Part shown: positions 1 to 64,000 of the stretch, piece by piece | Layout of the letters: each line of letters opens with the position of its first letter | How positions within the stretch are numbered: the first letter of the stretch is position 1 | Assembly: GCF_003675855.1 (NCBI RefSeq) | Contig: NZ_RCIH01000002.1 | Span: 124,001-188,000, forward strand | Length of the DNA stretch: 64,000 nt | Direction of reading: 5' to 3' | DNA from: Halostella salina | GTDB taxonomy: Archaea; Halobacteriota; Halobacteria; Halobacteriales; Natronoarchaeaceae | Program-made: the position numbers and the translations under genes | Notes under the pieces: generated by a model | The model's database searches: none | Seen by the model: only the letters and a program-made list of their open reading frames with translations | What the model was told of the DNA's origin: nothing

Positions 1-1
1 C

Positions 2-1195
2 CGGACCGTCTCCACTCGGCGCGGTCGTCGTGGGTTCCTGAAGCTCACCGGCGGCGTGACCGGCGCGGCCGCGCTCGCGGGCTGTCTCGGGAACGACGAC
101 GAGGGGTCGACGTACTCGCGGGAGGGGTCGATCCCCGACGCCAAGACGTACGCCGCCGACGAGCTGTTCAACATCGAGGAGTGGCGGGGCTCCGGGCCGC
201 TGATCGACGACCGCCCCACGGAGTACGAGGGCCGGTCGATGCTCGACCTGCCGGACCTCAGGGGCGAGCTGACGATCTACCTCGGCGGCGGCGAGGGCGG
301 GCTGTACGAGAACCTGATGCGGCGGATCCAGCACACGTACCGCGACTTCACCGTCGACATCAGGAAGGCCCCCTCCTCGCAGCACGCGAACACCATCGTC
401 GAGGAGGTCAACGCCGGCCAGAGCCCGGCGGACATCTTCTGGGCGATCGACGCCGGGTCGGTCGGGATCGTCTCCGAGAACGACGCGACCGTCGAACTCC
501 CGGACCACCTCGTCTCCGAGATCCCGGACACGTACCACCCGACCGACCAGTGGGTCGGCACCATGGGCCGCGCACGGAGCATCCCGTTCAACACCAACGA
601 GTTCTCGAAGTCGGAGATCCCAAACGACATATTCACGTTCGCGCGGGATCCACGGTTCGACAACGCGATGGGCTGGGCTCCGACCTACGGCGCGTTCCAG
701 GCGTTCGTCACGGCGATGCGCCTCATCAACGGGGAGAGCGAGGCGCGCCAGTGGCTCAACGGGATGCAGGACCAGGGCGTCGGTACGTACGACAACGAAC
801 TGGTCGTCGCCAATCGGGTCGCGAGCGGCGAGTTGAACGCGGGATTCGGGAACCACTACTACTCGCGGCTCGTGTACGAGGAGCGGCCCGACGCCCCGCT
901 GGACCTCGCCTTCACGCAGGCCGACGCCGGCGCGCTCGTGAACTGCTCGGGGGCCGAGATCATCAAGAACACGCCGAACGAGACGCTGGCGGTGGACTTC
1001 ATCCACCACCTGCTCAGCATCGAGGCCCAGGAGTTCCTGACGACCCGCGGGTACGAGTACCCGCTGCTCCCGAGCATCCCGCCGGTCGGGGACCTCCCGA
1101 CGATCGACGAACTGAACCCGCCGGAGTTCGACCTCTCGCGGCTCGCGGACCTCGAACCGACGCTGCAACTCATGCGCGAGGTGGGCGTCCTGTAA
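2..1195 (+). CDS. Ferric iron ABC transporter substrate-binding lipoprotein (5' truncated)
   Basis: This is an extracellular solute-binding protein of family 1, the binding component of a ferric-iron type importer. The reading frame is open from base 2. It encodes RRGFLK followed by a hydrophobic stretch and the lipobox LAGC, so this is a Tat lipoprotein whose real start lies before the window; the GTG at 56 sits inside the signal peptide and is not the start. About 360 residues follow the lipobox cysteine, a normal length for the family. It is followed after 1 bp by the permease gene, then by the ATPase, and the siderophore operon converges on this unit. The iron assignment rests on family resemblance and context; a thiamine or sulfate-type substrate is possible. 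Confidence 0.85.
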   Translation, partial: RTVSTRRGRRGFLKLTGGVTGAAALAGCLGNDDEGSTYSREGSIPDAKTYAADELFNIEEWRGSGPLIDDRPTEYEGRSMLDLPDLRGELTIYLGGGEGGLYENLMRRIQHTYRDFTVDIRKAPSSQHANTIVEEVNAGQSPADIFWAIDAGSVGIVSENDATVELPDHLVSEIPDTYHPTDQWVGTMGRARSIPFNTNEFSKSEIPNDIFTFARDPRFDNAMGWAPTYGAFQAFVTAMRLINGESEARQWLNGMQDQGVGTYDNELVVANRVASGELNAGFGNHYYSRLVYEERPDAPLDLAFTQADAGALVNCSGAEIIKNTPNETLAVDFIHHLLSIEAQEFLTTRGYEYPLLPSIPPVGDLPTIDELNPPEFDLSRLADLEPTLQLMREVGVL

Positions 1196-1196
1196 C

Positions 1197-2849
1197 ATGT
1201 CGGTGGCCGACAGGGTAGTTGCACAGTTCGACCGCGAGGACGCCGACGGGTATCCGGTCGGTCTCACCCTCCTGAGCGGTGCGATCGCCGCGGCGGTGCT
1301 CTCGCCGCTCGCGTGGATCGTCATCCGCGTCCTGCAGGTCGACACCGACTACGCGCTGTCGATCATCGCGCGCCCGACGATCGTCGAGATCCTGGTGACG
1401 AGCCTCGGCCTCGTCGCCGCCGTCACCGGGGCGTCGATCGGCATCGGCGTGCCGCTCGCGTTCCTGACGGTGCGGACGGACCTCCCGTTCCGCCGGTTCT
1501 GGACCGTCGCCGTCGCCCTGCCGCTTGTCATCCCAAGTTACCTGGGCGCGTTCACGTTCATCTCGGCGTTCGGTCCGGGCGGGGTACTCGCGGACGCGCT
1601 CGCGCCCCTCGGCGTCGAGTCGATCCCCTCGATCTACGGGTTCTTCGGGACGACGCTCGTGCTCACGCTGTACACCTACCCCTACGTGTTCATCACCACG
1701 CGGGCGTCGCTGCTGTCGTTCGACCAGCAGCTCGTCGAGGCCGCGCGGACGCTCGGGACGACGCGCTGGGAGGCGTTCAAACGCGTGACGCTCCGGCAGC
1801 TTCTGCCCGGCATCACGTCGGGCGCGCTGCTGGTCGCGCTGTACACGCTCTCGGACTTCGGCACGCCGTCGCTCATGCGGCTGGACGTGTTCACGCGCGT
1901 CATCTTCGTCGAGTACAACACGTTCGGCCGCGAGACCGCCGCCATGCTCTCCCTGCAGCTGCTGGCGATCACCGCGGTGATCCTCGCCATCGAGTCGCGC
2001 ATCGGCGATTCGAGCCGCGGGGCCTACGTGGGGACGGGCGCGAGTTCGGGCAGCGACACGACGGTCTCACTCGGACTGTGGAAGCTGCCCGCGCTCGGGT
2101 TCTGTGCGAGCATCGTCACCCTCTGTCTCGTCGTCCCCGTCGCCGTTCTGACCAACTGGCTGCTCCGGAGCCCGAGCGGGGCGACCAGGATGGGCGGCGG
2201 GTTCGAGTGGCAGTTCGCGGTCAACTCGGTGTCGGTGTCGCTCGCGGCGGCGGTCGCCTGTGCGGCCGCCGCGGTTCCGGTCGCCTACCTCGCCGCGAGA
2301 CACCGGAGCAGGCTGTCGGAACTGTTCGACCGCGCGACGTACGTCGGCTACGCGATGCCGGGGATCGTCCTCGGGCTCGCGCTCGTGTTCTTCGGCGTCT
2401 ACTACGAGTCGTCCGTCGGGGACCTCTCGGTGTTCGGTGCCGACATCACCCCGACGCTGTACCAGACGCTCCCGCTGTTGATCTTCGCGTACGTCATCCG
2501 GTTCCTCCCGCAGGCAGTCGGCTCGACGCGGTCGTCGGTGCGGCGCGTCGACCGGAGCCTGACGGAGGCCGCACGGATGCTCGGCCGGACCCCCGCGGAG
2601 GCGTTCCGCCGGGTCACGCTCCCGCTGATCGCGCCGGGCGTGATCGGCGGCGCGGCGCTGGTCTTTCTGACGACGATGAAGGAGCTGCCCGCGACGCTCG
2701 TGTTGCACCCGACGGGCTTCGAGACGCTCGTCACGTACATCTGGAGCGTCCGCGAGTCCGGCTACTACGGGTTCGCGGCGGTCCCCGCGCTGGTGCTCAT
2801 CGTCGTCTCGGGACTCTCGATGGTCGTTATCCTTTCCCAGGAGGAGTGA
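1197..2849 (+). CDS. Ferric iron ABC transporter permease (fused, two domains)
   Basis: This 550-residue membrane protein has two binding-protein-dependent permease domains in tandem, as in FbpB/SfuB ferric importers. Each half carries an EAA loop that contacts the ATPase: EAARTLGTTRWEAFKRV in the first half and EAARMLGRTPAEAFRRV in the second. About twelve hydrophobic segments are visible. ATG 1197 follows the binding-protein stop by 1 bp, so translation is probably coupled. The ATPase gene begins 3 bp after its stop, giving a compact three-gene importer operon. Confidence 0.9.
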   Translation: MSVADRVVAQFDREDADGYPVGLTLLSGAIAAAVLSPLAWIVIRVLQVDTDYALSIIARPTIVEILVTSLGLVAAVTGASIGIGVPLAFLTVRTDLPFRRFWTVAVALPLVIPSYLGAFTFISAFGPGGVLADALAPLGVESIPSIYGFFGTTLVLTLYTYPYVFITTRASLLSFDQQLVEAARTLGTTRWEAFKRVTLRQLLPGITSGALLVALYTLSDFGTPSLMRLDVFTRVIFVEYNTFGRETAAMLSLQLLAITAVILAIESRIGDSSRGAYVGTGASSGSDTTVSLGLWKLPALGFCASIVTLCLVVPVAVLTNWLLRSPSGATRMGGGFEWQFAVNSVSVSLAAAVACAAAAVPVAYLAARHRSRLSELFDRATYVGYAMPGIVLGLALVFFGVYYESSVGDLSVFGADITPTLYQTLPLLIFAYVIRFLPQAVGSTRSSVRRVDRSLTEAARMLGRTPAEAFRRVTLPLIAPGVIGGAALVFLTTMKELPATLVLHPTGFETLVTYIWSVRESGYYGFAAVPALVLIVVSGLSMVVILSQEE

Positions 2850-2852
2850 CTC

Positions 2853-4013
2853 ATGGCACGAAACAACCACGACGGATCGCTCGCATCGCCCGAACCGGCG
2901 GCCACGGCCGCCGACCCCGACGACAGCCCCCCGCAGTCGACGGTGCTCGAACTCCGGGACCTCGTCCGCTCCTACGAGACCGAGACCGCCGTCGAGGACC
3001 TCTCGCTGTCCGTCGGCGAGGGCGAGGTGCTCACGCTCCTCGGACCGTCCGGCTGCGGCAAGACGACGACCCTGCGGCTGATCGGCGGGCTGGAACGCCC
3101 CGACGACGGGACCATCGAACTCGGTGACAGCGTCATCGCCGACGCCGGCGACACGTTCGTCCCGCCCGAGGAGCGGGGCATCGGGCTGGTGTTTCAGGAC
3201 TTCGCGCTCTTCCCGCACCTGACCGCCGCGGAGAACATCGGGTTCGGGATCGCCGAGTGGCCGGAGAGCGAGCGGCAGGCACGGATCGAGGAGATGCTCG
3301 ACCTCATCGGCATGTCGGACCACGGCGACGACCGGCCGGGCGAGCTCTCGGGGGGGCAGAAGCAGCGCGTCGCCCTCGCGCGCTCGCTCGCCCCCGAACC
3401 CGACGTGCTCCTGCTGGACGAGCCCCTCTCGAACCTCGACGTGAGCCTCCGGGTGTCCATGCGCGAGGAGATCCGCCGGATCATCGACGAGACGGACGTC
3501 ACCGCTATCTGGGTCACGCACGACCAGGAGGAGGCGCTGTCAGTCGCCGACCGCGTCGGGGTGATGCACGACGGGGAGCTCCAGCAGGTCGGCCGGCCCG
3601 AGAAGGTGTTCGAGCTGCCGGCCTCGCGGTTCGTCGCGTCGTTCCTCGGTCGCGCCGGCTTCCTCTCCGCGACCGTCGAGGACGACGTGCTCGCGACGGA
3701 CGTGGGCGACATCGACGCCGACGCGCTCGTCGGGGCCGAGCGGTCGGACTGGGAGGTGCTCCCGGACGAGGCGACGGTCGACGTGCTGGTCCGCCCCGAC
3801 GACCTTCGCGTGACCCCGACGACGCCGGAGGAGGCCGACGGCACGATCACGCGCCGCCAGTATCAGGGACCGTCGTTCATCTACCGCGTCGAGACCGAAG
3901 GCGGCGACACGATCCAGTGTCTACACAGCCACACGGAGGTGTTCGACGTGGGCAAGTCGGTCAGCGTCGACCTCGTGGCGAACCACCCGCTGGTCTGGTT
4001 CCCGGCCGAGTGA
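2853..4013 (+). CDS. ABC transporter ATP-binding protein (ferric iron type, FbpC-like)
   Basis: This is the 386-residue cytoplasmic ATPase of the importer. Walker A GPSGCGKTT lies near residue 65, the signature LSGGQKQR near 165 and Walker B LLLDEPLSNLD near 186, with a switch-region histidine in WVTHDQEEA. A C-terminal regulatory, TOBE-like region of about 120 residues follows. A 35-residue N-terminal extension rich in Pro, Ala and Asp is unlikely to be structured. The gene ends 12 bp from the convergent asparagine-synthetase-like gene. Confidence 0.9.
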   Translation: MARNNHDGSLASPEPAATAADPDDSPPQSTVLELRDLVRSYETETAVEDLSLSVGEGEVLTLLGPSGCGKTTTLRLIGGLERPDDGTIELGDSVIADAGDTFVPPEERGIGLVFQDFALFPHLTAAENIGFGIAEWPESERQARIEEMLDLIGMSDHGDDRPGELSGGQKQRVALARSLAPEPDVLLLDEPLSNLDVSLRVSMREEIRRIIDETDVTAIWVTHDQEEALSVADRVGVMHDGELQQVGRPEKVFELPASRFVASFLGRAGFLSATVEDDVLATDVGDIDADALVGAERSDWEVLPDEATVDVLVRPDDLRVTPTTPEEADGTITRRQYQGPSFIYRVETEGGDTIQCLHSHTEVFDVGKSVSVDLVANHPLVWFPAE

Positions 4014-4025
4014 CCGCCGGGCCGC

Positions 4026-5852
4026 TCACCCGTCGACGACCCGTCGCGTGAGCGGCATCGAGAGGACGGTCACCAGCCGGTACAGTTCCTCGCCGGCGTC
4101 TATCTCGCCCGCCCGGTGGCGGCGGTACGTCTCCCGCACCGCCGCCCAGTCGACGCCGGGCAGTCGCCGCCCGGTCGCCTCGTGTCGCTCCAGGGCCCGA
4201 CCCACGAAGTCGTCGCCCCTGACGACCTCGTCCTTGTCCTGCCAGGGCCCCTGAGTCCGGTACGACGCGTCGCCGAACTTGTCGGCCAGGTTCACCGCGC
4301 GGTTGCCGACGACGTGTGCCGCCTTCGGGGACGACAGCGGGACGCGCGTGGAGGCGTGGGGGATCGTCGCGAGCGACCCGTCGAGCCGCTCGATCGCGCG
4401 GTGCAGCGGGTCGCGGCGCAGCCGGTACTTCAGCGGCATCGAGAGCGCCAGGTCGACCAGCCGGCGGTCGAGAAACGGGTTCCGGGTCGGGACGATCTGG
4501 AGGGCGCTGAACAGGTCGAATCCGATCCCGTTCGTGATGGGGTACAGCGTGGAGCTGAGGCTCAGCTGCTCGACCGACTCGTAGCCGACGCCGTGGAACT
4601 CGACGCCGCTCCCCGCGGCGCGGATGTTGTCGGCGAGGATCTCGCCGAGCGGTGCCGAGTCGAGGAAGTCCGGGTCGCGCGTCGGCCCCGATGCCACCTG
4701 GTCGCGCACGAAGTCGTCGGGGGTCGAGGGCAGGCACGCCCGCGGGAGCCAGACCTGCACATCGAACGGCAGCCGAACCGTCGCCTGCGACACGCTCCAG
4801 GCCCCGAAGAGGTCGTCGCTGTACAGCCCGGTCAGCAGCGTGTCGACGTCGTCGGCGATCCCCTCGGCGAACCCGAGCGCGTGGCCCGTGTGGAACGGGC
4901 CGACGAACTCCTGGACGGGCGCGGCCCGCTCCAGCAGCGTCTCGTGGTAGCCAAGGCCCCGCTCCAGCAGCTCGAACCGAGACCCGGCGGCGTCGGCCGC
5001 CCGCTTGGCGACGCGCGCCTCGCGGTTCCACCCGTCGCCCAGGTGGAACGACGCGGGCGGCTCGTCCGCGGCCGCCAGCACGGCCCGGGAGTCGCTCCCG
5101 CCGCTCAGCAGGAGACCGTGGTCGCGGTCGTCGCCCGTCCGGTCGGCGACGGCCCGCTCGAACCGGTCCGCCAGCTCCCGCACGAAGTAGGAGAACGACC
5201 TGTCTTTCGGCCGGTATCTCGGCTCCCAGTAGCGGTGCCGGTCGACGCCGCCGCCCCCGATATCGTAGGTCAGGACCGTCGCCGGCCCGAGCTGTTCGAC
5301 GCCCTCGACGGGCGTCTTCGTGCCGAACGTCCGCCGGCAGCGGAGGTACTCGGCGAGGTACCGCTCGTCGAACGCCGGGTCGAACCCGGGGAGGTCGGGC
5401 ACCGTCTGGACGCTGGTCGAGACGGCGAGGCCGTCATCGGTTCGGGCGTAGTACAGCGGCCGCGCGCCGAGGCGGTCGATGAAAAACGAGACGCTGCCGT
5501 CGTCGGGGTCGTAGCGCAGTCCGACGAACTCGCCGTCGAGCCGCTCGACGAACTCCATGCCGTGCTCGTCGTACTGGCCGGCACACACCCGCGCCGTCTC
5601 CGCCGGATCGACCGACCGCCGGCCGCCGCGCTCGTCCGTGACGCTGTACACCTCGCCCCACACCCACACGAGCGACCCGTCGGCCGCCTCGGCCGGCTGG
5701 TCGACCGCCGTCCCCTCGTGGAACGCCGACCGCACCGCGATCTCCCGGCCGCGGTAGGCGTCGCTCGTCTCGCCGCCGGGGACCGTCTCCGGGACCGTCT
5801 CGACCTCGACCGAGTCGGCCGCGTCGCCGAACACGCCGGACAGGCCGACCAT
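4026..5852 (-). CDS. Asparagine-synthetase-like amide ligase, glutaminase-dead, in siderophore operon
   Basis: The 608-residue protein has the two-domain layout of AsnB. An N-terminal Ntn (class II amidotransferase) fold spans about residues 1-180, including a LDGEFVGLRYD-type strand and LGARPLYYA. A C-terminal synthetase domain has the PP-loop SGGSDS at 250-255 and a second ATP-site motif TGLYSDDLFGAW near 340. The catalytic Cys at position 2 of AsnB is absent: the protein begins MVGLSGVFG. It therefore should not release ammonia from glutamine; beta-lactam synthetase shows the same loss and joins an amine within its substrate. It starts 15 bp after the monooxygenase stop, as the third gene of a siderophore operon. 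A role in forming the siderophore's amide bond is inferred, and glycan modification is the alternative. Confidence 0.75.
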   Translation of the reverse strand: MVGLSGVFGDAADSVEVETVPETVPGGETSDAYRGREIAVRSAFHEGTAVDQPAEAADGSLVWVWGEVYSVTDERGGRRSVDPAETARVCAGQYDEHGMEFVERLDGEFVGLRYDPDDGSVSFFIDRLGARPLYYARTDDGLAVSTSVQTVPDLPGFDPAFDERYLAEYLRCRRTFGTKTPVEGVEQLGPATVLTYDIGGGGVDRHRYWEPRYRPKDRSFSYFVRELADRFERAVADRTGDDRDHGLLLSGGSDSRAVLAAADEPPASFHLGDGWNREARVAKRAADAAGSRFELLERGLGYHETLLERAAPVQEFVGPFHTGHALGFAEGIADDVDTLLTGLYSDDLFGAWSVSQATVRLPFDVQVWLPRACLPSTPDDFVRDQVASGPTRDPDFLDSAPLGEILADNIRAAGSGVEFHGVGYESVEQLSLSSTLYPITNGIGFDLFSALQIVPTRNPFLDRRLVDLALSMPLKYRLRRDPLHRAIERLDGSLATIPHASTRVPLSSPKAAHVVGNRAVNLADKFGDASYRTQGPWQDKDEVVRGDDFVGRALERHEATGRRLPGVDWAAVRETYRRHRAGEIDAGEELYRLVTVLSMPLTRRVVDG

Positions 5853-5867
5853 CTCAATCGCCGCCGG

Positions 5868-7220
5868 TCATTTCGGGGACGGGTTCTCGGCGGGGCGCGC
5901 CCCGCGGTCGGCGACGAAGTCGTCGACCTTGAAGCTCTGGAAGGGGTCCGCGCCGGGCAGCTCGTAGACCGCATCGTCGGCGACGGCGTTGACGATGGTG
6001 GCGTTGCGGTACGGGCCGAGGCCGAGGTCCGGCGCGTTGATGCCGTGGGAGTGCAGTTCCGCGTTCTGGACGAATATCTCGCCCGGGAGCCCGTCGGTCT
6101 CCACGCGGTAGTCCCGCGTGATCTCGAGCCGGCCCTGATCGTCGCGCCGGATCCGGTCCTCGAGCGGGTCGAGGAACGGCGGGTCGGTTCTCGTGTACCC
6201 GGTCGCCAGGACGACCACCTCGCTGTCGAGGACGAACCGCTCGTCCTCCTGCCACTGCTCGCAGACCAGCTGGTAGTCGTCCGAGCGCGGGCTGGCGGAC
6301 CCGATGTCGGTGACCTCGGTCGCCGCGATCAGCCCCACGTCGGGCTCGGCGTCGCCGATGGAGTTGCGGTAGAGCGCGTCGTAGATCTTCGCGCTCGTGG
6401 TCTCGTCGATCCCCTTGTAGAGCTGGTCCTGCTTGCCGCGGATCTCGTCTTTGGTCTCCTGGTCCAGGTCGTAGAAGTAGTCGATGTACTCCGGCGTGTA
6501 GATCATGTGGCCGAGCTTGGCGTCGGCCATCTGGAAGAAGCCTCGCGACCGGGTGATCCAGTCGAGGCTGTACTCGTGGTCGGACTGGCGTTCGAGGAGG
6601 TCGCGGAACACCTCCGCCGCGCTCTGTCCGGAGCCGACGATCGTGACCGACTCGGCGTCGAGACACCGATCCCGGTTGTGGAGGTACGACGCCGAGTGGA
6701 ACACGTCGCGGCCGAAGGCGTCCCGGAACTGCTCGGGGACGTGGCGCTGGGTCCCGATCCCCATGACCACGTCATCCGCGGCGTAGCTCGTCTGCTCGCC
6801 CGTGACGGGGTCGACCGTCTCGACGACGAACACGTCGCCGTCCTCGCGCACGTCGGTGACCTGCCGGTCGAACTGCAGCGTCGGCAGCTGGTCGGCCACC
6901 CACCGGCAGTACTCGTTGTACTCGCGGCGGGGGATGAAAAACTCCTCGTAGAAGTAGAACTCGTAGAGGCGGTTCCGCTCGCGGAGGTAGCTGAGGTAGC
7001 TGTAGGGGTTCGACGGGTCGACCATCGTCACGAGGTCCGCGAGGAACGGGACCTCGAGGGTGGTCCCCTCGATCAGCATCCCCTCGTGCCAGTTGAACTC
7101 CGGCTCCTGTTCGAGAAAGGCCACGTCGAGGTCGGCCGGCGCGTCGTCCAGCAGCGCCGCGAGGCCGAGGTTGAACGGCCCGACGCCGATGCCGACGAGG
7201 TCGTGGACGCGGTCGGTCAT
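5868..7220 (-). CDS. Lysine/ornithine N-monooxygenase (siderophore biosynthesis)
   Basis: This 450-residue flavin-dependent N-hydroxylase belongs to the IucD/RhbE/PvdA/SidA family. It hydroxylates the side-chain amine of lysine or ornithine, the first step to hydroxamate siderophores. The N-terminal FAD motif GIGVGPFNLGLA is at residues 10-21, the NADPH motif GSGQSAAE lies near 197, and the late ATGY motif typical of the family is present. Its ATG overlaps the TGA of the acyltransferase gene by 4 bp (ATGA), so the two are translationally coupled. Whether lysine or ornithine is the substrate cannot be read from the sequence; lysine is the more usual partner of this type of acyltransferase. Confidence 0.92.
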   Translation of the reverse strand: MTDRVHDLVGIGVGPFNLGLAALLDDAPADLDVAFLEQEPEFNWHEGMLIEGTTLEVPFLADLVTMVDPSNPYSYLSYLRERNRLYEFYFYEEFFIPRREYNEYCRWVADQLPTLQFDRQVTDVREDGDVFVVETVDPVTGEQTSYAADDVVMGIGTQRHVPEQFRDAFGRDVFHSASYLHNRDRCLDAESVTIVGSGQSAAEVFRDLLERQSDHEYSLDWITRSRGFFQMADAKLGHMIYTPEYIDYFYDLDQETKDEIRGKQDQLYKGIDETTSAKIYDALYRNSIGDAEPDVGLIAATEVTDIGSASPRSDDYQLVCEQWQEDERFVLDSEVVVLATGYTRTDPPFLDPLEDRIRRDDQGRLEITRDYRVETDGLPGEIFVQNAELHSHGINAPDLGLGPYRNATIVNAVADDAVYELPGADPFQSFKVDDFVADRGARPAENPSPK

Positions 7221-7804
7221 GCGACCGCCCCCTCGAACCGCTCGCGGTCACAGAACATGAGCAGCCCCGTCTTGTCGGGCAGGTCGACCTCGCGCTGGGC
7301 CTCGAACCCGCACTTCTCGAACACGCGGATGGCCCGGTCGTTCCGGGCGTCCGGTTCCGTGACGACCCGCCGCGTCTCGGGGTGTCGGAACTGGAAGTCG
7401 ACCATCGCCCGCACCAGCGGTGCCCCGTACCCCTCGCCGAGGTACTCGCGGGGCCCGATGAGCAGGTGGATCCCCCGGTCGGCCGGGTCCGCGTCGTAGT
7501 AGTCGCCGATGCGGTCGCGGTCGGCCCAGTACGACTCCCAGTAGCTCATCGGCGTGTGGTCGAGGGAGCCGATGTACAGCGTCTGGTCCTCGTTCGCGGC
7601 GCGCTCGGCGATCGTGTCCCGAACCACCGGGAGCGGGTCGTTCTGCTCCCAGTACGGGAGCACGTGCTCGCTGTTGAGCCACGTGTGGAGGCGGCCGAGG
7701 TCGCGGTCGAGGTCGACCTCGCGGAAGCCGATCCGCTTCCCGGTGTCGGGGTCGGTCGTGAGGTAGCTGTATTCCGAACGCACTGTCTCCTGTGGCCCGC
7801 TCAT
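7217..7804 (-). CDS. Siderophore GNAT acyltransferase (IucB/RhbD-like)
   Basis: This 195-residue GNAT-fold enzyme resembles N-hydroxylysine acetyltransferases. These form the hydroxamate by moving an acyl group from acyl-CoA to the N-hydroxyl amine. The YWESYW motif and the LLIGPREYLGEGYGAPLVRAM block, containing the CoA-binding loop, are typical, as is the FEKCGF motif near the end. The ATG at 7804 overlaps the TGA of a small upstream ORF. The monooxygenase start overlaps its stop. It is the first recognisable enzyme gene of the siderophore operon. Confidence 0.9.
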   Translation of the reverse strand: MSGPQETVRSEYSYLTTDPDTGKRIGFREVDLDRDLGRLHTWLNSEHVLPYWEQNDPLPVVRDTIAERAANEDQTLYIGSLDHTPMSYWESYWADRDRIGDYYDADPADRGIHLLIGPREYLGEGYGAPLVRAMVDFQFRHPETRRVVTEPDARNDRAIRVFEKCGFEAQREVDLPDKTGLLMFCDRERFEGAVA

Positions 7805-7881
7805 GCCGGATCCCTCCGTCGACCCGCCCGCTCCTGCACGGACCGGACTGGGGTCCGCGTCGGTTCCGTGTGTGCCTTCAT
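7801..7881 (-). CDS. Possible 26-aa leader ORF of the siderophore operon
   Basis: An ATG at 7881 opens a 26-codon frame whose TGA (7801-7803) lies inside the ATGA of the acyltransferase start at 7804. The peptide begins MKAHTEPTRTP and ends GRRRDPA; it is rich in arginine, unlike the acidic proteins around it. Its ATG is 26 bp after the end of the operator-like site, about where a transcript start is expected. No homology is recognised. It could be a coupled leader peptide or a chance frame in the 5' untranslated region. Confidence 0.35.
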   Translation of the reverse strand: MKAHTEPTRTPVRSVQERAGRRRDPA

Positions 7882-7906
7882 ATCTGGATCGCTCGTTACC
7901 AGCCAG

Positions 7907-7927
7907 TTTTTAGGCCAGCCTTAAAAA
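7907..7927 (-). promoter_or_regulatory. Operator-like palindrome A, siderophore operon promoter
   Basis: On the plus strand the core reads TTTTTAGGC-CA-GCCTTAAAAA, an imperfect palindrome 103 bp before the acyltransferase start and 26 bp before the leader ORF. It overlaps AT-rich sequence suited to the minus-strand TATA element. It matches three other sites in this window (9185, 17273, 17386) and resembles TTAGG-type operators of DtxR-family iron repressors. Confidence 0.65.
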
Positions 7928-7975
7928 TATTTAGATGCCGAATTCGGAGCCTCAGACCGGCGAAACCGCCGGGCG

Positions 7976-9100
7976 CTACTGTTGGATCGCTACGACTTCC
8001 CCCGACACCGAGACGGTTCCGAGGTCGAGGCCGATGGTGGTGCCCTCCCGGAGCGGACGCGTCCGGAAGCGGAGGCCGTCGCCGGTCGCCCGCGCCCGCA
8101 GTTCGACGGTGAGGTACACGTCCTCGTTCCGGGGATGCTCGCGCTCGTAGATGTTGCCGTCGTCGCTGGTGAGGACGACCGAGGCCGGTTCGGTCCGGAC
8201 GTCCGTGACGCGGGCGACCGTCACGTTGTCCCGCCGGTCGACCATCCCCGCCTCGATCCCGTCGGCGATCTCCGGCCCGACGTTCGTCGCCTTCACGACG
8301 ACGGTCCGCTCGACCGGCCTGCCGGGCACCGAGGCGTTCCCCCACCGCGTCACCACGCCGGAGAAGGCGTAACGGTCGGTCCGGAACTCGATCGTCCGGT
8401 CGAGCAGCACCCGCCTGTCCCCGAAGTAGGTGTCGCCGCCGTAGCGGACCGTCCGCAGGGTGAGCCCGACGGCGTCGGTCCCGTTCGTCCGGTTCATCCG
8501 CGGGGTGACGACCGACCGCTCGACCGTCGCCACCGCCCGGCCGTCGATCCGGTACTCGTCGCCCGGCGAGACGAGGTCGGCCGTCGACCGGCTCAGGTCG
8601 GCCCGCACGAGCACGGGGAGCGTGCCGGTGTCCAGCGTCTCGCCCTCGGCGTCAAGCGCCAGCACCTCGCCGCGCACGTCGTACCTGGACGTCGCGACGT
8701 CGATGGCCTCGCCCCGCCGGACCGGCACGCCCGCGAACTCGAAGGTCTCCCCGCTCCCGTCGCGGTCGACGAGCCTGCCGTCGACGCGGACCCGGGCGAC
8801 GACGGAGACGTTCCGCCCGTCAGCCGGCCCCACGTACGTGTCCGTGACCGTGAGGTTGGTCCCGTCGTCGCCGGTCGCCACGTCGCCTTCGGAGATGCGC
8901 TCGGCGACCGCCGGCGAGCGCTCGCCGAGGTCGACGGTCGCGTAGCGCGTCGCCGGTTCGCCGTCCTCGCCGCCGAAGGGAACGGCGTACACGACGCCGG
9001 CGGCGACCGCCCCGAGGACGACCAGCACGACGAGCGCGTCGTAGACGTTGACGCGGCCGAACAGGCGGCCGTCCTCGTCGATGGGCGTCACGGCTGGCAC
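7976..9100 (-). CDS. DUF4330 family membrane-anchored protein
   Basis: The 374-residue protein starts with a short cytoplasmic segment (IDEDGRLFGRVN), one transmembrane helix (about residues 22-42), then a large outside region of repeated beta-rich units (DVRGEVLALD, FSGVVTRWG). This matches DUF4330, a family of unknown function often found beside exopolysaccharide genes. The start is GTG at 9100; no nearer ATG fits. A TATA element at 9177-9184 directly next to operator-like site B would serve this gene. It is divergent from the ABC exporter. Confidence 0.75.
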   Translation of the reverse strand: MPAVTPIDEDGRLFGRVNVYDALVVLVVLGAVAAGVVYAVPFGGEDGEPATRYATVDLGERSPAVAERISEGDVATGDDGTNLTVTDTYVGPADGRNVSVVARVRVDGRLVDRDGSGETFEFAGVPVRRGEAIDVATSRYDVRGEVLALDAEGETLDTGTLPVLVRADLSRSTADLVSPGDEYRIDGRAVATVERSVVTPRMNRTNGTDAVGLTLRTVRYGGDTYFGDRRVLLDRTIEFRTDRYAFSGVVTRWGNASVPGRPVERTVVVKATNVGPEIADGIEAGMVDRRDNVTVARVTDVRTEPASVVLTSDDGNIYEREHPRNEDVYLTVELRARATGDGLRFRTRPLREGTTIGLDLGTVSVSGEVVAIQQ

Positions 9101-9184
9101 CTCCCCCGAACTGTGGTCGTATCCATGGTTCCGTCTCGAACTACCCGTGGGTTTCCGGGGCTCCGTAAAAGCCTTTCATATATA

Positions 9185-9201
9185 GTTTGGCGCACCTAAA
9201 G
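9185..9201. promoter_or_regulatory. Operator-like palindrome B between DUF4330 gene and ABC exporter
   Basis: GTTTGGCGCACCTAAAG lies 84 bp before the DUF4330 start and 90 bp before the exporter start. It touches the ATATAT element at 9177-9184, which is placed to be the TATA box of the DUF4330 gene. The second promoter, with a TTTATA at 9245-9250, faces the exporter. It is the same motif as sites A, C and D. Confidence 0.6.
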
Positions 9202-9291
9202 CACCCCGCACGCGCCCGAGCGACGCCGATATCGAGATAAACGGATTTATACGGAGCAAACTGGACTGCCGATGTAGACCCAGACACACTC

Positions 9292-11094
9292 ATGCCGGAC
9301 TCCGACACGCCGTCCGCCACGCGACGGGAGAAACTCGACGCGCTGTACAGCGTGCTGAAGTACGATCCGAAGCTCACCGCGACGATCGTCGGGCTCGGGA
9401 TCGTCGCCGCCGTGCTCGAAGGCGTCGGGCTGAGTTTCATCCTCCCGATCATCGAACTGGTCCAGTCGGAGGGCCAGCCCGCGCAGGGCGGGATCGCCGG
9501 GCTGTTCGCGTCCGTTTACCGGGCGCTGAACGTGCCGCTGTCGCTCGGCACGGCGGTTCTGGGCGTCGCGGCCGTCATGACCGTCCGGTTCACGGCGAGC
9601 TTCCTCGTCGCGTGGTTCCGCGAGACGCTCCGCATGTCCTACATCCGGAACCTCCAGACCGAGGCGTTCGGGAACGCCTTCGACGCCGACATCTCGTACC
9701 TCGACGAGACGGGGTCGGACGACGTGTTGAACGCGATCATCACCCAGACCTTCTACGCCGGGCAGGCGATCGAGCGGCTGGTCGTGTTCGTCGAGCAGTC
9801 GTTCCTCGGCCTCGTCTACGGGGTCATCGCGTTCGTCATCTCGCCGACGCTCACGCTCGTCACGGCCGTCGTCCTCGGCGGGGTGACGGTGCTGTTGCGC
9901 GTCGTCGTCGAGCCGGGGTACGACATCGGCGACAGGGTCGCGGACGCGAACGAGCGCCGGCAGGAGGCCGCCCAGGCCGGCACCCAGGGGATGCGGGAGA
10001 GCCGGGTCTTCGGCCTCGTCGACGAGCTGTACGGGGACTTCGTCGACGCGGTCGACAAGTACACCCGGGCCCGCGTCAAGCTCCGCCGCAACGAGGCGGC
10101 GATCGACAACGCCTACCAGCTGGCGGTCGCCGTCTCCGTGTTCGCCCTCATCTACGGCTCGCTCACGTACGCCGACCTGACGCTCAGTTCGCTCGGCCTG
10201 TTCCTGTTCGCGATGTTCCGGCTCGGACCGAAGGCGAGCCGGGCGAACGAGCTGTTCTACCGGATCGAGCAGGACCTCCCGCACCTCGTTCGCACCCGGC
10301 AGTTCACGCGCGAGCTCGCGAACAACGCCGAGCCGGAGGCCGCCCGCCACGAGGTGCCGGAGACGGTCGAGTCGGTCGCCTTCGACGACGTGCACTTCGC
10401 CTACGACGACGGGGACGAGGTGCTCCGGGGCGTCGACTTCTCTGCGGAGCGGGGGGAGTTCGTCGCCTTCGTCGGCCAGTCGGGCGCGGGGAAATCGACC
10501 GTGGTCTCGCTGCTCGCACGGATGCACGAACCGACCGACGGCGAGGTCCGCGCGAACGGCGTCCCGATCGGCGGGATGGACATCGACGAGTGGCGCGACC
10601 GCGTCGCCGTCGTCGGCCAGGACCCGTACATCTTCGACGACACGCTCCGGTACAACCTGACGATCGCTGACCGGGACGCTTCCCGGGCGGAGATCGAGCG
10701 AGTCTGTGAGATCGCCCGCGTCGACGAGTTCCTCGACGACCTCCCGGACGGGTACGACACGCAGGTCGGCGACGACGGCGTCCGGCTCTCGGGCGGGCAG
10801 AAGCAGCGCGTCGCCATCGCCCGGGCGCTGCTCGACGACGCGGACGTGTTGCTGCTCGACGAGGCGACCAGCGACCTGGACTCGAACCTGGAGCGGGAGG
10901 TGCAACGCGGCATCGAGACCATGGACCGGGAGTACATCGTCGTCACCGTCGCCCACCGGCTGACGACGGTCCGGAACGCGGACCGCATCTACACGCTGGA
11001 GGAGGGGACGGTTTCGGAGGCCGGCGACCACGAGGAACTCGTCGCCAACGACGGGGAGTACGCCGACCTCTACGCGACTCAGACCGGCAGGTGA
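9292..11094 (+). CDS. ABC exporter, fused permease and ATPase (MsbA-like)
   Basis: This 600-residue type I ABC exporter has about six membrane helices in residues 30-330 and an ATPase domain after 360. Walker A GQSGAGKST is near residue 394, the signature LSGGQKQR near 498, Walker B VLLLDEATSDLD near 520 and the H-loop in TVAHRLTT. A full exporter would act as a homodimer and move lipid-linked glycan, lipid or a small product outward. Context offers two candidates: the surface glycan made by the neighbouring transferases, or the siderophore, because the promoter region shares the putative iron operator. The gene is convergent with the glycosyltransferase at 11102. Confidence 0.88.
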   Translation: MPDSDTPSATRREKLDALYSVLKYDPKLTATIVGLGIVAAVLEGVGLSFILPIIELVQSEGQPAQGGIAGLFASVYRALNVPLSLGTAVLGVAAVMTVRFTASFLVAWFRETLRMSYIRNLQTEAFGNAFDADISYLDETGSDDVLNAIITQTFYAGQAIERLVVFVEQSFLGLVYGVIAFVISPTLTLVTAVVLGGVTVLLRVVVEPGYDIGDRVADANERRQEAAQAGTQGMRESRVFGLVDELYGDFVDAVDKYTRARVKLRRNEAAIDNAYQLAVAVSVFALIYGSLTYADLTLSSLGLFLFAMFRLGPKASRANELFYRIEQDLPHLVRTRQFTRELANNAEPEAARHEVPETVESVAFDDVHFAYDDGDEVLRGVDFSAERGEFVAFVGQSGAGKSTVVSLLARMHEPTDGEVRANGVPIGGMDIDEWRDRVAVVGQDPYIFDDTLRYNLTIADRDASRAEIERVCEIARVDEFLDDLPDGYDTQVGDDGVRLSGGQKQRVAIARALLDDADVLLLDEATSDLDSNLEREVQRGIETMDREYIVVTVAHRLTTVRNADRIYTLEEGTVSEAGDHEELVANDGEYADLYATQTGR

Positions 11095-11101
11095 GCGCCG
11101 G

Positions 11102-12322
11102 CTACCGCGTCATCGCGCGCTCGTACAGCGCCTCGAACTGCGGGACGACGGTCTCGGCCCGGTAGGCGTCGACCTCGCGCCCGGCCGCCGCGGAGCGGTC
11201 GGCCAGCCCGTTGCCGTCGAACAGGGCACACAGCGCGTCGACGAACCCCTCGACGGAGCCGTCGGTGGTGACGCCGCCCTCGCCGACGATGTCGGCGACG
11301 CTGCCCACGTCGCTCGCGACGACCGGCGTCCCCGTCGCCAGCGCCTCGAGGAACACGCGGCCGAACGGCTCGTCCCACCGGCCGGGGTAGACGAAGCAGT
11401 CGTGGGCCGCGAACACGCCGGGAAGCTCGTCGTTGGGCACCCAGCCGGTGAACGTGACGCGGTCCGCGACCCCGCCGTCCGCGGCCTGTGCCTCCATCTT
11501 GCTCCGGAGGCCGCCGTCGCCGACGACGGTCAGCCGAACGGACGCGTCGGTCCGGTCGTTCAGTCGCGTCAGGACCGGGACGAGGCGGTCGACGCCCTTG
11601 TGCTCGTCGAGCGAGCCGACGTACAGCAGGTCGTAGGGGGCGTCGAAGTCGGACTCGTGGTCGCGGTCGAACCGGTCGTCGAGGACGTTCGGGATCACGG
11701 ACAGCCGCTCGGCGGGGAAGCCGAAGTCGGCGTACGTCGTCTCGATGTGCGGCGAGAGGGCGTGGTACGCGTCGATCCGGTCGGCCACCGCCTCGCCCTC
11801 CCGGACCAGCTTGAGGTAGCCGAGCCGGCTCGCCGAGCGGTAGAGCGGGCCGTCCTCGTCGTGGCCGCCGGCGGTCGCGAGCGAACACGCCGTGCACTTC
11901 GCCAGCCCGTTGCTGGTGCAGGGCTCGCGGTCCATGTAGCGGAGGTCGTTCTTCGGGCAGATCCCGCCGTAGGCGTTCAGCGTCACGACCGTCGCGGCGC
12001 TCGTCCGGTCGGCGACCTCCCCCATCGCGGGCATGCTGTTCATCACGTAGCTGTGCACGAGGTCGTACTCGTCGAACTCGCCCACGCGCTCCCGGAGCGC
12101 GGCGTCGAGCTGGAGCGCCGAGTGGTACGGGTAGCCGGACAGGTCGAGCGGCCGGACCGAGACGTCGCCGTCGACTGCCGCGTCGTCGGGCGGCTCGGCC
12201 CAGGGGTAGACGGTCACGTCGTGGCCGCGGTCGGCCAGCTCGAACACGATGCGCGAGGCGCTGTGCGTCGCGCCCGTGCCCTCGCCCTGCGGATAGCTCG
12301 GGTGGATGAATCCCAGCTTCAC
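11102..12322 (-). CDS. Glycosyltransferase, GT4-type (GT-B fold)
   Basis: This 406-residue retaining-type glycosyltransferase has an N-terminal donor/acceptor domain with HPSYPQGEGTGATHS. Its C-terminal GT1 domain carries LYVGSLDEHKGVDRL, the VTFTGWVPNDELP segment and the ALATGTPVVASDVGS donor-site loop. A Cys-rich stretch in the middle (CPKNDL, CTSNGLAKCTAC) resembles the small metal-binding loops seen in some GT4 enzymes. The start is GTG. The sulfatase-like gene lies upstream with a 19-bp gap, so they likely form one transcript. It probably builds the surface glycan. Confidence 0.85.
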   Translation of the reverse strand: MKLGFIHPSYPQGEGTGATHSASRIVFELADRGHDVTVYPWAEPPDDAAVDGDVSVRPLDLSGYPYHSALQLDAALRERVGEFDEYDLVHSYVMNSMPAMGEVADRTSAATVVTLNAYGGICPKNDLRYMDREPCTSNGLAKCTACSLATAGGHDEDGPLYRSASRLGYLKLVREGEAVADRIDAYHALSPHIETTYADFGFPAERLSVIPNVLDDRFDRDHESDFDAPYDLLYVGSLDEHKGVDRLVPVLTRLNDRTDASVRLTVVGDGGLRSKMEAQAADGGVADRVTFTGWVPNDELPGVFAAHDCFVYPGRWDEPFGRVFLEALATGTPVVASDVGSVADIVGEGGVTTDGSVEGFVDALCALFDGNGLADRSAAAGREVDAYRAETVVPQFEALYERAMTR

Positions 12323-12341
12323 GGCGACCCCCTCGTGGCGC

Positions 12342-13265
12342 TCATTCGGCGTACCCCAGGTCGCGCAGGCGTTCGGCGACCACGTCGTCGGCGGCGGCGT
12401 CGCGCTCCCCGGGCGTCGACTCGCTGATCGCCCGCCGGGGGCCGTCCTCGTACACCAGCCACGGCACGTCGACGAGTTCCGGGGTGTACACGCCCCGGGG
12501 GTGGCCCCACTCGCGGAACGGGATCGGGAACGCGCGCTCGCCGACCATGTTGCCGTGGTCGGCGGTCACCACCGTCTTGCCGCCGAGTTCGCGCATCGCT
12601 TCCTCGACGTGGGGGAGCGCACGGTCCAGGTTTGCGTCGTAGCACTCCCAGATATCGGATCGGTCCGCGTCGAGCCGCCCCTGCAACAGCTGCACCCAGA
12701 CGTTCTCCTCGTCGGCCTCGGCGTCGGTGAAGTCGCCGCCGTCGAAGTCGGCGTCGGCCCCGACGAAGGGGTAGTGGGGCTGCATGTAGTGGACGACGAG
12801 CCGCTTGTTCGGGTGCTCCTCGGCGGCCCGGAGCGCCCGCTCGGTGACCGTCTCGGGGAGCACCGTGCCGTGCTCGTCGCTCCAGCCGTCGTCGCGCCAC
12901 ACGTCGACGACGGCCGCGAAGCGCGCCTCGATCGACTCGCGGTGCTGGTGGAGCTGCGGGTTCGCGGTCACGTAGACGGTGTCGGCGAGGTCGCGGCCGT
13001 CGACGTTCGCCCGGAGGAACTCGACGGTGGTTGACGCCCGCGACTCGCGGCGCTCCAGCCGGCCCGGGAGGTCGGCCCTGCGCTCGAACATGTCGTAGCG
13101 ACACGCGTCGAGCACGAGCAGGTTGTCCCAGTCCGCGTCGAACGGGTCGACGCCGCCCGCGTTGCACCGCCGGAGACCGAGCCGGCGGTGGTACAGCCGG
13201 TTCGCGTGCCTGCAGAACAGGACCGGGGTGCCGATCGCACGGGAGAGTCGCGAACGCGCGTCCAT
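12342..13265 (-). CDS. Sulfatase-like / alkaline phosphatase superfamily protein
   Basis: The protein (307 residues from ATG 13265) has the fold markers of the alkaline phosphatase superfamily. LLVLDACRYD near the N-terminus supplies metal-binding Asp, and TADHGNMVGE supplies the Asp-His pair. The usual Cys/Ser-X-Pro-X-Arg sulfatase signature is absent; a Thr or Ser in RASTTVEF may be the nucleophile. It has no signal peptide. Such proteins recur in haloarchaeal glycan clusters and may transfer phosphate-linked groups rather than remove sulfate. It is in one transcript with the glycosyltransferase at 11102. Confidence 0.8.
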   Translation of the reverse strand: MDARSRLSRAIGTPVLFCRHANRLYHRRLGLRRCNAGGVDPFDADWDNLLVLDACRYDMFERRADLPGRLERRESRASTTVEFLRANVDGRDLADTVYVTANPQLHQHRESIEARFAAVVDVWRDDGWSDEHGTVLPETVTERALRAAEEHPNKRLVVHYMQPHYPFVGADADFDGGDFTDAEADEENVWVQLLQGRLDADRSDIWECYDANLDRALPHVEEAMRELGGKTVVTADHGNMVGERAFPIPFREWGHPRGVYTPELVDVPWLVYEDGPRRAISESTPGERDAAADDVVAERLRDLGYAE

Positions 13266-13387
13266 AGTCCCCATCTCGCCGAAGCGACGGGATTAGTGTT
13301 TCGCCATCCGCTCGGGCGCCGCAAGCGCCGGCCGACGCGGCGGCGCGGGAACGGAACACTGATTTCGCGCCGCCTTCCAGCCCGCGT

Positions 13388-14572
13388 ATGCACGTCCTCA
13401 CCGCGACGAACAACCTCTACCCCGACCCGGAGGCGACCGGCTCCGGGCGGTACAACTACGAGGTCGGCCGCAGGCTCGTCGAGCGGGGGCACACCGTCTC
13501 GGTCATCACCAGACGGCGCGGCGACGCGCCGGCGCGGGAGACGGTCGCGGGCATGGACGTCTATCGGTACGACGCGTCGGTCCCGCGGCTCCCGGCGACG
13601 CTGCGGGGGATCGACCGGCTGGTGGCGTCCGTCCGGGAGACGGCCCCCGTCGACCTCGTCAGCTTCCACGGCGCGCTGAGTTCGTTCGGCGTCGACCGGG
13701 CGGTCGCCGACCGGGTCCCGCGGACGTACACGGTCCACGGGCTCTGGGGGGTCGAGTACCGCGACAGGCTGGTCGACCCGAGCCGGTGGGCCGCGCCGTG
13801 GCACTGGCTCAACCGGACGCTCCGCCACCGGGTCGAGGGGCGCGTGCTCGGCCGCAGCGACGCCGCGGTCGTGCTGAGCGAGTTCATGCGCGACCGGTTG
13901 CGCGAGTTCCACCCGGACGCGCCGCCGACGGCGGTCGTCCCGGGCGGCGTCGACGCGGAGCGGTTCGCCCCGCTCGACGGCCCGGGGCCCGAGGCGTTCG
14001 ACGGGGACGGGACCGCGTTTCTCACCGTCCGCCGCCTCACCCCGCGGATGGGGCTGGAGACGCTGCTCGACGCGTTCGCTCGGCTGGCGGCCGACGGCGT
14101 CGACGCCCACCTCTACGTCGGGGGCGACGGCCCGCTGCGCGACCGGCTGGAGACCCGGGCCGACCGGCTCGGCATCGGGCGGGACGTGACGTTCCTCGGT
14201 TACGTCCCCGAGGACGACCTGGCGTCGCTGTACGCCGGAGCGGACGTGTTCGTCCTCCCGACGCTCGAACTGGAGGGGTTCGGGCTCGCGACGCTCGAGG
14301 CGCTGGCCGCCGGGACTCCGGTCGTCGGGACGCGGGCCGGCGCGACGCCGGAGATCCTCGGCGAGCTTGAGCGTCGGTCGGCGGTTCCGGAGCCCCTGCT
14401 GGTCGACGCCGGCGACGCGGACGCGCTCGCCGACCGGCTGCGGGCGTGGGCGGAGACGGCAGAGCGGGAGCGCGCGAGCGAGGCCTGTCGGTCGTACGTG
14501 ACGGAGGCGGGCTACACGTGGGCGGACGTCTGCGGTCGGCTGGAACGGCGCTTCGAGGACCTGCTGGAGTGA
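13388..14572 (+). CDS. Glycosyltransferase, GT4-type
   Basis: This 394-residue GT-B glycosyltransferase has N-terminal ATGSGRYNYEVGRRLVERGH and C-terminal FLTVRRLTPRMGLETLLDAF, VTFLGYVPEDDL and the LEGFGLATLEALAAGTPVVG donor-binding loop with the E-x7-E arrangement. It is cytoplasmic. It is divergent from the sulfatase-like gene and upstream of a small membrane protein gene 45 bp later. Confidence 0.88.
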   Translation: MHVLTATNNLYPDPEATGSGRYNYEVGRRLVERGHTVSVITRRRGDAPARETVAGMDVYRYDASVPRLPATLRGIDRLVASVRETAPVDLVSFHGALSSFGVDRAVADRVPRTYTVHGLWGVEYRDRLVDPSRWAAPWHWLNRTLRHRVEGRVLGRSDAAVVLSEFMRDRLREFHPDAPPTAVVPGGVDAERFAPLDGPGPEAFDGDGTAFLTVRRLTPRMGLETLLDAFARLAADGVDAHLYVGGDGPLRDRLETRADRLGIGRDVTFLGYVPEDDLASLYAGADVFVLPTLELEGFGLATLEALAAGTPVVGTRAGATPEILGELERRSAVPEPLLVDAGDADALADRLRAWAETAERERASEACRSYVTEAGYTWADVCGRLERRFEDLLE

Positions 14573-14617
14573 GCGGAGTATCAACAGTTATGTACGGATC
14601 GGCCGTACCCTCGACCG

Positions 14618-14887
14618 ATGGGGCAGGGACGCATCGAGCCGTTCTCCGAGTCGAAGACGTACGCCGTCGTGCGGACGCTGTACGGCTGGACGGCCAGCAG
14701 CCGGGTCCTCTCGCTGCTCGACGACGAGCGCGTGCTGTTCGGCTGCCTCGCCGGCTTCGTGCTAGCGAGCGTGGTCGCCGTGTTCCGCTCGAACCTCGGG
14801 GCCGGCGTCAAGTTCCTGAGCTTCGCGCTGCTGTTCGTCGCGCTCGCGGTGCCGATCCACCGCCTCGTCGACCCGCCGACGGAGTGA
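14618..14887 (+). CDS. Small two-helix membrane protein in glycan cluster
   Basis: This 89-residue protein has a soluble N-terminus and two hydrophobic segments at about residues 48-64 and 69-84. No family is recognised. It follows the glycosyltransferase by 45 bp. Its last 126 bp overlap the end of a convergent gene. Its hydrophobic pattern looks like a real protein, so it is kept, but only moderately surely. Confidence 0.55.
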   Translation: MGQGRIEPFSESKTYAVVRTLYGWTASSRVLSLLDDERVLFGCLAGFVLASVVAVFRSNLGAGVKFLSFALLFVALAVPIHRLVDPPTE

Positions 14888-16009
14888 CCGGTACCACGAT
14901 TCGAAGACCGGGGCGCAAAACGCCGCCAGGAGCAGCACGAACACGGACCGGTGTCTGATCGTCGTCCCGAAGTTCGAATCGATCAGCCCGTAGCCGACGA
15001 CCCCCCCGAGGTAGACGACGCCGAGAAACATCTCCACGCGGGGGTCGGTCTCGACGCCGCGAAGCGAGACGACCGCGACCACCGCGAACGCGATCAGCAG
15101 CGGCAGCGAGAGGACCGCCACCACGTCGAACGCCGACGTGACGTGCAGCGGAAACGGAGCGAACTGGAAGTAGATCGCGCGGACCGGCGCGGCCAGCAGC
15201 ACGTCCAGCCACGACTCGTACCGCATGAAATCGAGGTATGCCGCGCCGCCCGCCGAGCGGTACTGCAGCCGCGCGTTGAGCGCGTCGACGGGGAACAGGG
15301 CGGCGAACAGCGCGAACCCGGCAACGCCGACGGGGAGCGCGGCGAGCGCAAGCGATCGGAGCGACACCGTCCGGTCCGCGACCCGGTCGACCGCGGCCAC
15401 GAGCAGCGAGCCGGCCGCGCCGAGCAGCACCAGCAGGGCCAGTTCCTCACGCAGCAGGAACAGCAGGCCCCAGAGCGGCGGCGCGGTGAGCGCCCACCAG
15501 CGCCGCCCCTCGGCGACCGCCCGCACGCAGACGGCCGCGAGCGTCACGGCCAGCAGCGTCGAGAGCGCGTCGCGCATCGGGAGGCTGTTGAACAGGAACG
15601 GGAACGGCAGGAACAGCGCCACGAGCAGGAGGCCGTTCGTCGACGACAGGGGGACGTAGAGCCGCCGGGCGAGGTAGCACACCGGCAGCGGTATCAGCAC
15701 GGCCAGGAGCCCGTTGAGTATCGCCAGCGCGGTCGGGTCGGCCCCGAAGACGGCGTAGACGATCGCCTGTGCCGTGCCGAACGCGTCCAGCGGGGAGAGC
15801 GGACTCGTGTCGGCACCCCCCAGGATGCCGAGCGCCACCGAGTGGAACACGTCGATGTCCCAGTCGTACGGCAACAGCGGGAGCACGGCGACGGCGAAGA
15901 CGAGATGGCCGGCGAGGGTGACCCCGCCGGCGTATCGGTACAGCCGTCCCCGCTGCCGGCTGACGAGGGCGAACAGCAGGACGACCGCGACGGCGGCGGC
16001 GACGACCAT
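14762..16009 (-). CDS. Polytopic membrane protein of glycan cluster (polymerase or mannosyltransferase-like)
   Basis: This protein has 415 residues from ATG 16009. A longer frame extends to 16072, but the first hydrophobic helix begins right at MVVAAAVAVVLLFAL. About ten membrane helices are seen, with a large loop (YRSAGGAAYLDFMRYESWL). The pattern resembles Wzy-like polymerases or membrane glycosyltransferases; no signature fixes the reaction. The final 40 residues are charged (RHRERDEQQREAQ) and overlap the convergent gene at 14618-14887, so the tail may be longer than in homologues. Confidence 0.65.
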   Translation of the reverse strand: MVVAAAVAVVLLFALVSRQRGRLYRYAGGVTLAGHLVFAVAVLPLLPYDWDIDVFHSVALGILGGADTSPLSPLDAFGTAQAIVYAVFGADPTALAILNGLLAVLIPLPVCYLARRLYVPLSSTNGLLLVALFLPFPFLFNSLPMRDALSTLLAVTLAAVCVRAVAEGRRWWALTAPPLWGLLFLLREELALLVLLGAAGSLLVAAVDRVADRTVSLRSLALAALPVGVAGFALFAALFPVDALNARLQYRSAGGAAYLDFMRYESWLDVLLAAPVRAIYFQFAPFPLHVTSAFDVVAVLSLPLLIAFAVVAVVSLRGVETDPRVEMFLGVVYLGGVVGYGLIDSNFGTTIRHRSVFVLLLAAFCAPVFESWYRSLRRRVDEAVDRHRERDEQQREAQELDAGPEVRAEHGDHAR

Positions 16010-16078
16010 TCGGGGACGGCTATTCGCGGCCCGGACATATACCTGTCCACCGCGTCCGGGCCCGCGGACCACGGGTCG

Positions 16079-16098
16079 GCGGCCGGTCAGTCGGCCGC
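16079..16098. terminator. Hairpin over the stop codon of the glycosyltransferase at 16087
   Basis: GCGGCCG and CGGCCGC form a perfect 7-bp stem around a 6-base loop that contains the stop triplet. No T-run follows, so its role as a terminator is uncertain. Confidence 0.3.
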
Positions 16099-17187
16099 GA
16101 GCGCGTCCCGGTAGACGGCCAGAGTTTGCTCCAGCATCTGCCCCCGGGTGAACGTCTCGCGGACCCGCCGCTGTGCGTTCTCGGAGTACCGCCTGTACCG
16201 TGACGCGTCCGCGAGCAGGTCCTCGGCGGCGGCCGCGATCTCGGCCGGCTCGCCGGGCGGGACGGTGCGGCCGGTCTCTCCGTCGACGCTCACGTACGGA
16301 ACGCCGGTGGGGAGCGACGTGTTGATCACCGGCAGCCCGCGTTGCATGGCTTCGAGCTGGACGATCCCGAACGATTCGTTCGGGGCCGAGGAGGGGAGCA
16401 CGAACAGGTTCGCCGCCCGGTAGAGCTCGTCGAGCCGCTCCTCGGAGACGAACCCCTCGAAGGTCACGCGGTCGGTGACGCCCTCCTCGCGCGCGTGCCG
16501 TTCGAGCGACTCGCGTTCCGGTCCCTTGCCGACGATCGACAGCCTCGCGTCGACGTCCGCCATCGCCGAGATGAGGTGGTCGACGCCCTTGAAGTCGACC
16601 AGCCGGCCGACGAAGAGGAGCCGCCTCCCGTCGAGCGGCTTCGGGGAGACCGGGGTGTCGTCAGCGTCGACCCCGATCGGCACGACGGCGGCCTTGTCGC
16701 GGACCCCCGCAAGCCGCGCGCACTCGTCACGCATCTGTGGGGAGGTGACGATGATGCGCTCCGCGCCGTCGAGGAACCGGTCGAGGACGGGTTCGTACGG
16801 GTAGATCGCGGGGCCCTTCCCGATGATGTCGTCGTGGAAGGTCGCGACGTACGGCGTGTCCACCCGGTTGAGCAGATGACTCACCGGGCCGAGCGGGAAC
16901 GGCACGTGGTAGTGAACGAGGTCGGCCCAGTCCAGATGCTGGCGGAGTCGATAGGGAAACCCGGGCGTGATCGGCGTCGACATGACCTCGCCGAGACAGC
17001 CGGCGCGGACGACTGTGGTGCCGTGTTTCTCGTCGACGGCTGCCCGCCCGCGGGTCTGCGACGTGACGATCCGGAAGTTCACGTCGTCGATGCCGGTGAC
17101 CAGCGCACGGACGAGGCGCTGTATCCCCCCGGTGTGGGGATAGTAGTACGTGCAGACCTGCAGGACGTTCGGCGTGTCGTCGACCAT
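16087..17187 (-). CDS. Glycosyltransferase, GT4-type
   Basis: This is a 366-residue GT-B enzyme counted from ATG 17187 (MVDDTPNVLQVC). A GTG at 17226 would add 13 unconserved-looking residues. It has YYYPHTGGIQRLV near the start, LLFVGRLVDFKGVDHL in the C-terminal domain, VTFEGFVSEERLDELY and the ESFGIVQLEAMQRGLPVI donor loop. Its promoter region carries operator-like site C. Confidence 0.87.
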   Translation of the reverse strand: MVDDTPNVLQVCTYYYPHTGGIQRLVRALVTGIDDVNFRIVTSQTRGRAAVDEKHGTTVVRAGCLGEVMSTPITPGFPYRLRQHLDWADLVHYHVPFPLGPVSHLLNRVDTPYVATFHDDIIGKGPAIYPYEPVLDRFLDGAERIIVTSPQMRDECARLAGVRDKAAVVPIGVDADDTPVSPKPLDGRRLLFVGRLVDFKGVDHLISAMADVDARLSIVGKGPERESLERHAREEGVTDRVTFEGFVSEERLDELYRAANLFVLPSSAPNESFGIVQLEAMQRGLPVINTSLPTGVPYVSVDGETGRTVPPGEPAEIAAAAEDLLADASRYRRYSENAQRRVRETFTRGQMLEQTLAVYRDALAAD

Positions 17188-17272
17188 GGTTGTGGCGTCG
17201 TGCCGGTGACCGCCGGGGCGGGACACCGAGTCGTTTCAGGTGTAGTAGCGGACGCCGCCATAAGCGACACGG

Positions 17273-17290
17273 TTTTTAGGCTGGCCAAAT
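17273..17290 (-). promoter_or_regulatory. Operator-like palindrome C upstream of glycosyltransferase
   Basis: TTTTTAGGCTGGCCAAAT lies 86 bp before the minus-strand glycosyltransferase start at 17187. The minus-strand reading ATTTGGCCAGCCTAAAAA matches sites A, B and D at GGC..RCCTAAA. Confidence 0.6.
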
Positions 17291-17380
17291 ACTCGTGCGG
17301 TACGGGCCGAGCGACTGCGATCGGCCGGCCTTCGAATCTCCCCTTTCCGCGGCAACACGGCCGGTCGGAAACCTTCACAC

Positions 17381-17402
17381 TTTTATTTTAGGTCCGCCAA
17401 AA
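17381..17402 (+). promoter_or_regulatory. Leaderless promoter with overlapping operator-like site D
   Basis: The AT-rich TTTTATTTTA at 17381-17390 is centred 25 bp before ATG 17411, so the transcript of the sugar transferase is probably leaderless. The palindromic site TTTTAGGTCCGCCAAAA (17386-17402) overlaps this TATA element and ends 8 bp before the ATG, an arrangement suited to repression. Confidence 0.65.
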
Positions 17403-17410
17403 ACAGGCCG

Positions 17411-18922
17411 ATGACAGAGGACGTCCAGTCACAGTCGAAGACCGCGATCTCGCTCCACGGTGGGGGGCCCCTGACCCGACCCAGGAACGTCTACCGGATC
17501 CTCTCGGGGGTCGGGCTGGTGGTCCTGACGGTGGGTGCCCTCGCCGTCGTCGCCGTCGCCGACCTGCAGCGACTGTTGGGCGTCCGCGGGCTGTTCGGGA
17601 CCGGGACGTCGGCTGGGTCGCTCTCCGCGGAGACGCCGGCCGTCCTCGCGCTGGCGGCTGCCGTCACCGTGGCCGCGACCCTGCCGCTGTGCAAGCCGCG
17701 GCCCCGACGGATCCTGGACACGGTGACGCGGACGCTACGGTCCCTGCTGGTCGCCGCCGTCGCGCTCGCGACCGTCGGCTACTTCACTGCGACGCTGCGG
17801 CTGCCGCGACCGGCGCTGCTCTCGTTCGTCGGAGTCCTGGCCGTGACGCTGCCGGGGTGGTTCGTCGCCCTGCAACAGTGGCAGCTCAAACGAGCAGAGG
17901 GAACGCTGATCGTGGGGAACAACCCCAAGCGCGTCGAGGCGGCGGTTCAGGCCGCGGCGGAGCCGATCGTCGGGTACGCGTTCTCCCCCACGGACTCGCA
18001 CGACGACGGGGCGACACGCACCGACGGCGGCCGGCCCGCCGTTCCGGAGAAGCTGTCCCAGTACGAGTGTCTGGGCGGGCTCTCGCGCCTCGATGACATC
18101 CTCGACCGGGCGGACGTTGGGACGGTTATCCCTGCCCTGCCCCAGACGGACCGCGCCGAGTTCTTCGGCGTGCTCGAAACGTGCCACCGCCACGACGTGA
18201 ACGTGGAGATCCTCAACGAGCACAACGAGAGCGTCCTCGTCGAGGACGAGAGCGCCGTCTCCGCCGACCGAACCAAGCGCCTCATCGCCATCAACATGGA
18301 GCCGCTGGACCTGCAGAACAGGGTCGTCAAGCGCCTGTTCGACGTGGGCTTTGCCGGCATCGGCCTCCTCGTGACGCTCCCGCTGTTCGTGCCCATCGCC
18401 GTCGCGATCAAACTGGACAGCCGCGGACCGGTGTTCTACAGACAGGAGCGCACCACCCAGTTCGGCGACCGCTTCCCGGTGTACAAGTTCCGGAGCATGC
18501 GTCCCGAGAGCGAGGCCGCCGCTCCCGGGGAGGACGAGGACAGGATCACCCGTGTCGGGCGCTTCCTGCGGCGGACTCATCTCGACGAACTCCCCCAGCT
18601 GTGGGCCATCTTCACCGGCAAGATGAGCGTCGTCGGGCCGCGGGCGGCGTGGACAGCCGAGGAGGAGTTCATCCAGCAGGAGATGGAGACCTGGAAGAAG
18701 CGGTGGTTCGTCAAGCCGGGGCTGACCGGGCTGGCGCAGATAAACGAGGCCACCAGCGAGAACTCGCGGGCGAAGCTACAGTACGACCTCACGTACATCA
18801 AGAACCAGTCGTTCTGGTTCGACACGAAGATCGTTCTCCGTCAGGTGTGGATGGTGCTCACCGACCTCGCCCACATCGTCGCCCGGTCGTTCGCCGGGCG
18901 AAGCCGCGACGGGTCCGACTGA
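17411..18922 (+). CDS. Sugar transferase, WcaJ-type lipid-carrier glycosyl-1-phosphate transferase
   Basis: This 503-residue protein has about four N-terminal membrane helices (residues 25-160) and a nucleotide-binding-like middle domain. Its C-terminal bacterial sugar-transferase domain (PF02397 type) begins with KRLFDVGFAGIGLL and contains DSRGPVFYRQERTTQFG, VYKFRSMRP, RRTHLDELPQLW and KPGLTGLAQI. Such enzymes transfer the first sugar phosphate to a polyprenyl or dolichyl carrier and so start glycan assembly. It carries its own promoter with site D and is the last gene of the glycan region. Confidence 0.92.
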   Translation: MTEDVQSQSKTAISLHGGGPLTRPRNVYRILSGVGLVVLTVGALAVVAVADLQRLLGVRGLFGTGTSAGSLSAETPAVLALAAAVTVAATLPLCKPRPRRILDTVTRTLRSLLVAAVALATVGYFTATLRLPRPALLSFVGVLAVTLPGWFVALQQWQLKRAEGTLIVGNNPKRVEAAVQAAAEPIVGYAFSPTDSHDDGATRTDGGRPAVPEKLSQYECLGGLSRLDDILDRADVGTVIPALPQTDRAEFFGVLETCHRHDVNVEILNEHNESVLVEDESAVSADRTKRLIAINMEPLDLQNRVVKRLFDVGFAGIGLLVTLPLFVPIAVAIKLDSRGPVFYRQERTTQFGDRFPVYKFRSMRPESEAAAPGEDEDRITRVGRFLRRTHLDELPQLWAIFTGKMSVVGPRAAWTAEEEFIQQEMETWKKRWFVKPGLTGLAQINEATSENSRAKLQYDLTYIKNQSFWFDTKIVLRQVWMVLTDLAHIVARSFAGRSRDGSD

Positions 18923-19112
18923 CGGCCCGGGTCCGTCACGGGTCGGCGCACACACCGTCGCGGGTAGCGGTACACCGACTGCTGGCGGCAGCCCCCGCCA
19001 TCACTTGCCGGGAATCACGCTCCACGACGCGCCCGAGCCACCGCTGGCGGGGCGTCGGTCTGTCAGTTCACTGCGCGGCTATCGACGCGAAAAGGCGGCG
19101 TAAGGGAAACCG

Positions 19113-20756
19113 TCAGTCGTCGCCGGTCGTTCCGGTCTCGGACTGTGGCCCCTCGAACGGCTTGGCGGGGACCTCTTTCCTGCTGGCGTCGAGTTCCGAG
19201 AGCCCGTACACCAGCCCGATCAGCACGAGCGCGCCGACCGGCAGGAAGACGACCGGGCCGAGGCCGGTGACGCCGTAGATCAGGTACGCGAGCGTCGCCA
19301 CCGAGATGACGGTGACGGCGTAGTACATCTGCGTCCGGACGTGGTCGATGTGGTCCGACCCGGCGAACGTCGACGAGAGGATCGTCGTGTCGGAGATGGG
19401 CGAGCAGTGGTCGCCGAAGATCGACCCGCTGAACACCGCGCCGACGGCGACGGCGACCATCTCCGGGCTCTGGTTACCGATCTCCCACGCCAGCGGCACG
19501 GCGACGGGGGTGACGAGCGACATCGTCCCCCACGAGGTGCCGATGGAGAAGGAGATGAACGCGGCGGCGAACAGGATGACGATCGGCAGCATCATGGGCG
19601 AGACCAGCCCCTCCGCGATGCCGGTGACGTAGTCGCCGGTGCCGAGCGCGGTGGCGACAGAGCCGATGGACCACGCGAGGACGAGGATGCTGACCGCGTG
19701 GAGCATGATGCCGAAGCCGTCGAGCACGGACTCCATCCCCTCGCCCAGGTCGATGTGACCGTCGTAGATCCCGAGGGTGAGCGCGCTCGCCACCATGCCG
19801 AACGAGCCCCAGATGAGCGCACCGGTGAAGTTGGCGTTCTCGGCGATGCCGAGGGCGTCGCGGCCGGGCGCGTAGCCGGTCCCGACCGCGCCGCCGAGCA
19901 CGACCACGATGAGGACGCTCACCGGGACCACGAACGTCCGCAGGCGCGGTTCGTCCGTGACGGGGTCACCGAGGTCCTCCTTCATGCTCTGGAGCGGGTT
20001 GGCGTTCTCGCGGGTCACGTTGCCCGTCTCGCGGGCGCGGGTCTCCGCGTCCAGCATCTCGCCGAAGTCACGCTGGGTAATGACGACGATCCCGACCATC
20101 AGGATGGCAAAGAGGCAGTACACGTTGAACGGGATCGACCAGAGGAACGTCGCCACCGCCGACGGCGTCTCGCTCTGGATCCCCATGTTCTCGTAGGCAG
20201 TCTGGACGAGGCCGATCTGGAACGCGACCCACGACGAGATGCCGAACGTCGCGACCGGCGCGGCCGTCGAGTCGAGGATGTACGCCAGCTTCTCGCGGGA
20301 CATCCGCATGTTGTCGGCCATGTCCTTCATCGCCGAGCCGACGATGGCGGTGTTGGCGTAGTCGTCGAAGAACCACACCATACCGAACAGCCACGTCACG
20401 ACCCCGACCCGGCGGTGGGAGTCGACCTTCGACCTGGCGAACTGCGCGACGGCCAGCGAGCCGCCGAGCCGCCAGATCAGGGCGATCCCCGCGCCGAGCA
20501 GGAACGTGAAGATGATGATCTTCGCGTTGAACGTGCTCTCCCCGATCGAACTGATCACCCAGTCGAACGCCTCGACGATCCCGAGGAACGGGACCGCGAC
20601 GATCTCGACCGCGCTGTCGGCCGCGTCGGCGGCGACGATCGCGCCGCCCATCCACACGCCGATGAACAGCGACAGCATCGCCCGTCTGGTGATTATCGCC
20701 AGTACGATGGCTAGCAGCGGCGGTGCGAGCGATAACGCGCCGAATTCCGATGCCAT
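19113..20756 (-). CDS. Na+/H+ antiporter, NhaC family
   Basis: This 547-residue transporter has about 12-13 membrane helices. The SIGTSWGTMSLVTPVAVPLAWEI and FGDHCSPISDTTILSS blocks are characteristic of the NhaC family. It exchanges sodium for protons (or malate/lactate in some relatives) and fits the needs of a salt-in halophile. A TTTTAA element 25-30 bp before the start on the minus strand suggests a leaderless transcript. It is divergent from nrdA, with a 30-bp dyad between them. Confidence 0.88.
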   Translation of the reverse strand: MASEFGALSLAPPLLAIVLAIITRRAMLSLFIGVWMGGAIVAADAADSAVEIVAVPFLGIVEAFDWVISSIGESTFNAKIIIFTFLLGAGIALIWRLGGSLAVAQFARSKVDSHRRVGVVTWLFGMVWFFDDYANTAIVGSAMKDMADNMRMSREKLAYILDSTAAPVATFGISSWVAFQIGLVQTAYENMGIQSETPSAVATFLWSIPFNVYCLFAILMVGIVVITQRDFGEMLDAETRARETGNVTRENANPLQSMKEDLGDPVTDEPRLRTFVVPVSVLIVVVLGGAVGTGYAPGRDALGIAENANFTGALIWGSFGMVASALTLGIYDGHIDLGEGMESVLDGFGIMLHAVSILVLAWSIGSVATALGTGDYVTGIAEGLVSPMMLPIVILFAAAFISFSIGTSWGTMSLVTPVAVPLAWEIGNQSPEMVAVAVGAVFSGSIFGDHCSPISDTTILSSTFAGSDHIDHVRTQMYYAVTVISVATLAYLIYGVTGLGPVVFLPVGALVLIGLVYGLSELDASRKEVPAKPFEGPQSETGTTGDD

Positions 20757-20805
20757 GGTAGGGCGTTACACACGTGGGGGTTAAAATCATTCACGGTCCG
20801 TCCGG

Positions 20806-20835
20806 GTAGTAATACAATTGAACTTGTGCTACTAC
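20806..20835. promoter_or_regulatory. 30-bp dyad between nhaC-type gene and nrdA
   Basis: The sequence has the symmetric form GTAGTA-N2-ACAA-N6-TTGT-N2-TACTAC, with all ten outer and inner pairs shown matching. It sits 50 bp before the antiporter start and 153 bp before the nrdA ATG. This is suited to a dimeric or tetrameric regulator. It does not match the iron-type sites, and I do not recognise a standard NrdR box. Confidence 0.55.
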
Positions 20836-20987
20836 AATTTAGTTGGCAAAACTTATGTGTGGGCCTGCCGTCACTCCGAGGCACGCCAGGCCGGCGGTTT
20901 CGGCCGCGAGCGCCGCGGAGCGACGGGTTCGTCAGCCACAGCTCCGTCCGGCGCACAGCCGTCACCGGCCGGCCGCGACACACCACC

Positions 20988-23420
20988 ATGACAGCAACGA
21001 CCCGCACCGACCGACTGCGGTCGGCACTCGACCACGCCTGTACCGGCTACGACGACCAGATCCCCGACGAGGCCCGCGAGGCGGTCCTCGCGGACGCCGA
21101 AAGCGACCTGTACGCCGAGGCGACCGTCGCCGAGACGTACGACGCGCTGATCGGCGAACTCACCGCCCGGATCGACTCGGTCCCCGAGTTCGCCGACGTG
21201 GCGGCCGCCGTCTTCAGACAGCGGTACTACCGCGAACTGCTCGGAGCGGACCTGACGGGCGACGAACTCGACGACGCCTACCGCGAGTCGTTCGTCGACG
21301 CCATCGAGCGCGGCGTCGAGGCCGACCTGCTCGACGAGCGCATGGCCGACTACGACCTCGACGCGCTCGCCGACTATCTCGTCCCCGACCGCGACGAGGC
21401 CTTCGACTACCTCGCGATGGAGACGCTCCACCAGCGGTACTTCCTCCGGACGAACGACGGTGAGCGCCTCGAACTCCCGCAGGCGTTCTGGATGCGCGTC
21501 GCGATGGGCGTCGCCCTCCGCGAGGACGAGGGCGAGCGCGAGGCCTACGCGAAGGAGTTCTACGACGCGCTGTCGACGCTGCGGTTCGTCCACTCGACGC
21601 CGACGCTGTTCCACGCCGGGACGACGCACCCCCAGCTGTCGTCGTGTTACATCACGACGGTCCCCGACGACCTGGAGGGCATCTTCGATGGCTACAAGGA
21701 ACACGCGAAGCTGTCGAAGTGGTCCGGCGGCCTCGGCAACGACTGGACGCCGATCCGTGCGACCGGCTCGCTCATCGAATCGACCGGCGTGGAGTCGACC
21801 GGCGTCGTCCCGTTCCTCAAGATATCCAACGACGTGACCGCGGCGATCAACCGCTCGGGCAAGCGCCGCGGCGCGGCGTGTGCGTACCTCGCGGCGTGGC
21901 ACCTCGACTTCCCGTCGTTTCTCGACCTGCGCCGCAACACGGGCGACGAGCGCCGGCGCACCCACGACCTGAACACAGCGGCGTGGGTGCCCGACCTCCT
22001 GCTGAAGCGCGTCCGCGAGGGCGGGGAGTGGACGCTGTTCTCGCCCGACGAGGTGCCCGAACTCCACGGGACGTACGGGCAGGCATTCGAGGAACAGTAC
22101 CGCGAGTACGAGCGGCTGGCCGACGCGGGCGAACTGCGCCAGTACGAGCGCGTCGACGCCGAGGAACTGTGGCGCGATATGCTGACGCGCCTGTTCGAGA
22201 CTGGCCACCCGTGGATCACGTTCAAGGACGCCTGCAACGTCCGGTCGCCCCAGGACCACGCGGGCGTGATCCGCTCGTCGAACCTCTGTACGGAGATCAC
22301 GCTGAACACCAGTTCCGAGGAGACGGCGGTCTGCAACCTCGGATCGGTGAACCTCGCCGCCCACGTCGACGCGGACGGCCTCGACCGCGAGGCGTTCGCC
22401 GACACCGTCGAGACGGCGATGCGGATGCTCGACAACGTCGTCGACCTGAACTTCTACCCCACCGAGAAGGCCGAGCGCTCGAACATGCGTCACCGCCCGG
22501 TCGGGCTGGGGATGATGGGGTTCCACGAGGCGCTCATGGCACAGCGGATCCCCATGGCCGACGAGGACGCCGTCGCCTTCGCCGACGAGGTGGGCGAACT
22601 GCTCGGCTACCACGCGGTCCTCAATTCGTCGCGCCTCGCCGCCGAGCGCGGGACGTACGGCTCCTACGAGGGGTCGAAGTGGGACCGCGGTGTCCTCCCG
22701 CAGGACACGGTCGAACTGCTGGAGGACGAGCGCGGCGTGGAGACGCCGCTCGACCCCACCGAACGGCTGGACTGGGACCGCGTGCGCGACCACGTCGCCG
22801 AACACGGGATGCGCAACTCCAACACGATGGCCGTCGCGCCGACGGCGACCATCTCCACCATCGCGGGCACGTCGCCGAGCATCGAGCCGCTGTACTCGAA
22901 CCTCTACGTCAAGTCGAACATGTCGGGCGACTTCACCGTCGTCAACGACCACCTCGTCGCGGACCTGCGCGAACGCGGTCTGTGGGACGACGCGATGGTC
23001 GACCAGCTGACGTACCACGACGGCTCCGTCCAGGAGATAGACCGTGTCCCCGACGACCTGAAGGAGCTCTACCGCGGCGCGTTCGAGGTGGACCCGCGCC
23101 ACCAGATCCGGCTCACCGCCCGCCGCGGGCAGTGGATCGACCAGAGCCAGTCCCACAACGTCTTCTTCCCGTCGACGGACGGGTCGTTCTTAGACGACGT
23201 GTACCGGACGGCGTGGGAGTACGGCCTGAAGACGACCTACTACCTCCGGACGCTCGGCGCGAGCCAGGTCGAGAAGTCGACCGTCGACATGGCCGAGTAC
23301 GACGACACCCAGCGCCGCGACGACGCGGACGCCGACCGCCGCGACGCGGACGGTGCGGACGAGTCAGGCGACGGCTCCGCGCCGACCGTCGAGGACCCGA
23401 CCTGCGACGCCTGCCAGTGA
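20988..23420 (+). CDS. nrdA: Ribonucleoside-diphosphate reductase, alpha subunit (class I)
   Basis: This is the catalytic subunit (810 residues) that reduces ribonucleotides to deoxyribonucleotides. An open frame begins at GTG 20826, but ATG 20988 (MTATTRTDRL) is chosen because the extra 54 residues look like translated leader. Active-site features include SSCYITTV, NLCTEITLN and AVCNLGSVNL (Cys and Asn/Glu pocket), the radical-transfer Tyr pair in TYYLRTLG, and the C-terminal redox pair in TCDACQ. A full ATP-cone is not evident. nrdB follows 26 bp downstream. The leader from about 20870 to 20987 is long for a haloarchaeal gene. Confidence 0.92.
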   Translation: MTATTRTDRLRSALDHACTGYDDQIPDEAREAVLADAESDLYAEATVAETYDALIGELTARIDSVPEFADVAAAVFRQRYYRELLGADLTGDELDDAYRESFVDAIERGVEADLLDERMADYDLDALADYLVPDRDEAFDYLAMETLHQRYFLRTNDGERLELPQAFWMRVAMGVALREDEGEREAYAKEFYDALSTLRFVHSTPTLFHAGTTHPQLSSCYITTVPDDLEGIFDGYKEHAKLSKWSGGLGNDWTPIRATGSLIESTGVESTGVVPFLKISNDVTAAINRSGKRRGAACAYLAAWHLDFPSFLDLRRNTGDERRRTHDLNTAAWVPDLLLKRVREGGEWTLFSPDEVPELHGTYGQAFEEQYREYERLADAGELRQYERVDAEELWRDMLTRLFETGHPWITFKDACNVRSPQDHAGVIRSSNLCTEITLNTSSEETAVCNLGSVNLAAHVDADGLDREAFADTVETAMRMLDNVVDLNFYPTEKAERSNMRHRPVGLGMMGFHEALMAQRIPMADEDAVAFADEVGELLGYHAVLNSSRLAAERGTYGSYEGSKWDRGVLPQDTVELLEDERGVETPLDPTERLDWDRVRDHVAEHGMRNSNTMAVAPTATISTIAGTSPSIEPLYSNLYVKSNMSGDFTVVNDHLVADLRERGLWDDAMVDQLTYHDGSVQEIDRVPDDLKELYRGAFEVDPRHQIRLTARRGQWIDQSQSHNVFFPSTDGSFLDDVYRTAWEYGLKTTYYLRTLGASQVEKSTVDMAEYDDTQRRDDADADRRDADGADESGDGSAPTVEDPTCDACQ

Positions 23421-23446
23421 CCACGAGCGCTCTACGGTAACCGCCA

Positions 23447-24439
23447 ATGCCTATCAGCAACGACGACACCCACGACCCGAACAAGATACTGCCGATCGAC
23501 TACGACTGGGCCCGCGAGTACTACCGCGACGGCGTCGCCAACAACTGGACGCCCGAGGAGGTGCCCATGCAGGACGACGTGAGCCAGTGGGAGAACGGCG
23601 AGCTCACCGACGCCGAGCAGCGCCTCGTCGAGTGGAACCTCGGCTTCTTCTCGACGGCCGAGTCGCTGACCGCGAACAACATCGTCCTCGCGCTGTACGA
23701 GTACGTCACCGCGCCGGAGTGCCGCCAGTACCTGCTCCGGCAGGCCTACGAGGAGGCGGTCCACACGGACACGTTCATCTACTGCTGTGACACGCTCGGC
23801 TTCGACCCCGAGTACATGTATGGGATGTACGACCGCATCCCGTCGATCCGCGAGAAGGACGAGTTCGTCGTCGACCTCACGCGGGCGGTCGACCGGGACG
23901 ACTTCGCCATCGAGACGACCGACGACGTGCGCGAGTTCGTCCGCGACTGCGTCGGCTTCTACGTCATCATGGAGGGGATCTTCTTCTACGCCGGCTTCGC
24001 CATGATGCTCGCGCTGAAGCGCCGCGGGAAGATGGTCGGCGTCGGCGAGCAGTTCGAGTACATCATGCGCGACGAGTCGCTCCACCTGAACTTCGGGGTG
24101 GACCTCATCAACCAGATCCGCGACGAGCGCCCCGGCGTCTGGACCGACGCGTTCGAGCGGGAGGTCGAGGACCTAGTCCGCGAGGCCGTCCGCCTCGAGG
24201 GGATCTACGCCGAGGAGGCCTGCCCCGACGAGGTGCTCGGCATGTCGGCCGACCAGTTCGTCGAGTACGTCGAGTACGTCGCGGACCGCCGGCTCCAGCA
24301 ACTCCGGATGGACCCCGTCTACGGCACCGACAACCCGTTCCCGTGGATGGCCGAGCAGGTCGACCTCAACAAGGAGAAGAACTTCTTCGAGTCGACGGTG
24401 ACGGAGTACCGCGACGCCGGCAGTCTGGACTGGGACTGA
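23447..24439 (+). CDS. nrdB: Ribonucleotide reductase small subunit, class Ic-like
   Basis: This 330-residue ferritin-like R2 protein carries metal ligands at Glu72, Glu103, His106, Glu176, Glu210 and His213. The position of the radical tyrosine (four after His106) is Phe110, in EAVHTDTF, and the first ligand is Glu rather than Asp (AESLTANN). Both are marks of class Ic R2 proteins such as the chlamydial one, which use a Mn/Fe centre instead of a tyrosyl radical. It lies in an operon with nrdA and is convergent with uvrC. Confidence 0.9.
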   Translation: MPISNDDTHDPNKILPIDYDWAREYYRDGVANNWTPEEVPMQDDVSQWENGELTDAEQRLVEWNLGFFSTAESLTANNIVLALYEYVTAPECRQYLLRQAYEEAVHTDTFIYCCDTLGFDPEYMYGMYDRIPSIREKDEFVVDLTRAVDRDDFAIETTDDVREFVRDCVGFYVIMEGIFFYAGFAMMLALKRRGKMVGVGEQFEYIMRDESLHLNFGVDLINQIRDERPGVWTDAFEREVEDLVREAVRLEGIYAEEACPDEVLGMSADQFVEYVEYVADRRLQQLRMDPVYGTDNPFPWMAEQVDLNKEKNFFESTVTEYRDAGSLDWD

Positions 24440-24443
24440 CTCG

Positions 24444-24470
24444 GCCGACCGAAGTCGGCTACAGCCGACT
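24444..24470. terminator. Overlapping hairpins between nrdB and uvrC
   Basis: Two mutually exclusive stems overlap: GCCGAC-CGAA-GTCGGC (24444-24459) and AGTCGGCT-AC-AGCCGACT (24453-24470). They sit in the 19-bp gap and the end of uvrC, where both convergent transcripts must stop. No clear T-run is present. Confidence 0.35.
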
Positions 24471-26192
24471 CGCCAGCGTCTCGGCGGTCTTCTCGCCGAC
24501 GCCGTCGACGCTCCGCAGTTCGTCGGGCGAGGCCGCCCGGACGTTCTCGACGCTGCCGAAGCGCCGGAGCAGGCGTTTCCGCGTTTCGGGGCCGACGCCG
24601 GGCACGTCGTCCAGCACCGTCTTCACTTCGTCGCGGACGGTCTGGTGGTACTGGACGGCGAAGCGATGGGCCTCGTCGCGCACGCGCTGGAGGAGGTGGA
24701 GGTGGGGCGCGTCGTCGGGCCAGTCGCGGACGCCCGAGGGCGTCACGACGAGTTCCCGGTCCTTGGCGAGCGCGACGGCCGGGACGTCCCAGCCCGTCTC
24801 CGCGAGGGCGTCCCGCGCCGCCCCCAGCTGGCCCTCACCGCCGTCGATCAGCAGGAGGTCAGGGTCCGGGCGGTCGTCCCGCCCCTCGACGGCGCGCTCG
24901 GCGCGCCACCGGACCAGGTCGCGCATGTTGGCGTAGTCGTCGTTGCGGTCCTCGAGTTTCTTCCGGCGGTAGTCGGGCTTCTCCGGGTCGCCGTCGACGA
25001 ACGTCACGTTGCTGCCGACGACGGCGCTCCCTTGCGCGTGACTCACGTCGAACCCCTCGATGCGGTCCGCGCGGTCGATGCCGAGCTCGTCGGCCAGCGC
25101 CCGCGTCCCGTCGCGGTCGCCGCCGCGGCTCCGGGCGTTCTTCAGCGCGAGGTCGACGAGCTTCGCCTCGCGGCCCGCGCCGGGCACCCGGACGGCGACG
25201 CCCTCGGCGTCCAGCCAGGCGTCGACCTCGGGGTCGCCGTGGCGCTCCGGCAGGAGGACGGCGTCGGGCAGGTCGCGCTCGGCGTAGTACTGCACGAGAA
25301 ACGCCGCCAGCACGCCGGGGACGCCCTCCCCGTCCTCGGGGGCGGCCAGCCGGTGGCGTTCCCGGTCGACTAACTGGCCCCCCTCGCTGTGGAGGCGGGC
25401 GACGGTGGCGTCGTCGCCCTCGACGGCGACGCCGAGCACGTCGACGCTCCGCTCGCCGCCGTGGCTCGACACGGCCTCGCCGCCGCCCTCGTGGAACGAC
25501 TCGACGACGTCGAGGCGGTCCCGGAGGTTCGCCGCGCGCTCGAACTCCTGGCTCTCGGCGGCCCGCTCCATCTCGCGGCGGAGCGGGTCGGCGAGCACGC
25601 CCGTCTCGCCCTCGAAGAAGCGCCGGACGGAGGCCACGTCGTCGGCGTACGCGTCTTCTCCGATCTCGCCGGTGCAGGGCGCGGTGCAGAGACCGACCTC
25701 GTAGTCCAGACAGGGGCGGTCCCGGTTCGCGTACTTGTGGTCCGAACAACCGCGCAGGCCGTACGTCTCGCGGAGCGCCTTCACGACGGTTTCGACCCGG
25801 CCCTTGTCCGTGAAGGGACCGTACGCGACGGCGTCCGGGTCGGGGTCACGCGTCACCTCGATCCGCGGGACGGGGTGGTCGGTAAGCTGGACCAGCGGGT
25901 AGGACTTGTCGTCCTTCAGCCGGACGTTGTAGCGGGGCTGGTGGCGCTTGATCAGGTTGGCCTCCAGCAACAGCGCCTGGGTCTCGGTGTCGGTGACAGC
26001 CACCTCGATGCTGTCGGCACGCTCGACCATCCGGCCGATCCGCCGGCTCCGCGGATCGGCGTACGACCGGACCCGGTCCCGCAGGTCGACGGCCTTGCCG
26101 ACGTACAGCGTCGTCCCGCCCTGCTGGAACTGGTAGACACCGGGGTCGCGGGGGAGGGCCCCCGCCCGCTCCCGAACCGCCGCGGCGTTCAT
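24459..26192 (-). CDS. uvrC: Excinuclease ABC subunit C
   Basis: This 577-residue nucleotide-excision repair endonuclease has an N-terminal GIY-YIG nuclease domain ([18 protein letters not shown]), a UVR region, a Cys-containing [13 protein letters not shown] segment, a C-terminal RNase H-like domain ([27 protein letters not shown]) and helix-hairpin-helix motifs ([28 protein letters not shown]). The length is normal. UvrA and UvrB are not in the window. Confidence 0.95.
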
Positions 26193-26244
26193 CGGGCGAG
26201 GCTAGCCGCGGCGGCGATTAGTCCCTTTCGGCTCGGCCACCGTC

Positions 26245-27258
26245 TCACTCGCCGTACGGCGGTTTCGCCGCCTCCGGTCCCTGCCCTTCGAGGTGGATGA
26301 TGTTCTCGCGGCCGATCGAGAGCTTCTCGACCTCACCGTTCTCCGTCATGTCCGACAGGAGCCGGCTCACCTTCGCCTTCGACCACTCCGTCTCCTCGAC
26401 GATCGCCGCCTGTTTCATCCGGCCGTCGTTCTCCCGGAGGAGCTGTAACACCCGCTGTTCGTCGGTGAGGAGCGGCTCGTCGTCTGGGTCGGGCTGGTCG
26501 GTCTCGGCGGCCGCCGACGCCCCATCCTGCCGGCGGCTGTAGAGGACCCAGCCGGCGATGAGACCGACGCCGAAGACGAGCGCGCCGGCCGTGAGCTTCA
26601 CGACCGTCGCGCCGTCGGTCGGGTTCGTGCCGAGCTGGAGTTCGAGCCCGTCCCGGAGCCCGTCGCCGTCCGTGTCGGGGTCGGTCGGGTCCGTCCCGTA
26701 GTTCTCGACCTCCGCGCCGTCGGACAGGCCGTCCATGTCCATGTCGGAGTCGGTCATGTCGAGCCCGAGTTCGACCTCCTTCCCGTTGGGAAGCCCGTCG
26801 CCGTCTAAGTCGCCGTCCTTCGTGACGGCTCTCGTCGAGAGGTTCTCCGCGTCGACGGTCGTTCCGTTCGAGTCAGTGAGTACGACCGCGACCGTCTGGC
26901 GCTCCGTCTCGTTCGTGTCGGGCTGGTCGACCGCGAGCGTGACCGTCGCGTTCGGGCCGGAGACGTTCCCCACACAGCCGATGCTGGTCGTGCGGTTCCC
27001 GTCGGTGTACCGGTCGGCACAGACCCGGTACTCGCGGTCCTCCGTGCCGGTGAAGGAGACCGTCAGGTTGTACGGCTCGTCGGTCCAGACGTACGTCGAG
27101 TTGTTGTGGCTCGTGACGGCCCCCGGCTCCGCGATCTCGACCTCGTCGATCCCGGTGTCCGTCGCCATCGTACCCGAGGCTACGGTTCCCAGACACGCGA
27201 CCACGAGGAGAACACCCATCACGGCGAGCCCCCCTCTCGCCAACGTCATAGTCGTCAT
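26245..27258 (-). CDS. Membrane-tethered winged-helix regulator with calcium-type repeats outside
   Basis: The 337-residue protein has a signal-like N-terminus and a beta-rich outside region with N-glycosylation sequons. Three Asp-rich thrombospondin type-3/EF-like repeats follow at about residues 148-215 (DGDLDGDGLPNGKEVE, DSDMDMDGLSDGAEVE, DPDTDGDGLRDGLELQ). A single membrane helix then leads to a cytoplasmic winged helix (LLTDEQRVLQLLRENDGRMKQ, KVSRLLSDMTENGEVE). The layout suggests an outside metal or ligand sensor coupled to a DNA-binding domain. ATG 27249 is an alternative start. The protein at 59622 has the same C-terminal domain. Confidence 0.75.
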   Translation of the reverse strand: MTTMTLARGGLAVMGVLLVVACLGTVASGTMATDTGIDEVEIAEPGAVTSHNNSTYVWTDEPYNLTVSFTGTEDREYRVCADRYTDGNRTTSIGCVGNVSGPNATVTLAVDQPDTNETERQTVAVVLTDSNGTTVDAENLSTRAVTKDGDLDGDGLPNGKEVELGLDMTDSDMDMDGLSDGAEVENYGTDPTDPDTDGDGLRDGLELQLGTNPTDGATVVKLTAGALVFGVGLIAGWVLYSRRQDGASAAAETDQPDPDDEPLLTDEQRVLQLLRENDGRMKQAAIVEETEWSKAKVSRLLSDMTENGEVEKLSIGRENIIHLEGQGPEAAKPPYGE

Positions 27259-27365
27259 TCGCCTCCCTGTCCTATACCGTTTGTCGAGGTAGACTGAGAC
27301 ATCATACCGGTGATGCCTCTCCCGAACCGCGGGATCGCTGCGGGGTCGACGGACCGGTCACGCGT

Positions 27366-27520
27366 TTACGCTACCGCCGCAGTGTCGTTTCCGGCCGTGT
27401 CGTTGCCCGCAGTGTCGTTGCCAACGGTGTCGTTCCCGACCGTGTCATTGCCGACAGTATCGTTGCCGGCCGTGTCGTTACCGACAGTGTCGTTGCCGTC
27501 GTCCATGGTGTCGTTGCCGG
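27366..27520. repeat. 15-bp tandem repeat encoding GNDT[V/A]
   Basis: Units of the type GTGTCGTTGCCGAC/GGCC repeat with small changes through this stretch and encode the GNDTV/GNDTA units of the lipoprotein. The copy number is likely to vary between strains. Confidence 0.7.
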
Positions 27521-27701
27521 CCGCGTCGTCCGTCTCGGTCTCGTCGCCGACAGCACCGTTGTCAGCGCCGATCCCGTCCGTCTCGTCCGTTCCGTTCGTG
27601 TCGTTCGCGCCGCCGGGACCGCCACAGCCGGCGAGCCCGACGAGCAACACCGCGACGACCGCGATCAGTACGACGCGTCCGCGTGGCAGTTTGGCTCTCA
27701 T
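27366..27701 (-). CDS. Small lipoprotein with GNDT repeats (N-glycosylation sequon-rich)
   Basis: This 111-residue secreted lipoprotein is counted from ATG 27701. The signal peptide (LIAVVAVLLVGLAGC) ends in a lipobox. The mature part is a low-complexity tail with nine GNDT units, most repeated every five residues with V or A following, plus one NDT and one NGT, so eleven N-X-T sequons in all. The reading frame continues upstream to 27923, but the lipobox spacing fixes the start. No function is recognised; a heavily N-glycosylated surface spacer is the simplest reading. Confidence 0.65.
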   Translation of the reverse strand: MRAKLPRGRVVLIAVVAVLLVGLAGCGGPGGANDTNGTDETDGIGADNGAVGDETETDDAAGNDTMDDGNDTVGNDTAGNDTVGNDTVGNDTVGNDTAGNDTAGNDTAAVA

Positions 27702-27725
27702 GCCGTCCGGGAAGGGGACGGCGGA

Positions 27726-27773
27726 GCGATTAAATCGCCGGAGCCGTTCCGGACGGTTCCGAACCGTTCCGGG
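27726..27773 (-). promoter_or_regulatory. Lipoprotein promoter: palindromic TATA plus three 10-bp repeats
   Basis: The perfect palindrome GCGATTAAATCGC (27726-27738) contains a TATA-like core about 30 bp before ATG 27701, so the transcript is probably leaderless. Just upstream of it, three head-to-tail 10-bp units (ccgttccgga, cggttccgaa, ccgttccggg) lie at 27744-27773, one per helical turn. Confidence 0.45.
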
Positions 27774-27922
27774 TCGAGCGGCGGTCCCGCCGGATCGAGG
27801 GACTGCGTGGCCGTGGGATCGTAAGCCCCTGCTAGCCGGACACACCCCGTGACTGGTCCCCACGCGTTCACCGGGATCCGCCGCGAGAGCCGCGATCGAC
27901 CGCCTGAAGCCGATTTGTTCCA

Positions 27923-27947
27923 TCGGTTAGACCGAACGTATTTATAA
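27923..27947 (+). promoter_or_regulatory. Promoter of the NosFY-like ABC operon with small palindrome
   Basis: TATTTATAA at 27939-27947 is centred 28 bp before ATG 27971, pointing to a leaderless transcript. The short palindrome TCGGT-TAG-ACCGA (27923-27935) lies directly before the TATA element and could be an operator. Confidence 0.5.
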
Positions 27948-27970
27948 CGGGAGTCCGACAGACACGGACG

Positions 27971-28885
27971 ATGACCGCCATCGAACTGAACGGCGTCACG
28001 AAGCGGTTCGGCGACGTCGTCGCCCTCCAGAACGTCGACCTGACCGTCAGGGACGGGGAGATATTCGGCTTCCTCGGCCCGAACGGCGCGGGCAAGTCGA
28101 CGACGATCGATATCCTGCTCGACTTCGTCCGCCCCACGTCGGGGACGGCGACGGTGTTCGGCCACGACGCGCAGGCCGAGAGCGAAGCAGTGCGCTCCAG
28201 GCTCGGCGTCCTCCCGGACGGCTACCGGGTGTACGACCGGCTCACCGGCCGCCAGCACATGGAGTTCGCCATCGAGTCGAAGGGGGCCGACGACCATCCG
28301 GAGGAACTGCTCGAACGGACCGGCATCTTAGAGGCCGCCGACCGGAAGGCCGGCGGCTACTCCAAGGGGATGGCCCAGCGGCTCATGCTCGCCATGGCGC
28401 TGGTCGGCGAACCCGACATGCTGATCCTCGACGAGCCCTCGACCGGGCTGGACCCCAACGGCGCGCGGCGGATGCGCGAGATCATCCGCGAGGAGCGCGA
28501 CCGCGGCGCGACGGTGTTTTTCTCCAGCCACATCCTCGAACAGGTCGAGTCCGTCTGCGACCGCGTCGGCATCCTCCGGGACGGCGAGGTCGTCGCCGTC
28601 GACAGCGTCGAGGGGCTCCGCGACGCCGCGGGCACCGACATGACGCTCAAGGTCACCGTCGACGAGGTGACGCCGGCGGTCCGCGGGGCCGTCTCGGACC
28701 TGCCCGGCGTCACCGCCGTCGAGGTCGAGGGCGCGACGCTCGTGGTCTCCTGTACGGGCGAGGTCAAGACGGACGTCTTGAACGCCATCGAGGACGCGGG
28801 CGGCGACGTGCGTGACTTCTCGACGGAGGAGGCGTCGCTGGAGGAGCTGTTCGCGGCCTACACCACCGAGGAGGTGCGCGTATGA
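27971..28885 (+). CDS. ABC transporter ATP-binding protein (NosF/CcmA-like)
   Basis: This 304-residue ATPase carries Walker A GPNGAGKSTT near residue 40, Walker B LILDEPSTGLD, a switch histidine in SSHILEQVESVCDRV, and the atypical signature YSKGMAQRL common in this subfamily. A C-terminal extension of about 80 residues ends FAAYTTEEVRV. Its stop overlaps the permease start by 4 bp. The pair belongs to the ABC-2 type; the cargo is unknown. Confidence 0.9.
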   Translation: MTAIELNGVTKRFGDVVALQNVDLTVRDGEIFGFLGPNGAGKSTTIDILLDFVRPTSGTATVFGHDAQAESEAVRSRLGVLPDGYRVYDRLTGRQHMEFAIESKGADDHPEELLERTGILEAADRKAGGYSKGMAQRLMLAMALVGEPDMLILDEPSTGLDPNGARRMREIIREERDRGATVFFSSHILEQVESVCDRVGILRDGEVVAVDSVEGLRDAAGTDMTLKVTVDEVTPAVRGAVSDLPGVTAVEVEGATLVVSCTGEVKTDVLNAIEDAGGDVRDFSTEEASLEELFAAYTTEEVRV

Positions 28886-29751
28886 GCCTCAGCCCCGCCT
28901 CGGTCCGTGCGGTCGCCCGAAAGGACTTCCGCGACGCCGTCCGCTCGAAGACGCTGTGGATCCTGTCGGCCCTGTTCGTCCTCTTTGCCGCCGGCATGGC
29001 GTACGTGTTCACCCTGCTGGGGTCGGGGGCCGACGGGGAACTGACCGTACTCGACCTGCTCTTTTTCCTGCAGTCGCCCGTCGCTCTGCTCGTGCCGCTG
29101 ACGGCGCTGTTGCTCGGCTACAAGTCGATCGCCGGCGAGATAGACTCCGGCAGCGTGAAGATCCTGCTGTCGCTGCCCCACTCCCGGAGTTCGGTCGTCC
29201 TCGGGAAGCTGCTGGGCCGGACCGCCGTGCTCACCGTCCCGATCCTGATCGGCTTCGCCGTCGCCGCGGTGGTCGTGGTCGCGCTGTACACCACGTTCTC
29301 GCCGGGGTACTACGTCGCGTTCGTCGGGGTATCGGTGCTGTTCGGCCTCGCGTACGTGAGCATCGCGATCGCCGTGTCGTCGCTGACGAAGTCGACGTCG
29401 CGGGCCGCGGTCGGCATCTTCGGCGTGTTCGCCCTCTTCAACTTCCTCTGGGACGTGCTCGGCTGGGGGATCCACTACGTCGTCACCAGACTCGGGGAGG
29501 GACCGGCAACCTTCTTCCCCGGGATCCAGCCGCCGAACTGGTACCTGTTCTTCCAGCGCCTCTCCCCCAACGGCGCGTTCGCCGGGTCGATAGCGTCGGT
29601 GTTCCCCGGCGAGAGCCAGATCGAGGGGTACTTCCCACAGGGGGACGTGCCGCTCTACCTCGAAGACTGGTTCTCGGTGCTGATTCTGGTCGCGTGGACC
29701 GTCGTCCCGCTCGCGCTCTGCTACCGGCGGTTCAAGGCGGCCGACATCTGA
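28882..29751 (+). CDS. ABC-2 type transporter permease (NosY-like)
   Basis: This 289-residue membrane protein has about six helices. The N-terminal VRAVARKDFRDAVRSKTLWILS and the GEIDSGSVKILLSLPHSRSSVVLGKLLGR block are typical of ABC-2/NosY permeases. It overlaps the ATPase gene by 4 bp and forms a two-component system with it. The nitrous-oxide reductase genes that accompany true NosFY are absent here. Confidence 0.88.
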   Translation: MSLSPASVRAVARKDFRDAVRSKTLWILSALFVLFAAGMAYVFTLLGSGADGELTVLDLLFFLQSPVALLVPLTALLLGYKSIAGEIDSGSVKILLSLPHSRSSVVLGKLLGRTAVLTVPILIGFAVAAVVVVALYTTFSPGYYVAFVGVSVLFGLAYVSIAIAVSSLTKSTSRAAVGIFGVFALFNFLWDVLGWGIHYVVTRLGEGPATFFPGIQPPNWYLFFQRLSPNGAFAGSIASVFPGESQIEGYFPQGDVPLYLEDWFSVLILVAWTVVPLALCYRRFKAADI

Positions 29752-29775
29752 CGCCGCCGCCGTTTTCGGCAGCGT

Positions 29776-31842
<2,067 letters not shown>

Positions 31843-31912
31843 CTACTCGCGGACGGCCCTAAAACGCGGCGTCCGCCGACGCTCGGCGGGGGACTGAGCG
31901 AAGTCGGCATCA

Positions 31913-31932
31913 GCGCAGCCGCGAGGCTGCGC
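31913..31932. terminator. GCGA-tetraloop hairpin downstream of the TRIC-type gene
   Basis: GCGCAGCC and GGCTGCGC pair perfectly (8 bp) around GCGA, a GNRA-type loop. It lies 48 bp after the end of the channel gene and 80 bp before ligA, both on the minus strand. It may stop the upstream transcript or be a small palindromic repeat. Confidence 0.4.
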
Positions 31933-31979
31933 CGGCGGCGACACGCGTCGGGGCAGCGAGCGCGCCGTTCGGCTCGGTC

Positions 31980-32627
31980 TCAGTCGCGCAGTTGCTGCAC
32001 CGTCGGGAGGTGCCAGTCGTACGTGACGGCGGCCAGCCGGGTCGCGACCGTCACGACAGCGCACGCGACGGCAGCCGTGCTCGCGGCCGCGCCCAGTTCG
32101 CCCGCCAGCCAGTACGCGCTCCCGCCGAGGACCGCACAGCTCGCGTAGAAATCCTCGAAGAGGATGAAGGGTGCCCGGTCGAGCAGCACGTCCGCGAACG
32201 CACCCCCGCCGACGGCGTTGATCGTGGCGATCGCAACGACGCCGAACGCCGACACGCCCGTCTCGGTCGCGACGATCGCGCCGGTCGTCGCGAAGGCGGC
32301 GAGCCCGATAGCGTCCGCGACGAGCGTGACCGGATGCGTATCCGGGGCGGACAGCACGACGCTCAACGCGATCGCCAGGCCGACGCCGAACAGTCCCAGG
32401 CCGATCTCGACCGGCGACTGGAGCGCCAGCGGCACCCGTGCGACGAGCAGGTCGCGGGTCGTCCCGCCGGCAAACGCCATCGCGAGCCCGACGATCGTGA
32501 TCCCGAACACGTCGAACTCCTCCCGGATCGCCTTCGACGAGCCGACGAGCGCGAACGCGACCAGGCCGACCGTGTTCATGACGGCGAAGGGGTCGCCGAA
32601 CAGAGTCGTCACGAGATCCTGACTCAC
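31980..32627 (-). CDS. Trimeric intracellular cation channel-like membrane protein (UPF0126/TRIC)
   Basis: This is a 215-residue protein counted from GTG 32627 (MSQDLVTTLFGDPFA). A TTG at 32675 would add 16 polar residues and is less likely. Seven membrane helices form two internal repeats, each with a glycine-rich helix (FALVGSSKAIREE and FATTGAIVATETG) and a following GG(T/A)..RD motif (AGGTTRDLL and VGGGAFADVLLDR). This matches the TRIC/UPF0126 family of cation channels. The physiological cargo in archaea is not known. Confidence 0.8.
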   Translation of the reverse strand: MSQDLVTTLFGDPFAVMNTVGLVAFALVGSSKAIREEFDVFGITIVGLAMAFAGGTTRDLLVARVPLALQSPVEIGLGLFGVGLAIALSVVLSAPDTHPVTLVADAIGLAAFATTGAIVATETGVSAFGVVAIATINAVGGGAFADVLLDRAPFILFEDFYASCAVLGGSAYWLAGELGAAASTAAVACAVVTVATRLAAVTYDWHLPTVQQLRD

Positions 32628-32709
32628 TGCGCTCGCGTACGAAGACGAGTCCCTTGAGTGCACGTATCGACGCAAACAGCGCGGAACTGCGTGGAGTCGA
32701 ACGGCACGC

Positions 32710-33153
32710 TCACTCCATCGTCACGTGCTGGCAGTTCGTGCCGAGGCGCACGCTCGGCGATTCGTCGGGACCGCCCTCGACCCACACCGTGATCCCCTCC
32801 CAGTTGTCGCCGGAGCACTCGGTTTCGCCGGCGAAGGCGGGCCACGGGCGCTCGAACCGCTCGCCGTCGACGGTCACGACGACCGTCTCGGGGTCCGTGG
32901 ACTCGGGGAACGTCGCGTCCTCGTGGGCCTCGTTGTCGTCGGAGAGGGCGTACTCGCGCTCGAACAGGACGGAGCCGTCGTCGGCCTCGACGACCACGGT
33001 CACGTCGCGGGTCGCGTCGCGGTCGCCGAGGTAGACGCTCACGGTGTGTGCGGGTTCCTCGGACGCCAGCACCTCGGCACAGCCGGCGAGGCCGCCGACG
33101 CCGCCGGCAGCGAGCAGGCCGAGCATCGTCCGTCTGGAGGGCGTTGGGGGCAT
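32710..33153 (-). CDS. Tat-exported lipoprotein, beta-rich, unknown function
   Basis: The protein has 147 residues from ATG 33153. SRRTMLGLLAAGGVGGLAGC is a Tat signal ending in a lipobox. The mature part reads as an immunoglobulin-like or cupredoxin-like beta sandwich (HTVSVYLGDRDATRDVTVVV) with two Cys (ETECSGDNW, GTNCQHV) that may form a disulfide. No known family is recognised. A further in-frame ATG at 33180 lies before the signal and is rejected. Confidence 0.7.
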   Translation of the reverse strand: MPPTPSRRTMLGLLAAGGVGGLAGCAEVLASEEPAHTVSVYLGDRDATRDVTVVVEADDGSVLFEREYALSDDNEAHEDATFPESTDPETVVVTVDGERFERPWPAFAGETECSGDNWEGITVWVEGGPDESPSVRLGTNCQHVTME

Positions 33154-33190
33154 AGTTGACAGTTTGGCAACGGGCGGCATATGCCTTCGG

Positions 33191-33613
33191 TCACTCTTCG
33201 GCCGACACCACGTCGATGGCGACGGCCTCGTCCGGGTCGATCCCGGTGAGACCGAGGTCGACCCCGAGGTCCGCCTCCAGCGCCGCGAGGAACGCCTCGG
33301 GGTCGACCGTCTCTATCAGCAGGTCCGCAGCGGTCTCGCCGACCGCTGCCCCGACGGTCTGGCCGCCGAGCGTCTCCACCACGGGGCCGGCGGGCGTGCG
33401 GCCGACCACGTCGCGGGCGACGAGCCGGCCCGAGAGCCGTCCGACGGTGCGGACCGCCTCGTCGTAGTCGACCGCCTCGCCGACCGGCGCGCCGTCGAGC
33501 GCGGCCGCGAGGTCGACGGTCTCCAGCACGTCCCTGACCGCGTCGATGGCGAAGTACGCCGACAGCGCGTCCGCCAGTTCGTCCATCGGGTCAATGGGCG
33601 CGTTCCCGGGCAT
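33191..33613 (-). CDS. Conserved-looking acidic protein of unknown function
   Basis: This is a 140-residue soluble acidic protein counted from ATG 33613 (MPGNAPIDPMDELADALS). It is made of helices with many Ala, Val and Asp residues and has no membrane segment or recognised motif. It lies between the MFS transporter and the lipoprotein genes on the same strand, with gaps of about 40-65 bp, so a shared transcript is possible. Confidence 0.55.
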   Translation of the reverse strand: MPGNAPIDPMDELADALSAYFAIDAVRDVLETVDLAAALDGAPVGEAVDYDEAVRTVGRLSGRLVARDVVGRTPAGPVVETLGGQTVGAAVGETAADLLIETVDPEAFLAALEADLGVDLGLTGIDPDEAVAIDVVSAEE

Positions 33614-33677
33614 GACGGATCCCCGTCGTGGACCGCGAGGCAAAAGCGTTGCCGCCGGCGCGACGGATACGTCGGCG

Positions 33678-34880
33678 TCACGCCTCCTCGGTCCCGCCGA
33701 ACGTCCCGGTCCGCTCGATGTCCAGCCGCAGGAGGACGGGCAGGGTCACGGCGGCGAGCAGGATTTCGAGGCTCCCGACGACGAGAAACGCCGTCCCGAA
33801 GCCGTACGCGTCGGCCACCGTCCCGCCGAGGAGAAAGCCCGCGAGGAAGCCGAGGCTGCCGAACAGGTTGAACCCGCCCATCGCCGTCCCGCGGTCGCGT
33901 TCGGGCGCGAGGTCCGTGACCAGCGCCATCGTCGCCGGCGACATCAGCGCGCCGAGCACGCCGACGAGCACCATCCCCGCGCCGGCCAGCGCGACGGTTG
34001 GCGCGCGGCCGACGGCGATGACGACCACGCCGTAACACGCCGAGCCGGCGACGATCGGGAGCCGGCGGCCGTACCGGTCGGACAGCGCGCCGAAGGGGTA
34101 CTGAAGGAGGGCGAAGGGGGCGAAAAAGAGCGCGAGCATCAGCCCCGCCGCGCCGGCGTCCAGCCCGAAGGTCGACCGGAAGTACAGCGTCCCGACCAGC
34201 GCGAAGAAGCCGGCGGTGAGCCGGTCGATGAAGCCGAACGCGTACGGCACCGACAGCGTCGGCGTGGCGGTCAGGTTCGACAGCGCCTCGGCGAGGCCGC
34301 CGTCGCGGGCGACGGCGCGGTCGTCGACGAGCGCGACCAGCAGGCCGGCCGCCAGCAGCAGGCCGCTGGCGACGTACAGCGGCGCGAGCGGGTCGACCTC
34401 CGTGAGCTGGCCGCCGAGCGGCGCGCCGGTCGCGGTGCCGGCACCGATGGCGATCCCGGCCGCGCCCATGTTCTTGCCGTGACCGCCCGAGAGGTCCATC
34501 AGCATCGTCATCGCGAGCGAGAACGCGCCGATGGTCGCCGCGCCCTGGAGCGCGCGGACAACGAGCACCGCTTCGAAGGAGAGGTCGGTCACGGCGGGGG
34601 CGAGCGCGAGCGCGCCGTAGCCGACCGCGCCGCCGACCGCGCCGGCGGCGATGAAGGGGACGCGCCTGCCGGCGGCGTCGCTCGCCGCGCCCCAGACGCC
34701 GACGAAGGCGACGAAGGCGGCGAACTCCGCGACGAGGAACCACATGCTCGCGTCGAGTTGCGTCGTCGCCCCCAGCGCGGCGACCAGGTCCGAGATACCC
34801 GGGTACAGCAGCGTCTGGGCGAGCAACACGACGAAGACGACGCCAGCGAGCAGCGTCCTGTCGCGCGCCGGCCGTGTCAT
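33678..34880 (-). CDS. MFS transporter
   Basis: This 400-residue major-facilitator protein has 12 predicted helices. Motif A-like sequences occur in loop 2-3 (WGAASDAAGRRVPFI) and loop 8-9 (FGALSDRYGRRLPIV). These fit a drug or sugar exporter of the DHA1-like group; the substrate cannot be told. It is not near the siderophore genes, so a siderophore role is not supported. Confidence 0.85.
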   Translation of the reverse strand: MTRPARDRTLLAGVVFVVLLAQTLLYPGISDLVAALGATTQLDASMWFLVAEFAAFVAFVGVWGAASDAAGRRVPFIAAGAVGGAVGYGALALAPAVTDLSFEAVLVVRALQGAATIGAFSLAMTMLMDLSGGHGKNMGAAGIAIGAGTATGAPLGGQLTEVDPLAPLYVASGLLLAAGLLVALVDDRAVARDGGLAEALSNLTATPTLSVPYAFGFIDRLTAGFFALVGTLYFRSTFGLDAGAAGLMLALFFAPFALLQYPFGALSDRYGRRLPIVAGSACYGVVVIAVGRAPTVALAGAGMVLVGVLGALMSPATMALVTDLAPERDRGTAMGGFNLFGSLGFLAGFLLGGTVADAYGFGTAFLVVGSLEILLAAVTLPVLLRLDIERTGTFGGTEEA

Positions 34881-34989
34881 CGACGGGACGTAGGGGCTGG
34901 AGGCACTTGAGCACCGCCGACTCGCGTCGCCGACGCGCCGGGCGAACCGCGGGGTTCGGGTCGAGCGACCGTCGGACCCGTCGGAGGGG

Positions 34990-35589
34990 TCAGAACCCCC
35001 AGCGGAGGCCGGACATCGTGGCGACGATAGCGACCATGAGGACGAGTTCGACCAGGCTCAGCATGCCGTACTTCTTGTTCAGTTCGGCGAGTCGCTCGTG
35101 GTCGGTGTCCTCGGCGGCGATCTCGTCGAACATCCCGGCCGTGAACATATGCAGCGGGCCGAACCCGAGGACGAGCAGCGCGACGGCGAGCCCGAGCGCC
35201 GCCCACAGCGACGGCGTCGGGGACGCCAGCAGCCCCATCATGCTGGCGAGTCCGACGCCGGAACCGACCGCACCGAGCGAGACAGGCTCCATGAGCAGGT
35301 TCATCCGCGGGACGAACCCCTGGGCGAACTCGACGTTGGCGTCCTGAGAGAGACTCCCCATGACGGGGCCGAGGACCACCGCGCCGAGCACCGCAGTCCC
35401 GAACCAGAACGCGCCGAGGAAGAGGTGGACGGTGAACATGATTCTGATGTCGCCGGTGAGATACCCCAGGACGGGGAGTCCCAGCGGAACGGCGACGGCA
35501 CCGGCGGCAAACGGCCGGGAGGCCGCATCAGCCATCAGCCGATACCGCTCGCGCGTGTTCGTCGGGCGTCGTGCGTCAGTCAGAGACAT
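34990..35589 (-). CDS. Five-helix membrane protein, CopD/DUF2269-like
   Basis: This 199-residue protein has a polar N-terminus and about five membrane helices, the second with the HLFLGAFWFGTAVLGAVV pattern seen in CopD and DUF2269 proteins. Conserved-looking His in VHLFLG and PLHMFTAGMF could bind heme or copper. The role is unknown. Confidence 0.55.
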   Translation of the reverse strand: MSLTDARRPTNTRERYRLMADAASRPFAAGAVAVPLGLPVLGYLTGDIRIMFTVHLFLGAFWFGTAVLGAVVLGPVMGSLSQDANVEFAQGFVPRMNLLMEPVSLGAVGSGVGLASMMGLLASPTPSLWAALGLAVALLVLGFGPLHMFTAGMFDEIAAEDTDHERLAELNKKYGMLSLVELVLMVAIVATMSGLRWGF

Positions 35590-35808
35590 ACCGGATCCCG
35601 CTCCATGTCGGTCGGATCATCTGTTGTCACACGGATAAATTCACTGGCTCGACAGGCTTCGCACCGGCGTGTTGCCCCGACGGCCCGCGTTTCCGACGGC
35701 GGCGGCCGCCCACGCATCCGCGGTCGGTGCGTGCCAGACAGTGGCAAGATTTGCGAATGTTGCCGTAACTGTGGGTTATATGGATTTGAGAATATATGAG
35801 CCATACAC

Positions 35809-37101
35809 ATGACCAACGACGACGAGGACGGCGAGCAGGGCCTCTCGACCCGCTCGGTCCACGCGGGCGGGTCGCCAGACGACGCGACGGGCGCTCGCGC
35901 GACGCCGCTCTACCAGACCACCTCCTACGAGTTTCCCGACGCCGACCGCGCCGCGGAGCTGTACGCGCTGAACGCCGAGGACCATATCTACTCCCGGATC
36001 AGCAACCCCACCGTCGAGGTGCTGGAGGAGCGCCTCGCCAGCCTCGAAGGCGGCACCGGCGCGGTCGCGACGGCCAGCGGGATGGCCGCGCTGGACGCGG
36101 CGACGCTCGTCCTCGCCGAGTCCGGCGACAACGTCGTCTGCTCGACGGACACGTACGGCGGCACGACGGCGTACCTCTCCCACACCGCGGACCGCCGGGG
36201 GATCGAGGCCCGATTCGTCGACACGCTGGACTACGACGCCTACCGCGAGGCGGTCGACGAGGACACCGCGTACGTCCACGTCGAGACGGTCGGCAACCCG
36301 TCGCTGGTGACGCCCGATTTCGAGCGCGTCGCCGAAATCGCCCACGACGCGGGCGTCCCGCTCGTCGTCGACAACACGTTCGCCACGCCCGCGCTCTGTC
36401 GGCCGCTGGAGCACGGCGCGGACGTGGTCTGGGAGTCCACGACCAAGTGGCTCCACGGGTCGGGCACCACCGTCGGCGGCGTCCTCGTCGAGGACGGCGC
36501 GTTCGACTGGGAAGCGAACGGCTACGACGAGATCGCCGGCGACAACGACGCGTACCACGACACGGACTTCGCGCGTGACTTCCCGGACGCGCCGTTCGCG
36601 GCCGCCGTGCGCTACCGCTCGCTGCGGAGCCTCGGCGACCAGCAGTCGCCGTTCGACGCCTGGCAGACCCTCCAGGGGCTGGAATCGTTCCCCCTGCGGA
36701 TGGAACGCCACTGCGAGAACGCCGCCGTCGTCGCGGAGTACCTCGCGGACCACGACGACGTGGCGTGGGTCGCCTACCCCGGCCTCGACTCCCACGAGAC
36801 TCACGAGAACGCCAGCGAGTACCTGGAGGGCGGCTACGGCGGCATGATCGCGTTCGGGCTTGAGGGCGGTTACGAGGCGGGGAAGGCGTTCTGCGAGCGC
36901 GTCGAACTCGCCTCCTTCCTGGCGAACATCGGCGACGCCAAGACGCTGGTCATCCACCCGGCCAGCACGACCCACGGCCAGCTCTCGCCCGAGGAACAGC
37001 GACAGGCGGGCGTCACGACCGACCTGATCCGGCTCTCGGTCGGCATCGAGGACCCCGCCGACATCCTCGCGGACATCGAACGGGGGATCGAGGCCACATG
37101 A
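35809..37101 (+). CDS. metY: O-acetylhomoserine aminocarboxypropyltransferase / sulfhydrylase
   Basis: This 430-residue PLP enzyme belongs to the Cys/Met metabolism family. The PLP lysine is in [48 protein letters not shown] and [20 protein letters not shown] are typical of MetY. It makes homocysteine from O-acetylhomoserine and sulfide. Its stop overlaps the metX start by 4 bp, and metX makes its substrate. A TATA element near 35774-35779 suggests a leaderless transcript. Confidence 0.92.
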
Positions 37102-38360
37102 GGGCGACCGCCGGAACCGTCGACGTGGGCGAGTTCGAGTTCGAGTGCGGGGACACCCTCCCGTCGCTCGAACTCGCCTACGAGACGTACGGCGAGTTCA
37201 CGGGCGACGGCGCGGAGCAAAGCTCCGCGAGCGACCGGACGCAGTCCGGAAGCAACGCGGTGCTGGTCTGTCACGCGCTCACCGGGAGCGCCCACGTCGC
37301 CAGCCGCCGGCTGTCGGACGGCGAGGCGGTCGAGACCGGCGGCCAGGCCCGCGCGTGGTGGAACGACATCGTCGGCTCCGGGAAGGCCGTCGACGGCTCG
37401 GAGTACTACGTCGTCTGCGTCAACGTGCCCGGCTCCTGCTACGGGTCGACGGGACCGGCCAGCGAGAACCCCGAGACCGGGGAGCCGTACGGCACCGAGT
37501 TCCCGCCCGTCACCGTCACCGACTGGACCCGGGCCCAGCGGCTGGCGCTGAACGAACTCGGCGTCGGTCGCCTTCACGCCGTGATCGGCGGGAGCGTCGG
37601 CGGGATGAACGTGCTGGAGTGGGGCAAGCAGTACCCCGACGACGTGCGCCGGCTGATCCCGGTCGCCACGGCGGCGCGGCTCGACCCGCAGTGCCTCGCC
37701 ATCGACGGCATCGCCCGGCGGGCGATCACGACCGACCCGAACTGGAACGGCGGCGACTACTACGGCGGCGAGCACCCGAAAGACGGCCTCGCGCTGGCCC
37801 GCCAGCTGGGCCACGTGATGTACCTCTCGAAGGCGTCGATGGAGCAGAAGTTCGGCCGGCGCGCCGCCGGGCGCGCCGCCGCAGCCGACGTGTTCCCCTC
37901 GGACCCGGCGGGCGACTTCTTCCCGTACCGCGACGTGGAGTCGTACCTCGACTACCAGGCCGACAAGTTCGTCGAGCGGTTCGACGCCAACAGCTACCTC
38001 TATCTCACCCGGGCGATGGACAACTACGACCTCGCCGCCGGCTACGACGGGGACGCCGACGCCCTCGCTGCGTTCGAGGGCGAGGCGCTGGTCCTCTCGT
38101 TTACCGGCGACTGGCACTTCACGAGCGAGCAGGCCGAGTCGCTCGCGGCGGCGTTCCGCGACGCCGGCGTGCCGGTCGCCCACCACGTCGTCGACTCGGA
38201 CCACGGCCACGACGCCTTCCTCGTCGAACCGGAGAACGTCGGCCCGCCGGTCGCGGACTTCCTCGCGGACGGCGTCGACGGCCGCGCAGTCACCGACACC
38301 GCCGGAGACGGCGACGACGGAAGCGACTTCGCGCCGGTCCACACCAGTCTGTTTTCCTGA
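37098..38360 (+). CDS. metX: Homoserine O-acetyltransferase
   Basis: This 420-residue alpha/beta-hydrolase-fold enzyme acetylates homoserine for methionine synthesis. The nucleophile Ser is in [12 protein letters not shown], the catalytic Asp follows [11 protein letters not shown], and the His is in DHGHDAFL. Between [11 protein letters not shown] and [13 protein letters not shown] there is an insert of about 13 residues ([13 protein letters not shown]) encoded by two perfect hairpins. A Gly/Asp-rich C-terminal tail follows the fold. Confidence 0.92.
37211..37249. repeat. In-frame double-hairpin element inside metX
   Basis: CGCGGAGC-AAA-GCTCCGCG (37211-37229, 8-bp stem) is followed after 5 bp by CCGGAC-GCA-GTCCGG (37235-37249, 6-bp stem). 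Together they span 39 bp, exactly 13 codons, and encode the polar insert of MetX. They look like a small palindromic element inserted into the gene. Confidence 0.6.
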
Positions 38361-38375
38361 CGGATCCATCCCCCG

Positions 38376-38386
38376 TAATTATATTA
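38376..38386 (+). promoter_or_regulatory. Leaderless promoter of the Arg/Gly-tail membrane protein
   Basis: TAATTATATTA is centred 29 bp before ATG 38410 in otherwise GC-rich sequence. Confidence 0.6.
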
Positions 38387-38409
38387 CCGGCCCCTGACAT
38401 CCGTCGGGT

Positions 38410-39291
38410 ATGTCAGGTGCAGGAAACGGCGGCGGCCGCAAGCGACGCGGCGGCTCCGGCGGCGACCGAACCGGGTCGGAGAACCGACGGCAGAGACAGC
38501 AGTCGGGCGGCTCCGGCGGCCGACGCGGCCAGGGCGGCCGTGGCGGCGGACAGCAGTCCGGCCGCGGGGGCGGGTCCCGTCGTGGCGGCCAGCGGTCCGG
38601 AGGCGGCGGGCAGCGAGCGCAGGGCGGTCAGGGTGGTCGTGGATCCCGCCAACGCGCCGGGCAACCTGCCAGCCAGGGCGGGGGTCGCCAGCAAGGCCCG
38701 CCGCCGTCCGGGTCGGGAGGCGGGACGATGCCGTCCGACGCGCGAACCACGGTCGGCTACGTGGTCGTCGCGCTCGCCGCGATGGGCCTGGCCGTCGGGC
38801 TGATGGTCGGGGCCGTCTCGGCCCTCGGGGAACAGGCGATCTCGGTCGAGCCCGTACAGGACGACGCCCAGCAACCGGACGATAGCGACCTGACTGCCGA
38901 ACAGGAGCGGAAGCAAAGCACCGTCGAGGAGAAGCGGTTCCGCCAACGACTCGCCCAGTCCACCCTGTCGATGCTCCCGGTCCTCACCGTCGTCCTCGGC
39001 GGTATTGGCGGGCTGGTCGTCGGGCGAACGGTCGACGCGGACCTCGGGACGGTCGCCGTCGCCGCCGCCGTCGCCGCGTTCGTGGGCGCGACGCTGTTCA
39101 TGTTCCTCGGCGGCTACGTCACGGGACAGCAACTGCCCGAGTTCGAACCTGCACCGAACATCGCCGTCTACGTCCCCTCGACCCAGCTGGCGCTCGACGC
39201 CGGGTCGCACTTCTTCAACAGCCTCGGCGCGGGGGTCGCAGGGGGCGTCGCCGGCGGTCTCGCGGGCGTCTGCGGCCGAAAGATCGGCTAG
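38410..39291 (+). CDS. Four-helix membrane protein with Arg/Gly-rich tail
   Basis: The 293-residue protein has an N-terminal tail of about 110 residues made of RGG, GGQ and QSGG units, strongly basic. Four membrane helices (about 116-140, 175-195, 205-235, 268-290) follow, with a short charged loop (EQERKQSTVEEKRFRQRL). RGG tails usually bind RNA or drive condensation, and a strongly basic tail is unusual in a haloarchaeon. It is the first of three similar neighbours; no function is known. Confidence 0.65.
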   Translation: MSGAGNGGGRKRRGGSGGDRTGSENRRQRQQSGGSGGRRGQGGRGGGQQSGRGGGSRRGGQRSGGGGQRAQGGQGGRGSRQRAGQPASQGGGRQQGPPPSGSGGGTMPSDARTTVGYVVVALAAMGLAVGLMVGAVSALGEQAISVEPVQDDAQQPDDSDLTAEQERKQSTVEEKRFRQRLAQSTLSMLPVLTVVLGGIGGLVVGRTVDADLGTVAVAAAVAAFVGATLFMFLGGYVTGQQLPEFEPAPNIAVYVPSTQLALDAGSHFFNSLGAGVAGGVAGGLAGVCGRKIG

Positions 39292-39478
39292 GCGAAGGAC
39301 GACACCGGTGCAGTCGGGCCGGCAGACGGCCGGCAGCGTCACGAACCGGGACCCCGGACCGAAGTTCTATCTGCCGTATCATATCCGTCGTCTCTCACCG
39401 AGCCGTCAGGTACGAACGGTCCGAAAACGGCATCTCGAACCGTCTTCCCGACCGATCAGCCGTGAAAACCGTCGTAAG

Positions 39479-39485
39479 TTATAAT
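39479..39485 (+). promoter_or_regulatory. Leaderless promoter of the QPQG-tail membrane protein
   Basis: TTATAAT is centred 28 bp before ATG 39510. Confidence 0.6.
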
Positions 39486-39509
39486 ACAACACTGTTTGAT
39501 GTGAAAGTG

Positions 39510-40343
39510 ATGTCAGATCGGAACCAAGTCGACCACGGCGAAGGACAGCAGCAGGAGGGGAACCAGCCGGGACAGCCACAGGGACAGCCGCAGGGACAGC
39601 CACAGGGACAGCCGCAGGGACAGCCCACCGGCCAGCCGGTCGCCCGGGGCTCCGGAAGCGACCTGCCGGTCAAGGAGGGCGCGGTGTTCGGTGCGCTCGG
39701 CGTGCTCGTCACCTACTTTACCCACCTGTACCTGACGGTCGCCGCGGCGGCCCAGAGCACCCCGCTGACGTACAGCCAGGAAGGGACCACGGTCGTGACC
39801 GACATGGTCGCCTCGTGGGTCGCGGCCGGCTGGAGCTATCTCGGGACGTTCGGCGTCGGCTTCGAGGCCGGCGGCGAGACGGCCGCGCTGTCGGCGGCAC
39901 CGAACAACGTCGCCGCGCTCACCAACTCGCCGTTCACGCTCGCGACGACGGTGCTGTTCGCCGTCACCGTCGGGACGCTGGTCGCGGCCGGCTACGGGGT
40001 CGCCAAGCACACCGACGCCGACGACCCGGCCACCGCGGCGAAAGCCGGGCTGACCGTCGTCCCGCCGTACCTCGTGTTCGCCGGGATCGCGGCGGTCCTG
40101 ATGTCGCATACGTACTCCGATCCGCAGCTGGTGAGCAGCGTCATCAACAGCGTCGGGGCGCTCGAAGCCGAGCAGTTCATCAGCGGTGGCGAGGTCTCCT
40201 CGGACCTGCAGTTCGGCCCCTCGCTGACCGACGCGGTGCTGCTCGCCGGCGTCGTCCTCCCGGCCGCCTTCGCCGTCGTGGGGGCGCTGCTCACGCAGGG
40301 CGAGCGGAGCGTCGACGCGGTCGTCGACAGGGTCAACAACTGA
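39510..40343 (+). CDS. Membrane protein with GQPQ-repeat tail
   Basis: This is a 277-residue protein counted from ATG 39510 (MSDRNQVDHGEGQQQ), chosen over 39462 because of the promoter spacing and the match to the start of its neighbour. The tail of about 45 residues is made of GQPQ repeats. About five membrane helices follow, including VKEGAVFGALGVLVTYF and AVLLAGVVLPAAFAVVGALL. The start context GTGATGTCAGATCG is shared with the next gene. Confidence 0.65.
   Translation: MSDRNQVDHGEGQQQEGNQPGQPQGQPQGQPQGQPQGQPTGQPVARGSGSDLPVKEGAVFGALGVLVTYFTHLYLTVAAAAQSTPLTYSQEGTTVVTDMVASWVAAGWSYLGTFGVGFEAGGETAALSAAPNNVAALTNSPFTLATTVLFAVTVGTLVAAGYGVAKHTDADDPATAAKAGLTVVPPYLVFAGIAAVLMSHTYSDPQLVSSVINSVGALEAEQFISGGEVSSDLQFGPSLTDAVLLAGVVLPAAFAVVGALLTQGERSVDAVVDRVNN
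39564..39624. repeat. 12-bp tandem repeat encoding GQPQ
   Basis: The unit CAGGGACAGCC(A/G) repeats about five times with a period of 12 bp, alternating A and G at the last base, and encodes the GQPQ tail. Confidence 0.8.
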
Positions 40344-40431
40344 ACTGCGAATCGACGGTCCGGACGGGACCGTGGGTCAGGGGGTCTCAGTCCGAGCGAA
40401 ACGCCGAACTCCCGCCGATTCGGTTTCAATC

Positions 40432-40438
40432 TTTATTA
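40432..40438 (+). promoter_or_regulatory. Leaderless promoter of the third tail protein
   Basis: TTTATTA is centred 29 bp before ATG 40464. Confidence 0.55.
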
Positions 40439-40463
40439 CCCCGGTATGTGTTAGGCAGTAGTG

Positions 40464-41231
40464 ATGTCAGATCGTGGCGGAAATCGGCAGAACAGAAACG
40501 CGCAGGGCGGACAGACAGGCGGGAACCAACAGGCCCGACCCCAGCAGCAGCCACAGGGTCAGCCGACCGGGCCACAGGGCGGCGGCCGGGGCGTCGGCGA
40601 CGTCGCGACCTCGCCGGCAACACAGAGCTACCTCAAGTTCTTCACCGGTATCTACGCCGTCGTCGGGATGGCTGTCGGGCTGAGCGTCGTCCTCATCGGC
40701 GTGGCGGGCGGGTCGCCGCTCCAGCCGGAACTCAGCGGAACGGTCGAGAACGCGCTCGAACAGAACGTGAATAACTACGACGCGATCCTCCAGCAGATGC
40801 AGATGAACCGGCTGGGCGCGACCGCGATCAACGGCGCGCCGCTGCTCGCGGCCGTCCTCGGCGTCATCACGGGCGGCTACGTCGGGAGCCGCCTCGACGC
40901 GCCCGACCGCGACGCCTACGTCACGGCGGGTCTCAGCGCGGGCGTCGGCTCGGTCGTACTGGTCGCGCTCACCGGCTTCCTCGCATCGACGCAGATCAGC
41001 CCCGTCCCGCAGCCGGAACTCCCCGAAGGGGTGGCCGGCGCGGCCGGTGCCGGCATCCAGGCCGACGCCGGCATGGGCGTCGTCGAAGGCATCCCGTCGG
41101 CGATCCTCATGGGCGGCACGAGCCTCTCGACGGGCGACCTCCTCATCAACTCGGTGCTGGTCGGCGTCGCCGTCGCCGCCTTCGCAGCCGCGACGGTGTA
41201 CGTGGTCCGCAACTTCAGCCCCGAACCCTGA
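40464..41231 (+). CDS. Four-helix membrane protein with Gln/Asn/Gly-rich tail
   Basis: The 255-residue protein starts MSDRGGNRQNRNAQGG, with a tail of about 50 residues rich in Gln, Asn and Gly. Four membrane helices follow (FFTGIYAVVGMAVGLSVV, PLLAAVLGVITGGYVGS, YVTAGLSAGVGSVVLVAL, LLINSVLVGVAVAAFAAAT). The GGYVGSRLDAPDRDAYVTAG segment parallels GGLVVGRTVDADLGTVAVAA in the protein at 38410, so the two share a core. The function is unknown. Confidence 0.65.
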   Translation: MSDRGGNRQNRNAQGGQTGGNQQARPQQQPQGQPTGPQGGGRGVGDVATSPATQSYLKFFTGIYAVVGMAVGLSVVLIGVAGGSPLQPELSGTVENALEQNVNNYDAILQQMQMNRLGATAINGAPLLAAVLGVITGGYVGSRLDAPDRDAYVTAGLSAGVGSVVLVALTGFLASTQISPVPQPELPEGVAGAAGAGIQADAGMGVVEGIPSAILMGGTSLSTGDLLINSVLVGVAVAAFAAATVYVVRNFSPEP

Positions 41232-41277
41232 GCGCAACCACCTGATCCGTCTCGGTCCCCGCGAACTCCGCAGCGCC

Positions 41278-41925
41278 TTACAGCACGCCGTCCTCTTCCA
41301 GTAGCCGCTGCAGGCGGTCCATCCGCGCGACGACCGCGTCGCAGTGCGGCCGGACGGCGTCTTTCGGCACGAAGCCGACCGCCCGACCGGCGACCTGCAG
41401 CATCGGCAGGTCGTTCGCGCCGTCGCCGACGGCGACGGTGTCGGCCAGTTCGACGCCCAGGTCGTCGACGAGCGATTCGAGGGCGTCGTCCTTCGTCCCC
41501 TCGATGAGCGGCCCCTCGACCTCGCCGGTGAGCGCCCGCCCGCCGTCGCCCGCCGCCATCGGCAGCCGGTTGGCGACGATGCTGTCGACGGTCACGCCCT
41601 CTTTTTCCAGCGCGGCCTCGACGCCGCGCTCGAAGCCGCCGGTGAGGATGGCGACGTGGACGCCGGCGTCGCGCAGCGCCGCGATGAGGTCGGCCGCGCC
41701 GGGCCGCAGGGTGACCTCGTCGAACGCCGCGGCGGCCTCGGCCTCGGGCAGTCCGTCGAGCAGCGCCGCGCGCTCGCGCAGGCTGGTGGCGTAGTCGATC
41801 TCGTCGTTCATCGCCCGCTCGGTGATCGCGGCCATCTCGTCGGCCACGGCGCGGCGCTGCCCGAGCAGGACGGTCATCTCCGAGTCCGAGAGCGTTCCAT
41901 CGAAGTCAAAGGCGACGACTGTCAT
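41278..41925 (-). CDS. serB: Phosphoserine phosphatase
   Basis: This 215-residue HAD-family phosphatase has the nucleophile motif VAFDFDGTLSDSE at the N-terminus, motif II in VAILTGGFERG, and motif IV in VAVGDGANDLPML. It removes phosphate from phosphoserine in the last step of serine synthesis. serA, for the first step, lies 2.2 kb away across the AT-rich island. Confidence 0.88.
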   Translation of the reverse strand: MTVVAFDFDGTLSDSEMTVLLGQRRAVADEMAAITERAMNDEIDYATSLRERAALLDGLPEAEAAAAFDEVTLRPGAADLIAALRDAGVHVAILTGGFERGVEAALEKEGVTVDSIVANRLPMAAGDGGRALTGEVEGPLIEGTKDDALESLVDDLGVELADTVAVGDGANDLPMLQVAGRAVGFVPKDAVRPHCDAVVARMDRLQRLLEEDGVL

Positions 41926-42201
41926 GCCGCGGGATTCGTCCGGAGGTGTTGAAAAGAAAGCGGTTCCGATCTATCGTCGAGCATTTCTCGCCTTCGGCCA
42001 TCAGAAGTGTTATAAAATCATCATTTATATCCCAGCACCGTTGAGGTTTATATTCTATTTTTAGGTTCATCAAGAACGAGAACTTCTTATAAAAATCTAT
42101 ATTAATAGGATATAATTAATAGTATGAAGAAGCCATACGATAGATTAGAAAATAACAAATAAAAAGATATTTAAACAGTAATTGAATGGTATTGTGTGAG
42201 G
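41926..42201. other. AT-rich intergenic region at the island's left edge
   Basis: From about 41965 the sequence turns sharply AT-rich (runs such as TTATAAAAATCTATATTAATAG). No gene longer than 12 codons, tRNA or inverted terminal repeat is visible. A TATTTAAA at 42168-42175 serves the next gene. Confidence 0.6.
42168..42175 (+). promoter_or_regulatory. Leaderless promoter of the Tat protein/metzincin pair
   Basis: TATTTAAA is centred 30 bp before ATG 42202. Confidence 0.5.
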
Positions 42202-42912
42202 ATGAAAAGAAGAGACTTACTCCACACAGTCGGTAGTGCATCTCTGGCCGCCGCCGGAATGGGGGTCGCAAAAGCTGAATCTAATGAAATCATTACTGAA
42301 AATGTTCATTTCGTAACATTTAGCGTTGGTCTTGCCGATGAATATCGATCTCAGAATAATATAACGCGAGAATCATCAGGATGCTCGGCGCGTCCAGATT
42401 ATTCGTATGATGACTACAGAAACCGAATATTCGTACCCACCGGATCCCGTCCCTCACCTTCTGAAAATGAGCTAGTGGTTAGAACGACATATAATAGATA
42501 CCATACAGGAAGAGAAGTAGACTTATTTACTCGAAGTCGTCCGATTCCTATTCGCGGATCGGTAGAAAGTATAGGAAACGAATATTTAGGTGTTAAGATT
42601 TCTCCGGATGTCAAAATTTTGAAAGAGGGAGCTAGAATAGAAGTTAGTTTAGATAACCAAAGTATGGTCTTACCTCCAAACAGTTCAAACGAAGTGATGG
42701 CAGAGACAGAAAACGACCATATCTTATCTTATGATATCACCAATCATGGGAATATACCGTTACTATCACATAGCACTAGGGAACTCCATCCGGTTTCTCC
42801 AGCGGACGAAGGCCAAATCAGAGAGATGGTAACAATCAATCAACCTTCAGACCCAGATATTCAATGGCATAGCAATAGCCATGCAATAAGCATTAATGAG
42901 GGAGGTACATAA
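42202..42912 (+). CDS. Tat-exported protein of unknown function, AT-rich island
   Basis: The protein has 236 residues from ATG 42202; a GTG two codons earlier is also open. MKRRDLLHTVGSASLAAAGMG is a Tat signal without a lipobox. The mature part is beta-rich and polar with no recognised domain and a single Cys. Codon use (AAT, ATA, TTA, AGA) is quite unlike the rest of the window. Its TAA overlaps the ATG of the metalloprotease (TAATG), so the two are translated together. It may be a partner, carrier or inhibitor of the protease. Confidence 0.7.
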   Translation: MKRRDLLHTVGSASLAAAGMGVAKAESNEIITENVHFVTFSVGLADEYRSQNNITRESSGCSARPDYSYDDYRNRIFVPTGSRPSPSENELVVRTTYNRYHTGREVDLFTRSRPIPIRGSVESIGNEYLGVKISPDVKILKEGARIEVSLDNQSMVLPPNSSNEVMAETENDHILSYDITNHGNIPLLSHSTRELHPVSPADEGQIREMVTINQPSDPDIQWHSNSHAISINEGGT

Positions 42913-43520
42913 TGTCCGGATACACTAGTGTTGTAGTGGTTACAACGGAGGAACACCCTTGGGAAAATAAGGGTAACAGTCTTAGTGAAATAGCTAATCG
43001 AGTTGAAGATCGATGGAATGCCGAGATTGACAATGGTGACAATGAATTTACGATGAGGGCAACCGTCGACGATTATAAAGTTGATATAAATGATCGGACA
43101 GATGCAGAGACTGCGAAAAACGAAGCGGCTGGTTATCTGGAAAATTCTAATATTTCTATGGTGTATGATGTCGTTCTAGTCATGGATGATTATTCCCATG
43201 ATGCTGCGAATGGATATGCATTCGTGGGATCTGAGAATAATCCTGCTGCTGGAACTTACGATAGGGGGATTGCATATTGTACAAAAGGAGATTATCACCT
43301 TGCAGAACATGAAGTATCACATACTTATGGTGGACTCCATGACCACCATGATGAGTGGGGGTCGTACCACTATACAATAATGGGTAACCCAGGTGACAAA
43401 CAGTGCTTTGAAGATAACACTACATCCAGCTTCCGGGTTAGAAATAACCAATATAATAATTGCGCTCAACAGAATATAAGATCATATGTAAACGAACACC
43501 GAGATAAACTAAACTATTAA
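42912..43520 (+). CDS. Metzincin-type zinc metalloprotease, no signal peptide
   Basis: The 202-residue protein has the complete metzincin zinc motif HEVSHTYGGLH (His133, Glu134, His137, Gly140, His143) and a Met-turn candidate Met157 in TIMG, 14 residues after the third ligand. Three Cys (123, 165, 184) lie around the site. The N-terminal half is a small alpha/beta region (SVVVVTT, VYDVVLVMD) as in other single-domain metzincins. It has no signal peptide or membrane helix although such proteases usually act outside. It lacks the Cys-rich zinc site of archaemetzincins. Codon use marks it as recently acquired. Confidence 0.8.
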   Translation: MSGYTSVVVVTTEEHPWENKGNSLSEIANRVEDRWNAEIDNGDNEFTMRATVDDYKVDINDRTDAETAKNEAAGYLENSNISMVYDVVLVMDDYSHDAANGYAFVGSENNPAAGTYDRGIAYCTKGDYHLAEHEVSHTYGGLHDHHDEWGSYHYTIMGNPGDKQCFEDNTTSSFRVRNNQYNNCAQQNIRSYVNEHRDKLNY

Positions 43521-43529
43521 TATAAATAA
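43521..43529 (+). promoter_or_regulatory. Leaderless promoter of the small membrane protein
   Basis: TATAAATAA is centred 26 bp before ATG 43551, directly after the metalloprotease stop. Confidence 0.5.
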
Positions 43530-43550
43530 CCTAACTTCAAGATTAGTCAC

Positions 43551-43988
43551 ATGACATCTATGATCGAAGCAGCGACATTCATGTTACCCCTAGGAAGTGT
43601 GGCCGGTTTAGTCGCATTTCTCGTTACTGCCGTCGTAGTTGGCGAGTACCGGCCTATCAAATTAATAGTATCAGTAGCTCGGCTAGAAGAGAACGGGAAC
43701 CCTTCAAAGATGATGGTCGGTAGTATCTACGTGGCGTTGGGTGCTGCCGGTGGAATGATCTACTGGATACTGTTCGTCGTCGCTCCGGGGTATCCTGACT
43801 CGAAGATAGCCGCCACCGCGCTCTCCTTTTTCATCCTCGCGTACCTACCGATGGAATTTTCTCTCCTGAAACGCGACGCGGAGACCCACGCACATCGACT
43901 CCGTCTCGCGTGGGCCGGGTCGATCGTCGTCTATCTCCTCGTCGTTGTCGGCGTCACGACCCCGTTCCTGACCCAACCGACCGGGTGA
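43551..43988 (+). CDS. Small four-helix membrane protein
   Basis: This 145-residue protein has four hydrophobic segments (about 10-30, 55-78, 83-100, 118-137). Base composition rises back toward the genome average along the gene, so it straddles the right edge of the AT-rich island. No family is recognised. Confidence 0.6.
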   Translation: MTSMIEAATFMLPLGSVAGLVAFLVTAVVVGEYRPIKLIVSVARLEENGNPSKMMVGSIYVALGAAGGMIYWILFVVAPGYPDSKIAATALSFFILAYLPMEFSLLKRDAETHAHRLRLAWAGSIVVYLLVVVGVTTPFLTQPTG

Positions 43989-44118
43989 CGTCCGTCGTGT
44001 GAGGGCATCTTTTCTCCGACCGCTCGACCGCCGTCGCGGTCCGAAGCATCAATCGGCAGTTTTCGCCACCCCTGCCGACAAAGGAAGCGTTAACTCGGGC
44101 GCGCGAATTCGTCCCGAC

Positions 44119-45708
44119 ATGAAGGTACTCGTCACCGACCCGATCGCCGACGCGGGCCTCGAACGGCTCCGCGAAGCGGGCCACGAGGTCGTCACCGCCT
44201 ACGACGTGGAGGGCGACGAACTGCTAGACGCCGTGGCCGACGCCAACGGGCTGATCGTCCGGTCAGGTACGGAGGTCACCGAGGACGTGTTCGCGGCCGC
44301 CGAGGAACTGGTCATCGTCGGCCGAGCCGGCATCGGCGTCGACAACATCGACATCGACGCCGCGACCGAGCACGGCGTCATCGTCGCCAACGCGCCGGAG
44401 GGCAACGTCCGCGCGGCCGCCGAGCACACGGTCGCCATGGCGTTCGCCTCGGCGCGCTCGATCCCGCAGGCTCACGTCCGCCTCAAGGCCGGCGAGTGGG
44501 CGAAAGGCGACTACCTCGGCACCGAGGTCAACGGCAAGACGCTGGGCGTCGTCGGCCTCGGCCGCGTCGGCCAGGAGGTCGCCAAGAAGCTGGACTCGCT
44601 GGGGATGGACCTGGTCGCGTTCGACCCCTACATCAGCGAGGAGCGCGCCGACCAGCTCGGCGCTGAACTGGTCGACCTGGACGGCTGTCTCGACCGCGCC
44701 GACTTCCTGACGGTTCACACGCCGCTGACCCCCGAGACCGAGAACATGATCGGCGAGGAAGAGCTGGCACAGCTGGAGGGCGGCTACCTCGTCAACTGCG
44801 CCCGCGGCGGCGTCGTCGACGAGGACGCGCTCGCGGCGGCCGTCGAGGACGGCGTCCTCGCCGGGGCCGCAGTCGACGTGTTCGCCGACGAGCCGGTGTC
44901 GCCGGACAATCCCCTGCTCGACGTGGAGGACGTGATCGTCACGCCCCACCTCGGCGCGTCGACGGAGGCCGCCCAGGAGAACGTCGCCGTCTCGACGGCC
45001 GACCAGGTGGTCGCCGCGTTCGACGAGGAGCCGGTCGTCAACGCCCTGAACGCCCCCTCGATCGACGAGAGCGCGTTCCCGCGCGTCGAGCCGTACATCG
45101 GCCTCGCGGAGACCGCCGGCAAGATCGCCGCACAGCTGTTCGACGGCCGGATCGCCGAGGTCGAGGTGCGCTACGAGGGCGACATCGCCGAGGAGGACGT
45201 GGAACTCGTGACGGCGAGCGGCCTCAAGGGCGTGTTCCAGCCCCTGGAGTGGCAGGTCAACGCCGTCAACGCGCCCCAGATCGCCGAGGAGCGCGGCATC
45301 GAGGTGACCGAGTCCAAGACCCGGCAGGCCGAGGACTTCCAGAGCCTCGTCACCGTGACGGTCACCGACGGCGAGGAGAAGATCAGCGTCGACGGGACGC
45401 TCTTCGCCGACGACGACGCCCGCATCGTCCGGGTCGACGGCTACCGCGTCGACGCCATCCCCGGCGGGCAGATGATGGTCGCGCGCAACACCGACGAGCC
45501 GGGCGTCATCGGCCTCATCGGCAGCGTGATGGGCGACCACGACGTGAACATCGCCGGGATGTACAACGCCCGCGAGACCATCGGCGGCGAGGCGCTGACC
45601 GTGTACAACGTGGACAGCCCCGTCCCCGACGCGGCGTTCGAGACGCTGGAGGCCGACGACCGCATCATCGAGGTGCGCTACATCCAGCTGAACGGCGTCG
45701 AGGAGTAG
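44119..45708 (+). CDS. serA: D-3-phosphoglycerate dehydrogenase
   Basis: This 529-residue NAD enzyme carries out the first step of serine synthesis. ATG 44119 (MKVLVTDPIADAGLERL) is chosen because the 40 residues before it in frame are not protein-like. NAD-binding GLGRVGQEVAKKL, catalytic Arg/Glu/His segments (NCARGGVVDEDAL, TPHLGASTEAAQ), an intervening allosteric domain and a C-terminal ACT domain (DEPGVIGLIGSVMGDHDVNIAGM) are in order. This is the long form found in archaea and many bacteria. Confidence 0.95.
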   Translation: MKVLVTDPIADAGLERLREAGHEVVTAYDVEGDELLDAVADANGLIVRSGTEVTEDVFAAAEELVIVGRAGIGVDNIDIDAATEHGVIVANAPEGNVRAAAEHTVAMAFASARSIPQAHVRLKAGEWAKGDYLGTEVNGKTLGVVGLGRVGQEVAKKLDSLGMDLVAFDPYISEERADQLGAELVDLDGCLDRADFLTVHTPLTPETENMIGEEELAQLEGGYLVNCARGGVVDEDALAAAVEDGVLAGAAVDVFADEPVSPDNPLLDVEDVIVTPHLGASTEAAQENVAVSTADQVVAAFDEEPVVNALNAPSIDESAFPRVEPYIGLAETAGKIAAQLFDGRIAEVEVRYEGDIAEEDVELVTASGLKGVFQPLEWQVNAVNAPQIAEERGIEVTESKTRQAEDFQSLVTVTVTDGEEKISVDGTLFADDDARIVRVDGYRVDAIPGGQMMVARNTDEPGVIGLIGSVMGDHDVNIAGMYNARETIGGEALTVYNVDSPVPDAAFETLEADDRIIEVRYIQLNGVEE

Positions 45709-45748
45709 CGGGGACCGAGCGTGTCGAAGCGGCCGCGGCCGGGCCGCT

Positions 45749-46003
45749 TCAGCGTCGGAGTCTGTCGAGGAGGCCGGCGTCGCGGTCGCTTCTGTCGTCG
45801 TTCGCGGTTCGCGCTCGCTCGTCTAGCAGTCGTTCGTAGCGCGCTATCACCGCCTGCCGCCGCTTTCGCTCCTGATCCAGCGCCTGTTCGAGCGCGGCGA
45901 TCCGGGCGCGGAGCTGTGCGGTCCGGGCGCGGCCGGCGACGCTCCCGGCGGGCGAGGTGCTGTCTCGGTGGCGTTCGGGTGGGGGTGGCTGGTTCGCTGC
46001 CAT
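45749..46003 (-). CDS. Small coiled-coil protein
   Basis: This is an 84-residue protein counted from ATG 46003 (MAANQPPPPERHRD). A heptad-like helix (RTAQLRARIAALEQALDQERKRRQAVIARYERLL) is followed by a charged tail. No family is recognised. The strand and the long regular coiled coil favour a real gene over chance. Confidence 0.5.
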   Translation of the reverse strand: MAANQPPPPERHRDSTSPAGSVAGRARTAQLRARIAALEQALDQERKRRQAVIARYERLLDERARTANDDRSDRDAGLLDRLRR

Positions 46004-46096
46004 GCGTCTCCTCATGTGTGACAGAGTACCAAAGAACCCCAGCAGACGGGCGTCAGTCGGTCGTATGACGGGGGTCCCGCCGTCAGGTCCGTCCGC

Positions 46097-47359
46097 TTAC
46101 TCGCCGAGATGCTCCAGCACGGCGTCGGTGTCGTTCGGCACCGGTTCGGGGTCGCCGCCCGCCTCGGCGGCCGCGTCGGGGTCCTTCAGCAGGTGGCCCG
46201 TCGTGAGGCAGACGACCGCCTCGTCGTCGCCGACGACGCCCGCCTCGCGGAGTTTCCGGAGGCCGGCGACCGACGCCGCGCTGGCCGGTTCGACGCCGAC
46301 GCCCTCCGCGGCGAGGTCGCGCTGGGCCTCGGTGATCGCCTCGTCGGAGACGGCGACGGCGGTGCCGCCCGTCTCGCGGATGCCGGGCAGGGCCTTCGGG
46401 GCGTTGACGGGGTTGCCGATCCGGATCGCCGTCGCGCGGGTCTCGACCTCGTCCCAGCGCTCGGTGTCGTCCCAGCCGTGCTCGACCGCTTCCACCATCG
46501 GGGCCGCGCCCTCGGCCTGCACGCCGGTGAGCTTGGGGACCTCGTCCTCGGCCATCGCGCCGGCCTGGACGAGTTCGCGGAAGCACTTGTACAGCGCGGC
46601 GGTGTTGCCGGCGTTGCCCACCGGGAGGACGATCCGGTCGGGGAACCGGCTCTCGTCGTCGCGGAACTCCTCCAGGATTTCGAGGCCGATCGTCTTCTGG
46701 CCCTCCAGCCGGAACGGGTTCAGCGAGTTGAGCAGGTACGCCTCGCCGCGCGCGGCCAGGTCCTGCACGATGTCGAGGCAGGCGTCGAAGTTGCCGTCGA
46801 CTTCGAGGATGCGGGCGTCGTGGAGGCTCGCCTGCGCGACCTTGCCGGCGGCGACCTTGCCGGCGGGCAGGAGCACGAGCGTCTCAAGGCCGGCGCGCGC
46901 GCCGTACGCCGCGAGCGCGGCGCTGGTGTTGCCCGTCGAGGCGCAGGCGAGGCGGTCGACGCCCAGTTCCTGCGCGACGCGGACGCCGACGGTCATCCCG
47001 CGGTCCTTGAAGCTGCCCGTCGGGTTCATCCCCTCGTGTTTCACGCGGAGGCGGTCGACGCCGACCTCGTCCTCCAGTCGGGGAACCTCGTGGAGGGGGG
47101 TCGACCCCTCGGGCAGGGTGACCCCCTCCGCGAACGGGAGCGCGGCGCTGTATCGCCACACCCCCCGACCCTCGAACTCGTCGAACGTCGGCGGGTCGGC
47201 GTAGCGCGCCTCCAGCAGGCCGTCGCAGTCGTCACAGCGGTACCGGATCGCCGAGAAGGGGGCGAACGACTCGCCACACTCGATGCAGGCCAGCCAGACG
47301 CCGTCCGTTGCCTCGTCGGGGACGGCCTCGGCCGCCGCCGAGAGGGTCATGGAACTCAT
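46097..47359 (-). CDS. thrC: Threonine synthase
   Basis: This is a 420-residue PLP enzyme counted from ATG 47359; ATG 47350 is also possible. An N-terminal zinc ribbon (LACIECGESF, YRCDDCDGLLEARY) precedes the PLP site NPTGSFKDRGMTVGV. STGNTSAALAAYGARAGL and VLPVGNAGNTAALYKCF are typical. It converts O-phosphohomoserine to threonine. Confidence 0.93.
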   Translation of the reverse strand: MSSMTLSAAAEAVPDEATDGVWLACIECGESFAPFSAIRYRCDDCDGLLEARYADPPTFDEFEGRGVWRYSAALPFAEGVTLPEGSTPLHEVPRLEDEVGVDRLRVKHEGMNPTGSFKDRGMTVGVRVAQELGVDRLACASTGNTSAALAAYGARAGLETLVLLPAGKVAAGKVAQASLHDARILEVDGNFDACLDIVQDLAARGEAYLLNSLNPFRLEGQKTIGLEILEEFRDDESRFPDRIVLPVGNAGNTAALYKCFRELVQAGAMAEDEVPKLTGVQAEGAAPMVEAVEHGWDDTERWDEVETRATAIRIGNPVNAPKALPGIRETGGTAVAVSDEAITEAQRDLAAEGVGVEPASAASVAGLRKLREAGVVGDDEAVVCLTTGHLLKDPDAAAEAGGDPEPVPNDTDAVLEHLGE

Positions 47360-47421
47360 TGTCGGGACCAACGCGTCCGGTCGGGAAAAGCGGTCCGCTC
47401 CGGGCGAAACTCCGCGCGACG

Positions 47422-47802
47422 CTACTCGTCGCCGAACCCGTCGATGGCGGCGTGGACGCGCTCGGTCCACTCGTCCAGGGCGTCGTGGAGCCGTGTCTTC
47501 GCCTCGGGAAGCGGGGTGGCGGTGTACTGGTACACGTAGCCGCCGGGGTCCAGCAGGCGGCGCTCGCGCTCGGCCAGCCCCTTCTCCATGAGCGTCGTCA
47601 GCGACCGGTTCACGTTGCTCCGGTCCCGGTCGAGTTCGTCGGCCAGTTCCTCGACGGTGCTGCCGGGGTGGTCCAGCAGCGCGAGGTACGTCCGCGTCTC
47701 GTGGGCCTGGATGTCGAACACGCAGGTCATGACCTCGCGGAACTCGGGGTCGGCTGTCTCCAGCAATTCGCCCATGTTCCGCGGGGGCTCGGAGTCGGCC
47801 AT
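47422..47802 (-). CDS. Winged-helix transcriptional regulator
   Basis: The 126-residue protein has one DNA-binding domain: YLALLDHPGSTVEELADEL as helix-turn, RSNVNRSLTTLMEKGLAER as recognition helix and wing (RRLLDPGGYVYQYTATP), then a C-terminal dimer helix (LHDALDEWTERVHAAI). It resembles the TrmB/MarR-like small regulators of haloarchaea. Its stop is 62 bp before thrC on the same strand, but a shared function is not shown. Confidence 0.8.
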   Translation of the reverse strand: MADSEPPRNMGELLETADPEFREVMTCVFDIQAHETRTYLALLDHPGSTVEELADELDRDRSNVNRSLTTLMEKGLAERERRLLDPGGYVYQYTATPLPEAKTRLHDALDEWTERVHAAIDGFGDE

Positions 47803-47852
47803 GCCACCCCGTTAGGTCGGACGGGGGTTAAAATTCCGCATCGGTTTCGCTC

Positions 47853-48095
47853 TCACTCCGGCGATTCGACGTACCCCTGGTTCTCGATGCACCGTCGCAT
47901 CTCCGCGACGTCGTCGTGCTTGTGGAGCGTCGTCGGCGTGTCGCAGTAGTACGTCTCGCCGTCGTGGCGGAGCGTCACCTCGTGAGGGGAACCGAGCAGT
48001 TCGGTTTCGAGGACGACGCGTCGCCCGTCCTCGAGCGCGTCGAGGATGGTCTCCGCGTCGAGTTCGCCCGCAGTCGCGTGGAGTGGCTCGGGCAT
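47853..48095 (-). CDS. Small conserved-looking haloarchaeal protein
   Basis: This is an 80-residue protein counted from ATG 48095 (MPEPLHATAGELDAETILDAL). It has a small alpha/beta pattern with VLETELLGSPHEVTLRHDGETYYCDTPTTLHKH and a CIENQGY end. No function is recognised. The frame extends to 48188, but the extra residues are not protein-like. Confidence 0.6.
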   Translation of the reverse strand: MPEPLHATAGELDAETILDALEDGRRVVLETELLGSPHEVTLRHDGETYYCDTPTTLHKHDDVAEMRRCIENQGYVESPE

Positions 48096-48229
48096 CGTCG
48101 GTGGCGAAGTATCGTGTTCGAGGCTAATCAGTGTTGGCGGCGGGACCTGGTATTTAATCCTATCGGCCCTATGCGCCCGCCGCGCCACGCCGAACCAGAA
48201 CTATTTGCCGGTTCGTGGTATCGGGGAGC

Positions 48230-48703
48230 ATGGCACAGCAGACAGCCACCGAACGAAGCACCGACACGGAAACGACGGTCGCCGCGTGGCAGGCCGGCGT
48301 CCTCGCGGGCATCGGCGGCGGGTTCGTGATGGGGATCATGCTGACGATGCAGATGACGCCGGTCATCGAGAATGCCATCCCCGCGCTGTGGGGGCTTTCA
48401 GGCGGGGCAGCGGGATGGACGATTCACATGGCGAACTCGGCCGTCTTAGGGGTCGTCTTCGCCGCGATAGCGGGCACTGCGGCGCTGTCCGACTACGGCG
48501 ACTCGGTCGGGACGAGCGCGCTCGTCGGCGTCGCCTACGGCGTCGTGCTGTGGGTCGTCCTCGCGGCGGTCGTGATGCCAGTCTGGCTCGACGCCGTCGG
48601 GTTCGGCGCGGTACCGCCGCTGCCGAACTTCAACCCGATGAGCCTCGTCGGCCACGTCGTCTACGGGGCCGTGACCGGCGCGCTGTACCCGCTGATCCGG
48701 TAG
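48230..48703 (+). CDS. Four-helix membrane protein, paralogue 1
   Basis: This 157-residue protein is counted from ATG 48230. The polar N-terminus is followed by four membrane helices. VGVAYGVVLWVVLAAVVMPVWLDAVG and SLVGHVVYGAVTGALYPL are shared in pattern with the protein at 48810. The role is unknown. Confidence 0.7.
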   Translation: MAQQTATERSTDTETTVAAWQAGVLAGIGGGFVMGIMLTMQMTPVIENAIPALWGLSGGAAGWTIHMANSAVLGVVFAAIAGTAALSDYGDSVGTSALVGVAYGVVLWVVLAAVVMPVWLDAVGFGAVPPLPNFNPMSLVGHVVYGAVTGALYPLIR

Positions 48704-48809
48704 TACGCCGGTCGACGTCCCGTGCTTCACGGGTCGGCGGTCACCGTGGGAATGTGCGGCTCGTGCATCAGCGGGCTAACACTTTATCGGTGGCCTAGGA
48801 CTGTCGAGC

Positions 48810-49280
48810 ATGGCAACGACCGACGAAGTCGGCCTCAGGACCGAGCGGAGCAACTCCTACGTCCTTTACGGCGCGCTCGCCGGGGTGGTCGCCGGACTCG
48901 CGTTCGGCCTGCTCATCCAGTTCCGGCTGGAGCGGATGACCGCGATCGGCGCGATGTACACGCTCGGCGAGCCGAGCCTCTCGATCGGGTGGGTCGCTCA
49001 CGTCGTCCACAGCGCGCTGTTCGGCGCGCTGCTCGGGCTTGTCGTGGACCGCGAGCCGCTCCGAACGATCGCACGCAACCCCCTGAAAAGCGCCGGCGTC
49101 GGGATCGCGTACGGGATCACCCTCTGGGCGGTCAACATCGTGTTCCTCTGGCCGCTGTGGCTCAACGGCGTCGGCCTGCCGGGCGCGCCCGAGCTGCCGT
49201 TCCTCGGCGTCATGCCGCTGGTCGGCCACGTCGTGTACGGCGGTCTCGCCGGGGCGATCCTCTCGGCGGTGCTCCAGTAG
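48810..49280 (+). CDS. Four-helix membrane protein, paralogue 2
   Basis: The 156-residue protein has GIAYGITLWAVNIVFLWPLWLNGVG and PLVGHVVYGGLAGAILSAV, matching the conserved pattern of the gene 107 bp upstream (AYG-x3-LW, P-x-WL-x2-VG, LVGHVVYG). The two probably arose by duplication. It is convergent with argF. Confidence 0.7.
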   Translation: MATTDEVGLRTERSNSYVLYGALAGVVAGLAFGLLIQFRLERMTAIGAMYTLGEPSLSIGWVAHVVHSALFGALLGLVVDREPLRTIARNPLKSAGVGIAYGITLWAVNIVFLWPLWLNGVGLPGAPELPFLGVMPLVGHVVYGGLAGAILSAVLQ

Positions 49281-50192
49281 CTACGCGTCGAGCAGGTGCG
49301 CGAGCAGCCCCTTCTGGGCGTGCATTCGGTTTTCCGCCTGTCGCCACACCAGCGAGCGGTCGCTCTCGATGACGGCGTCGGTGATCTCCTCGCCGCGGTG
49401 CGCGGGGAGACAGTGCATCACCGACGCGTCCGGCGCTGCGCCCGCGAGCAGGTCCTCGTTCACCTGGAACCCCTCGAAGTCGGTCATCCGCACGTCGCGC
49501 TCGTCCTCCTGGCCCATGCTGATCCACACGTCGGTGTAGATCACGTCAGCGTCCTCGACGGCCGCGACCGGGTCGTCGGTCACCGTCGGGTCGCCGCCGA
49601 GGTCGCGGGCGCGCTCGACCACGTCGTCGTCGATCCCGTACCCCTCGGGCGTGGCGACGGTGAGGTCGATATCGGTCAGCGCACAGCCGAGCGCGAACGA
49701 CTGGGCGACGTTGTTCCCGTCGCCGACCCACGCCGCCGAGACGCCGTCGAAGCCGCCCTCCGTCTCGCGGATCGTCAGCAGGTCCGCGAGCGTCTGGCAC
49801 GGGTGGGCGTCGTCGGTCAGCCCGTTGACCACGGGCACGTCGGCGTACTCGGCCAGCACCTCGACGTTGTGGTGCTTGAACACGCGGGCCATCAGCGCGT
49901 CGACGTAGCCCGACAGCGCTCGGGCGGTGTCCTTCAGCGGCTCGCCGCGGCCGAGCTGGATGTCGTTCTCGCCGAGGAACACGGCGTGGCCACCCAGTTG
50001 CGTCATCCCCGTCTCGAAGGAGACCCGGGTTCGCGTCGAGGGCTTCTGGAACAGCATGCCGAGGGTCCGCTCCGGCAGGTCGCGGTGCGGTTCGCCCGCG
50101 GCGAGTTGCTCCTTGTACGCCGCCCCCCTGTCGAGGACGGCCGTCAGTTCGTCCGGGGTCAGGTCGTCGACGTCGAGGTAGTTGTCGGTCAT
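49281..50192 (-). CDS. argF: Ornithine carbamoyltransferase
   Basis: This 303-residue enzyme has the carbamoyl-phosphate motif STRTR, the HPCQ motif (DDAHPCQTLADLL) and the ornithine motif HCLPAHRG. It makes citrulline in the arginine pathway. It is the last gene of the arginine cluster, 10 bp after argE. Confidence 0.95.
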   Translation of the reverse strand: MTDNYLDVDDLTPDELTAVLDRGAAYKEQLAAGEPHRDLPERTLGMLFQKPSTRTRVSFETGMTQLGGHAVFLGENDIQLGRGEPLKDTARALSGYVDALMARVFKHHNVEVLAEYADVPVVNGLTDDAHPCQTLADLLTIRETEGGFDGVSAAWVGDGNNVAQSFALGCALTDIDLTVATPEGYGIDDDVVERARDLGGDPTVTDDPVAAVEDADVIYTDVWISMGQEDERDVRMTDFEGFQVNEDLLAGAAPDASVMHCLPAHRGEEITDAVIESDRSLVWRQAENRMHAQKGLLAHLLDA

Positions 50193-50202
50193 GTGTTGGC
50201 GG

Positions 50203-51246
50203 TCACGACTGCAAGCGGTCAGCGACGCGTTCGAGCACCGCGACGGCGCGGTCGAACTCGGACAGCGACAGATGTTCGTTCGGCGCGTGGTCGAGGTCGG
50301 AATCGCCCGGGCCGTACGTCGCCATCGGGCAGTCCCAGGCCCGTGCGTAGAGGTTCATGTCGCTCGTGCCGGTCTTGCGGAGCAGTCGGGGGTCGCCGTC
50401 CGCGTCGCGGATCGCGGCGCGGAACGCCCGCGCCACGTCGTTCCGGGGGTTCTCCATCACCGGCGGGATCGGCTCCTCCCAGGTGACGGTGCCCGACTCC
50501 AGTTCGCCGTCCGCAACCTCGCGGACGGCCTCGGCGGTCTGCTCGGGCGGGATCCGGAGCTGCACGTCCATCGTCGCCTCGACGGAGAGGCCGTCGGCGG
50601 TGAACCCGCCGTCGAAGGAGACCGGTTTCGTGGTCACCTGCTCGAAGACGGGCACCCACTCGTCCGGTTCGAACGCGTCCTCGACCCGGGACCACCAGCG
50701 GATGCCGTCCTGGATGGCGTTTGCCTCGGGACGGGACGTGTGGCCGGACTCGCTGGTAGCGACGTACGTGCCCGCGAGGAAGCCCCGATAGCCGAGCGTG
50801 ATGCCGTCCCAGCCGCTCGGCTCGCCGTTGATCACGGCGTCGGGCGCGTCGCGGTCGGCGACGAGGTGGCGCGCCCCCCGCGAGTTCGTCTCCTCGCCCA
50901 CGACGCCGACGAAGGAGACGCCCGTCCGCACCGCCGCAGCGGCCATCGCCGCGAGCGGGCCGGTGGCGTCGACGGAGCCGCGCCCCCAGAGGTTCCCGTC
51001 ATCGTCCACCTCGACGGGGATCTCGCCGGGCACGGTGTCGATATGCGAGGTCAGCAGGACGGCGTCGTCGGCGGGCGCGCGGACGTTGCCGACCTCGTCG
51101 ATCCACACGTCGCGGCCGTGGGCCTCGAAGAAGTCGGCGAGGTGCTCGGCCGCCTCGGCCTCCTCGCCCGTCGGCGAGGGGATCGAGACGAGGTCGACGA
51201 GCAGGTCGCGGGCCTCGTCGTCGGGGACGGCGGCGGTTGCGCTCAT
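50203..51246 (-). CDS. argE: LysW-ornithine/lysine hydrolase (ArgE/LysK type)
   Basis: This 347-residue zinc peptidase of the M20 family releases ornithine (or lysine) from the LysW carrier. Metal site TSHIDTVPG, catalytic VVGEETNSRGARHL and the late His segment are visible. The start overlaps the aminotransferase stop by 4 bp. In this cluster, with argG, argH and argF, the arginine product is the likely one. Confidence 0.9.
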   Translation of the reverse strand: MSATAAVPDDEARDLLVDLVSIPSPTGEEAEAAEHLADFFEAHGRDVWIDEVGNVRAPADDAVLLTSHIDTVPGEIPVEVDDDGNLWGRGSVDATGPLAAMAAAAVRTGVSFVGVVGEETNSRGARHLVADRDAPDAVINGEPSGWDGITLGYRGFLAGTYVATSESGHTSRPEANAIQDGIRWWSRVEDAFEPDEWVPVFEQVTTKPVSFDGGFTADGLSVEATMDVQLRIPPEQTAEAVREVADGELESGTVTWEEPIPPVMENPRNDVARAFRAAIRDADGDPRLLRKTGTSDMNLYARAWDCPMATYGPGDSDLDHAPNEHLSLSEFDRAVAVLERVADRLQS

Positions 51247-52370
51247 GTGACGACGGCCTCCATGGCGTCGACGACCTCGTCGACGTGGGCCTCGTCGACC
51301 GTCAGCGGCGGGAGCAGGCGCACGACGGTCCGGCCAGCCGGCAGCGCGAGCACGCCGTGGTTCATCGCGAGTTCCTTCAGCGCGCGGTTCGCGCCGCGGC
51401 CGACCTCGACGCCGACTAGCAGGCCCTCGCCGCGGACCTCGCGGACCTCGTCGCCGAGCGCCGCTTCGAGTTCGGACTGCAGGTACTCCCCCATCGCGGC
51501 GGCATTGTCCGCGACGCCGTCCTCAATGACCGTCTGGACGGTCGCACCGGCTGCCGCGGAGACGACCGGGCCGCCGGAGAACGTCGAGGCGTGGGAGCCG
51601 TAGTTCTCGGCGATCCAGTCGCGACACAGCGTCGCGCCCATCGGGAGCCCGTTCGCCAGCCCCTTCGCGCTCGTGATGATGTCGGGGGTGATGCCCGCCC
51701 GCTGGCAGTTCCAGAGCGCGCCCGTCCGGCCCATGCCGGTCTGGACCTCGTCGAAGATCAGCGCCGCGCCGGCGTCCTCGGTGACCTCGCGGGCGGCCCG
51801 CAGGTACTCGGTCGAGGCGGGGTTGATCCCGCCCTCGCCCTGGACCGGTTCGACGATGACGCCCGCGGTGTCGTCGTCGACGGCCTCGGCGAGGGCGTCG
51901 GCGTCGTCGTACGGCACGAACTCCACGTCGCCGATCAGCGGCTCGTACGGCTCCTTGTACTTGCTCTTCCAGGTGGTGGCGAGCGACCCCATCGTCCGCC
52001 CGTGGAACCCCTGCATCGTGGCGACGAGCTTCGACTCGCCCGTCGCGGCGCGGGCGAACTTCAGCGCGGCCTCGTTGGCCTCCGTCCCGGAGTTGCAGAG
52101 CCACACCTTGTCGATTGGGTCCGGTGCGGTCTCCGCGAGGCGCTCGTACAGCGCCGTCCGGGCGGCGTTGGGGTAGGACGCCTGCACGTAGGTGAGCCGC
52201 TCGAACTGCTCGGTGACGGCCTCGGTGATGGCGGGGTGGCCGTGGCCGAGCGGCACGCAGGCGTACGACGCGCCCATGTCGAGGTACTCGTTGCCGTCCT
52301 CGTCGTAGAGGTACGCGCCCTCGCCGCGCTCGATCGGGATCGGCTTCTCGGAGAAGACGAAGCCGCTCAT
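51243..52370 (-). CDS. argD: LysW-glutamate semialdehyde aminotransferase (ArgD/LysJ type)
   Basis: This 375-residue class III PLP aminotransferase has the cofactor site LIFDEVQTGMGRTG and PLP lysine in ITSAKGLANGLPMG, with NSGTEANEAALKFAR near the N-terminus. It turns LysW-bound glutamate semialdehyde into LysW-ornithine. The gene overlaps both neighbours by 4 bp. Confidence 0.93.
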   Translation of the reverse strand: MSGFVFSEKPIPIERGEGAYLYDEDGNEYLDMGASYACVPLGHGHPAITEAVTEQFERLTYVQASYPNAARTALYERLAETAPDPIDKVWLCNSGTEANEAALKFARAATGESKLVATMQGFHGRTMGSLATTWKSKYKEPYEPLIGDVEFVPYDDADALAEAVDDDTAGVIVEPVQGEGGINPASTEYLRAAREVTEDAGAALIFDEVQTGMGRTGALWNCQRAGITPDIITSAKGLANGLPMGATLCRDWIAENYGSHASTFSGGPVVSAAAGATVQTVIEDGVADNAAAMGEYLQSELEAALGDEVREVRGEGLLVGVEVGRGANRALKELAMNHGVLALPAGRTVVRLLPPLTVDEAHVDEVVDAMEAVVT

Positions 52371-53266
52371 GCCTCGTCACCTCCGATTTCGTCGGCGTCG
52401 ATCCCGTCGACCTGCTCGCCCTCGGCGTCCGCGCCGAGCGCGCCGGGCGTGATCGTCGTGCCAGCGCCGTCGAGCGCCTCGACGATGGGATCGTTCCGGT
52501 TCGCGTCGGCGACGGTGACCGACGCCGCGCCGCCCTCCAGCGCCTCGGTCGCCGCCATCACCTTCTTCGTCATGAACCCCTCCGCGGCGGCCTCGACGCG
52601 CTCGAACTCGGCGGGCGTCGTCGCCGCGTCGATCAGCGTCGACTCGTCGTCGGGGTCCTCGTACACGCCCGCCACGTCCGTGAGGACGACCAGGTCCGCG
52701 CCGAGCGCGCCCGCGACGGCGGCCGCCGCGCGGTCCGCGTCGGCGTTGACCGGCGTGCCCGTCGTGGTCCCGTCCTCGGCCGCGAGCATCGGCACGGTGA
52801 CGACCGGCGTGTACCCGTCCGAGAGGAGCGTCTCCAGCAGGTCCGCGTTCACGTCCTCGATCTTGCCCGAGTGGTCGCCGCGCCGGATCTTCTTCTTGCC
52901 GTCCTCGACGACCCGGACCGCGGACTTCCGCGGACCGGTGAGGAGCTTGCCGTCGACGCCGGAGAGGCCGACGGCGTCGACCCCCTCCGACTGGAGGCCG
53001 GCGACGAGGTCGGTGTTCAGCTTGCCGGGCAGCACCATCTCGAACACCTCCATCGTCCGCTCGTCGGTGAATCGGCCGACGACGCCGCCCGGCGTCTCGA
53101 CGTATTCGGGCTCCTCGCCCAGCGCTTCGAGGGTCTCGTCCACCGCGGTCGACCCGCCGTGGACGACGACCACGTCCTCGCCGTTGGCCGTCAGGTGGGC
53201 CACGTCCGCCAGTGCGCCTTCCGGGTCGACGGCGCGCGCGCCGCCGATCTTGACTACTACTGTCAT
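52367..53266 (-). CDS. argB: LysW-glutamate kinase (ArgB/LysZ type)
   Basis: The 299-residue amino-acid kinase has VVVKIGGARAV at the N-terminus, VVHGGS, and NADADRAAAAVAGALGADLVVLTDVAGVY. It phosphorylates the LysW-bound glutamate side chain. The last 25 residues are an acidic tail. It overlaps argD by 4 bp. Confidence 0.93.
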   Translation of the reverse strand: MTVVVKIGGARAVDPEGALADVAHLTANGEDVVVVHGGSTAVDETLEALGEEPEYVETPGGVVGRFTDERTMEVFEMVLPGKLNTDLVAGLQSEGVDAVGLSGVDGKLLTGPRKSAVRVVEDGKKKIRRGDHSGKIEDVNADLLETLLSDGYTPVVTVPMLAAEDGTTTGTPVNADADRAAAAVAGALGADLVVLTDVAGVYEDPDDESTLIDAATTPAEFERVEAAAEGFMTKKVMAATEALEGGAASVTVADANRNDPIVEALDGAGTTITPGALGADAEGEQVDGIDADEIGGDEA

Positions 53267-53305
53267 GGTACTGAAAAATCGGTGTCTGTCTGCGTCATTG
53301 AAAGC

Positions 53306-54343
53306 TCAGGGTGCGCCGACGGGGTGGAGCCCCTGGAACTCCAGGCCCGCCGTCTCCTCGAAGCCCAGCGCGACGTTGGCGGCGTGGACCGCCTGCCCCG
53401 CCGAGCCCTTCATCATGTTGTCGATGGCCGAGAAGACCACGAGGCGCTCGTTGCCGGGGTCCAGCTCGAAGCCGACCTCGGCGTGGTTCGTCCCGGCGAC
53501 GGCCTTCGGCTCGGGGTAGCGGTAGACGCCGGAGCCGCCCGCCGCCAGCCGGACGAACGGTTCGTCCTCGTAGGCCCCGCGGTACGCGCCCCAGAGGTCG
53601 CCCTTCGAGACGGGGTCGTCCGGGAACACGTGACAGGTCGCGGACGCGCCGCGGATCATGTCCACGGCGTGGCAGGTGAACGAGACGGACGTGCCGAGGA
53701 ACTGCTCGATCTCGGCCTCGTGGCGGTGGCCGGTCGGCGCGTACGGGCGGACGACGCCCGAGCGCTCGGGATGGGACGACGCCTCGCCGCCGCCCGCGCC
53801 GCCTTCCGAGGAGCCGACCTTCACGTCGACGACTATCTGCTCGTCACCGGAGAGCACGCCGTCGGCGAACAGCGGGTACAGCCCGAGGATCGTCGCGGTG
53901 GCGTTACAGCCGCCCGAAGCGATCAGGTCCGCGCCCGCGAGGTTCTCGCGGTTGATCTCCGGGAGCGCGTACTCGGCCTCGTCTAACAGTTCGGGCCGGC
54001 TGTGGCCGTCGTACCACTCGTCGTACTGCTCTTCGGAGTCGAGCCGGAAGTCCGCCGAGAGGTCGACGACGGTGTCGGCGGCGTCCCGGAACGCGTCGAT
54101 CCGCTCCATCGAGACGCCGTGGGGCGTCGCGGCGAACAGGACGTCGACGCTCTCCAGGTCCGCGGGGTCGGAGAAGCGCAGGTCGGTCCCCCGCAGGTTC
54201 GGGTGGACCGAGCCGACCGATTTGCCGTCGTAGCTCCGGCTCGTCGCCTGGGCCACCTCGAACTCGGGGTGGCCGGCGAGCAGCCGCAGCAGTTCGCCGC
54301 CGGTGAAGCCGCTCCCGCCGACGACCGTCGCCGAGGGCGTCAC
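53306..54343 (-). CDS. argC: LysW-glutamyl-phosphate reductase (ArgC/LysY type)
   Basis: This 345-residue NADPH enzyme starts with VVGGSGFTGGELLRLLAGHP and has the catalytic Cys in ASGGCNATATILGLYPL. It reduces the LysW-bound acyl phosphate to the semialdehyde. It overlaps argX by 4 bp. Confidence 0.94.
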   Translation of the reverse strand: MTPSATVVGGSGFTGGELLRLLAGHPEFEVAQATSRSYDGKSVGSVHPNLRGTDLRFSDPADLESVDVLFAATPHGVSMERIDAFRDAADTVVDLSADFRLDSEEQYDEWYDGHSRPELLDEAEYALPEINRENLAGADLIASGGCNATATILGLYPLFADGVLSGDEQIVVDVKVGSSEGGAGGGEASSHPERSGVVRPYAPTGHRHEAEIEQFLGTSVSFTCHAVDMIRGASATCHVFPDDPVSKGDLWGAYRGAYEDEPFVRLAAGGSGVYRYPEPKAVAGTNHAEVGFELDPGNERLVVFSAIDNMMKGSAGQAVHAANVALGFEETAGLEFQGLHPVGAP

Positions 54344-55209
54344 TGTGCGGTCACCTCCTGCCGCTCCGCGGCCGTCGCCTCCAGCCAGTCGACGACGGCG
54401 GCGGGCACGTCCACGTCGGTCGTGTCGTTCAGCGCCTTGAACTCGACGGTGTGGTTCACCTCGTGGACGGTGTAGCTGTCGCCCGTCTCCATGAGGTCGA
54501 CGCCGAGCAGGCCGCCGCCGACGGCGTCGCTCGCTTGCTCGACAAGGTCACGGGCCTCGTCGTCGAGTTCGAACTCGGCCGTCTCGGCACCCTGTGCGGC
54601 GTTGGTGAGCCAGTGGTCCGACGAGCGGACCATCGCGGCGACGGGCTCGCCGTCGGTCGCCAGCACGCGGATGTCGCGGCCGGGCTTCTCGACGAACTCC
54701 TGGACGTAGAACACCTTGTGCTCGTAGTGGCCGAGCGTCGCCTTGTGTTCGAGGATGGCCTCGGCGGCGCTTTTCGAGTCTATCTTCGCCATCAGGCGAC
54801 CCCAGGAGCCGATCACCGGCTTGAGGACGCAGGGGTAGCCGAAGTCCTCGATGATCTCCATCGCGGCGTCCTTGGTGAACGCCACGTCCGTGTTGGGCGT
54901 GGGGATGCCCGCGCGGGTGAGCGCGAGGCTGTTTTTCACCTTGTCCGCACACACCTCGGCGGTGTCCGGGCTGTTGACGACGGGCACGTCGTACGCCTCG
55001 CAGAACTGCGTGACGTAGAGGCTCCGGCTCGTCGCCAGACAGCGGTCGATCACCAGATCGAGGTCGTCGAACGCCGGCGGTGCCTGCTCGATGTTGAACC
55101 GCTGTTTCCGCACGTCTATCTTGGTCACCTCGTGGCCCCGGTCGCGAAGCTCCGACAGCAGGAGCTTCTCGTCCTTGCGGATCCGGGAGTACAGCATGCC
55201 GACGTTCAT
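54340..55209 (-). CDS. argX: Glutamate-LysW ligase (ArgX/LysX type)
   Basis: This 289-residue ATP-grasp ligase of the RimK/LysX group has KPVIGSWGRLMAKIDS (ATP loop) and VHEVNHTVEFKALN (metal and substrate region). It attaches glutamate (or alpha-aminoadipate) to the C-terminal Glu of LysW. No second LysX is in the window, so this enzyme may serve arginine alone or both pathways. Confidence 0.92.
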   Translation of the reverse strand: MNVGMLYSRIRKDEKLLLSELRDRGHEVTKIDVRKQRFNIEQAPPAFDDLDLVIDRCLATSRSLYVTQFCEAYDVPVVNSPDTAEVCADKVKNSLALTRAGIPTPNTDVAFTKDAAMEIIEDFGYPCVLKPVIGSWGRLMAKIDSKSAAEAILEHKATLGHYEHKVFYVQEFVEKPGRDIRVLATDGEPVAAMVRSSDHWLTNAAQGAETAEFELDDEARDLVEQASDAVGGGLLGVDLMETGDSYTVHEVNHTVEFKALNDTTDVDVPAAVVDWLEATAAERQEVTAQ

Positions 55210-55281
55210 TGTCGTGTGTTCGTGGTAGGTCGCTGGGTCGTCTCGGTCGCTCGTCGAGCGAGTGTTCGTGCCGTCGTCACC

Positions 55282-55446
55282 TTACTCCCCCCAGTCCTCT
55301 TCCAGCTCGGGGGCCTTCTCGAGGACCGGCGGGTTGGTGTCGGTGACTTCCAGCTCCGCGCCGCAGGTGGTGCAGTCGAGTATCTCTCCCACTTCGAGGT
55401 CGTCGTGCAGGGCGACGTCGGCCCCGCACTCAACGCATTCCGCCAT
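55282..55446 (-). CDS. lysW: LysW amino-group carrier protein
   Basis: This 54-residue acidic carrier protein is easily missed because of its length. Two CxxC pairs bind zinc (ECVECGAD and LDCTTCGAE), and it ends in EEDWGE, whose final Glu carries the growing amino acid on its alpha-carboxyl side chain. It lies 72 bp before argX. A TATA element (CCTTAAAC on the plus strand, 55473-55480) 30 bp before its ATG suggests a separate leaderless transcript for lysW-argXCBDEF. Confidence 0.95.
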   Translation of the reverse strand: MAECVECGADVALHDDLEVGEILDCTTCGAELEVTDTNPPVLEKAPELEEDWGE

Positions 55447-55472
55447 TGTACTCCTCACTCGTCGTGGAGAGA

Positions 55473-55480
55473 CCTTAAAC
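55473..55480 (-). promoter_or_regulatory. Promoter of lysW-argXCBDEF
   Basis: Minus-strand GTTTAAGG is centred 30 bp before the lysW ATG at 55446. A further AT-rich stretch lies at 55495-55510. Confidence 0.5.
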
Positions 55481-55647
55481 CCTTCGAACTTACCAGAAAA
55501 ATTAAGTTATCTACAGCCACCTCTAATGGAGTTAGGAGCGTTCAAAACCGAATTTCGAGTTCCGATATCAGATTCGGAATATGTTATGTGTCCCCTCGCG
55601 GGGACGGCGGCAGCGGCGGCCCGGTCGCCGGGGGCGTGTGGACCGGC

Positions 55648-57129
55648 TCACGCATACGACGCCACCTCCGCGTGGAGCAGTTCGTCGGCGTCCGCGACCG
55701 CGTCGCGCTCGGTTTCGACGGCCTCGGCGTGGACCGCCAGCGCCGTCTCGGCCTCGCTCACCTGTGCCGCCACGGCGTCGGCCGCGGGGCCGCCCAGCGA
55801 GTCGCGGCTCGCCACGCTCTCGGCGGGGTCGAGCGCGGCCTCGACGGCCTCGCGGTCGACGTACGTCGAGAGCGGGTCGCCGAGCACCTCGCGGGCCGCG
55901 GCGTCCAGCGCGTCGTAGTCCGCGCCGGCGTCAGCCGACCCGTCCGCAGCCTCCATACGCTCGGCCGCCGCGGCCACCATCTCGTGGGCCGAGCGGAACG
56001 GGAGGCCGTGCATCGCCAGCAGGTCCGCGACGCCGGTCGCCGTCGAGAACCCCTCGCCCGCCGCGGCGGCGAGCGCGTCGGCGTTCCAGTCGGCGGTGGC
56101 GACCGCCCCGGCGGCCACGTCGGCCGCGTCGACGACCGCGTCGACCGTGTCCCAGGCGTGGGGCGTCGCGCGCTGGAGGTCGCGGTTGTACGCGCGGGGC
56201 AGGCCCTTCAGCGTCGTCAACAGGCCGTTGACCCCGCTCGCGGCGTCGCCCGCGGTCGCGCGGACCAGTTCCAGCGTGTCGGGATTCTTCTTCTGGGGCA
56301 TGATCGACGACGTGGACGCGTAGTCGTCGGCCAGATCGACGAACCCCTTGTTGGCGAAGACGACCAGGTCCTCGGCCAGCCCCGACAGCGTCGTCGCGTG
56401 GTTCGCCAGTGCGCTCGTCGCTTCAAGCAGGAAGTCACGCGCCGAACTCGCGTCCATCGAGTTGCCGAGGACCGTCTCGAAGCCGAGCAGGTCGGCGGTC
56501 CGCTCGCGGTCCACGTCGAAGGGCGTCCCCGCGAACGCCGCCGCGCCCAGCGGCGAGCGGTTCGTCCGGTCGTACGCGTCGAGCAGGCGCTCGGTGTCGC
56601 GGGCGACCGCCGACTCGTAGGACAGCAGCCAGTGGGCCACCGTCGTGGGCTGGGCGGGCTGGAGGTGCGTGTAGCCGGGCATCACCGTCGCGTCGTGGGC
56701 CGCGGCCGCCTCCGTCAGCGCCTCGCGCAGCGCCAGCGTCGCCTCGGCGGCGTCGAGCAGGTCCTCGCGCAGCCGGTAGCGGATGCAGGTCGCCACCTCG
56801 TCGTTGCGCGAGCGGGCAGTGTGCATCTTCCCGCCCTCGTCGCCGACGCGCTCGATCACCGCCGTCTCGATGGCGGCGTGGACGTCCTCGCCGTCGGGGA
56901 GCGCGCCGTGGCCCGCCGCCTCGATGTCGTCCAGCGCGGCGAGGATGTCGCCCGCGACCTCGTCGTCGACGATGTCCTGCTCGGCGAGCATCACGACGTG
57001 CGCGCGGTCGACCGCGAGGTCGGCCGCGAAGATGTGCCGGTCCGCGTCGAGCGAGGAGAGGAACTCGCGGGCGGGGCCGCCGCTGAAGCGGTCGCGGCGC
57101 ACCACGTCGCCGGAGTTCCCCTCGGTCAT
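55648..57129 (-). CDS. argH: Argininosuccinate lyase
   Basis: This 493-residue enzyme of the fumarase/aspartase superfamily has the signature SSIMPQKKNPD, with HTARSRNDEV and MPGYTHLQPAQPTT as substrate-site segments. It releases arginine and fumarate. The start is 1 bp from the argG stop. An Ala-rich C-terminus is normal in haloarchaea. Confidence 0.95.
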   Translation of the reverse strand: MTEGNSGDVVRRDRFSGGPAREFLSSLDADRHIFAADLAVDRAHVVMLAEQDIVDDEVAGDILAALDDIEAAGHGALPDGEDVHAAIETAVIERVGDEGGKMHTARSRNDEVATCIRYRLREDLLDAAEATLALREALTEAAAAHDATVMPGYTHLQPAQPTTVAHWLLSYESAVARDTERLLDAYDRTNRSPLGAAAFAGTPFDVDRERTADLLGFETVLGNSMDASSARDFLLEATSALANHATTLSGLAEDLVVFANKGFVDLADDYASTSSIMPQKKNPDTLELVRATAGDAASGVNGLLTTLKGLPRAYNRDLQRATPHAWDTVDAVVDAADVAAGAVATADWNADALAAAAGEGFSTATGVADLLAMHGLPFRSAHEMVAAAAERMEAADGSADAGADYDALDAAAREVLGDPLSTYVDREAVEAALDPAESVASRDSLGGPAADAVAAQVSEAETALAVHAEAVETERDAVADADELLHAEVASYA

Positions 57130-57130
57130 C

Positions 57131-58369
57131 TCACTCGCCCTCGCTCTCGCCGCCGTCGGGCGTCAGCTTCTTCCCGTTCGCGGCGTCGGTGACGGCGTTT
57201 GCCAGGCGGCCCTGGAAGCCGTGGTACTTGGCGACGCCGGTGGCGTCCTTCTGGGTGATGTTCTGCCCCTCGACCGTCTCGGTGTTGAACGACGCGGCGT
57301 CCTCGGAGTAGGCCGCGTACTCGCTCTCGCGGGCGACCGGGCGGGCGCTCCCGCCCTCCAGCTTGACCGTCGCCGTGCCGGTGACGCGGGACTGTGTCTC
57401 GTCGATGAACGCCTCCAGCGCGCGGACCAGCGGCGCGTCGACGAGGCCCTGGTACGCCTTGTTCGCCCACTGCTGGTCGACCTGCTCCTTGAAGTCGCGC
57501 TCCTCCTGGGTGAGGACGAGCCCCTCAAGCGCCTCGTGGGCGTTCAGCAGGACGGTCGCGGCGGGGTGCTCGTAGTTCTCGCGCACCTTCAGCCCGAGCA
57601 TGCGGTCCTCCATCATGTCCGTGCGGCCGACGCCGTACGCGCCGGCGCGCTCGTTCAGGTGCTCGATCAGCTCGACCGGACCGTACTCCTCGCCGTCGAC
57701 GGCGACGGGTTCGCCGTCCTCGAACTCGATCTCCACGAGATCCGTATCGCCGGCGGTGCCGGGCGCGTCGGTCCACTCGTAGATGTCCTCCGGCGGCACG
57801 TAGCCCGGGTCCTCCAGCTTCGCGCCCTCGACCGAGCGGCTCCAGAGGTTCGTGTCGATCGACCAGTCGCCCTCGTTGCCGCTCTCGACCGGGAGGCCGC
57901 GCTCCTCGGCGTACTCCATCTCCCACTCGCGTGTGAGTTCGAGCTCGCGGACGGGCGCGATGACATCCAGATCGGAGTCGCGCCAGACCGCCTCGAAGCG
58001 GAGCTGGTCGTTCCCCTTGCCGGTACAGCCGTGGGCGACGGCGTCGCAGTCGTGTTCCTTCGCCGTCTCGAGGATCGCGTTCGCGATCACCGGGCGCGCC
58101 AGCGCGGTGCCGAGCGGGTAGCCCTGGTAGGTCGCGTTCGCTTTCAGCGAGTCGAGACACATCGTGGCGAACTCCTCTCGGGCGTCGACGACGTACTGGT
58201 CCACGTCTAGCGCTTCGGCGGTCTCTTCGGCTTCGTCGAACTCCTCGGCGGGCTGGCCGACGTCGACCGTGACGCCGATAACCTCGTCGTATCCGTACTC
58301 CTCTTCGAGCAGTCCGACGCACACCGTCGTGTCGAGTCCGCCCGAGAAGGCGAGTGCCACGCGTTCCAT
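57131..58369 (-). CDS. argG: Argininosuccinate synthase
   Basis: The 412-residue enzyme starts with ALAFSGGLDTTVCVG (PP-loop SGGLDT) and has AHGCTGKGNDQLRFE, NEGDWSIDTNLWSRS and VGRTDMMEDRMLGLK. It joins citrulline and aspartate. It is the first gene of argGH, with a leaderless promoter directly before it. Confidence 0.96.
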   Translation of the reverse strand: MERVALAFSGGLDTTVCVGLLEEEYGYDEVIGVTVDVGQPAEEFDEAEETAEALDVDQYVVDAREEFATMCLDSLKANATYQGYPLGTALARPVIANAILETAKEHDCDAVAHGCTGKGNDQLRFEAVWRDSDLDVIAPVRELELTREWEMEYAEERGLPVESGNEGDWSIDTNLWSRSVEGAKLEDPGYVPPEDIYEWTDAPGTAGDTDLVEIEFEDGEPVAVDGEEYGPVELIEHLNERAGAYGVGRTDMMEDRMLGLKVRENYEHPAATVLLNAHEALEGLVLTQEERDFKEQVDQQWANKAYQGLVDAPLVRALEAFIDETQSRVTGTATVKLEGGSARPVARESEYAAYSEDAASFNTETVEGQNITQKDATGVAKYHGFQGRLANAVTDAANGKKLTPDGGESEGE

Positions 58370-58661
58370 CTGTGACCGAACGGACGAACTTGAAGATATT
58401 AAATTCTTCTATCCTAGTTTTGTAAGAAAATCACAGAGATGCCTATAGACGATTTACAGACTTCTCATCTGTTCGTTGGAGCACCAGTGTCGAGGGAGTG
58501 ATAGATGTGGGCCTACGGGAGGCCCGGTCGTCGCGGTCGCGGAGAAACGGCGGCGGACCCATCGCTGTCCCGGAGCGGCGTCCCGGACGGGCGACGGAAG
58601 CGACTCATCGTACTGATCAGTAGCAACAGCAGGCTATTAAACCCTTCCGGCGGGGCAAATG
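58370..58661. other. Intergenic region before argG
   Basis: Minus-strand TTTAATAT at 58396-58403, 30 bp before the argG ATG, is the argG promoter. A hairpin GGGCCT-ACGGG-AGGCCC at 58509-58525 may end the transcript of the secreted coiled-coil gene upstream. Nothing else is recognised in the rest. Confidence 0.5.
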
Positions 58662-59501
58662 TTACGGCTCGGCGACCGTGACCGCGGGAGCGGCGAACGC
58701 GTCGGCGGCAACGGTCCGGACGCTATCGCGACGCTCCCCCGCCTCGCCACCACGGTCGTCTCCCGCGCCGCTGCGGCCGTCGGCCGACCCGTTGCCCGCG
58801 TCGCTCCCGTTCGACGGGCCACGGTCATCGGCCGCGTCGTTCCCGGTTTCCGGACCGCGGTCGTCGGCCGGATCGCTCCCGTTCTCCGGACCGCGATCCT
58901 CGGGCGGGCCGCCGCGGTCGGGTCCGAGCCCGACACCGGGGTTCTCACCGACGATCGAACGGGCGAGTTCAGCGGTTTCGGGGCCGGTAAGGTTGCCGGC
59001 TCGGGTCCGGAGCGTCCGGATCCGCTCCGACCGCTCCTGGCTCAGCGCGCCAGGTCCGGACGCGGCGAGGTCGGCGCTGACGTTCGCCATGTGGCGGACG
59101 TTGCGGGTCTCGGCGGCGAGCGTCGCCATCCGGGCGCGGTACTCGCCCTCCCCGATGGTGCCGTTCTCGTGGGCGGCCGTCAGCGCCGCGCGGCGCTGTT
59201 CGAGTTCCGCAAGCCGCTGTTCCAGTTCCGGCAATCGCTCGTCGACGACCGCTGCCGGCCCGGCCGGGGAGCGGTTCGCGCCGACGCGGAAGGCACGCTC
59301 GCTGATCTCGCCGTCGACTGCCGCACCCTGCGCGCCGACGACGCCGGCGAGCTGTTCGCCCGGTGCGACCGTGTCGTTCGTCTCGTTGTCGGCGACTCCC
59401 GCGACCCCCGCGCCGCCGTCGACCCCTGCAGCGGCGACGGCGGGGACCGTCGCAACCGCCGCCAGGACGGCCAGGGTGACGAGGAAGCTCCGTTCGTTCA
59501 T
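58662..59501 (-). CDS. Secreted coiled-coil protein with acidic Gly-rich tail (DUF7096-like)
   Basis: The 279-residue protein has a signal peptide (about 25 residues) and several N-glycosylation sequons. A central helical part contains the heptads ELEQRLAELEQRRAALTAAH, and a low-complexity tail of DDRGPENGSD-type repeats follows. It resembles a haloarchaeal family of unknown function. It is next to, and on the same strand as, the membrane regulator at 59622; it may be its target or partner, but this is only positional. Confidence 0.65.
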   Translation of the reverse strand: MNERSFLVTLAVLAAVATVPAVAAAGVDGGAGVAGVADNETNDTVAPGEQLAGVVGAQGAAVDGEISERAFRVGANRSPAGPAAVVDERLPELEQRLAELEQRRAALTAAHENGTIGEGEYRARMATLAAETRNVRHMANVSADLAASGPGALSQERSERIRTLRTRAGNLTGPETAELARSIVGENPGVGLGPDRGGPPEDRGPENGSDPADDRGPETGNDAADDRGPSNGSDAGNGSADGRSGAGDDRGGEAGERRDSVRTVAADAFAAPAVTVAEP

Positions 59502-59621
59502 CTCGGTTCGTCGTTACGCCCCCACCAACATATAAACTCCAGACCCTCGCCCCGGATCAACGTCCGTTAAGCCGGGTTAATTCACGCAAAACGTCGAGCT
59601 TGCTTGCGATCCGCCGAGCGA

Positions 59622-60794
59622 CTACGGTTCCGCCTCGTCCGGCCCCTCCCCGGGGAGCGACAGCACGTTCTCGCGCCCGAGGCGGAAGCTCTCCAGTTGC
59701 CCCTCGTCGCGCAGGTCGCCGACTACCTGGCTCGTCTTGGCCTCGGTCCAGTCCAGCGCCTCGACCACTTCCTGCTGTTTCATCCGCCCGCCGCGCTGGT
59801 CGAGGAGGCGCAACACGCGCTCCTCGTTGCTGAGCAGTTCGGGGGGCGGGCCGTCGTCCCCGTCGGCATCGTCGCCCTGAGCGGTGGTCGCCGCGGCCGC
59901 ACCGCCGCCGGCCGAGGGGCTGTCGGTCGCTTCGCCGCCGCCGGTCGTCTCGTCGCCCGTCGCGTCGGCCCCCTCGCGGAACCAGTACGCGACGCCGCCC
60001 GCGGCGGCGAGGCCGACGAGCGCCAGCGCGCCGAGCAACAGCCCCGATCCGCCGTCGCCACCACCGTCGGCCCCCGCACCGTCGTCGCCCCCAGTGCTCG
60101 TATCGCCGTCGTCCGTTCCGTTCCCGCCGCCCTCGCCATCGGCCGGCGTGAGGACGATAGACGGCTCGCCGGAGGCGAAATCGGTGTCCGTCCCACGCCA
60201 GGTGACCGAGCCGTCGCCCCCGTCGTCGCCCGGCGGCGACACGTCGGCGTCGTAGCCCTCGGGCCACTCGACCGTCAGCCGCGTCTCGCTGCTGAGGAAG
60301 AAGCCGCGGATCGCGTCGCCGACGCGGATCCCGTCGCCGTCGACGACCGCGAACGCCTCCCAGGTGAACGAGTACGTCACGACGCCGTACTCGTCGGGGA
60401 TCGAGCGCCGGTCGGCGCTGACGCGCACGTTCCGGACGGCCATCTCGCGGCCGGTGTCGTTCTCGGCCGCGCCGACGGTGTTGCCGATGCGGTCCCGGAA
60501 GTCGGCCGTGTAGTTCCCCGGGTTCGCTTCGATGTCGCGCCGGAGTTCCTCGAACGCCTGCGTGGTGTTCTCGTCGTCCAGCCGGGTCCAGTACTGCAGT
60601 TCCCAGCGTGCAGTCCCGTTCTCCGCAACCGTCACGAGGATCCGGATCTCGTCGGTGTCGACGCTCTGCCCGCCCGCGTCCCGCGGGTCGGGGTCGCCGT
60701 CCGTCCCGGCGGCGAGCGCGGGCGACGCGACGCCCGCGGCCGACAGGACCAGCGCGAGACAGAGCGCCGTCGCGGCGGTCGTCCGTGCGTCCAT
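59622..60794 (-). CDS. Membrane-tethered winged-helix regulator (DUF7345-like outside domain)
   Basis: The 390-residue protein is counted from ATG 60794. It has a signal peptide, an outside beta-rich domain of about 200 residues (EIRILVTVAENGTARWELQYW, VVTYSFTWEAF), a Gly/Asp-rich linker and one membrane helix (LLLGALALVGLAAAGGVAYWF). A cytoplasmic winged helix ends the protein (LLSNEERVLRLLDQRGGRMKQ, KTSQVVGDLRDEGQLE). The last part matches the protein at 26245, so both belong to one group of outside-sensing regulators. Confidence 0.75.
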   Translation of the reverse strand: MDARTTAATALCLALVLSAAGVASPALAAGTDGDPDPRDAGGQSVDTDEIRILVTVAENGTARWELQYWTRLDDENTTQAFEELRRDIEANPGNYTADFRDRIGNTVGAAENDTGREMAVRNVRVSADRRSIPDEYGVVTYSFTWEAFAVVDGDGIRVGDAIRGFFLSSETRLTVEWPEGYDADVSPPGDDGGDGSVTWRGTDTDFASGEPSIVLTPADGEGGGNGTDDGDTSTGGDDGAGADGGGDGGSGLLLGALALVGLAAAGGVAYWFREGADATGDETTGGGEATDSPSAGGGAAAATTAQGDDADGDDGPPPELLSNEERVLRLLDQRGGRMKQQEVVEALDWTEAKTSQVVGDLRDEGQLESFRLGRENVLSLPGEGPDEAEP

Positions 60795-60880
60795 CGTCAC
60801 TCTGTCGCCGAGGGTCGGGGAAATGTCTTGCTGTCCCGGTAGCCACAGAGTACTTAGGTGTTTACTGCAAACCCCCGGTC

Positions 60881-61075
60881 ATGATGAACGACCGCGGCGA
60901 CATCGAGGTCGAGACCCTGCTGAAGGTCGTGCTGGGGCTGCTCGCTCTGTTGCTCGTTCTGGAGATCGTCGGCTTCTTCGTCGAGGGACTGCTCGCGATC
61001 CTCGGGCCGCTTCGCCCGCTGCTGACACTGGTCGTGCTGGTGCTCATCGTCCTCTGGCTGCTCGACCGGCTCTGA
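60881..61075 (+). CDS. Small two-helix membrane protein (DUF7554-like)
   Basis: The 64-residue protein begins MMNDRGDIEVETLLKVVLG and has two membrane helices (about 12-30 and 37-62), ending WLLDRL. ATG 60881 or 60884 is the start. Similar tiny proteins occur in haloarchaea; no role is known. Confidence 0.65.
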   Translation: MMNDRGDIEVETLLKVVLGLLALLLVLEIVGFFVEGLLAILGPLRPLLTLVVLVLIVLWLLDRL

Positions 61076-61186
61076 TAGTGTTCCCTCTCGCTGGGTCCCG
61101 GTGCTCGCCCGCACTGGTACCGGCGAGTTGGCGAGCGCAACCCCTGTGACCGGCAAGCTCTTGCCACCCCGCCCGCTATCTCGGCC

Positions 61187-61687
61187 GTGCTCAGCCTCAA
61201 CGCTCCGATCCCGGGCCGCGTGGCGCGGCTCGCCGCCGACCTCCACCCCGAACTGGTGGCGTTCGACGAGATCCGGGAGCACCACTCGCTGCTGGTCAAG
61301 CGGCTCGGGGACCCCGACCACCTCCCGCCGGTCCAGCACGAGGTGCGGCGGGCGCTTGCCGGCGCGCCGACGTTCGAGGTCGGCGTCACCGGGATCGACT
61401 ACTTTCCGAACCCGCCGATGGGGGCCGCCCCGGTCGTGTATCTGAGCGTCGAGAGCCCGGGGCTCCGCGAGGTGCACGGCCGGCTCGTCGACGAGTTCGG
61501 CGCGGTCGACGGGCTGGAGGACGGGGCGTACACGCCACACGTCACGCTCGCCCGCGGCGGCGACGAGGCGGCCGCAGAGCGACTGACAGAGCGCGACGTC
61601 GAGCCGGTGACCTGGACGGTCACCGAACTCCGGTTCCGGGACGCGCGCTACGGCGAGACGGTCAGCACCGTCTCGCTACCGGCCTGA
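61187..61687 (+). CDS. 2'-5' RNA ligase-like 2H phosphoesterase
   Basis: This 166-residue protein starts at GTG 61187. Two His motifs, HHSLLV and HVTLAR, mark the 2H phosphoesterase fold with the two halves related by symmetry. The family includes the RNA 2',3'-cyclic phosphodiesterase ThpR. No other RNA-ligation gene is adjacent. Confidence 0.8.
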   Translation: MLSLNAPIPGRVARLAADLHPELVAFDEIREHHSLLVKRLGDPDHLPPVQHEVRRALAGAPTFEVGVTGIDYFPNPPMGAAPVVYLSVESPGLREVHGRLVDEFGAVDGLEDGAYTPHVTLARGGDEAAAERLTERDVEPVTWTVTELRFRDARYGETVSTVSLPA

Positions 61688-61739
61688 ACTCGGGCAACGC
61701 GCCGCCGCCTCCCGGGAATCGGCGCTCCGCCCGTGCCGG

Positions 61740-63890
61740 CTACGGCGTCGGCGGCTCGCCGTCGTAGGCACCGATCCCCTGGTAGAAGTTCAGCATCGCG
61801 AACTTCAGCTTCGTCGGGTCCACGTCGACCATCTCCTCGCGCTCCTCCGGCGGGAACGAGTCGTGGACGCCGTACTTCCCCATCTCCTCGCTCGCGGTTT
61901 CGGTGTAGCGCTCGTCGAGCAGGACGCGCACCCCGAAGTCGTCCGGCGACCGGATCACTCGCCCGAGCGCCTGTCGCGTCTTGCGGATCGTCGGGATCTC
62001 GACCGCGTACTCCCAGCCGGGGTCGTCGCCGCGGTCCGAAAAGGCCGCGCCGTAGGCGTCCTGCACCGCCTTCGCGCGGTCGTCCAGATGCGGGTACGGG
62101 ACGCCGACCACGACGACGGTGCGGGCGTCGTCGCCGTCGAAGCTCACGCCCTCCGCGAGCGTCCCCCACAGCGACGTGAGCATGACCGCGTCGTCGCTGT
62201 CGGTGAACTCGCGGCGCAGGTCCTCGACGGCGTCGCCGGGTTCGTCGCGGAACACCGTCGCGTCCACGTCCAGCAGGTCGTGGTAGCGCTCGGCCTCGGC
62301 GTAGCTGGGGAAGAAGACGAGCGTGTTGCCCGGCGTGAAGCGGACGGCGTCCGAGAGCGCGCCGGCGACCGCCGCCTGCGTGTCCGGGTCGTCGCGCTCG
62401 CTCGAAAACAGCGCCGGCGTCCCGGCGGCGAACGTCCGGCGGCGCTCCTCGGGGAAGCTCAGGCCGTACGCCATCGTGACGGGCGCTTCGAGGCCGAGCA
62501 CGTCGCCCATCACGTCGAACGGCCGGAGCGTCGCGCTCATCAGCACGCTCGCGTACACCTCCTCGAACAGCTGTCCCGTCACCTCCTGCGGGATGCAGGT
62601 GTACAGTTCGGCCCGTCCGTACACCTCCTCGGTGCCCGCGTCCCGCCGGACGGAGACGACCGGGTACTGACCCAGCGCCGCGCCCTCGTCGACCCACGAG
62701 GAGATGAAGGTCGCCGCCTGGAGCGTCTGACACTCCGTCCGGGTCGTCGCGTCGCCGCGCCTGTACGCCTCCTCGTACTCCTCGTCGAGTTCCCGGCCCA
62801 GTTCCGCCGCCGCCGCCAGGTCCTCGTCGACGCCGGGACCGGTGTACCCCTGGAGGAACGCGCGGGTGAGGTCGTCCCGGCCCTCGTCGTTGGCGATGGA
62901 GAGGTCCTCCCAGTTCTCGCCGACCCGCTCGCGCTCGCCGAAGCCCAGCGCGTCGTCGTACGTCTCGACCAGCGCCGTCCGGAACGCGCCGATGACGTTT
63001 TGCGCGGCGGCCGCCCGCGGGTCGTCGCTCTCGTCGAGTTCGTCGAGCGCCGACTCCAGCGTGTTCTCCGTGAGCGTGCGCGTCGCGTGGTCGCGGGCCG
63101 CCCCCTCGACGTTGTGGGCCTCGTCGAAGACGGTGATCACGTCCTCGGGGTCGCGGTCCAGCCACCGGAAGAACTGCTCGCGGATCCCCGGGTCGAGCAG
63201 GTGGTGGTAGTTGCAGACGACGAGGTCGACCCCCTCCATCCCGTCCTTCAGCAGTTCGTAGCCACAGAGCGTCCGCTCGCCGGCGTACTCGTACACGTCC
63301 TCGGGCGTGCGCACGTCCTCGAACAGCCAGTCGTAGAACTCGTCGGTGTCCGCGGCGAGGTTGTTGTAGTAGTGCTCGCAGGTGTTTTGCTCCTCTAGCT
63401 CCTCGACCTCCGCCTCGACGCTTTCGAGTTCGTCCATCACCGCGCTCCGGGCCTCCGCGGCGCGCTCGTCGCCCTCCTGGCTCTCGTCCAGTAGCTCCTC
63501 CTGCCGGCGCTCTAGCTGGTCGCGGTCGCGCTCGGCGTCGACCAGCTCGTAGGTGTTGTCCCGGAGCACCTGGCACTCCTCGAACCCCACGTCGATGTGG
63601 CACATCGACGCCTTCCCCTTGAACACGACGGACCTGATGGGTTCCTGCCGGGTGATCTGGCGGGCCTCGGTGACGAACTGGCGCATCTGCTGGTGGACGT
63701 TGGTCGTGATGACGACCGTCTTGTCCGCCTCGCGGGCGTACTCAAGCGCGGGCACGAGCGCCGACAGCGTCTTCCCGGTGCCGCAGGCCCCCTCGAACAG
63801 CACGTCCTGTTGGCGGGAGAGCGCGTTGTAGATGCGGTCCATCGCCGCCCGCTGGTCGTCGTAGGGGTCCTCGTACGGGAAGAAGCGCAT
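61740..63890 (-). CDS. XPD/DinG-like superfamily 2 DNA helicase
   Basis: This is a 716-residue helicase counted from ATG 63890 (MRFFPYEDPYDDQ). A TTG at 63938 would add 16 residues that are not helicase-like. It has Walker A EGACGTGKT, motif II VFDEAHNVE, and Cys residues in MCHIDVGFEECQ, NTCEHYY and TLCGYELL that fit the iron-sulfur domain of XPD. LTSLWGTLAEGVSF and LGRVIRSPDDFG are motifs V and VI. A coiled-coil-like charged insert (DRDRDQLERRQEELLDE) sits in the iron-sulfur region. A role in DNA repair is inferred. Confidence 0.9.
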   Translation of the reverse strand: MRFFPYEDPYDDQRAAMDRIYNALSRQQDVLFEGACGTGKTLSALVPALEYAREADKTVVITTNVHQQMRQFVTEARQITRQEPIRSVVFKGKASMCHIDVGFEECQVLRDNTYELVDAERDRDQLERRQEELLDESQEGDERAAEARSAVMDELESVEAEVEELEEQNTCEHYYNNLAADTDEFYDWLFEDVRTPEDVYEYAGERTLCGYELLKDGMEGVDLVVCNYHHLLDPGIREQFFRWLDRDPEDVITVFDEAHNVEGAARDHATRTLTENTLESALDELDESDDPRAAAAQNVIGAFRTALVETYDDALGFGERERVGENWEDLSIANDEGRDDLTRAFLQGYTGPGVDEDLAAAAELGRELDEEYEEAYRRGDATTRTECQTLQAATFISSWVDEGAALGQYPVVSVRRDAGTEEVYGRAELYTCIPQEVTGQLFEEVYASVLMSATLRPFDVMGDVLGLEAPVTMAYGLSFPEERRRTFAAGTPALFSSERDDPDTQAAVAGALSDAVRFTPGNTLVFFPSYAEAERYHDLLDVDATVFRDEPGDAVEDLRREFTDSDDAVMLTSLWGTLAEGVSFDGDDARTVVVVGVPYPHLDDRAKAVQDAYGAAFSDRGDDPGWEYAVEIPTIRKTRQALGRVIRSPDDFGVRVLLDERYTETASEEMGKYGVHDSFPPEEREEMVDVDPTKLKFAMLNFYQGIGAYDGEPPTP

Positions 63891-63953
63891 GTACCCGTTC
63901 GTCTCTGGCACGGCGAGAGCTTTCTCCCGCCCGGACAAAAAGTCTCGCCCCGC

Positions 63954-64000
63954 CTACGCCGTCTCCGGCTCGATGTACACCGTCTTCACGCCCGAGTTGG
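63954..64000 (-). CDS. 3' end of a minus-strand gene, cut by the window
   Basis: A frame open to the window end finishes ...NSGVKTVYIEPETA at the stop 63954-63956. Only about 15 residues are visible, so no function can be given. Its stop is 64 bp before the helicase start, on the same strand. Confidence 0.4.
   Translation of the reverse strand, partial: NSGVKTVYIEPETA

Follow-up and report, generated by a model that had tools for sequence, protein, structure and literature searches.

A haloarchaeal iron-box locus that combines hydroxamate genes, a glutaminase-dead AsnB-like ligase and exopolysaccharide genes: a candidate system for polymer-bound siderophores

Hydroxamate siderophores are known to be completed by NIS synthetases or by NRPSs. 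A haloarchaeal system with which the present locus can be compared is the NIS operon dat-bdb-iucA-iucB-iucD-iucC of Haloferax volcanii, which is of the schizokinen type and has been shown to be iron-regulated (PMC7407949). The AsnB scaffold is used for other amides as well: beta-lactam and carbapenam synthetases lack a glutaminase, form an amide with a non-ammonia amine and close a ring within one molecule, and the AsnB-family enzymes WbpS/WbqG, encoded in surface-glycan clusters, act on a glycan carboxylate to make uronamides (PMC7468200). In the literature covered, a search found neither an AsnB-like siderophore ligase nor a glycan-bound siderophore. Here a window of 64,000 nt from Halostella salina (NZ_RCIH01000002.1, 124,001-188,000; host genome G000, 3.7 Mb, 99% complete) is analysed, which holds an iron-box-controlled hydroxamate pathway found in several archaeal families, with neither NIS synthetase nor NRPS and, instead, an AsnB-fold ligase and exopolysaccharide genes.

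The genes for a GNAT acyltransferase, an N-hydroxylase and an AsnB-like protein form a single operon on the minus strand, as the first-pass annotation of this DNA had already observed. Position 7881, the end point of that annotation, marks the start codon (ATG) of a leader ORF of 26 codons (7801-7881; a leader occurs in 9/9 relatives), which shares ATGA with the start of the GNAT gene. Behind it lie the genes for an IucB-like GNAT N-acyltransferase of 195 aa (7217-7804; PF13523, 180 bits; nearest PDB entry 2qml, BH2621) and, overlapping by 4 bp, for a flavin N-monooxygenase of 450 aa (5868-7220; PF13434, 378 bits; nearest PDB entries 6xbb, 5o8p and 7us3), whose FLADL motif agrees with the diamine enzymes, amino-acid enzymes having Lys instead. 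The hydroxylase and acyltransferase pair described earlier is thus present, and both are parts of the NIS pathway, being of IucD and IucB type. After a gap of 15 bp, the spacing given previously, follows the gene for the AsnB-like protein of 608 aa (4026-5852; PF00733, 57 bits; PF13537, 33 bits), a putative ligase that is proposed to join a hydroxamate amine to a carboxylate.

The N terminus of this protein reads MVGLSGVFG, so that Val sits at the Cys2 position, and in alignment with 1ct9 the oxyanion-hole Asn of NGE is replaced (WGE) by a nearly invariant Trp; judged from these residues, the glutaminase site is dead. The PP-loop, LLLSGGSDSR, keeps the intact SGGSDS that had been reported, and both Val2 and SGGSDS are invariant among 9 module and paralogue copies, Val2 being also found in 11/11 module-clade alignment rows. 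The loss of Cys2 pointed out in the first-pass annotation is therefore real but not specific: it was rejected as a mark of the hydroxamate system because the wider haloarchaeal AsnB-like family, at ~40% identity, lacks Cys2 too. An AF2 model (pLDDT 90.8) displays the full two-domain AsnB fold, which, together with the SGG.DS PP-loop, is that of the AsnB-fold amide-forming synthetases in the wide sense, the fold matches being TsnB9 (VIA Z 27.0), beta-lactam synthetase (25.1), AsnB (25.0) and carbapenam synthetase (21.8). Scores against TIGR01536 (100 bits, cut-off 267) and TIGR03108 (65 bits, cut-off 816.9), the latter being eps_aminotran_1, named as the WbpS/WbqG family (PMC7468200), stay below the cut-offs.

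The operon is common to 9 haloarchaea in at least 6 families, the named cultured species being Halorubrum saccharovorum, Halarchaeum rubridurum, Halosimplex pelagicum and Saliphagus infecundisoli. The hydroxylase gene has AsnB behind it in 9/10 closest relatives, so that AsnB is not missing from most of those that hold the other two genes; its recurrence with IucB/IucD homologues, which the first-pass annotation had suggested looking for, extends to 9 species. Eleven module-clade AsnBs form one clade with a support of 100/100, and plasmid records contain no member of the module, only relatives below 60% identity. A second copy in the host genome (G000:C2:121139-122959), 68% identical and not noted earlier, is located ~1 kb to the left of the window.

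Convergent to the operon, and overlooked earlier, is a complete FbpABC importer (56-4013, plus strand), composed of an FbpA-type Fe3+ substrate-binding lipoprotein with Tyr-Tyr in NHYYSR (56-1195), whose best PDB matches are Fe3+-binding proteins, an FbpB-type fused permease (1197-2849) and an FbpC-type ATPase with TOBE_2 (2853-4013), the last two being syntenic in 9/9. With its Tyr-Tyr ligands, the substrate-binding protein (SBP) is, to judge from its sequence, of the FbpA type for bare Fe3+. Beyond a DUF4330 gene (7976-9100, minus strand; 6/9 module loci), glycan genes that had likewise been overlooked extend from 9292 to 18922. They encode a HepA/MsbA/PglK-like ABC exporter/flippase (9292-11094, plus; module copies ~70-84% identical to the window copy), a first GT4 glycosyltransferase, GT4a (11102-12322, minus), a sulfatase/AlkP-like protein with a weak PF00884 match (12342-13274, minus), GT4b (13388-14572, plus), a weakly PMT_2-like membrane protein (14762-16072, minus), GT4c (16087-17226, minus) and a WcaJ-like exopolysaccharide polyprenyl glycosylphosphotransferase (17411-18922, plus; PF02397, 202 bits; TIGR03025, 312 bits, above the cut-off of 295.55). 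FbpABC, AsnB, IucD, GNAT, exporter, GT4a and the sulfatase-like gene occur in 9/9 module loci, and the WcaJ-like, GT4b, PMT and GT4c genes in 7/9, these four being missing from both Halosimplex loci within the stretch read. No uronic-acid-forming gene was found inside the locus; UDP-sugar dehydrogenase-type genes are present in 7/7 module genomes.

Iron-box palindromes stand ahead of the hydroxamate operon, the importer and the majority of the glycan transcription units. An exact box, TTTAAGGCTGGCCTAAA, stands before the GNAT operon (7908-7925), a degenerate one with 2 mismatches between the DUF4330 and exporter genes (9184-9201), one with 1 mismatch before GT4c (17274-17291), an exact one before the glycosylphosphotransferase gene (17386-17403) and a further one, just outside the window, before the FbpA-type gene (G000:C2:123934-123950). 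A search of the 3.7 Mb host genome for the palindrome TTTWRGGYNNRCCWAAA gave 6 sites, 3 of them inside the module locus; a reversed-pattern control gave 0 sites. Counted as sites with at most 2 mismatches, boxes number 34 in 166 kb of module loci, 1 in 241 kb of glycan-only controls and 1 in 203 kb of other AsnB loci. They precede GNAT (9/9), the SBP gene (9/9) and WcaJ (7/7), and each of the two free-standing AsnB2 genes has one, the distances being 103 and 105 bp. Three genomes also have a box before GT2, and a number of exporter, DUF4330 and GT4c genes are likewise preceded by one; none was found upstream of GNAT in Halorussus ruber, in which the GNAT-IucD pair occurs by itself. The palindrome is tied to iron through its occurrence before iuc operons, the same box opening nearly all NIS iuc operons examined, and the shared box places the module loci in a putative iron-box regulon together with haloarchaeal iuc operons.

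These data bear on two further candidate explanations. The AsnB-like gene as a mere bystander from the 40%-identity family was rejected because the 11 module-clade proteins group at 100/100 and only their loci carry boxes, apart from one weak 2-mismatch match in the 203 kb of the other loci. Hitch-hiking, in which a mobile glycan island would have acquired unrelated iron genes and adjacency would merely reflect shared transfer, finds some favour in the patchy distribution across families and the absence from four congeners, both of which indicate horizontal transfer; nonetheless, gene content is kept though order is rearranged, and the same box precedes separate units and is missing from glycan-only relatives, which leaves this explanation very improbable. 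The box data and the content kept despite rearrangement also weaken the view of the glycan genes as chance neighbours. In one genome (G072), GT4a and sulfatase-like genes occur without hydroxamate genes and without boxes.

Regarding assembly, the earlier claim that neither a NIS synthetase nor an NRPS accompanies the operon holds throughout the host genome, where whole-genome profile search gave no match to IucA/IucC (PF04183) or to the NRPS condensation domain (PF00668); nor could either kind of gene be found elsewhere in it to account for a siderophore. PF00668 is likewise absent from all 7 module genomes. IucA/IucC is absent from 5/7 module genomes checked whole (G086 and G160 carry one elsewhere in the genome) against 0/77 other genomes with the hydroxylase, all 77 having it (Fisher p 6.8e-7, with no correction for shared ancestry). 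Weak PF00282 matches only, and no strong DABA-decarboxylase-type match, were obtained for G000, G160, G194 and G096, the NIS controls being strong; G000, G194 and G096 are thus 3 of the 5 module genomes that also lack IucA/IucC, and G221 and G380 show a stronger PF00282 match of non-assignable specificity. Since the host genome is without a strong DABA decarboxylase, 1,3-diaminopropane made from DABA, as in H. volcanii, is disfavoured as the substrate there; no source of the diamine was found.

The complementarity with IucA/IucC favours the first-pass idea of a free siderophore, according to which the AsnB-like protein would replace IucA/IucC and couple the N-hydroxy-N-acyl-diamine to a small carboxylate, e.g. 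citrate, the product being released and retaken as ferric siderophore, with the glycan genes forming a separate iron-stress response. AsnB shares both operon and box with the IucB/IucD homologues, which agrees with this idea, as do the two AsnB copies in both G000 and G086, one per genome being free-standing and boxed. The host genome also encodes, away from this locus, a siderophore SBP of the FecB type with an exact box, and therefore free-siderophore import is possible. On the contrary, a free siderophore leaves unexplained the exporter, GT4a and sulfatase-like companions in 9/9 loci, the boxed glycan units, the GT2 gene that overlaps AsnB by ATGA in two genomes, within the same operon as GNAT-IucD-AsnB, and the bare-Fe3+ type of the linked importer. 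The free-siderophore idea appears rather unlikely. The locus is more than a plain siderophore operon, being co-regulated and co-inherited with surface-glycan genes and a bare-Fe3+ importer, which speaks for glycan attachment at least as strongly as for a small free siderophore.

A different use of the AsnB-like enzyme would be to tailor the glycan only, with another amine or ammonia, the hydroxamate being used elsewhere or itself the end product. Bacterial AsnB-family enzymes do amidate surface glycans (PMC7468200), and haloarchaea have related AsnB-like proteins, also without the Cys, that are unaccompanied by hydroxamate genes. Against this, IucD and GNAT have AsnB immediately after them in 9/9, and the free-standing AsnB is boxed whereas other haloarchaeal AsnB-like loci are not. 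A monohydroxamate by itself, moreover, chelates weakly. This explanation seems improbable.

The AsnB-like enzyme probably joins hydroxamate groups in place of the known assembly enzymes; to that extent the earlier interpretation of a substitute synthetase is partly supported, the reaction itself being one that we infer. For the locus as a whole, our preferred reading, whose prospects we place just short of even, is an iron-starvation system in which hydroxamate chelators would be fixed to a surface glycan, either lipid-linked or exported. The monooxygenase would N-hydroxylate a diamine and the GNAT N-acylate it, giving an N-hydroxy-N-acyl-diamine that keeps one amine free and, in the case of an acetyl group, has no carboxylate. 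The ligase would then adenylate a carboxylate, likeliest a glycan uronic acid, and form an amide with that amine, while the WcaJ-like enzyme would start the glycan, the glycosyltransferases extend it and the ABC exporter flip or export it, and Fe3+ caught at the surface would be handed to FbpABC. Counted in favour of glycan attachment were the conserved content, the boxes, the GT2-AsnB overlap, the bare-Fe3+ SBP, FLADL, the lack of IucA/IucC or NRPS condensation domain and, in three of the five genomes without IucA/IucC, of a strong DABA-decarboxylase-type match, the dehydrogenase-type genes in 7/7 and the WbpS/WbqG precedent. Counted against it were the locus without a uronic-acid-forming gene, the glycan genes that occur boxless and without hydroxamate genes, the boxed FecB-type SBP, the Halosimplex loci without several glycan genes, and the two AsnB copies in two genomes, resembling the IucA/IucC pair of the free-siderophore path.

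A polymer-bound hydroxamate siderophore, with glycan carboxylates amidated by the glutaminase-dead ligase and Fe3+ passing to FbpABC, is put forward tentatively, as somewhat less than an even prospect; it would represent a third siderophore route and a new form of siderophore. Should the proposed chemistry be true, it would add a third siderophore-ligase class, extend the AsnB scaffold to a new substrate, give a role to the hitherto unassigned Cys-less haloarchaeal AsnB-like family, or to part of it, and perhaps provide the first siderophore built into a cell-surface glycan, a new way of catching iron.

Compared with the H. volcanii operon, the module shares a homologous N-monooxygenase (up to ~60% identity), the GNAT and the box type at its start, but the host and four other module genomes are without IucA/IucC, G000, G160, G194 and G096 without a strong DABA-decarboxylase-type match, and an AsnB-like ligase sits in the operon with FbpABC and glycan genes linked. 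With beta-lactam and carbapenam synthetases the ligase has in common the two-domain fold and the PP-loop, at <20% identity and in a different genomic role, a joining of two molecules being proposed instead of ring closure. The best fold match, TsnB9 (7ylz; 509 residues aligned, 18% identity), is a hydroxyamidotransferase, a name that implies hydroxyamino-group transfer, and no link of it to siderophore genes is known. In contrast to WbpS/WbqG, the AsnB-like protein falls far below the TIGR03108 cut-off, lacks Cys2 and is proposed to use a hydroxamate amine instead of ammonia. Finally, the importer has all three parts and the SBP Tyr-Tyr pair of the FbpABC ferric-ion importers; its distinguishing features are the convergent position next to a hydroxamate operon and the box type that the two have in common.

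The three genes postulated in the first-pass annotation were all confirmed on the minus strand (window 4026-7804). They code for a GNAT-type acyltransferase, an N-monooxygenase of family PF13434 and an AsnB-like protein; the first two overlap by 4 bp and the third follows after a 15 bp gap. A 26-codon leader ORF (7801-7881) lies between an iron box and the GNAT gene, whose start it overlaps as ATGA. In 9/9 genomes carrying this module a leader of 18-36 codons overlaps GNAT in the same way, though its sequence is poorly conserved. The AsnB-like protein retains the PP-loop SGGSDS, but Val occupies the Cys2 position and the oxyanion Asn of NGE is replaced by Trp. Its predicted structure (pLDDT 90.8, pTM 0.91) displays a complete AsnB fold, whose nearest matches are TsnB9 at Z 27.0, beta-lactam synthetase at 25.1 and E. 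coli AsnB at 25.0.

The lack of the catalytic Cys, also noted at first reading, holds for this protein but is not peculiar to the locus, since a large, scattered haloarchaeal family of ~40% identity, annotated as asparagine synthase-related (L071-L082 and plasmid hits H1-H15), lacks it as well; some of these genes adjoin sulfatase- or phosphodiesterase-like genes. These other proteins fall outside the module AsnB clade (support 100/100), in which 24 positions are invariant and different from all of these others, in keeping with a distinct substrate. Immediately left of the window (L063:15562-16839), a protein judged by eye to be TnpB/IS605-like adjoins a second AsnB gene, which may hint at past mobility.

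The claimed lack of assembling enzymes extends to the whole genome (3.7 Mb, 99% complete), where neither IucA/IucC nor an NRPS condensation domain was found. Among 391 surveyed haloarchaeal genomes the hydroxylase occurs in 84. IucA/IucC accompanies it in 77/77 genomes devoid of the module, while 5/7 module genomes wholly lack it and 2/7 carry it away from the module (missing in 5/7 versus 0/77, a tally from comparing two genome lists; Fisher p 6.8e-7, uncorrected for shared ancestry). In G086 and G160, both module genomes, IucA/IucC lies distant from the module with no hydroxylase of its own alongside, and about 33 further haloarchaeal genomes hold IucA/IucC without this hydroxylase; non-hydroxamate NIS siderophores may therefore be common in haloarchaea.

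All nine module loci show a convergent FbpABC importer adjacent to or near the operon (56-4013 here), together with genes for an ABC exporter, one GT4 enzyme and a sulfatase-like protein. In 7/9, two more GT4 genes occur along with one for a PMT-like protein and one for a WcaJ-like glycosylphosphotransferase; here the exporter and glycan genes span 9292-18922, and the WcaJ-like protein scores above the curated cut-off for exopolysaccharide enzymes. GT2 and DUF4330 genes are also common, content being constant and gene order variable. In G194 and Halorubrum saccharovorum the AsnB stop overlaps the GT2 start as ATGA. Close kin of the glycan genes at L138 (G072) and L136 (G208) (GT4a 64%, sulfatase-like 65-67%) have neither hydroxamate genes nor iron boxes.

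The box, palindrome TTTWRGGYNNRCCWAAA, occurs at six sites genome-wide (seven strand matches), three of them in this locus, versus 0 matches for the reversed-pattern control. With up to two mismatches the window holds 8 strand matches against 0.07 expected; the motif having been defined from this very locus, its independent weight rests on relatives and NIS operons. In module loci it precedes GNAT (9/9), the substrate-binding protein SBP (9/9), WcaJ (7/7 where present) and both free-standing second AsnB genes (distances 103 and 105 bp); GT2, exporter, DUF4330 or GT4c also follow a box in several genomes. Module loci hold 34 boxes in 166 kb and NIS iuc loci 117 in 916 kb, against 1 in 241 kb for glycan-only loci and 1 in 203 kb for other AsnB loci, the genes of the wider Cys-less family being essentially free of them. 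The box sits at the dat-promoter position, opening nearly all NIS iuc operons examined, and iron regulation of the H. volcanii iuc operon is experimentally established (PMC7407949). Considering the haloarchaeal iron regulators described (PMC11349517), a DtxR-family protein would be the binding factor. Of two more exact boxes (L231 and L232, contig C8), one lies near a DUF7551/DUF7552 gene and the other near small genes.

Nine species were found to carry the module: that of the window, G086, Saliphagus infecundisoli (Natrialbaceae), G160, Halosimplex pelagicum (Haloarculaceae), G194 (inferred Halalkalicoccus, having its genus label in common with a genome of that genus), H. saccharovorum and two Halarchaeum species. 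Their hydroxylases form a single clade (98/94), with that of Halorussus ruber as sister (100/100). The latter genome provides the sole exception found, a GNAT-IucD pair alone (L147:9348-11353). Within 10 kb of the pair there are no AsnB, IucA/IucC, importer or glycan genes and no iron boxes, its divergent neighbour encodes a PhyH-type dioxygenase, and an NIS cluster lies elsewhere in this genome. Since 3/4 surveyed Halostella congeners lack the hydroxylase and in Halostella pelagica, the fourth, the only one present is of NIS type, the locus was probably transferred between families.

Altogether, the genomic data make a strong case for a hydroxamate pathway under iron control that has neither NIS synthetase nor NRPS, the AsnB-like enzyme being its sole linked ligase. 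The hydroxylase is nearest to structures of DesB/DfoA/putrescine-hydroxylase type, with Ala at the Lys position of the FLKDL of amino-acid enzymes, and the GNAT is nearest to BH2621, from which an N-hydroxy-N-acyl-diamine is expected. Such a product would offer one free amine and, if acetylated, no carboxylate, so that joining to a carboxylate from elsewhere would be needed, a task that fits an AsnB-like ligase. The main competing reading is a free siderophore, somewhat unlikely but kept in play by a FecB-type SBP gene elsewhere in the genome under an exact box; the SBP of the linked importer is of bare-Fe3+ type. The reading that best accounts for the locus as a whole, albeit a tentative one, is attachment of the hydroxamate to surface glycan, with the ligase coupling the amine to uronic acids. 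UDP-sugar dehydrogenase-type genes occur in 7/7 module genomes, none within the locus.

Regarding known systems, strong DABA-decarboxylase-type matches are usual in the NIS pathway, whereas four module genomes (the window genome G000, G160, G194 and G096) have none. Uronic acids are favoured by the box that the glycan genes share, the AsnB-coupled GT2, the bare-Fe3+ SBP and the precedent of WbpS/WbqG, AsnB-family enzymes acting on glycan uronic acids (PMC7468200).
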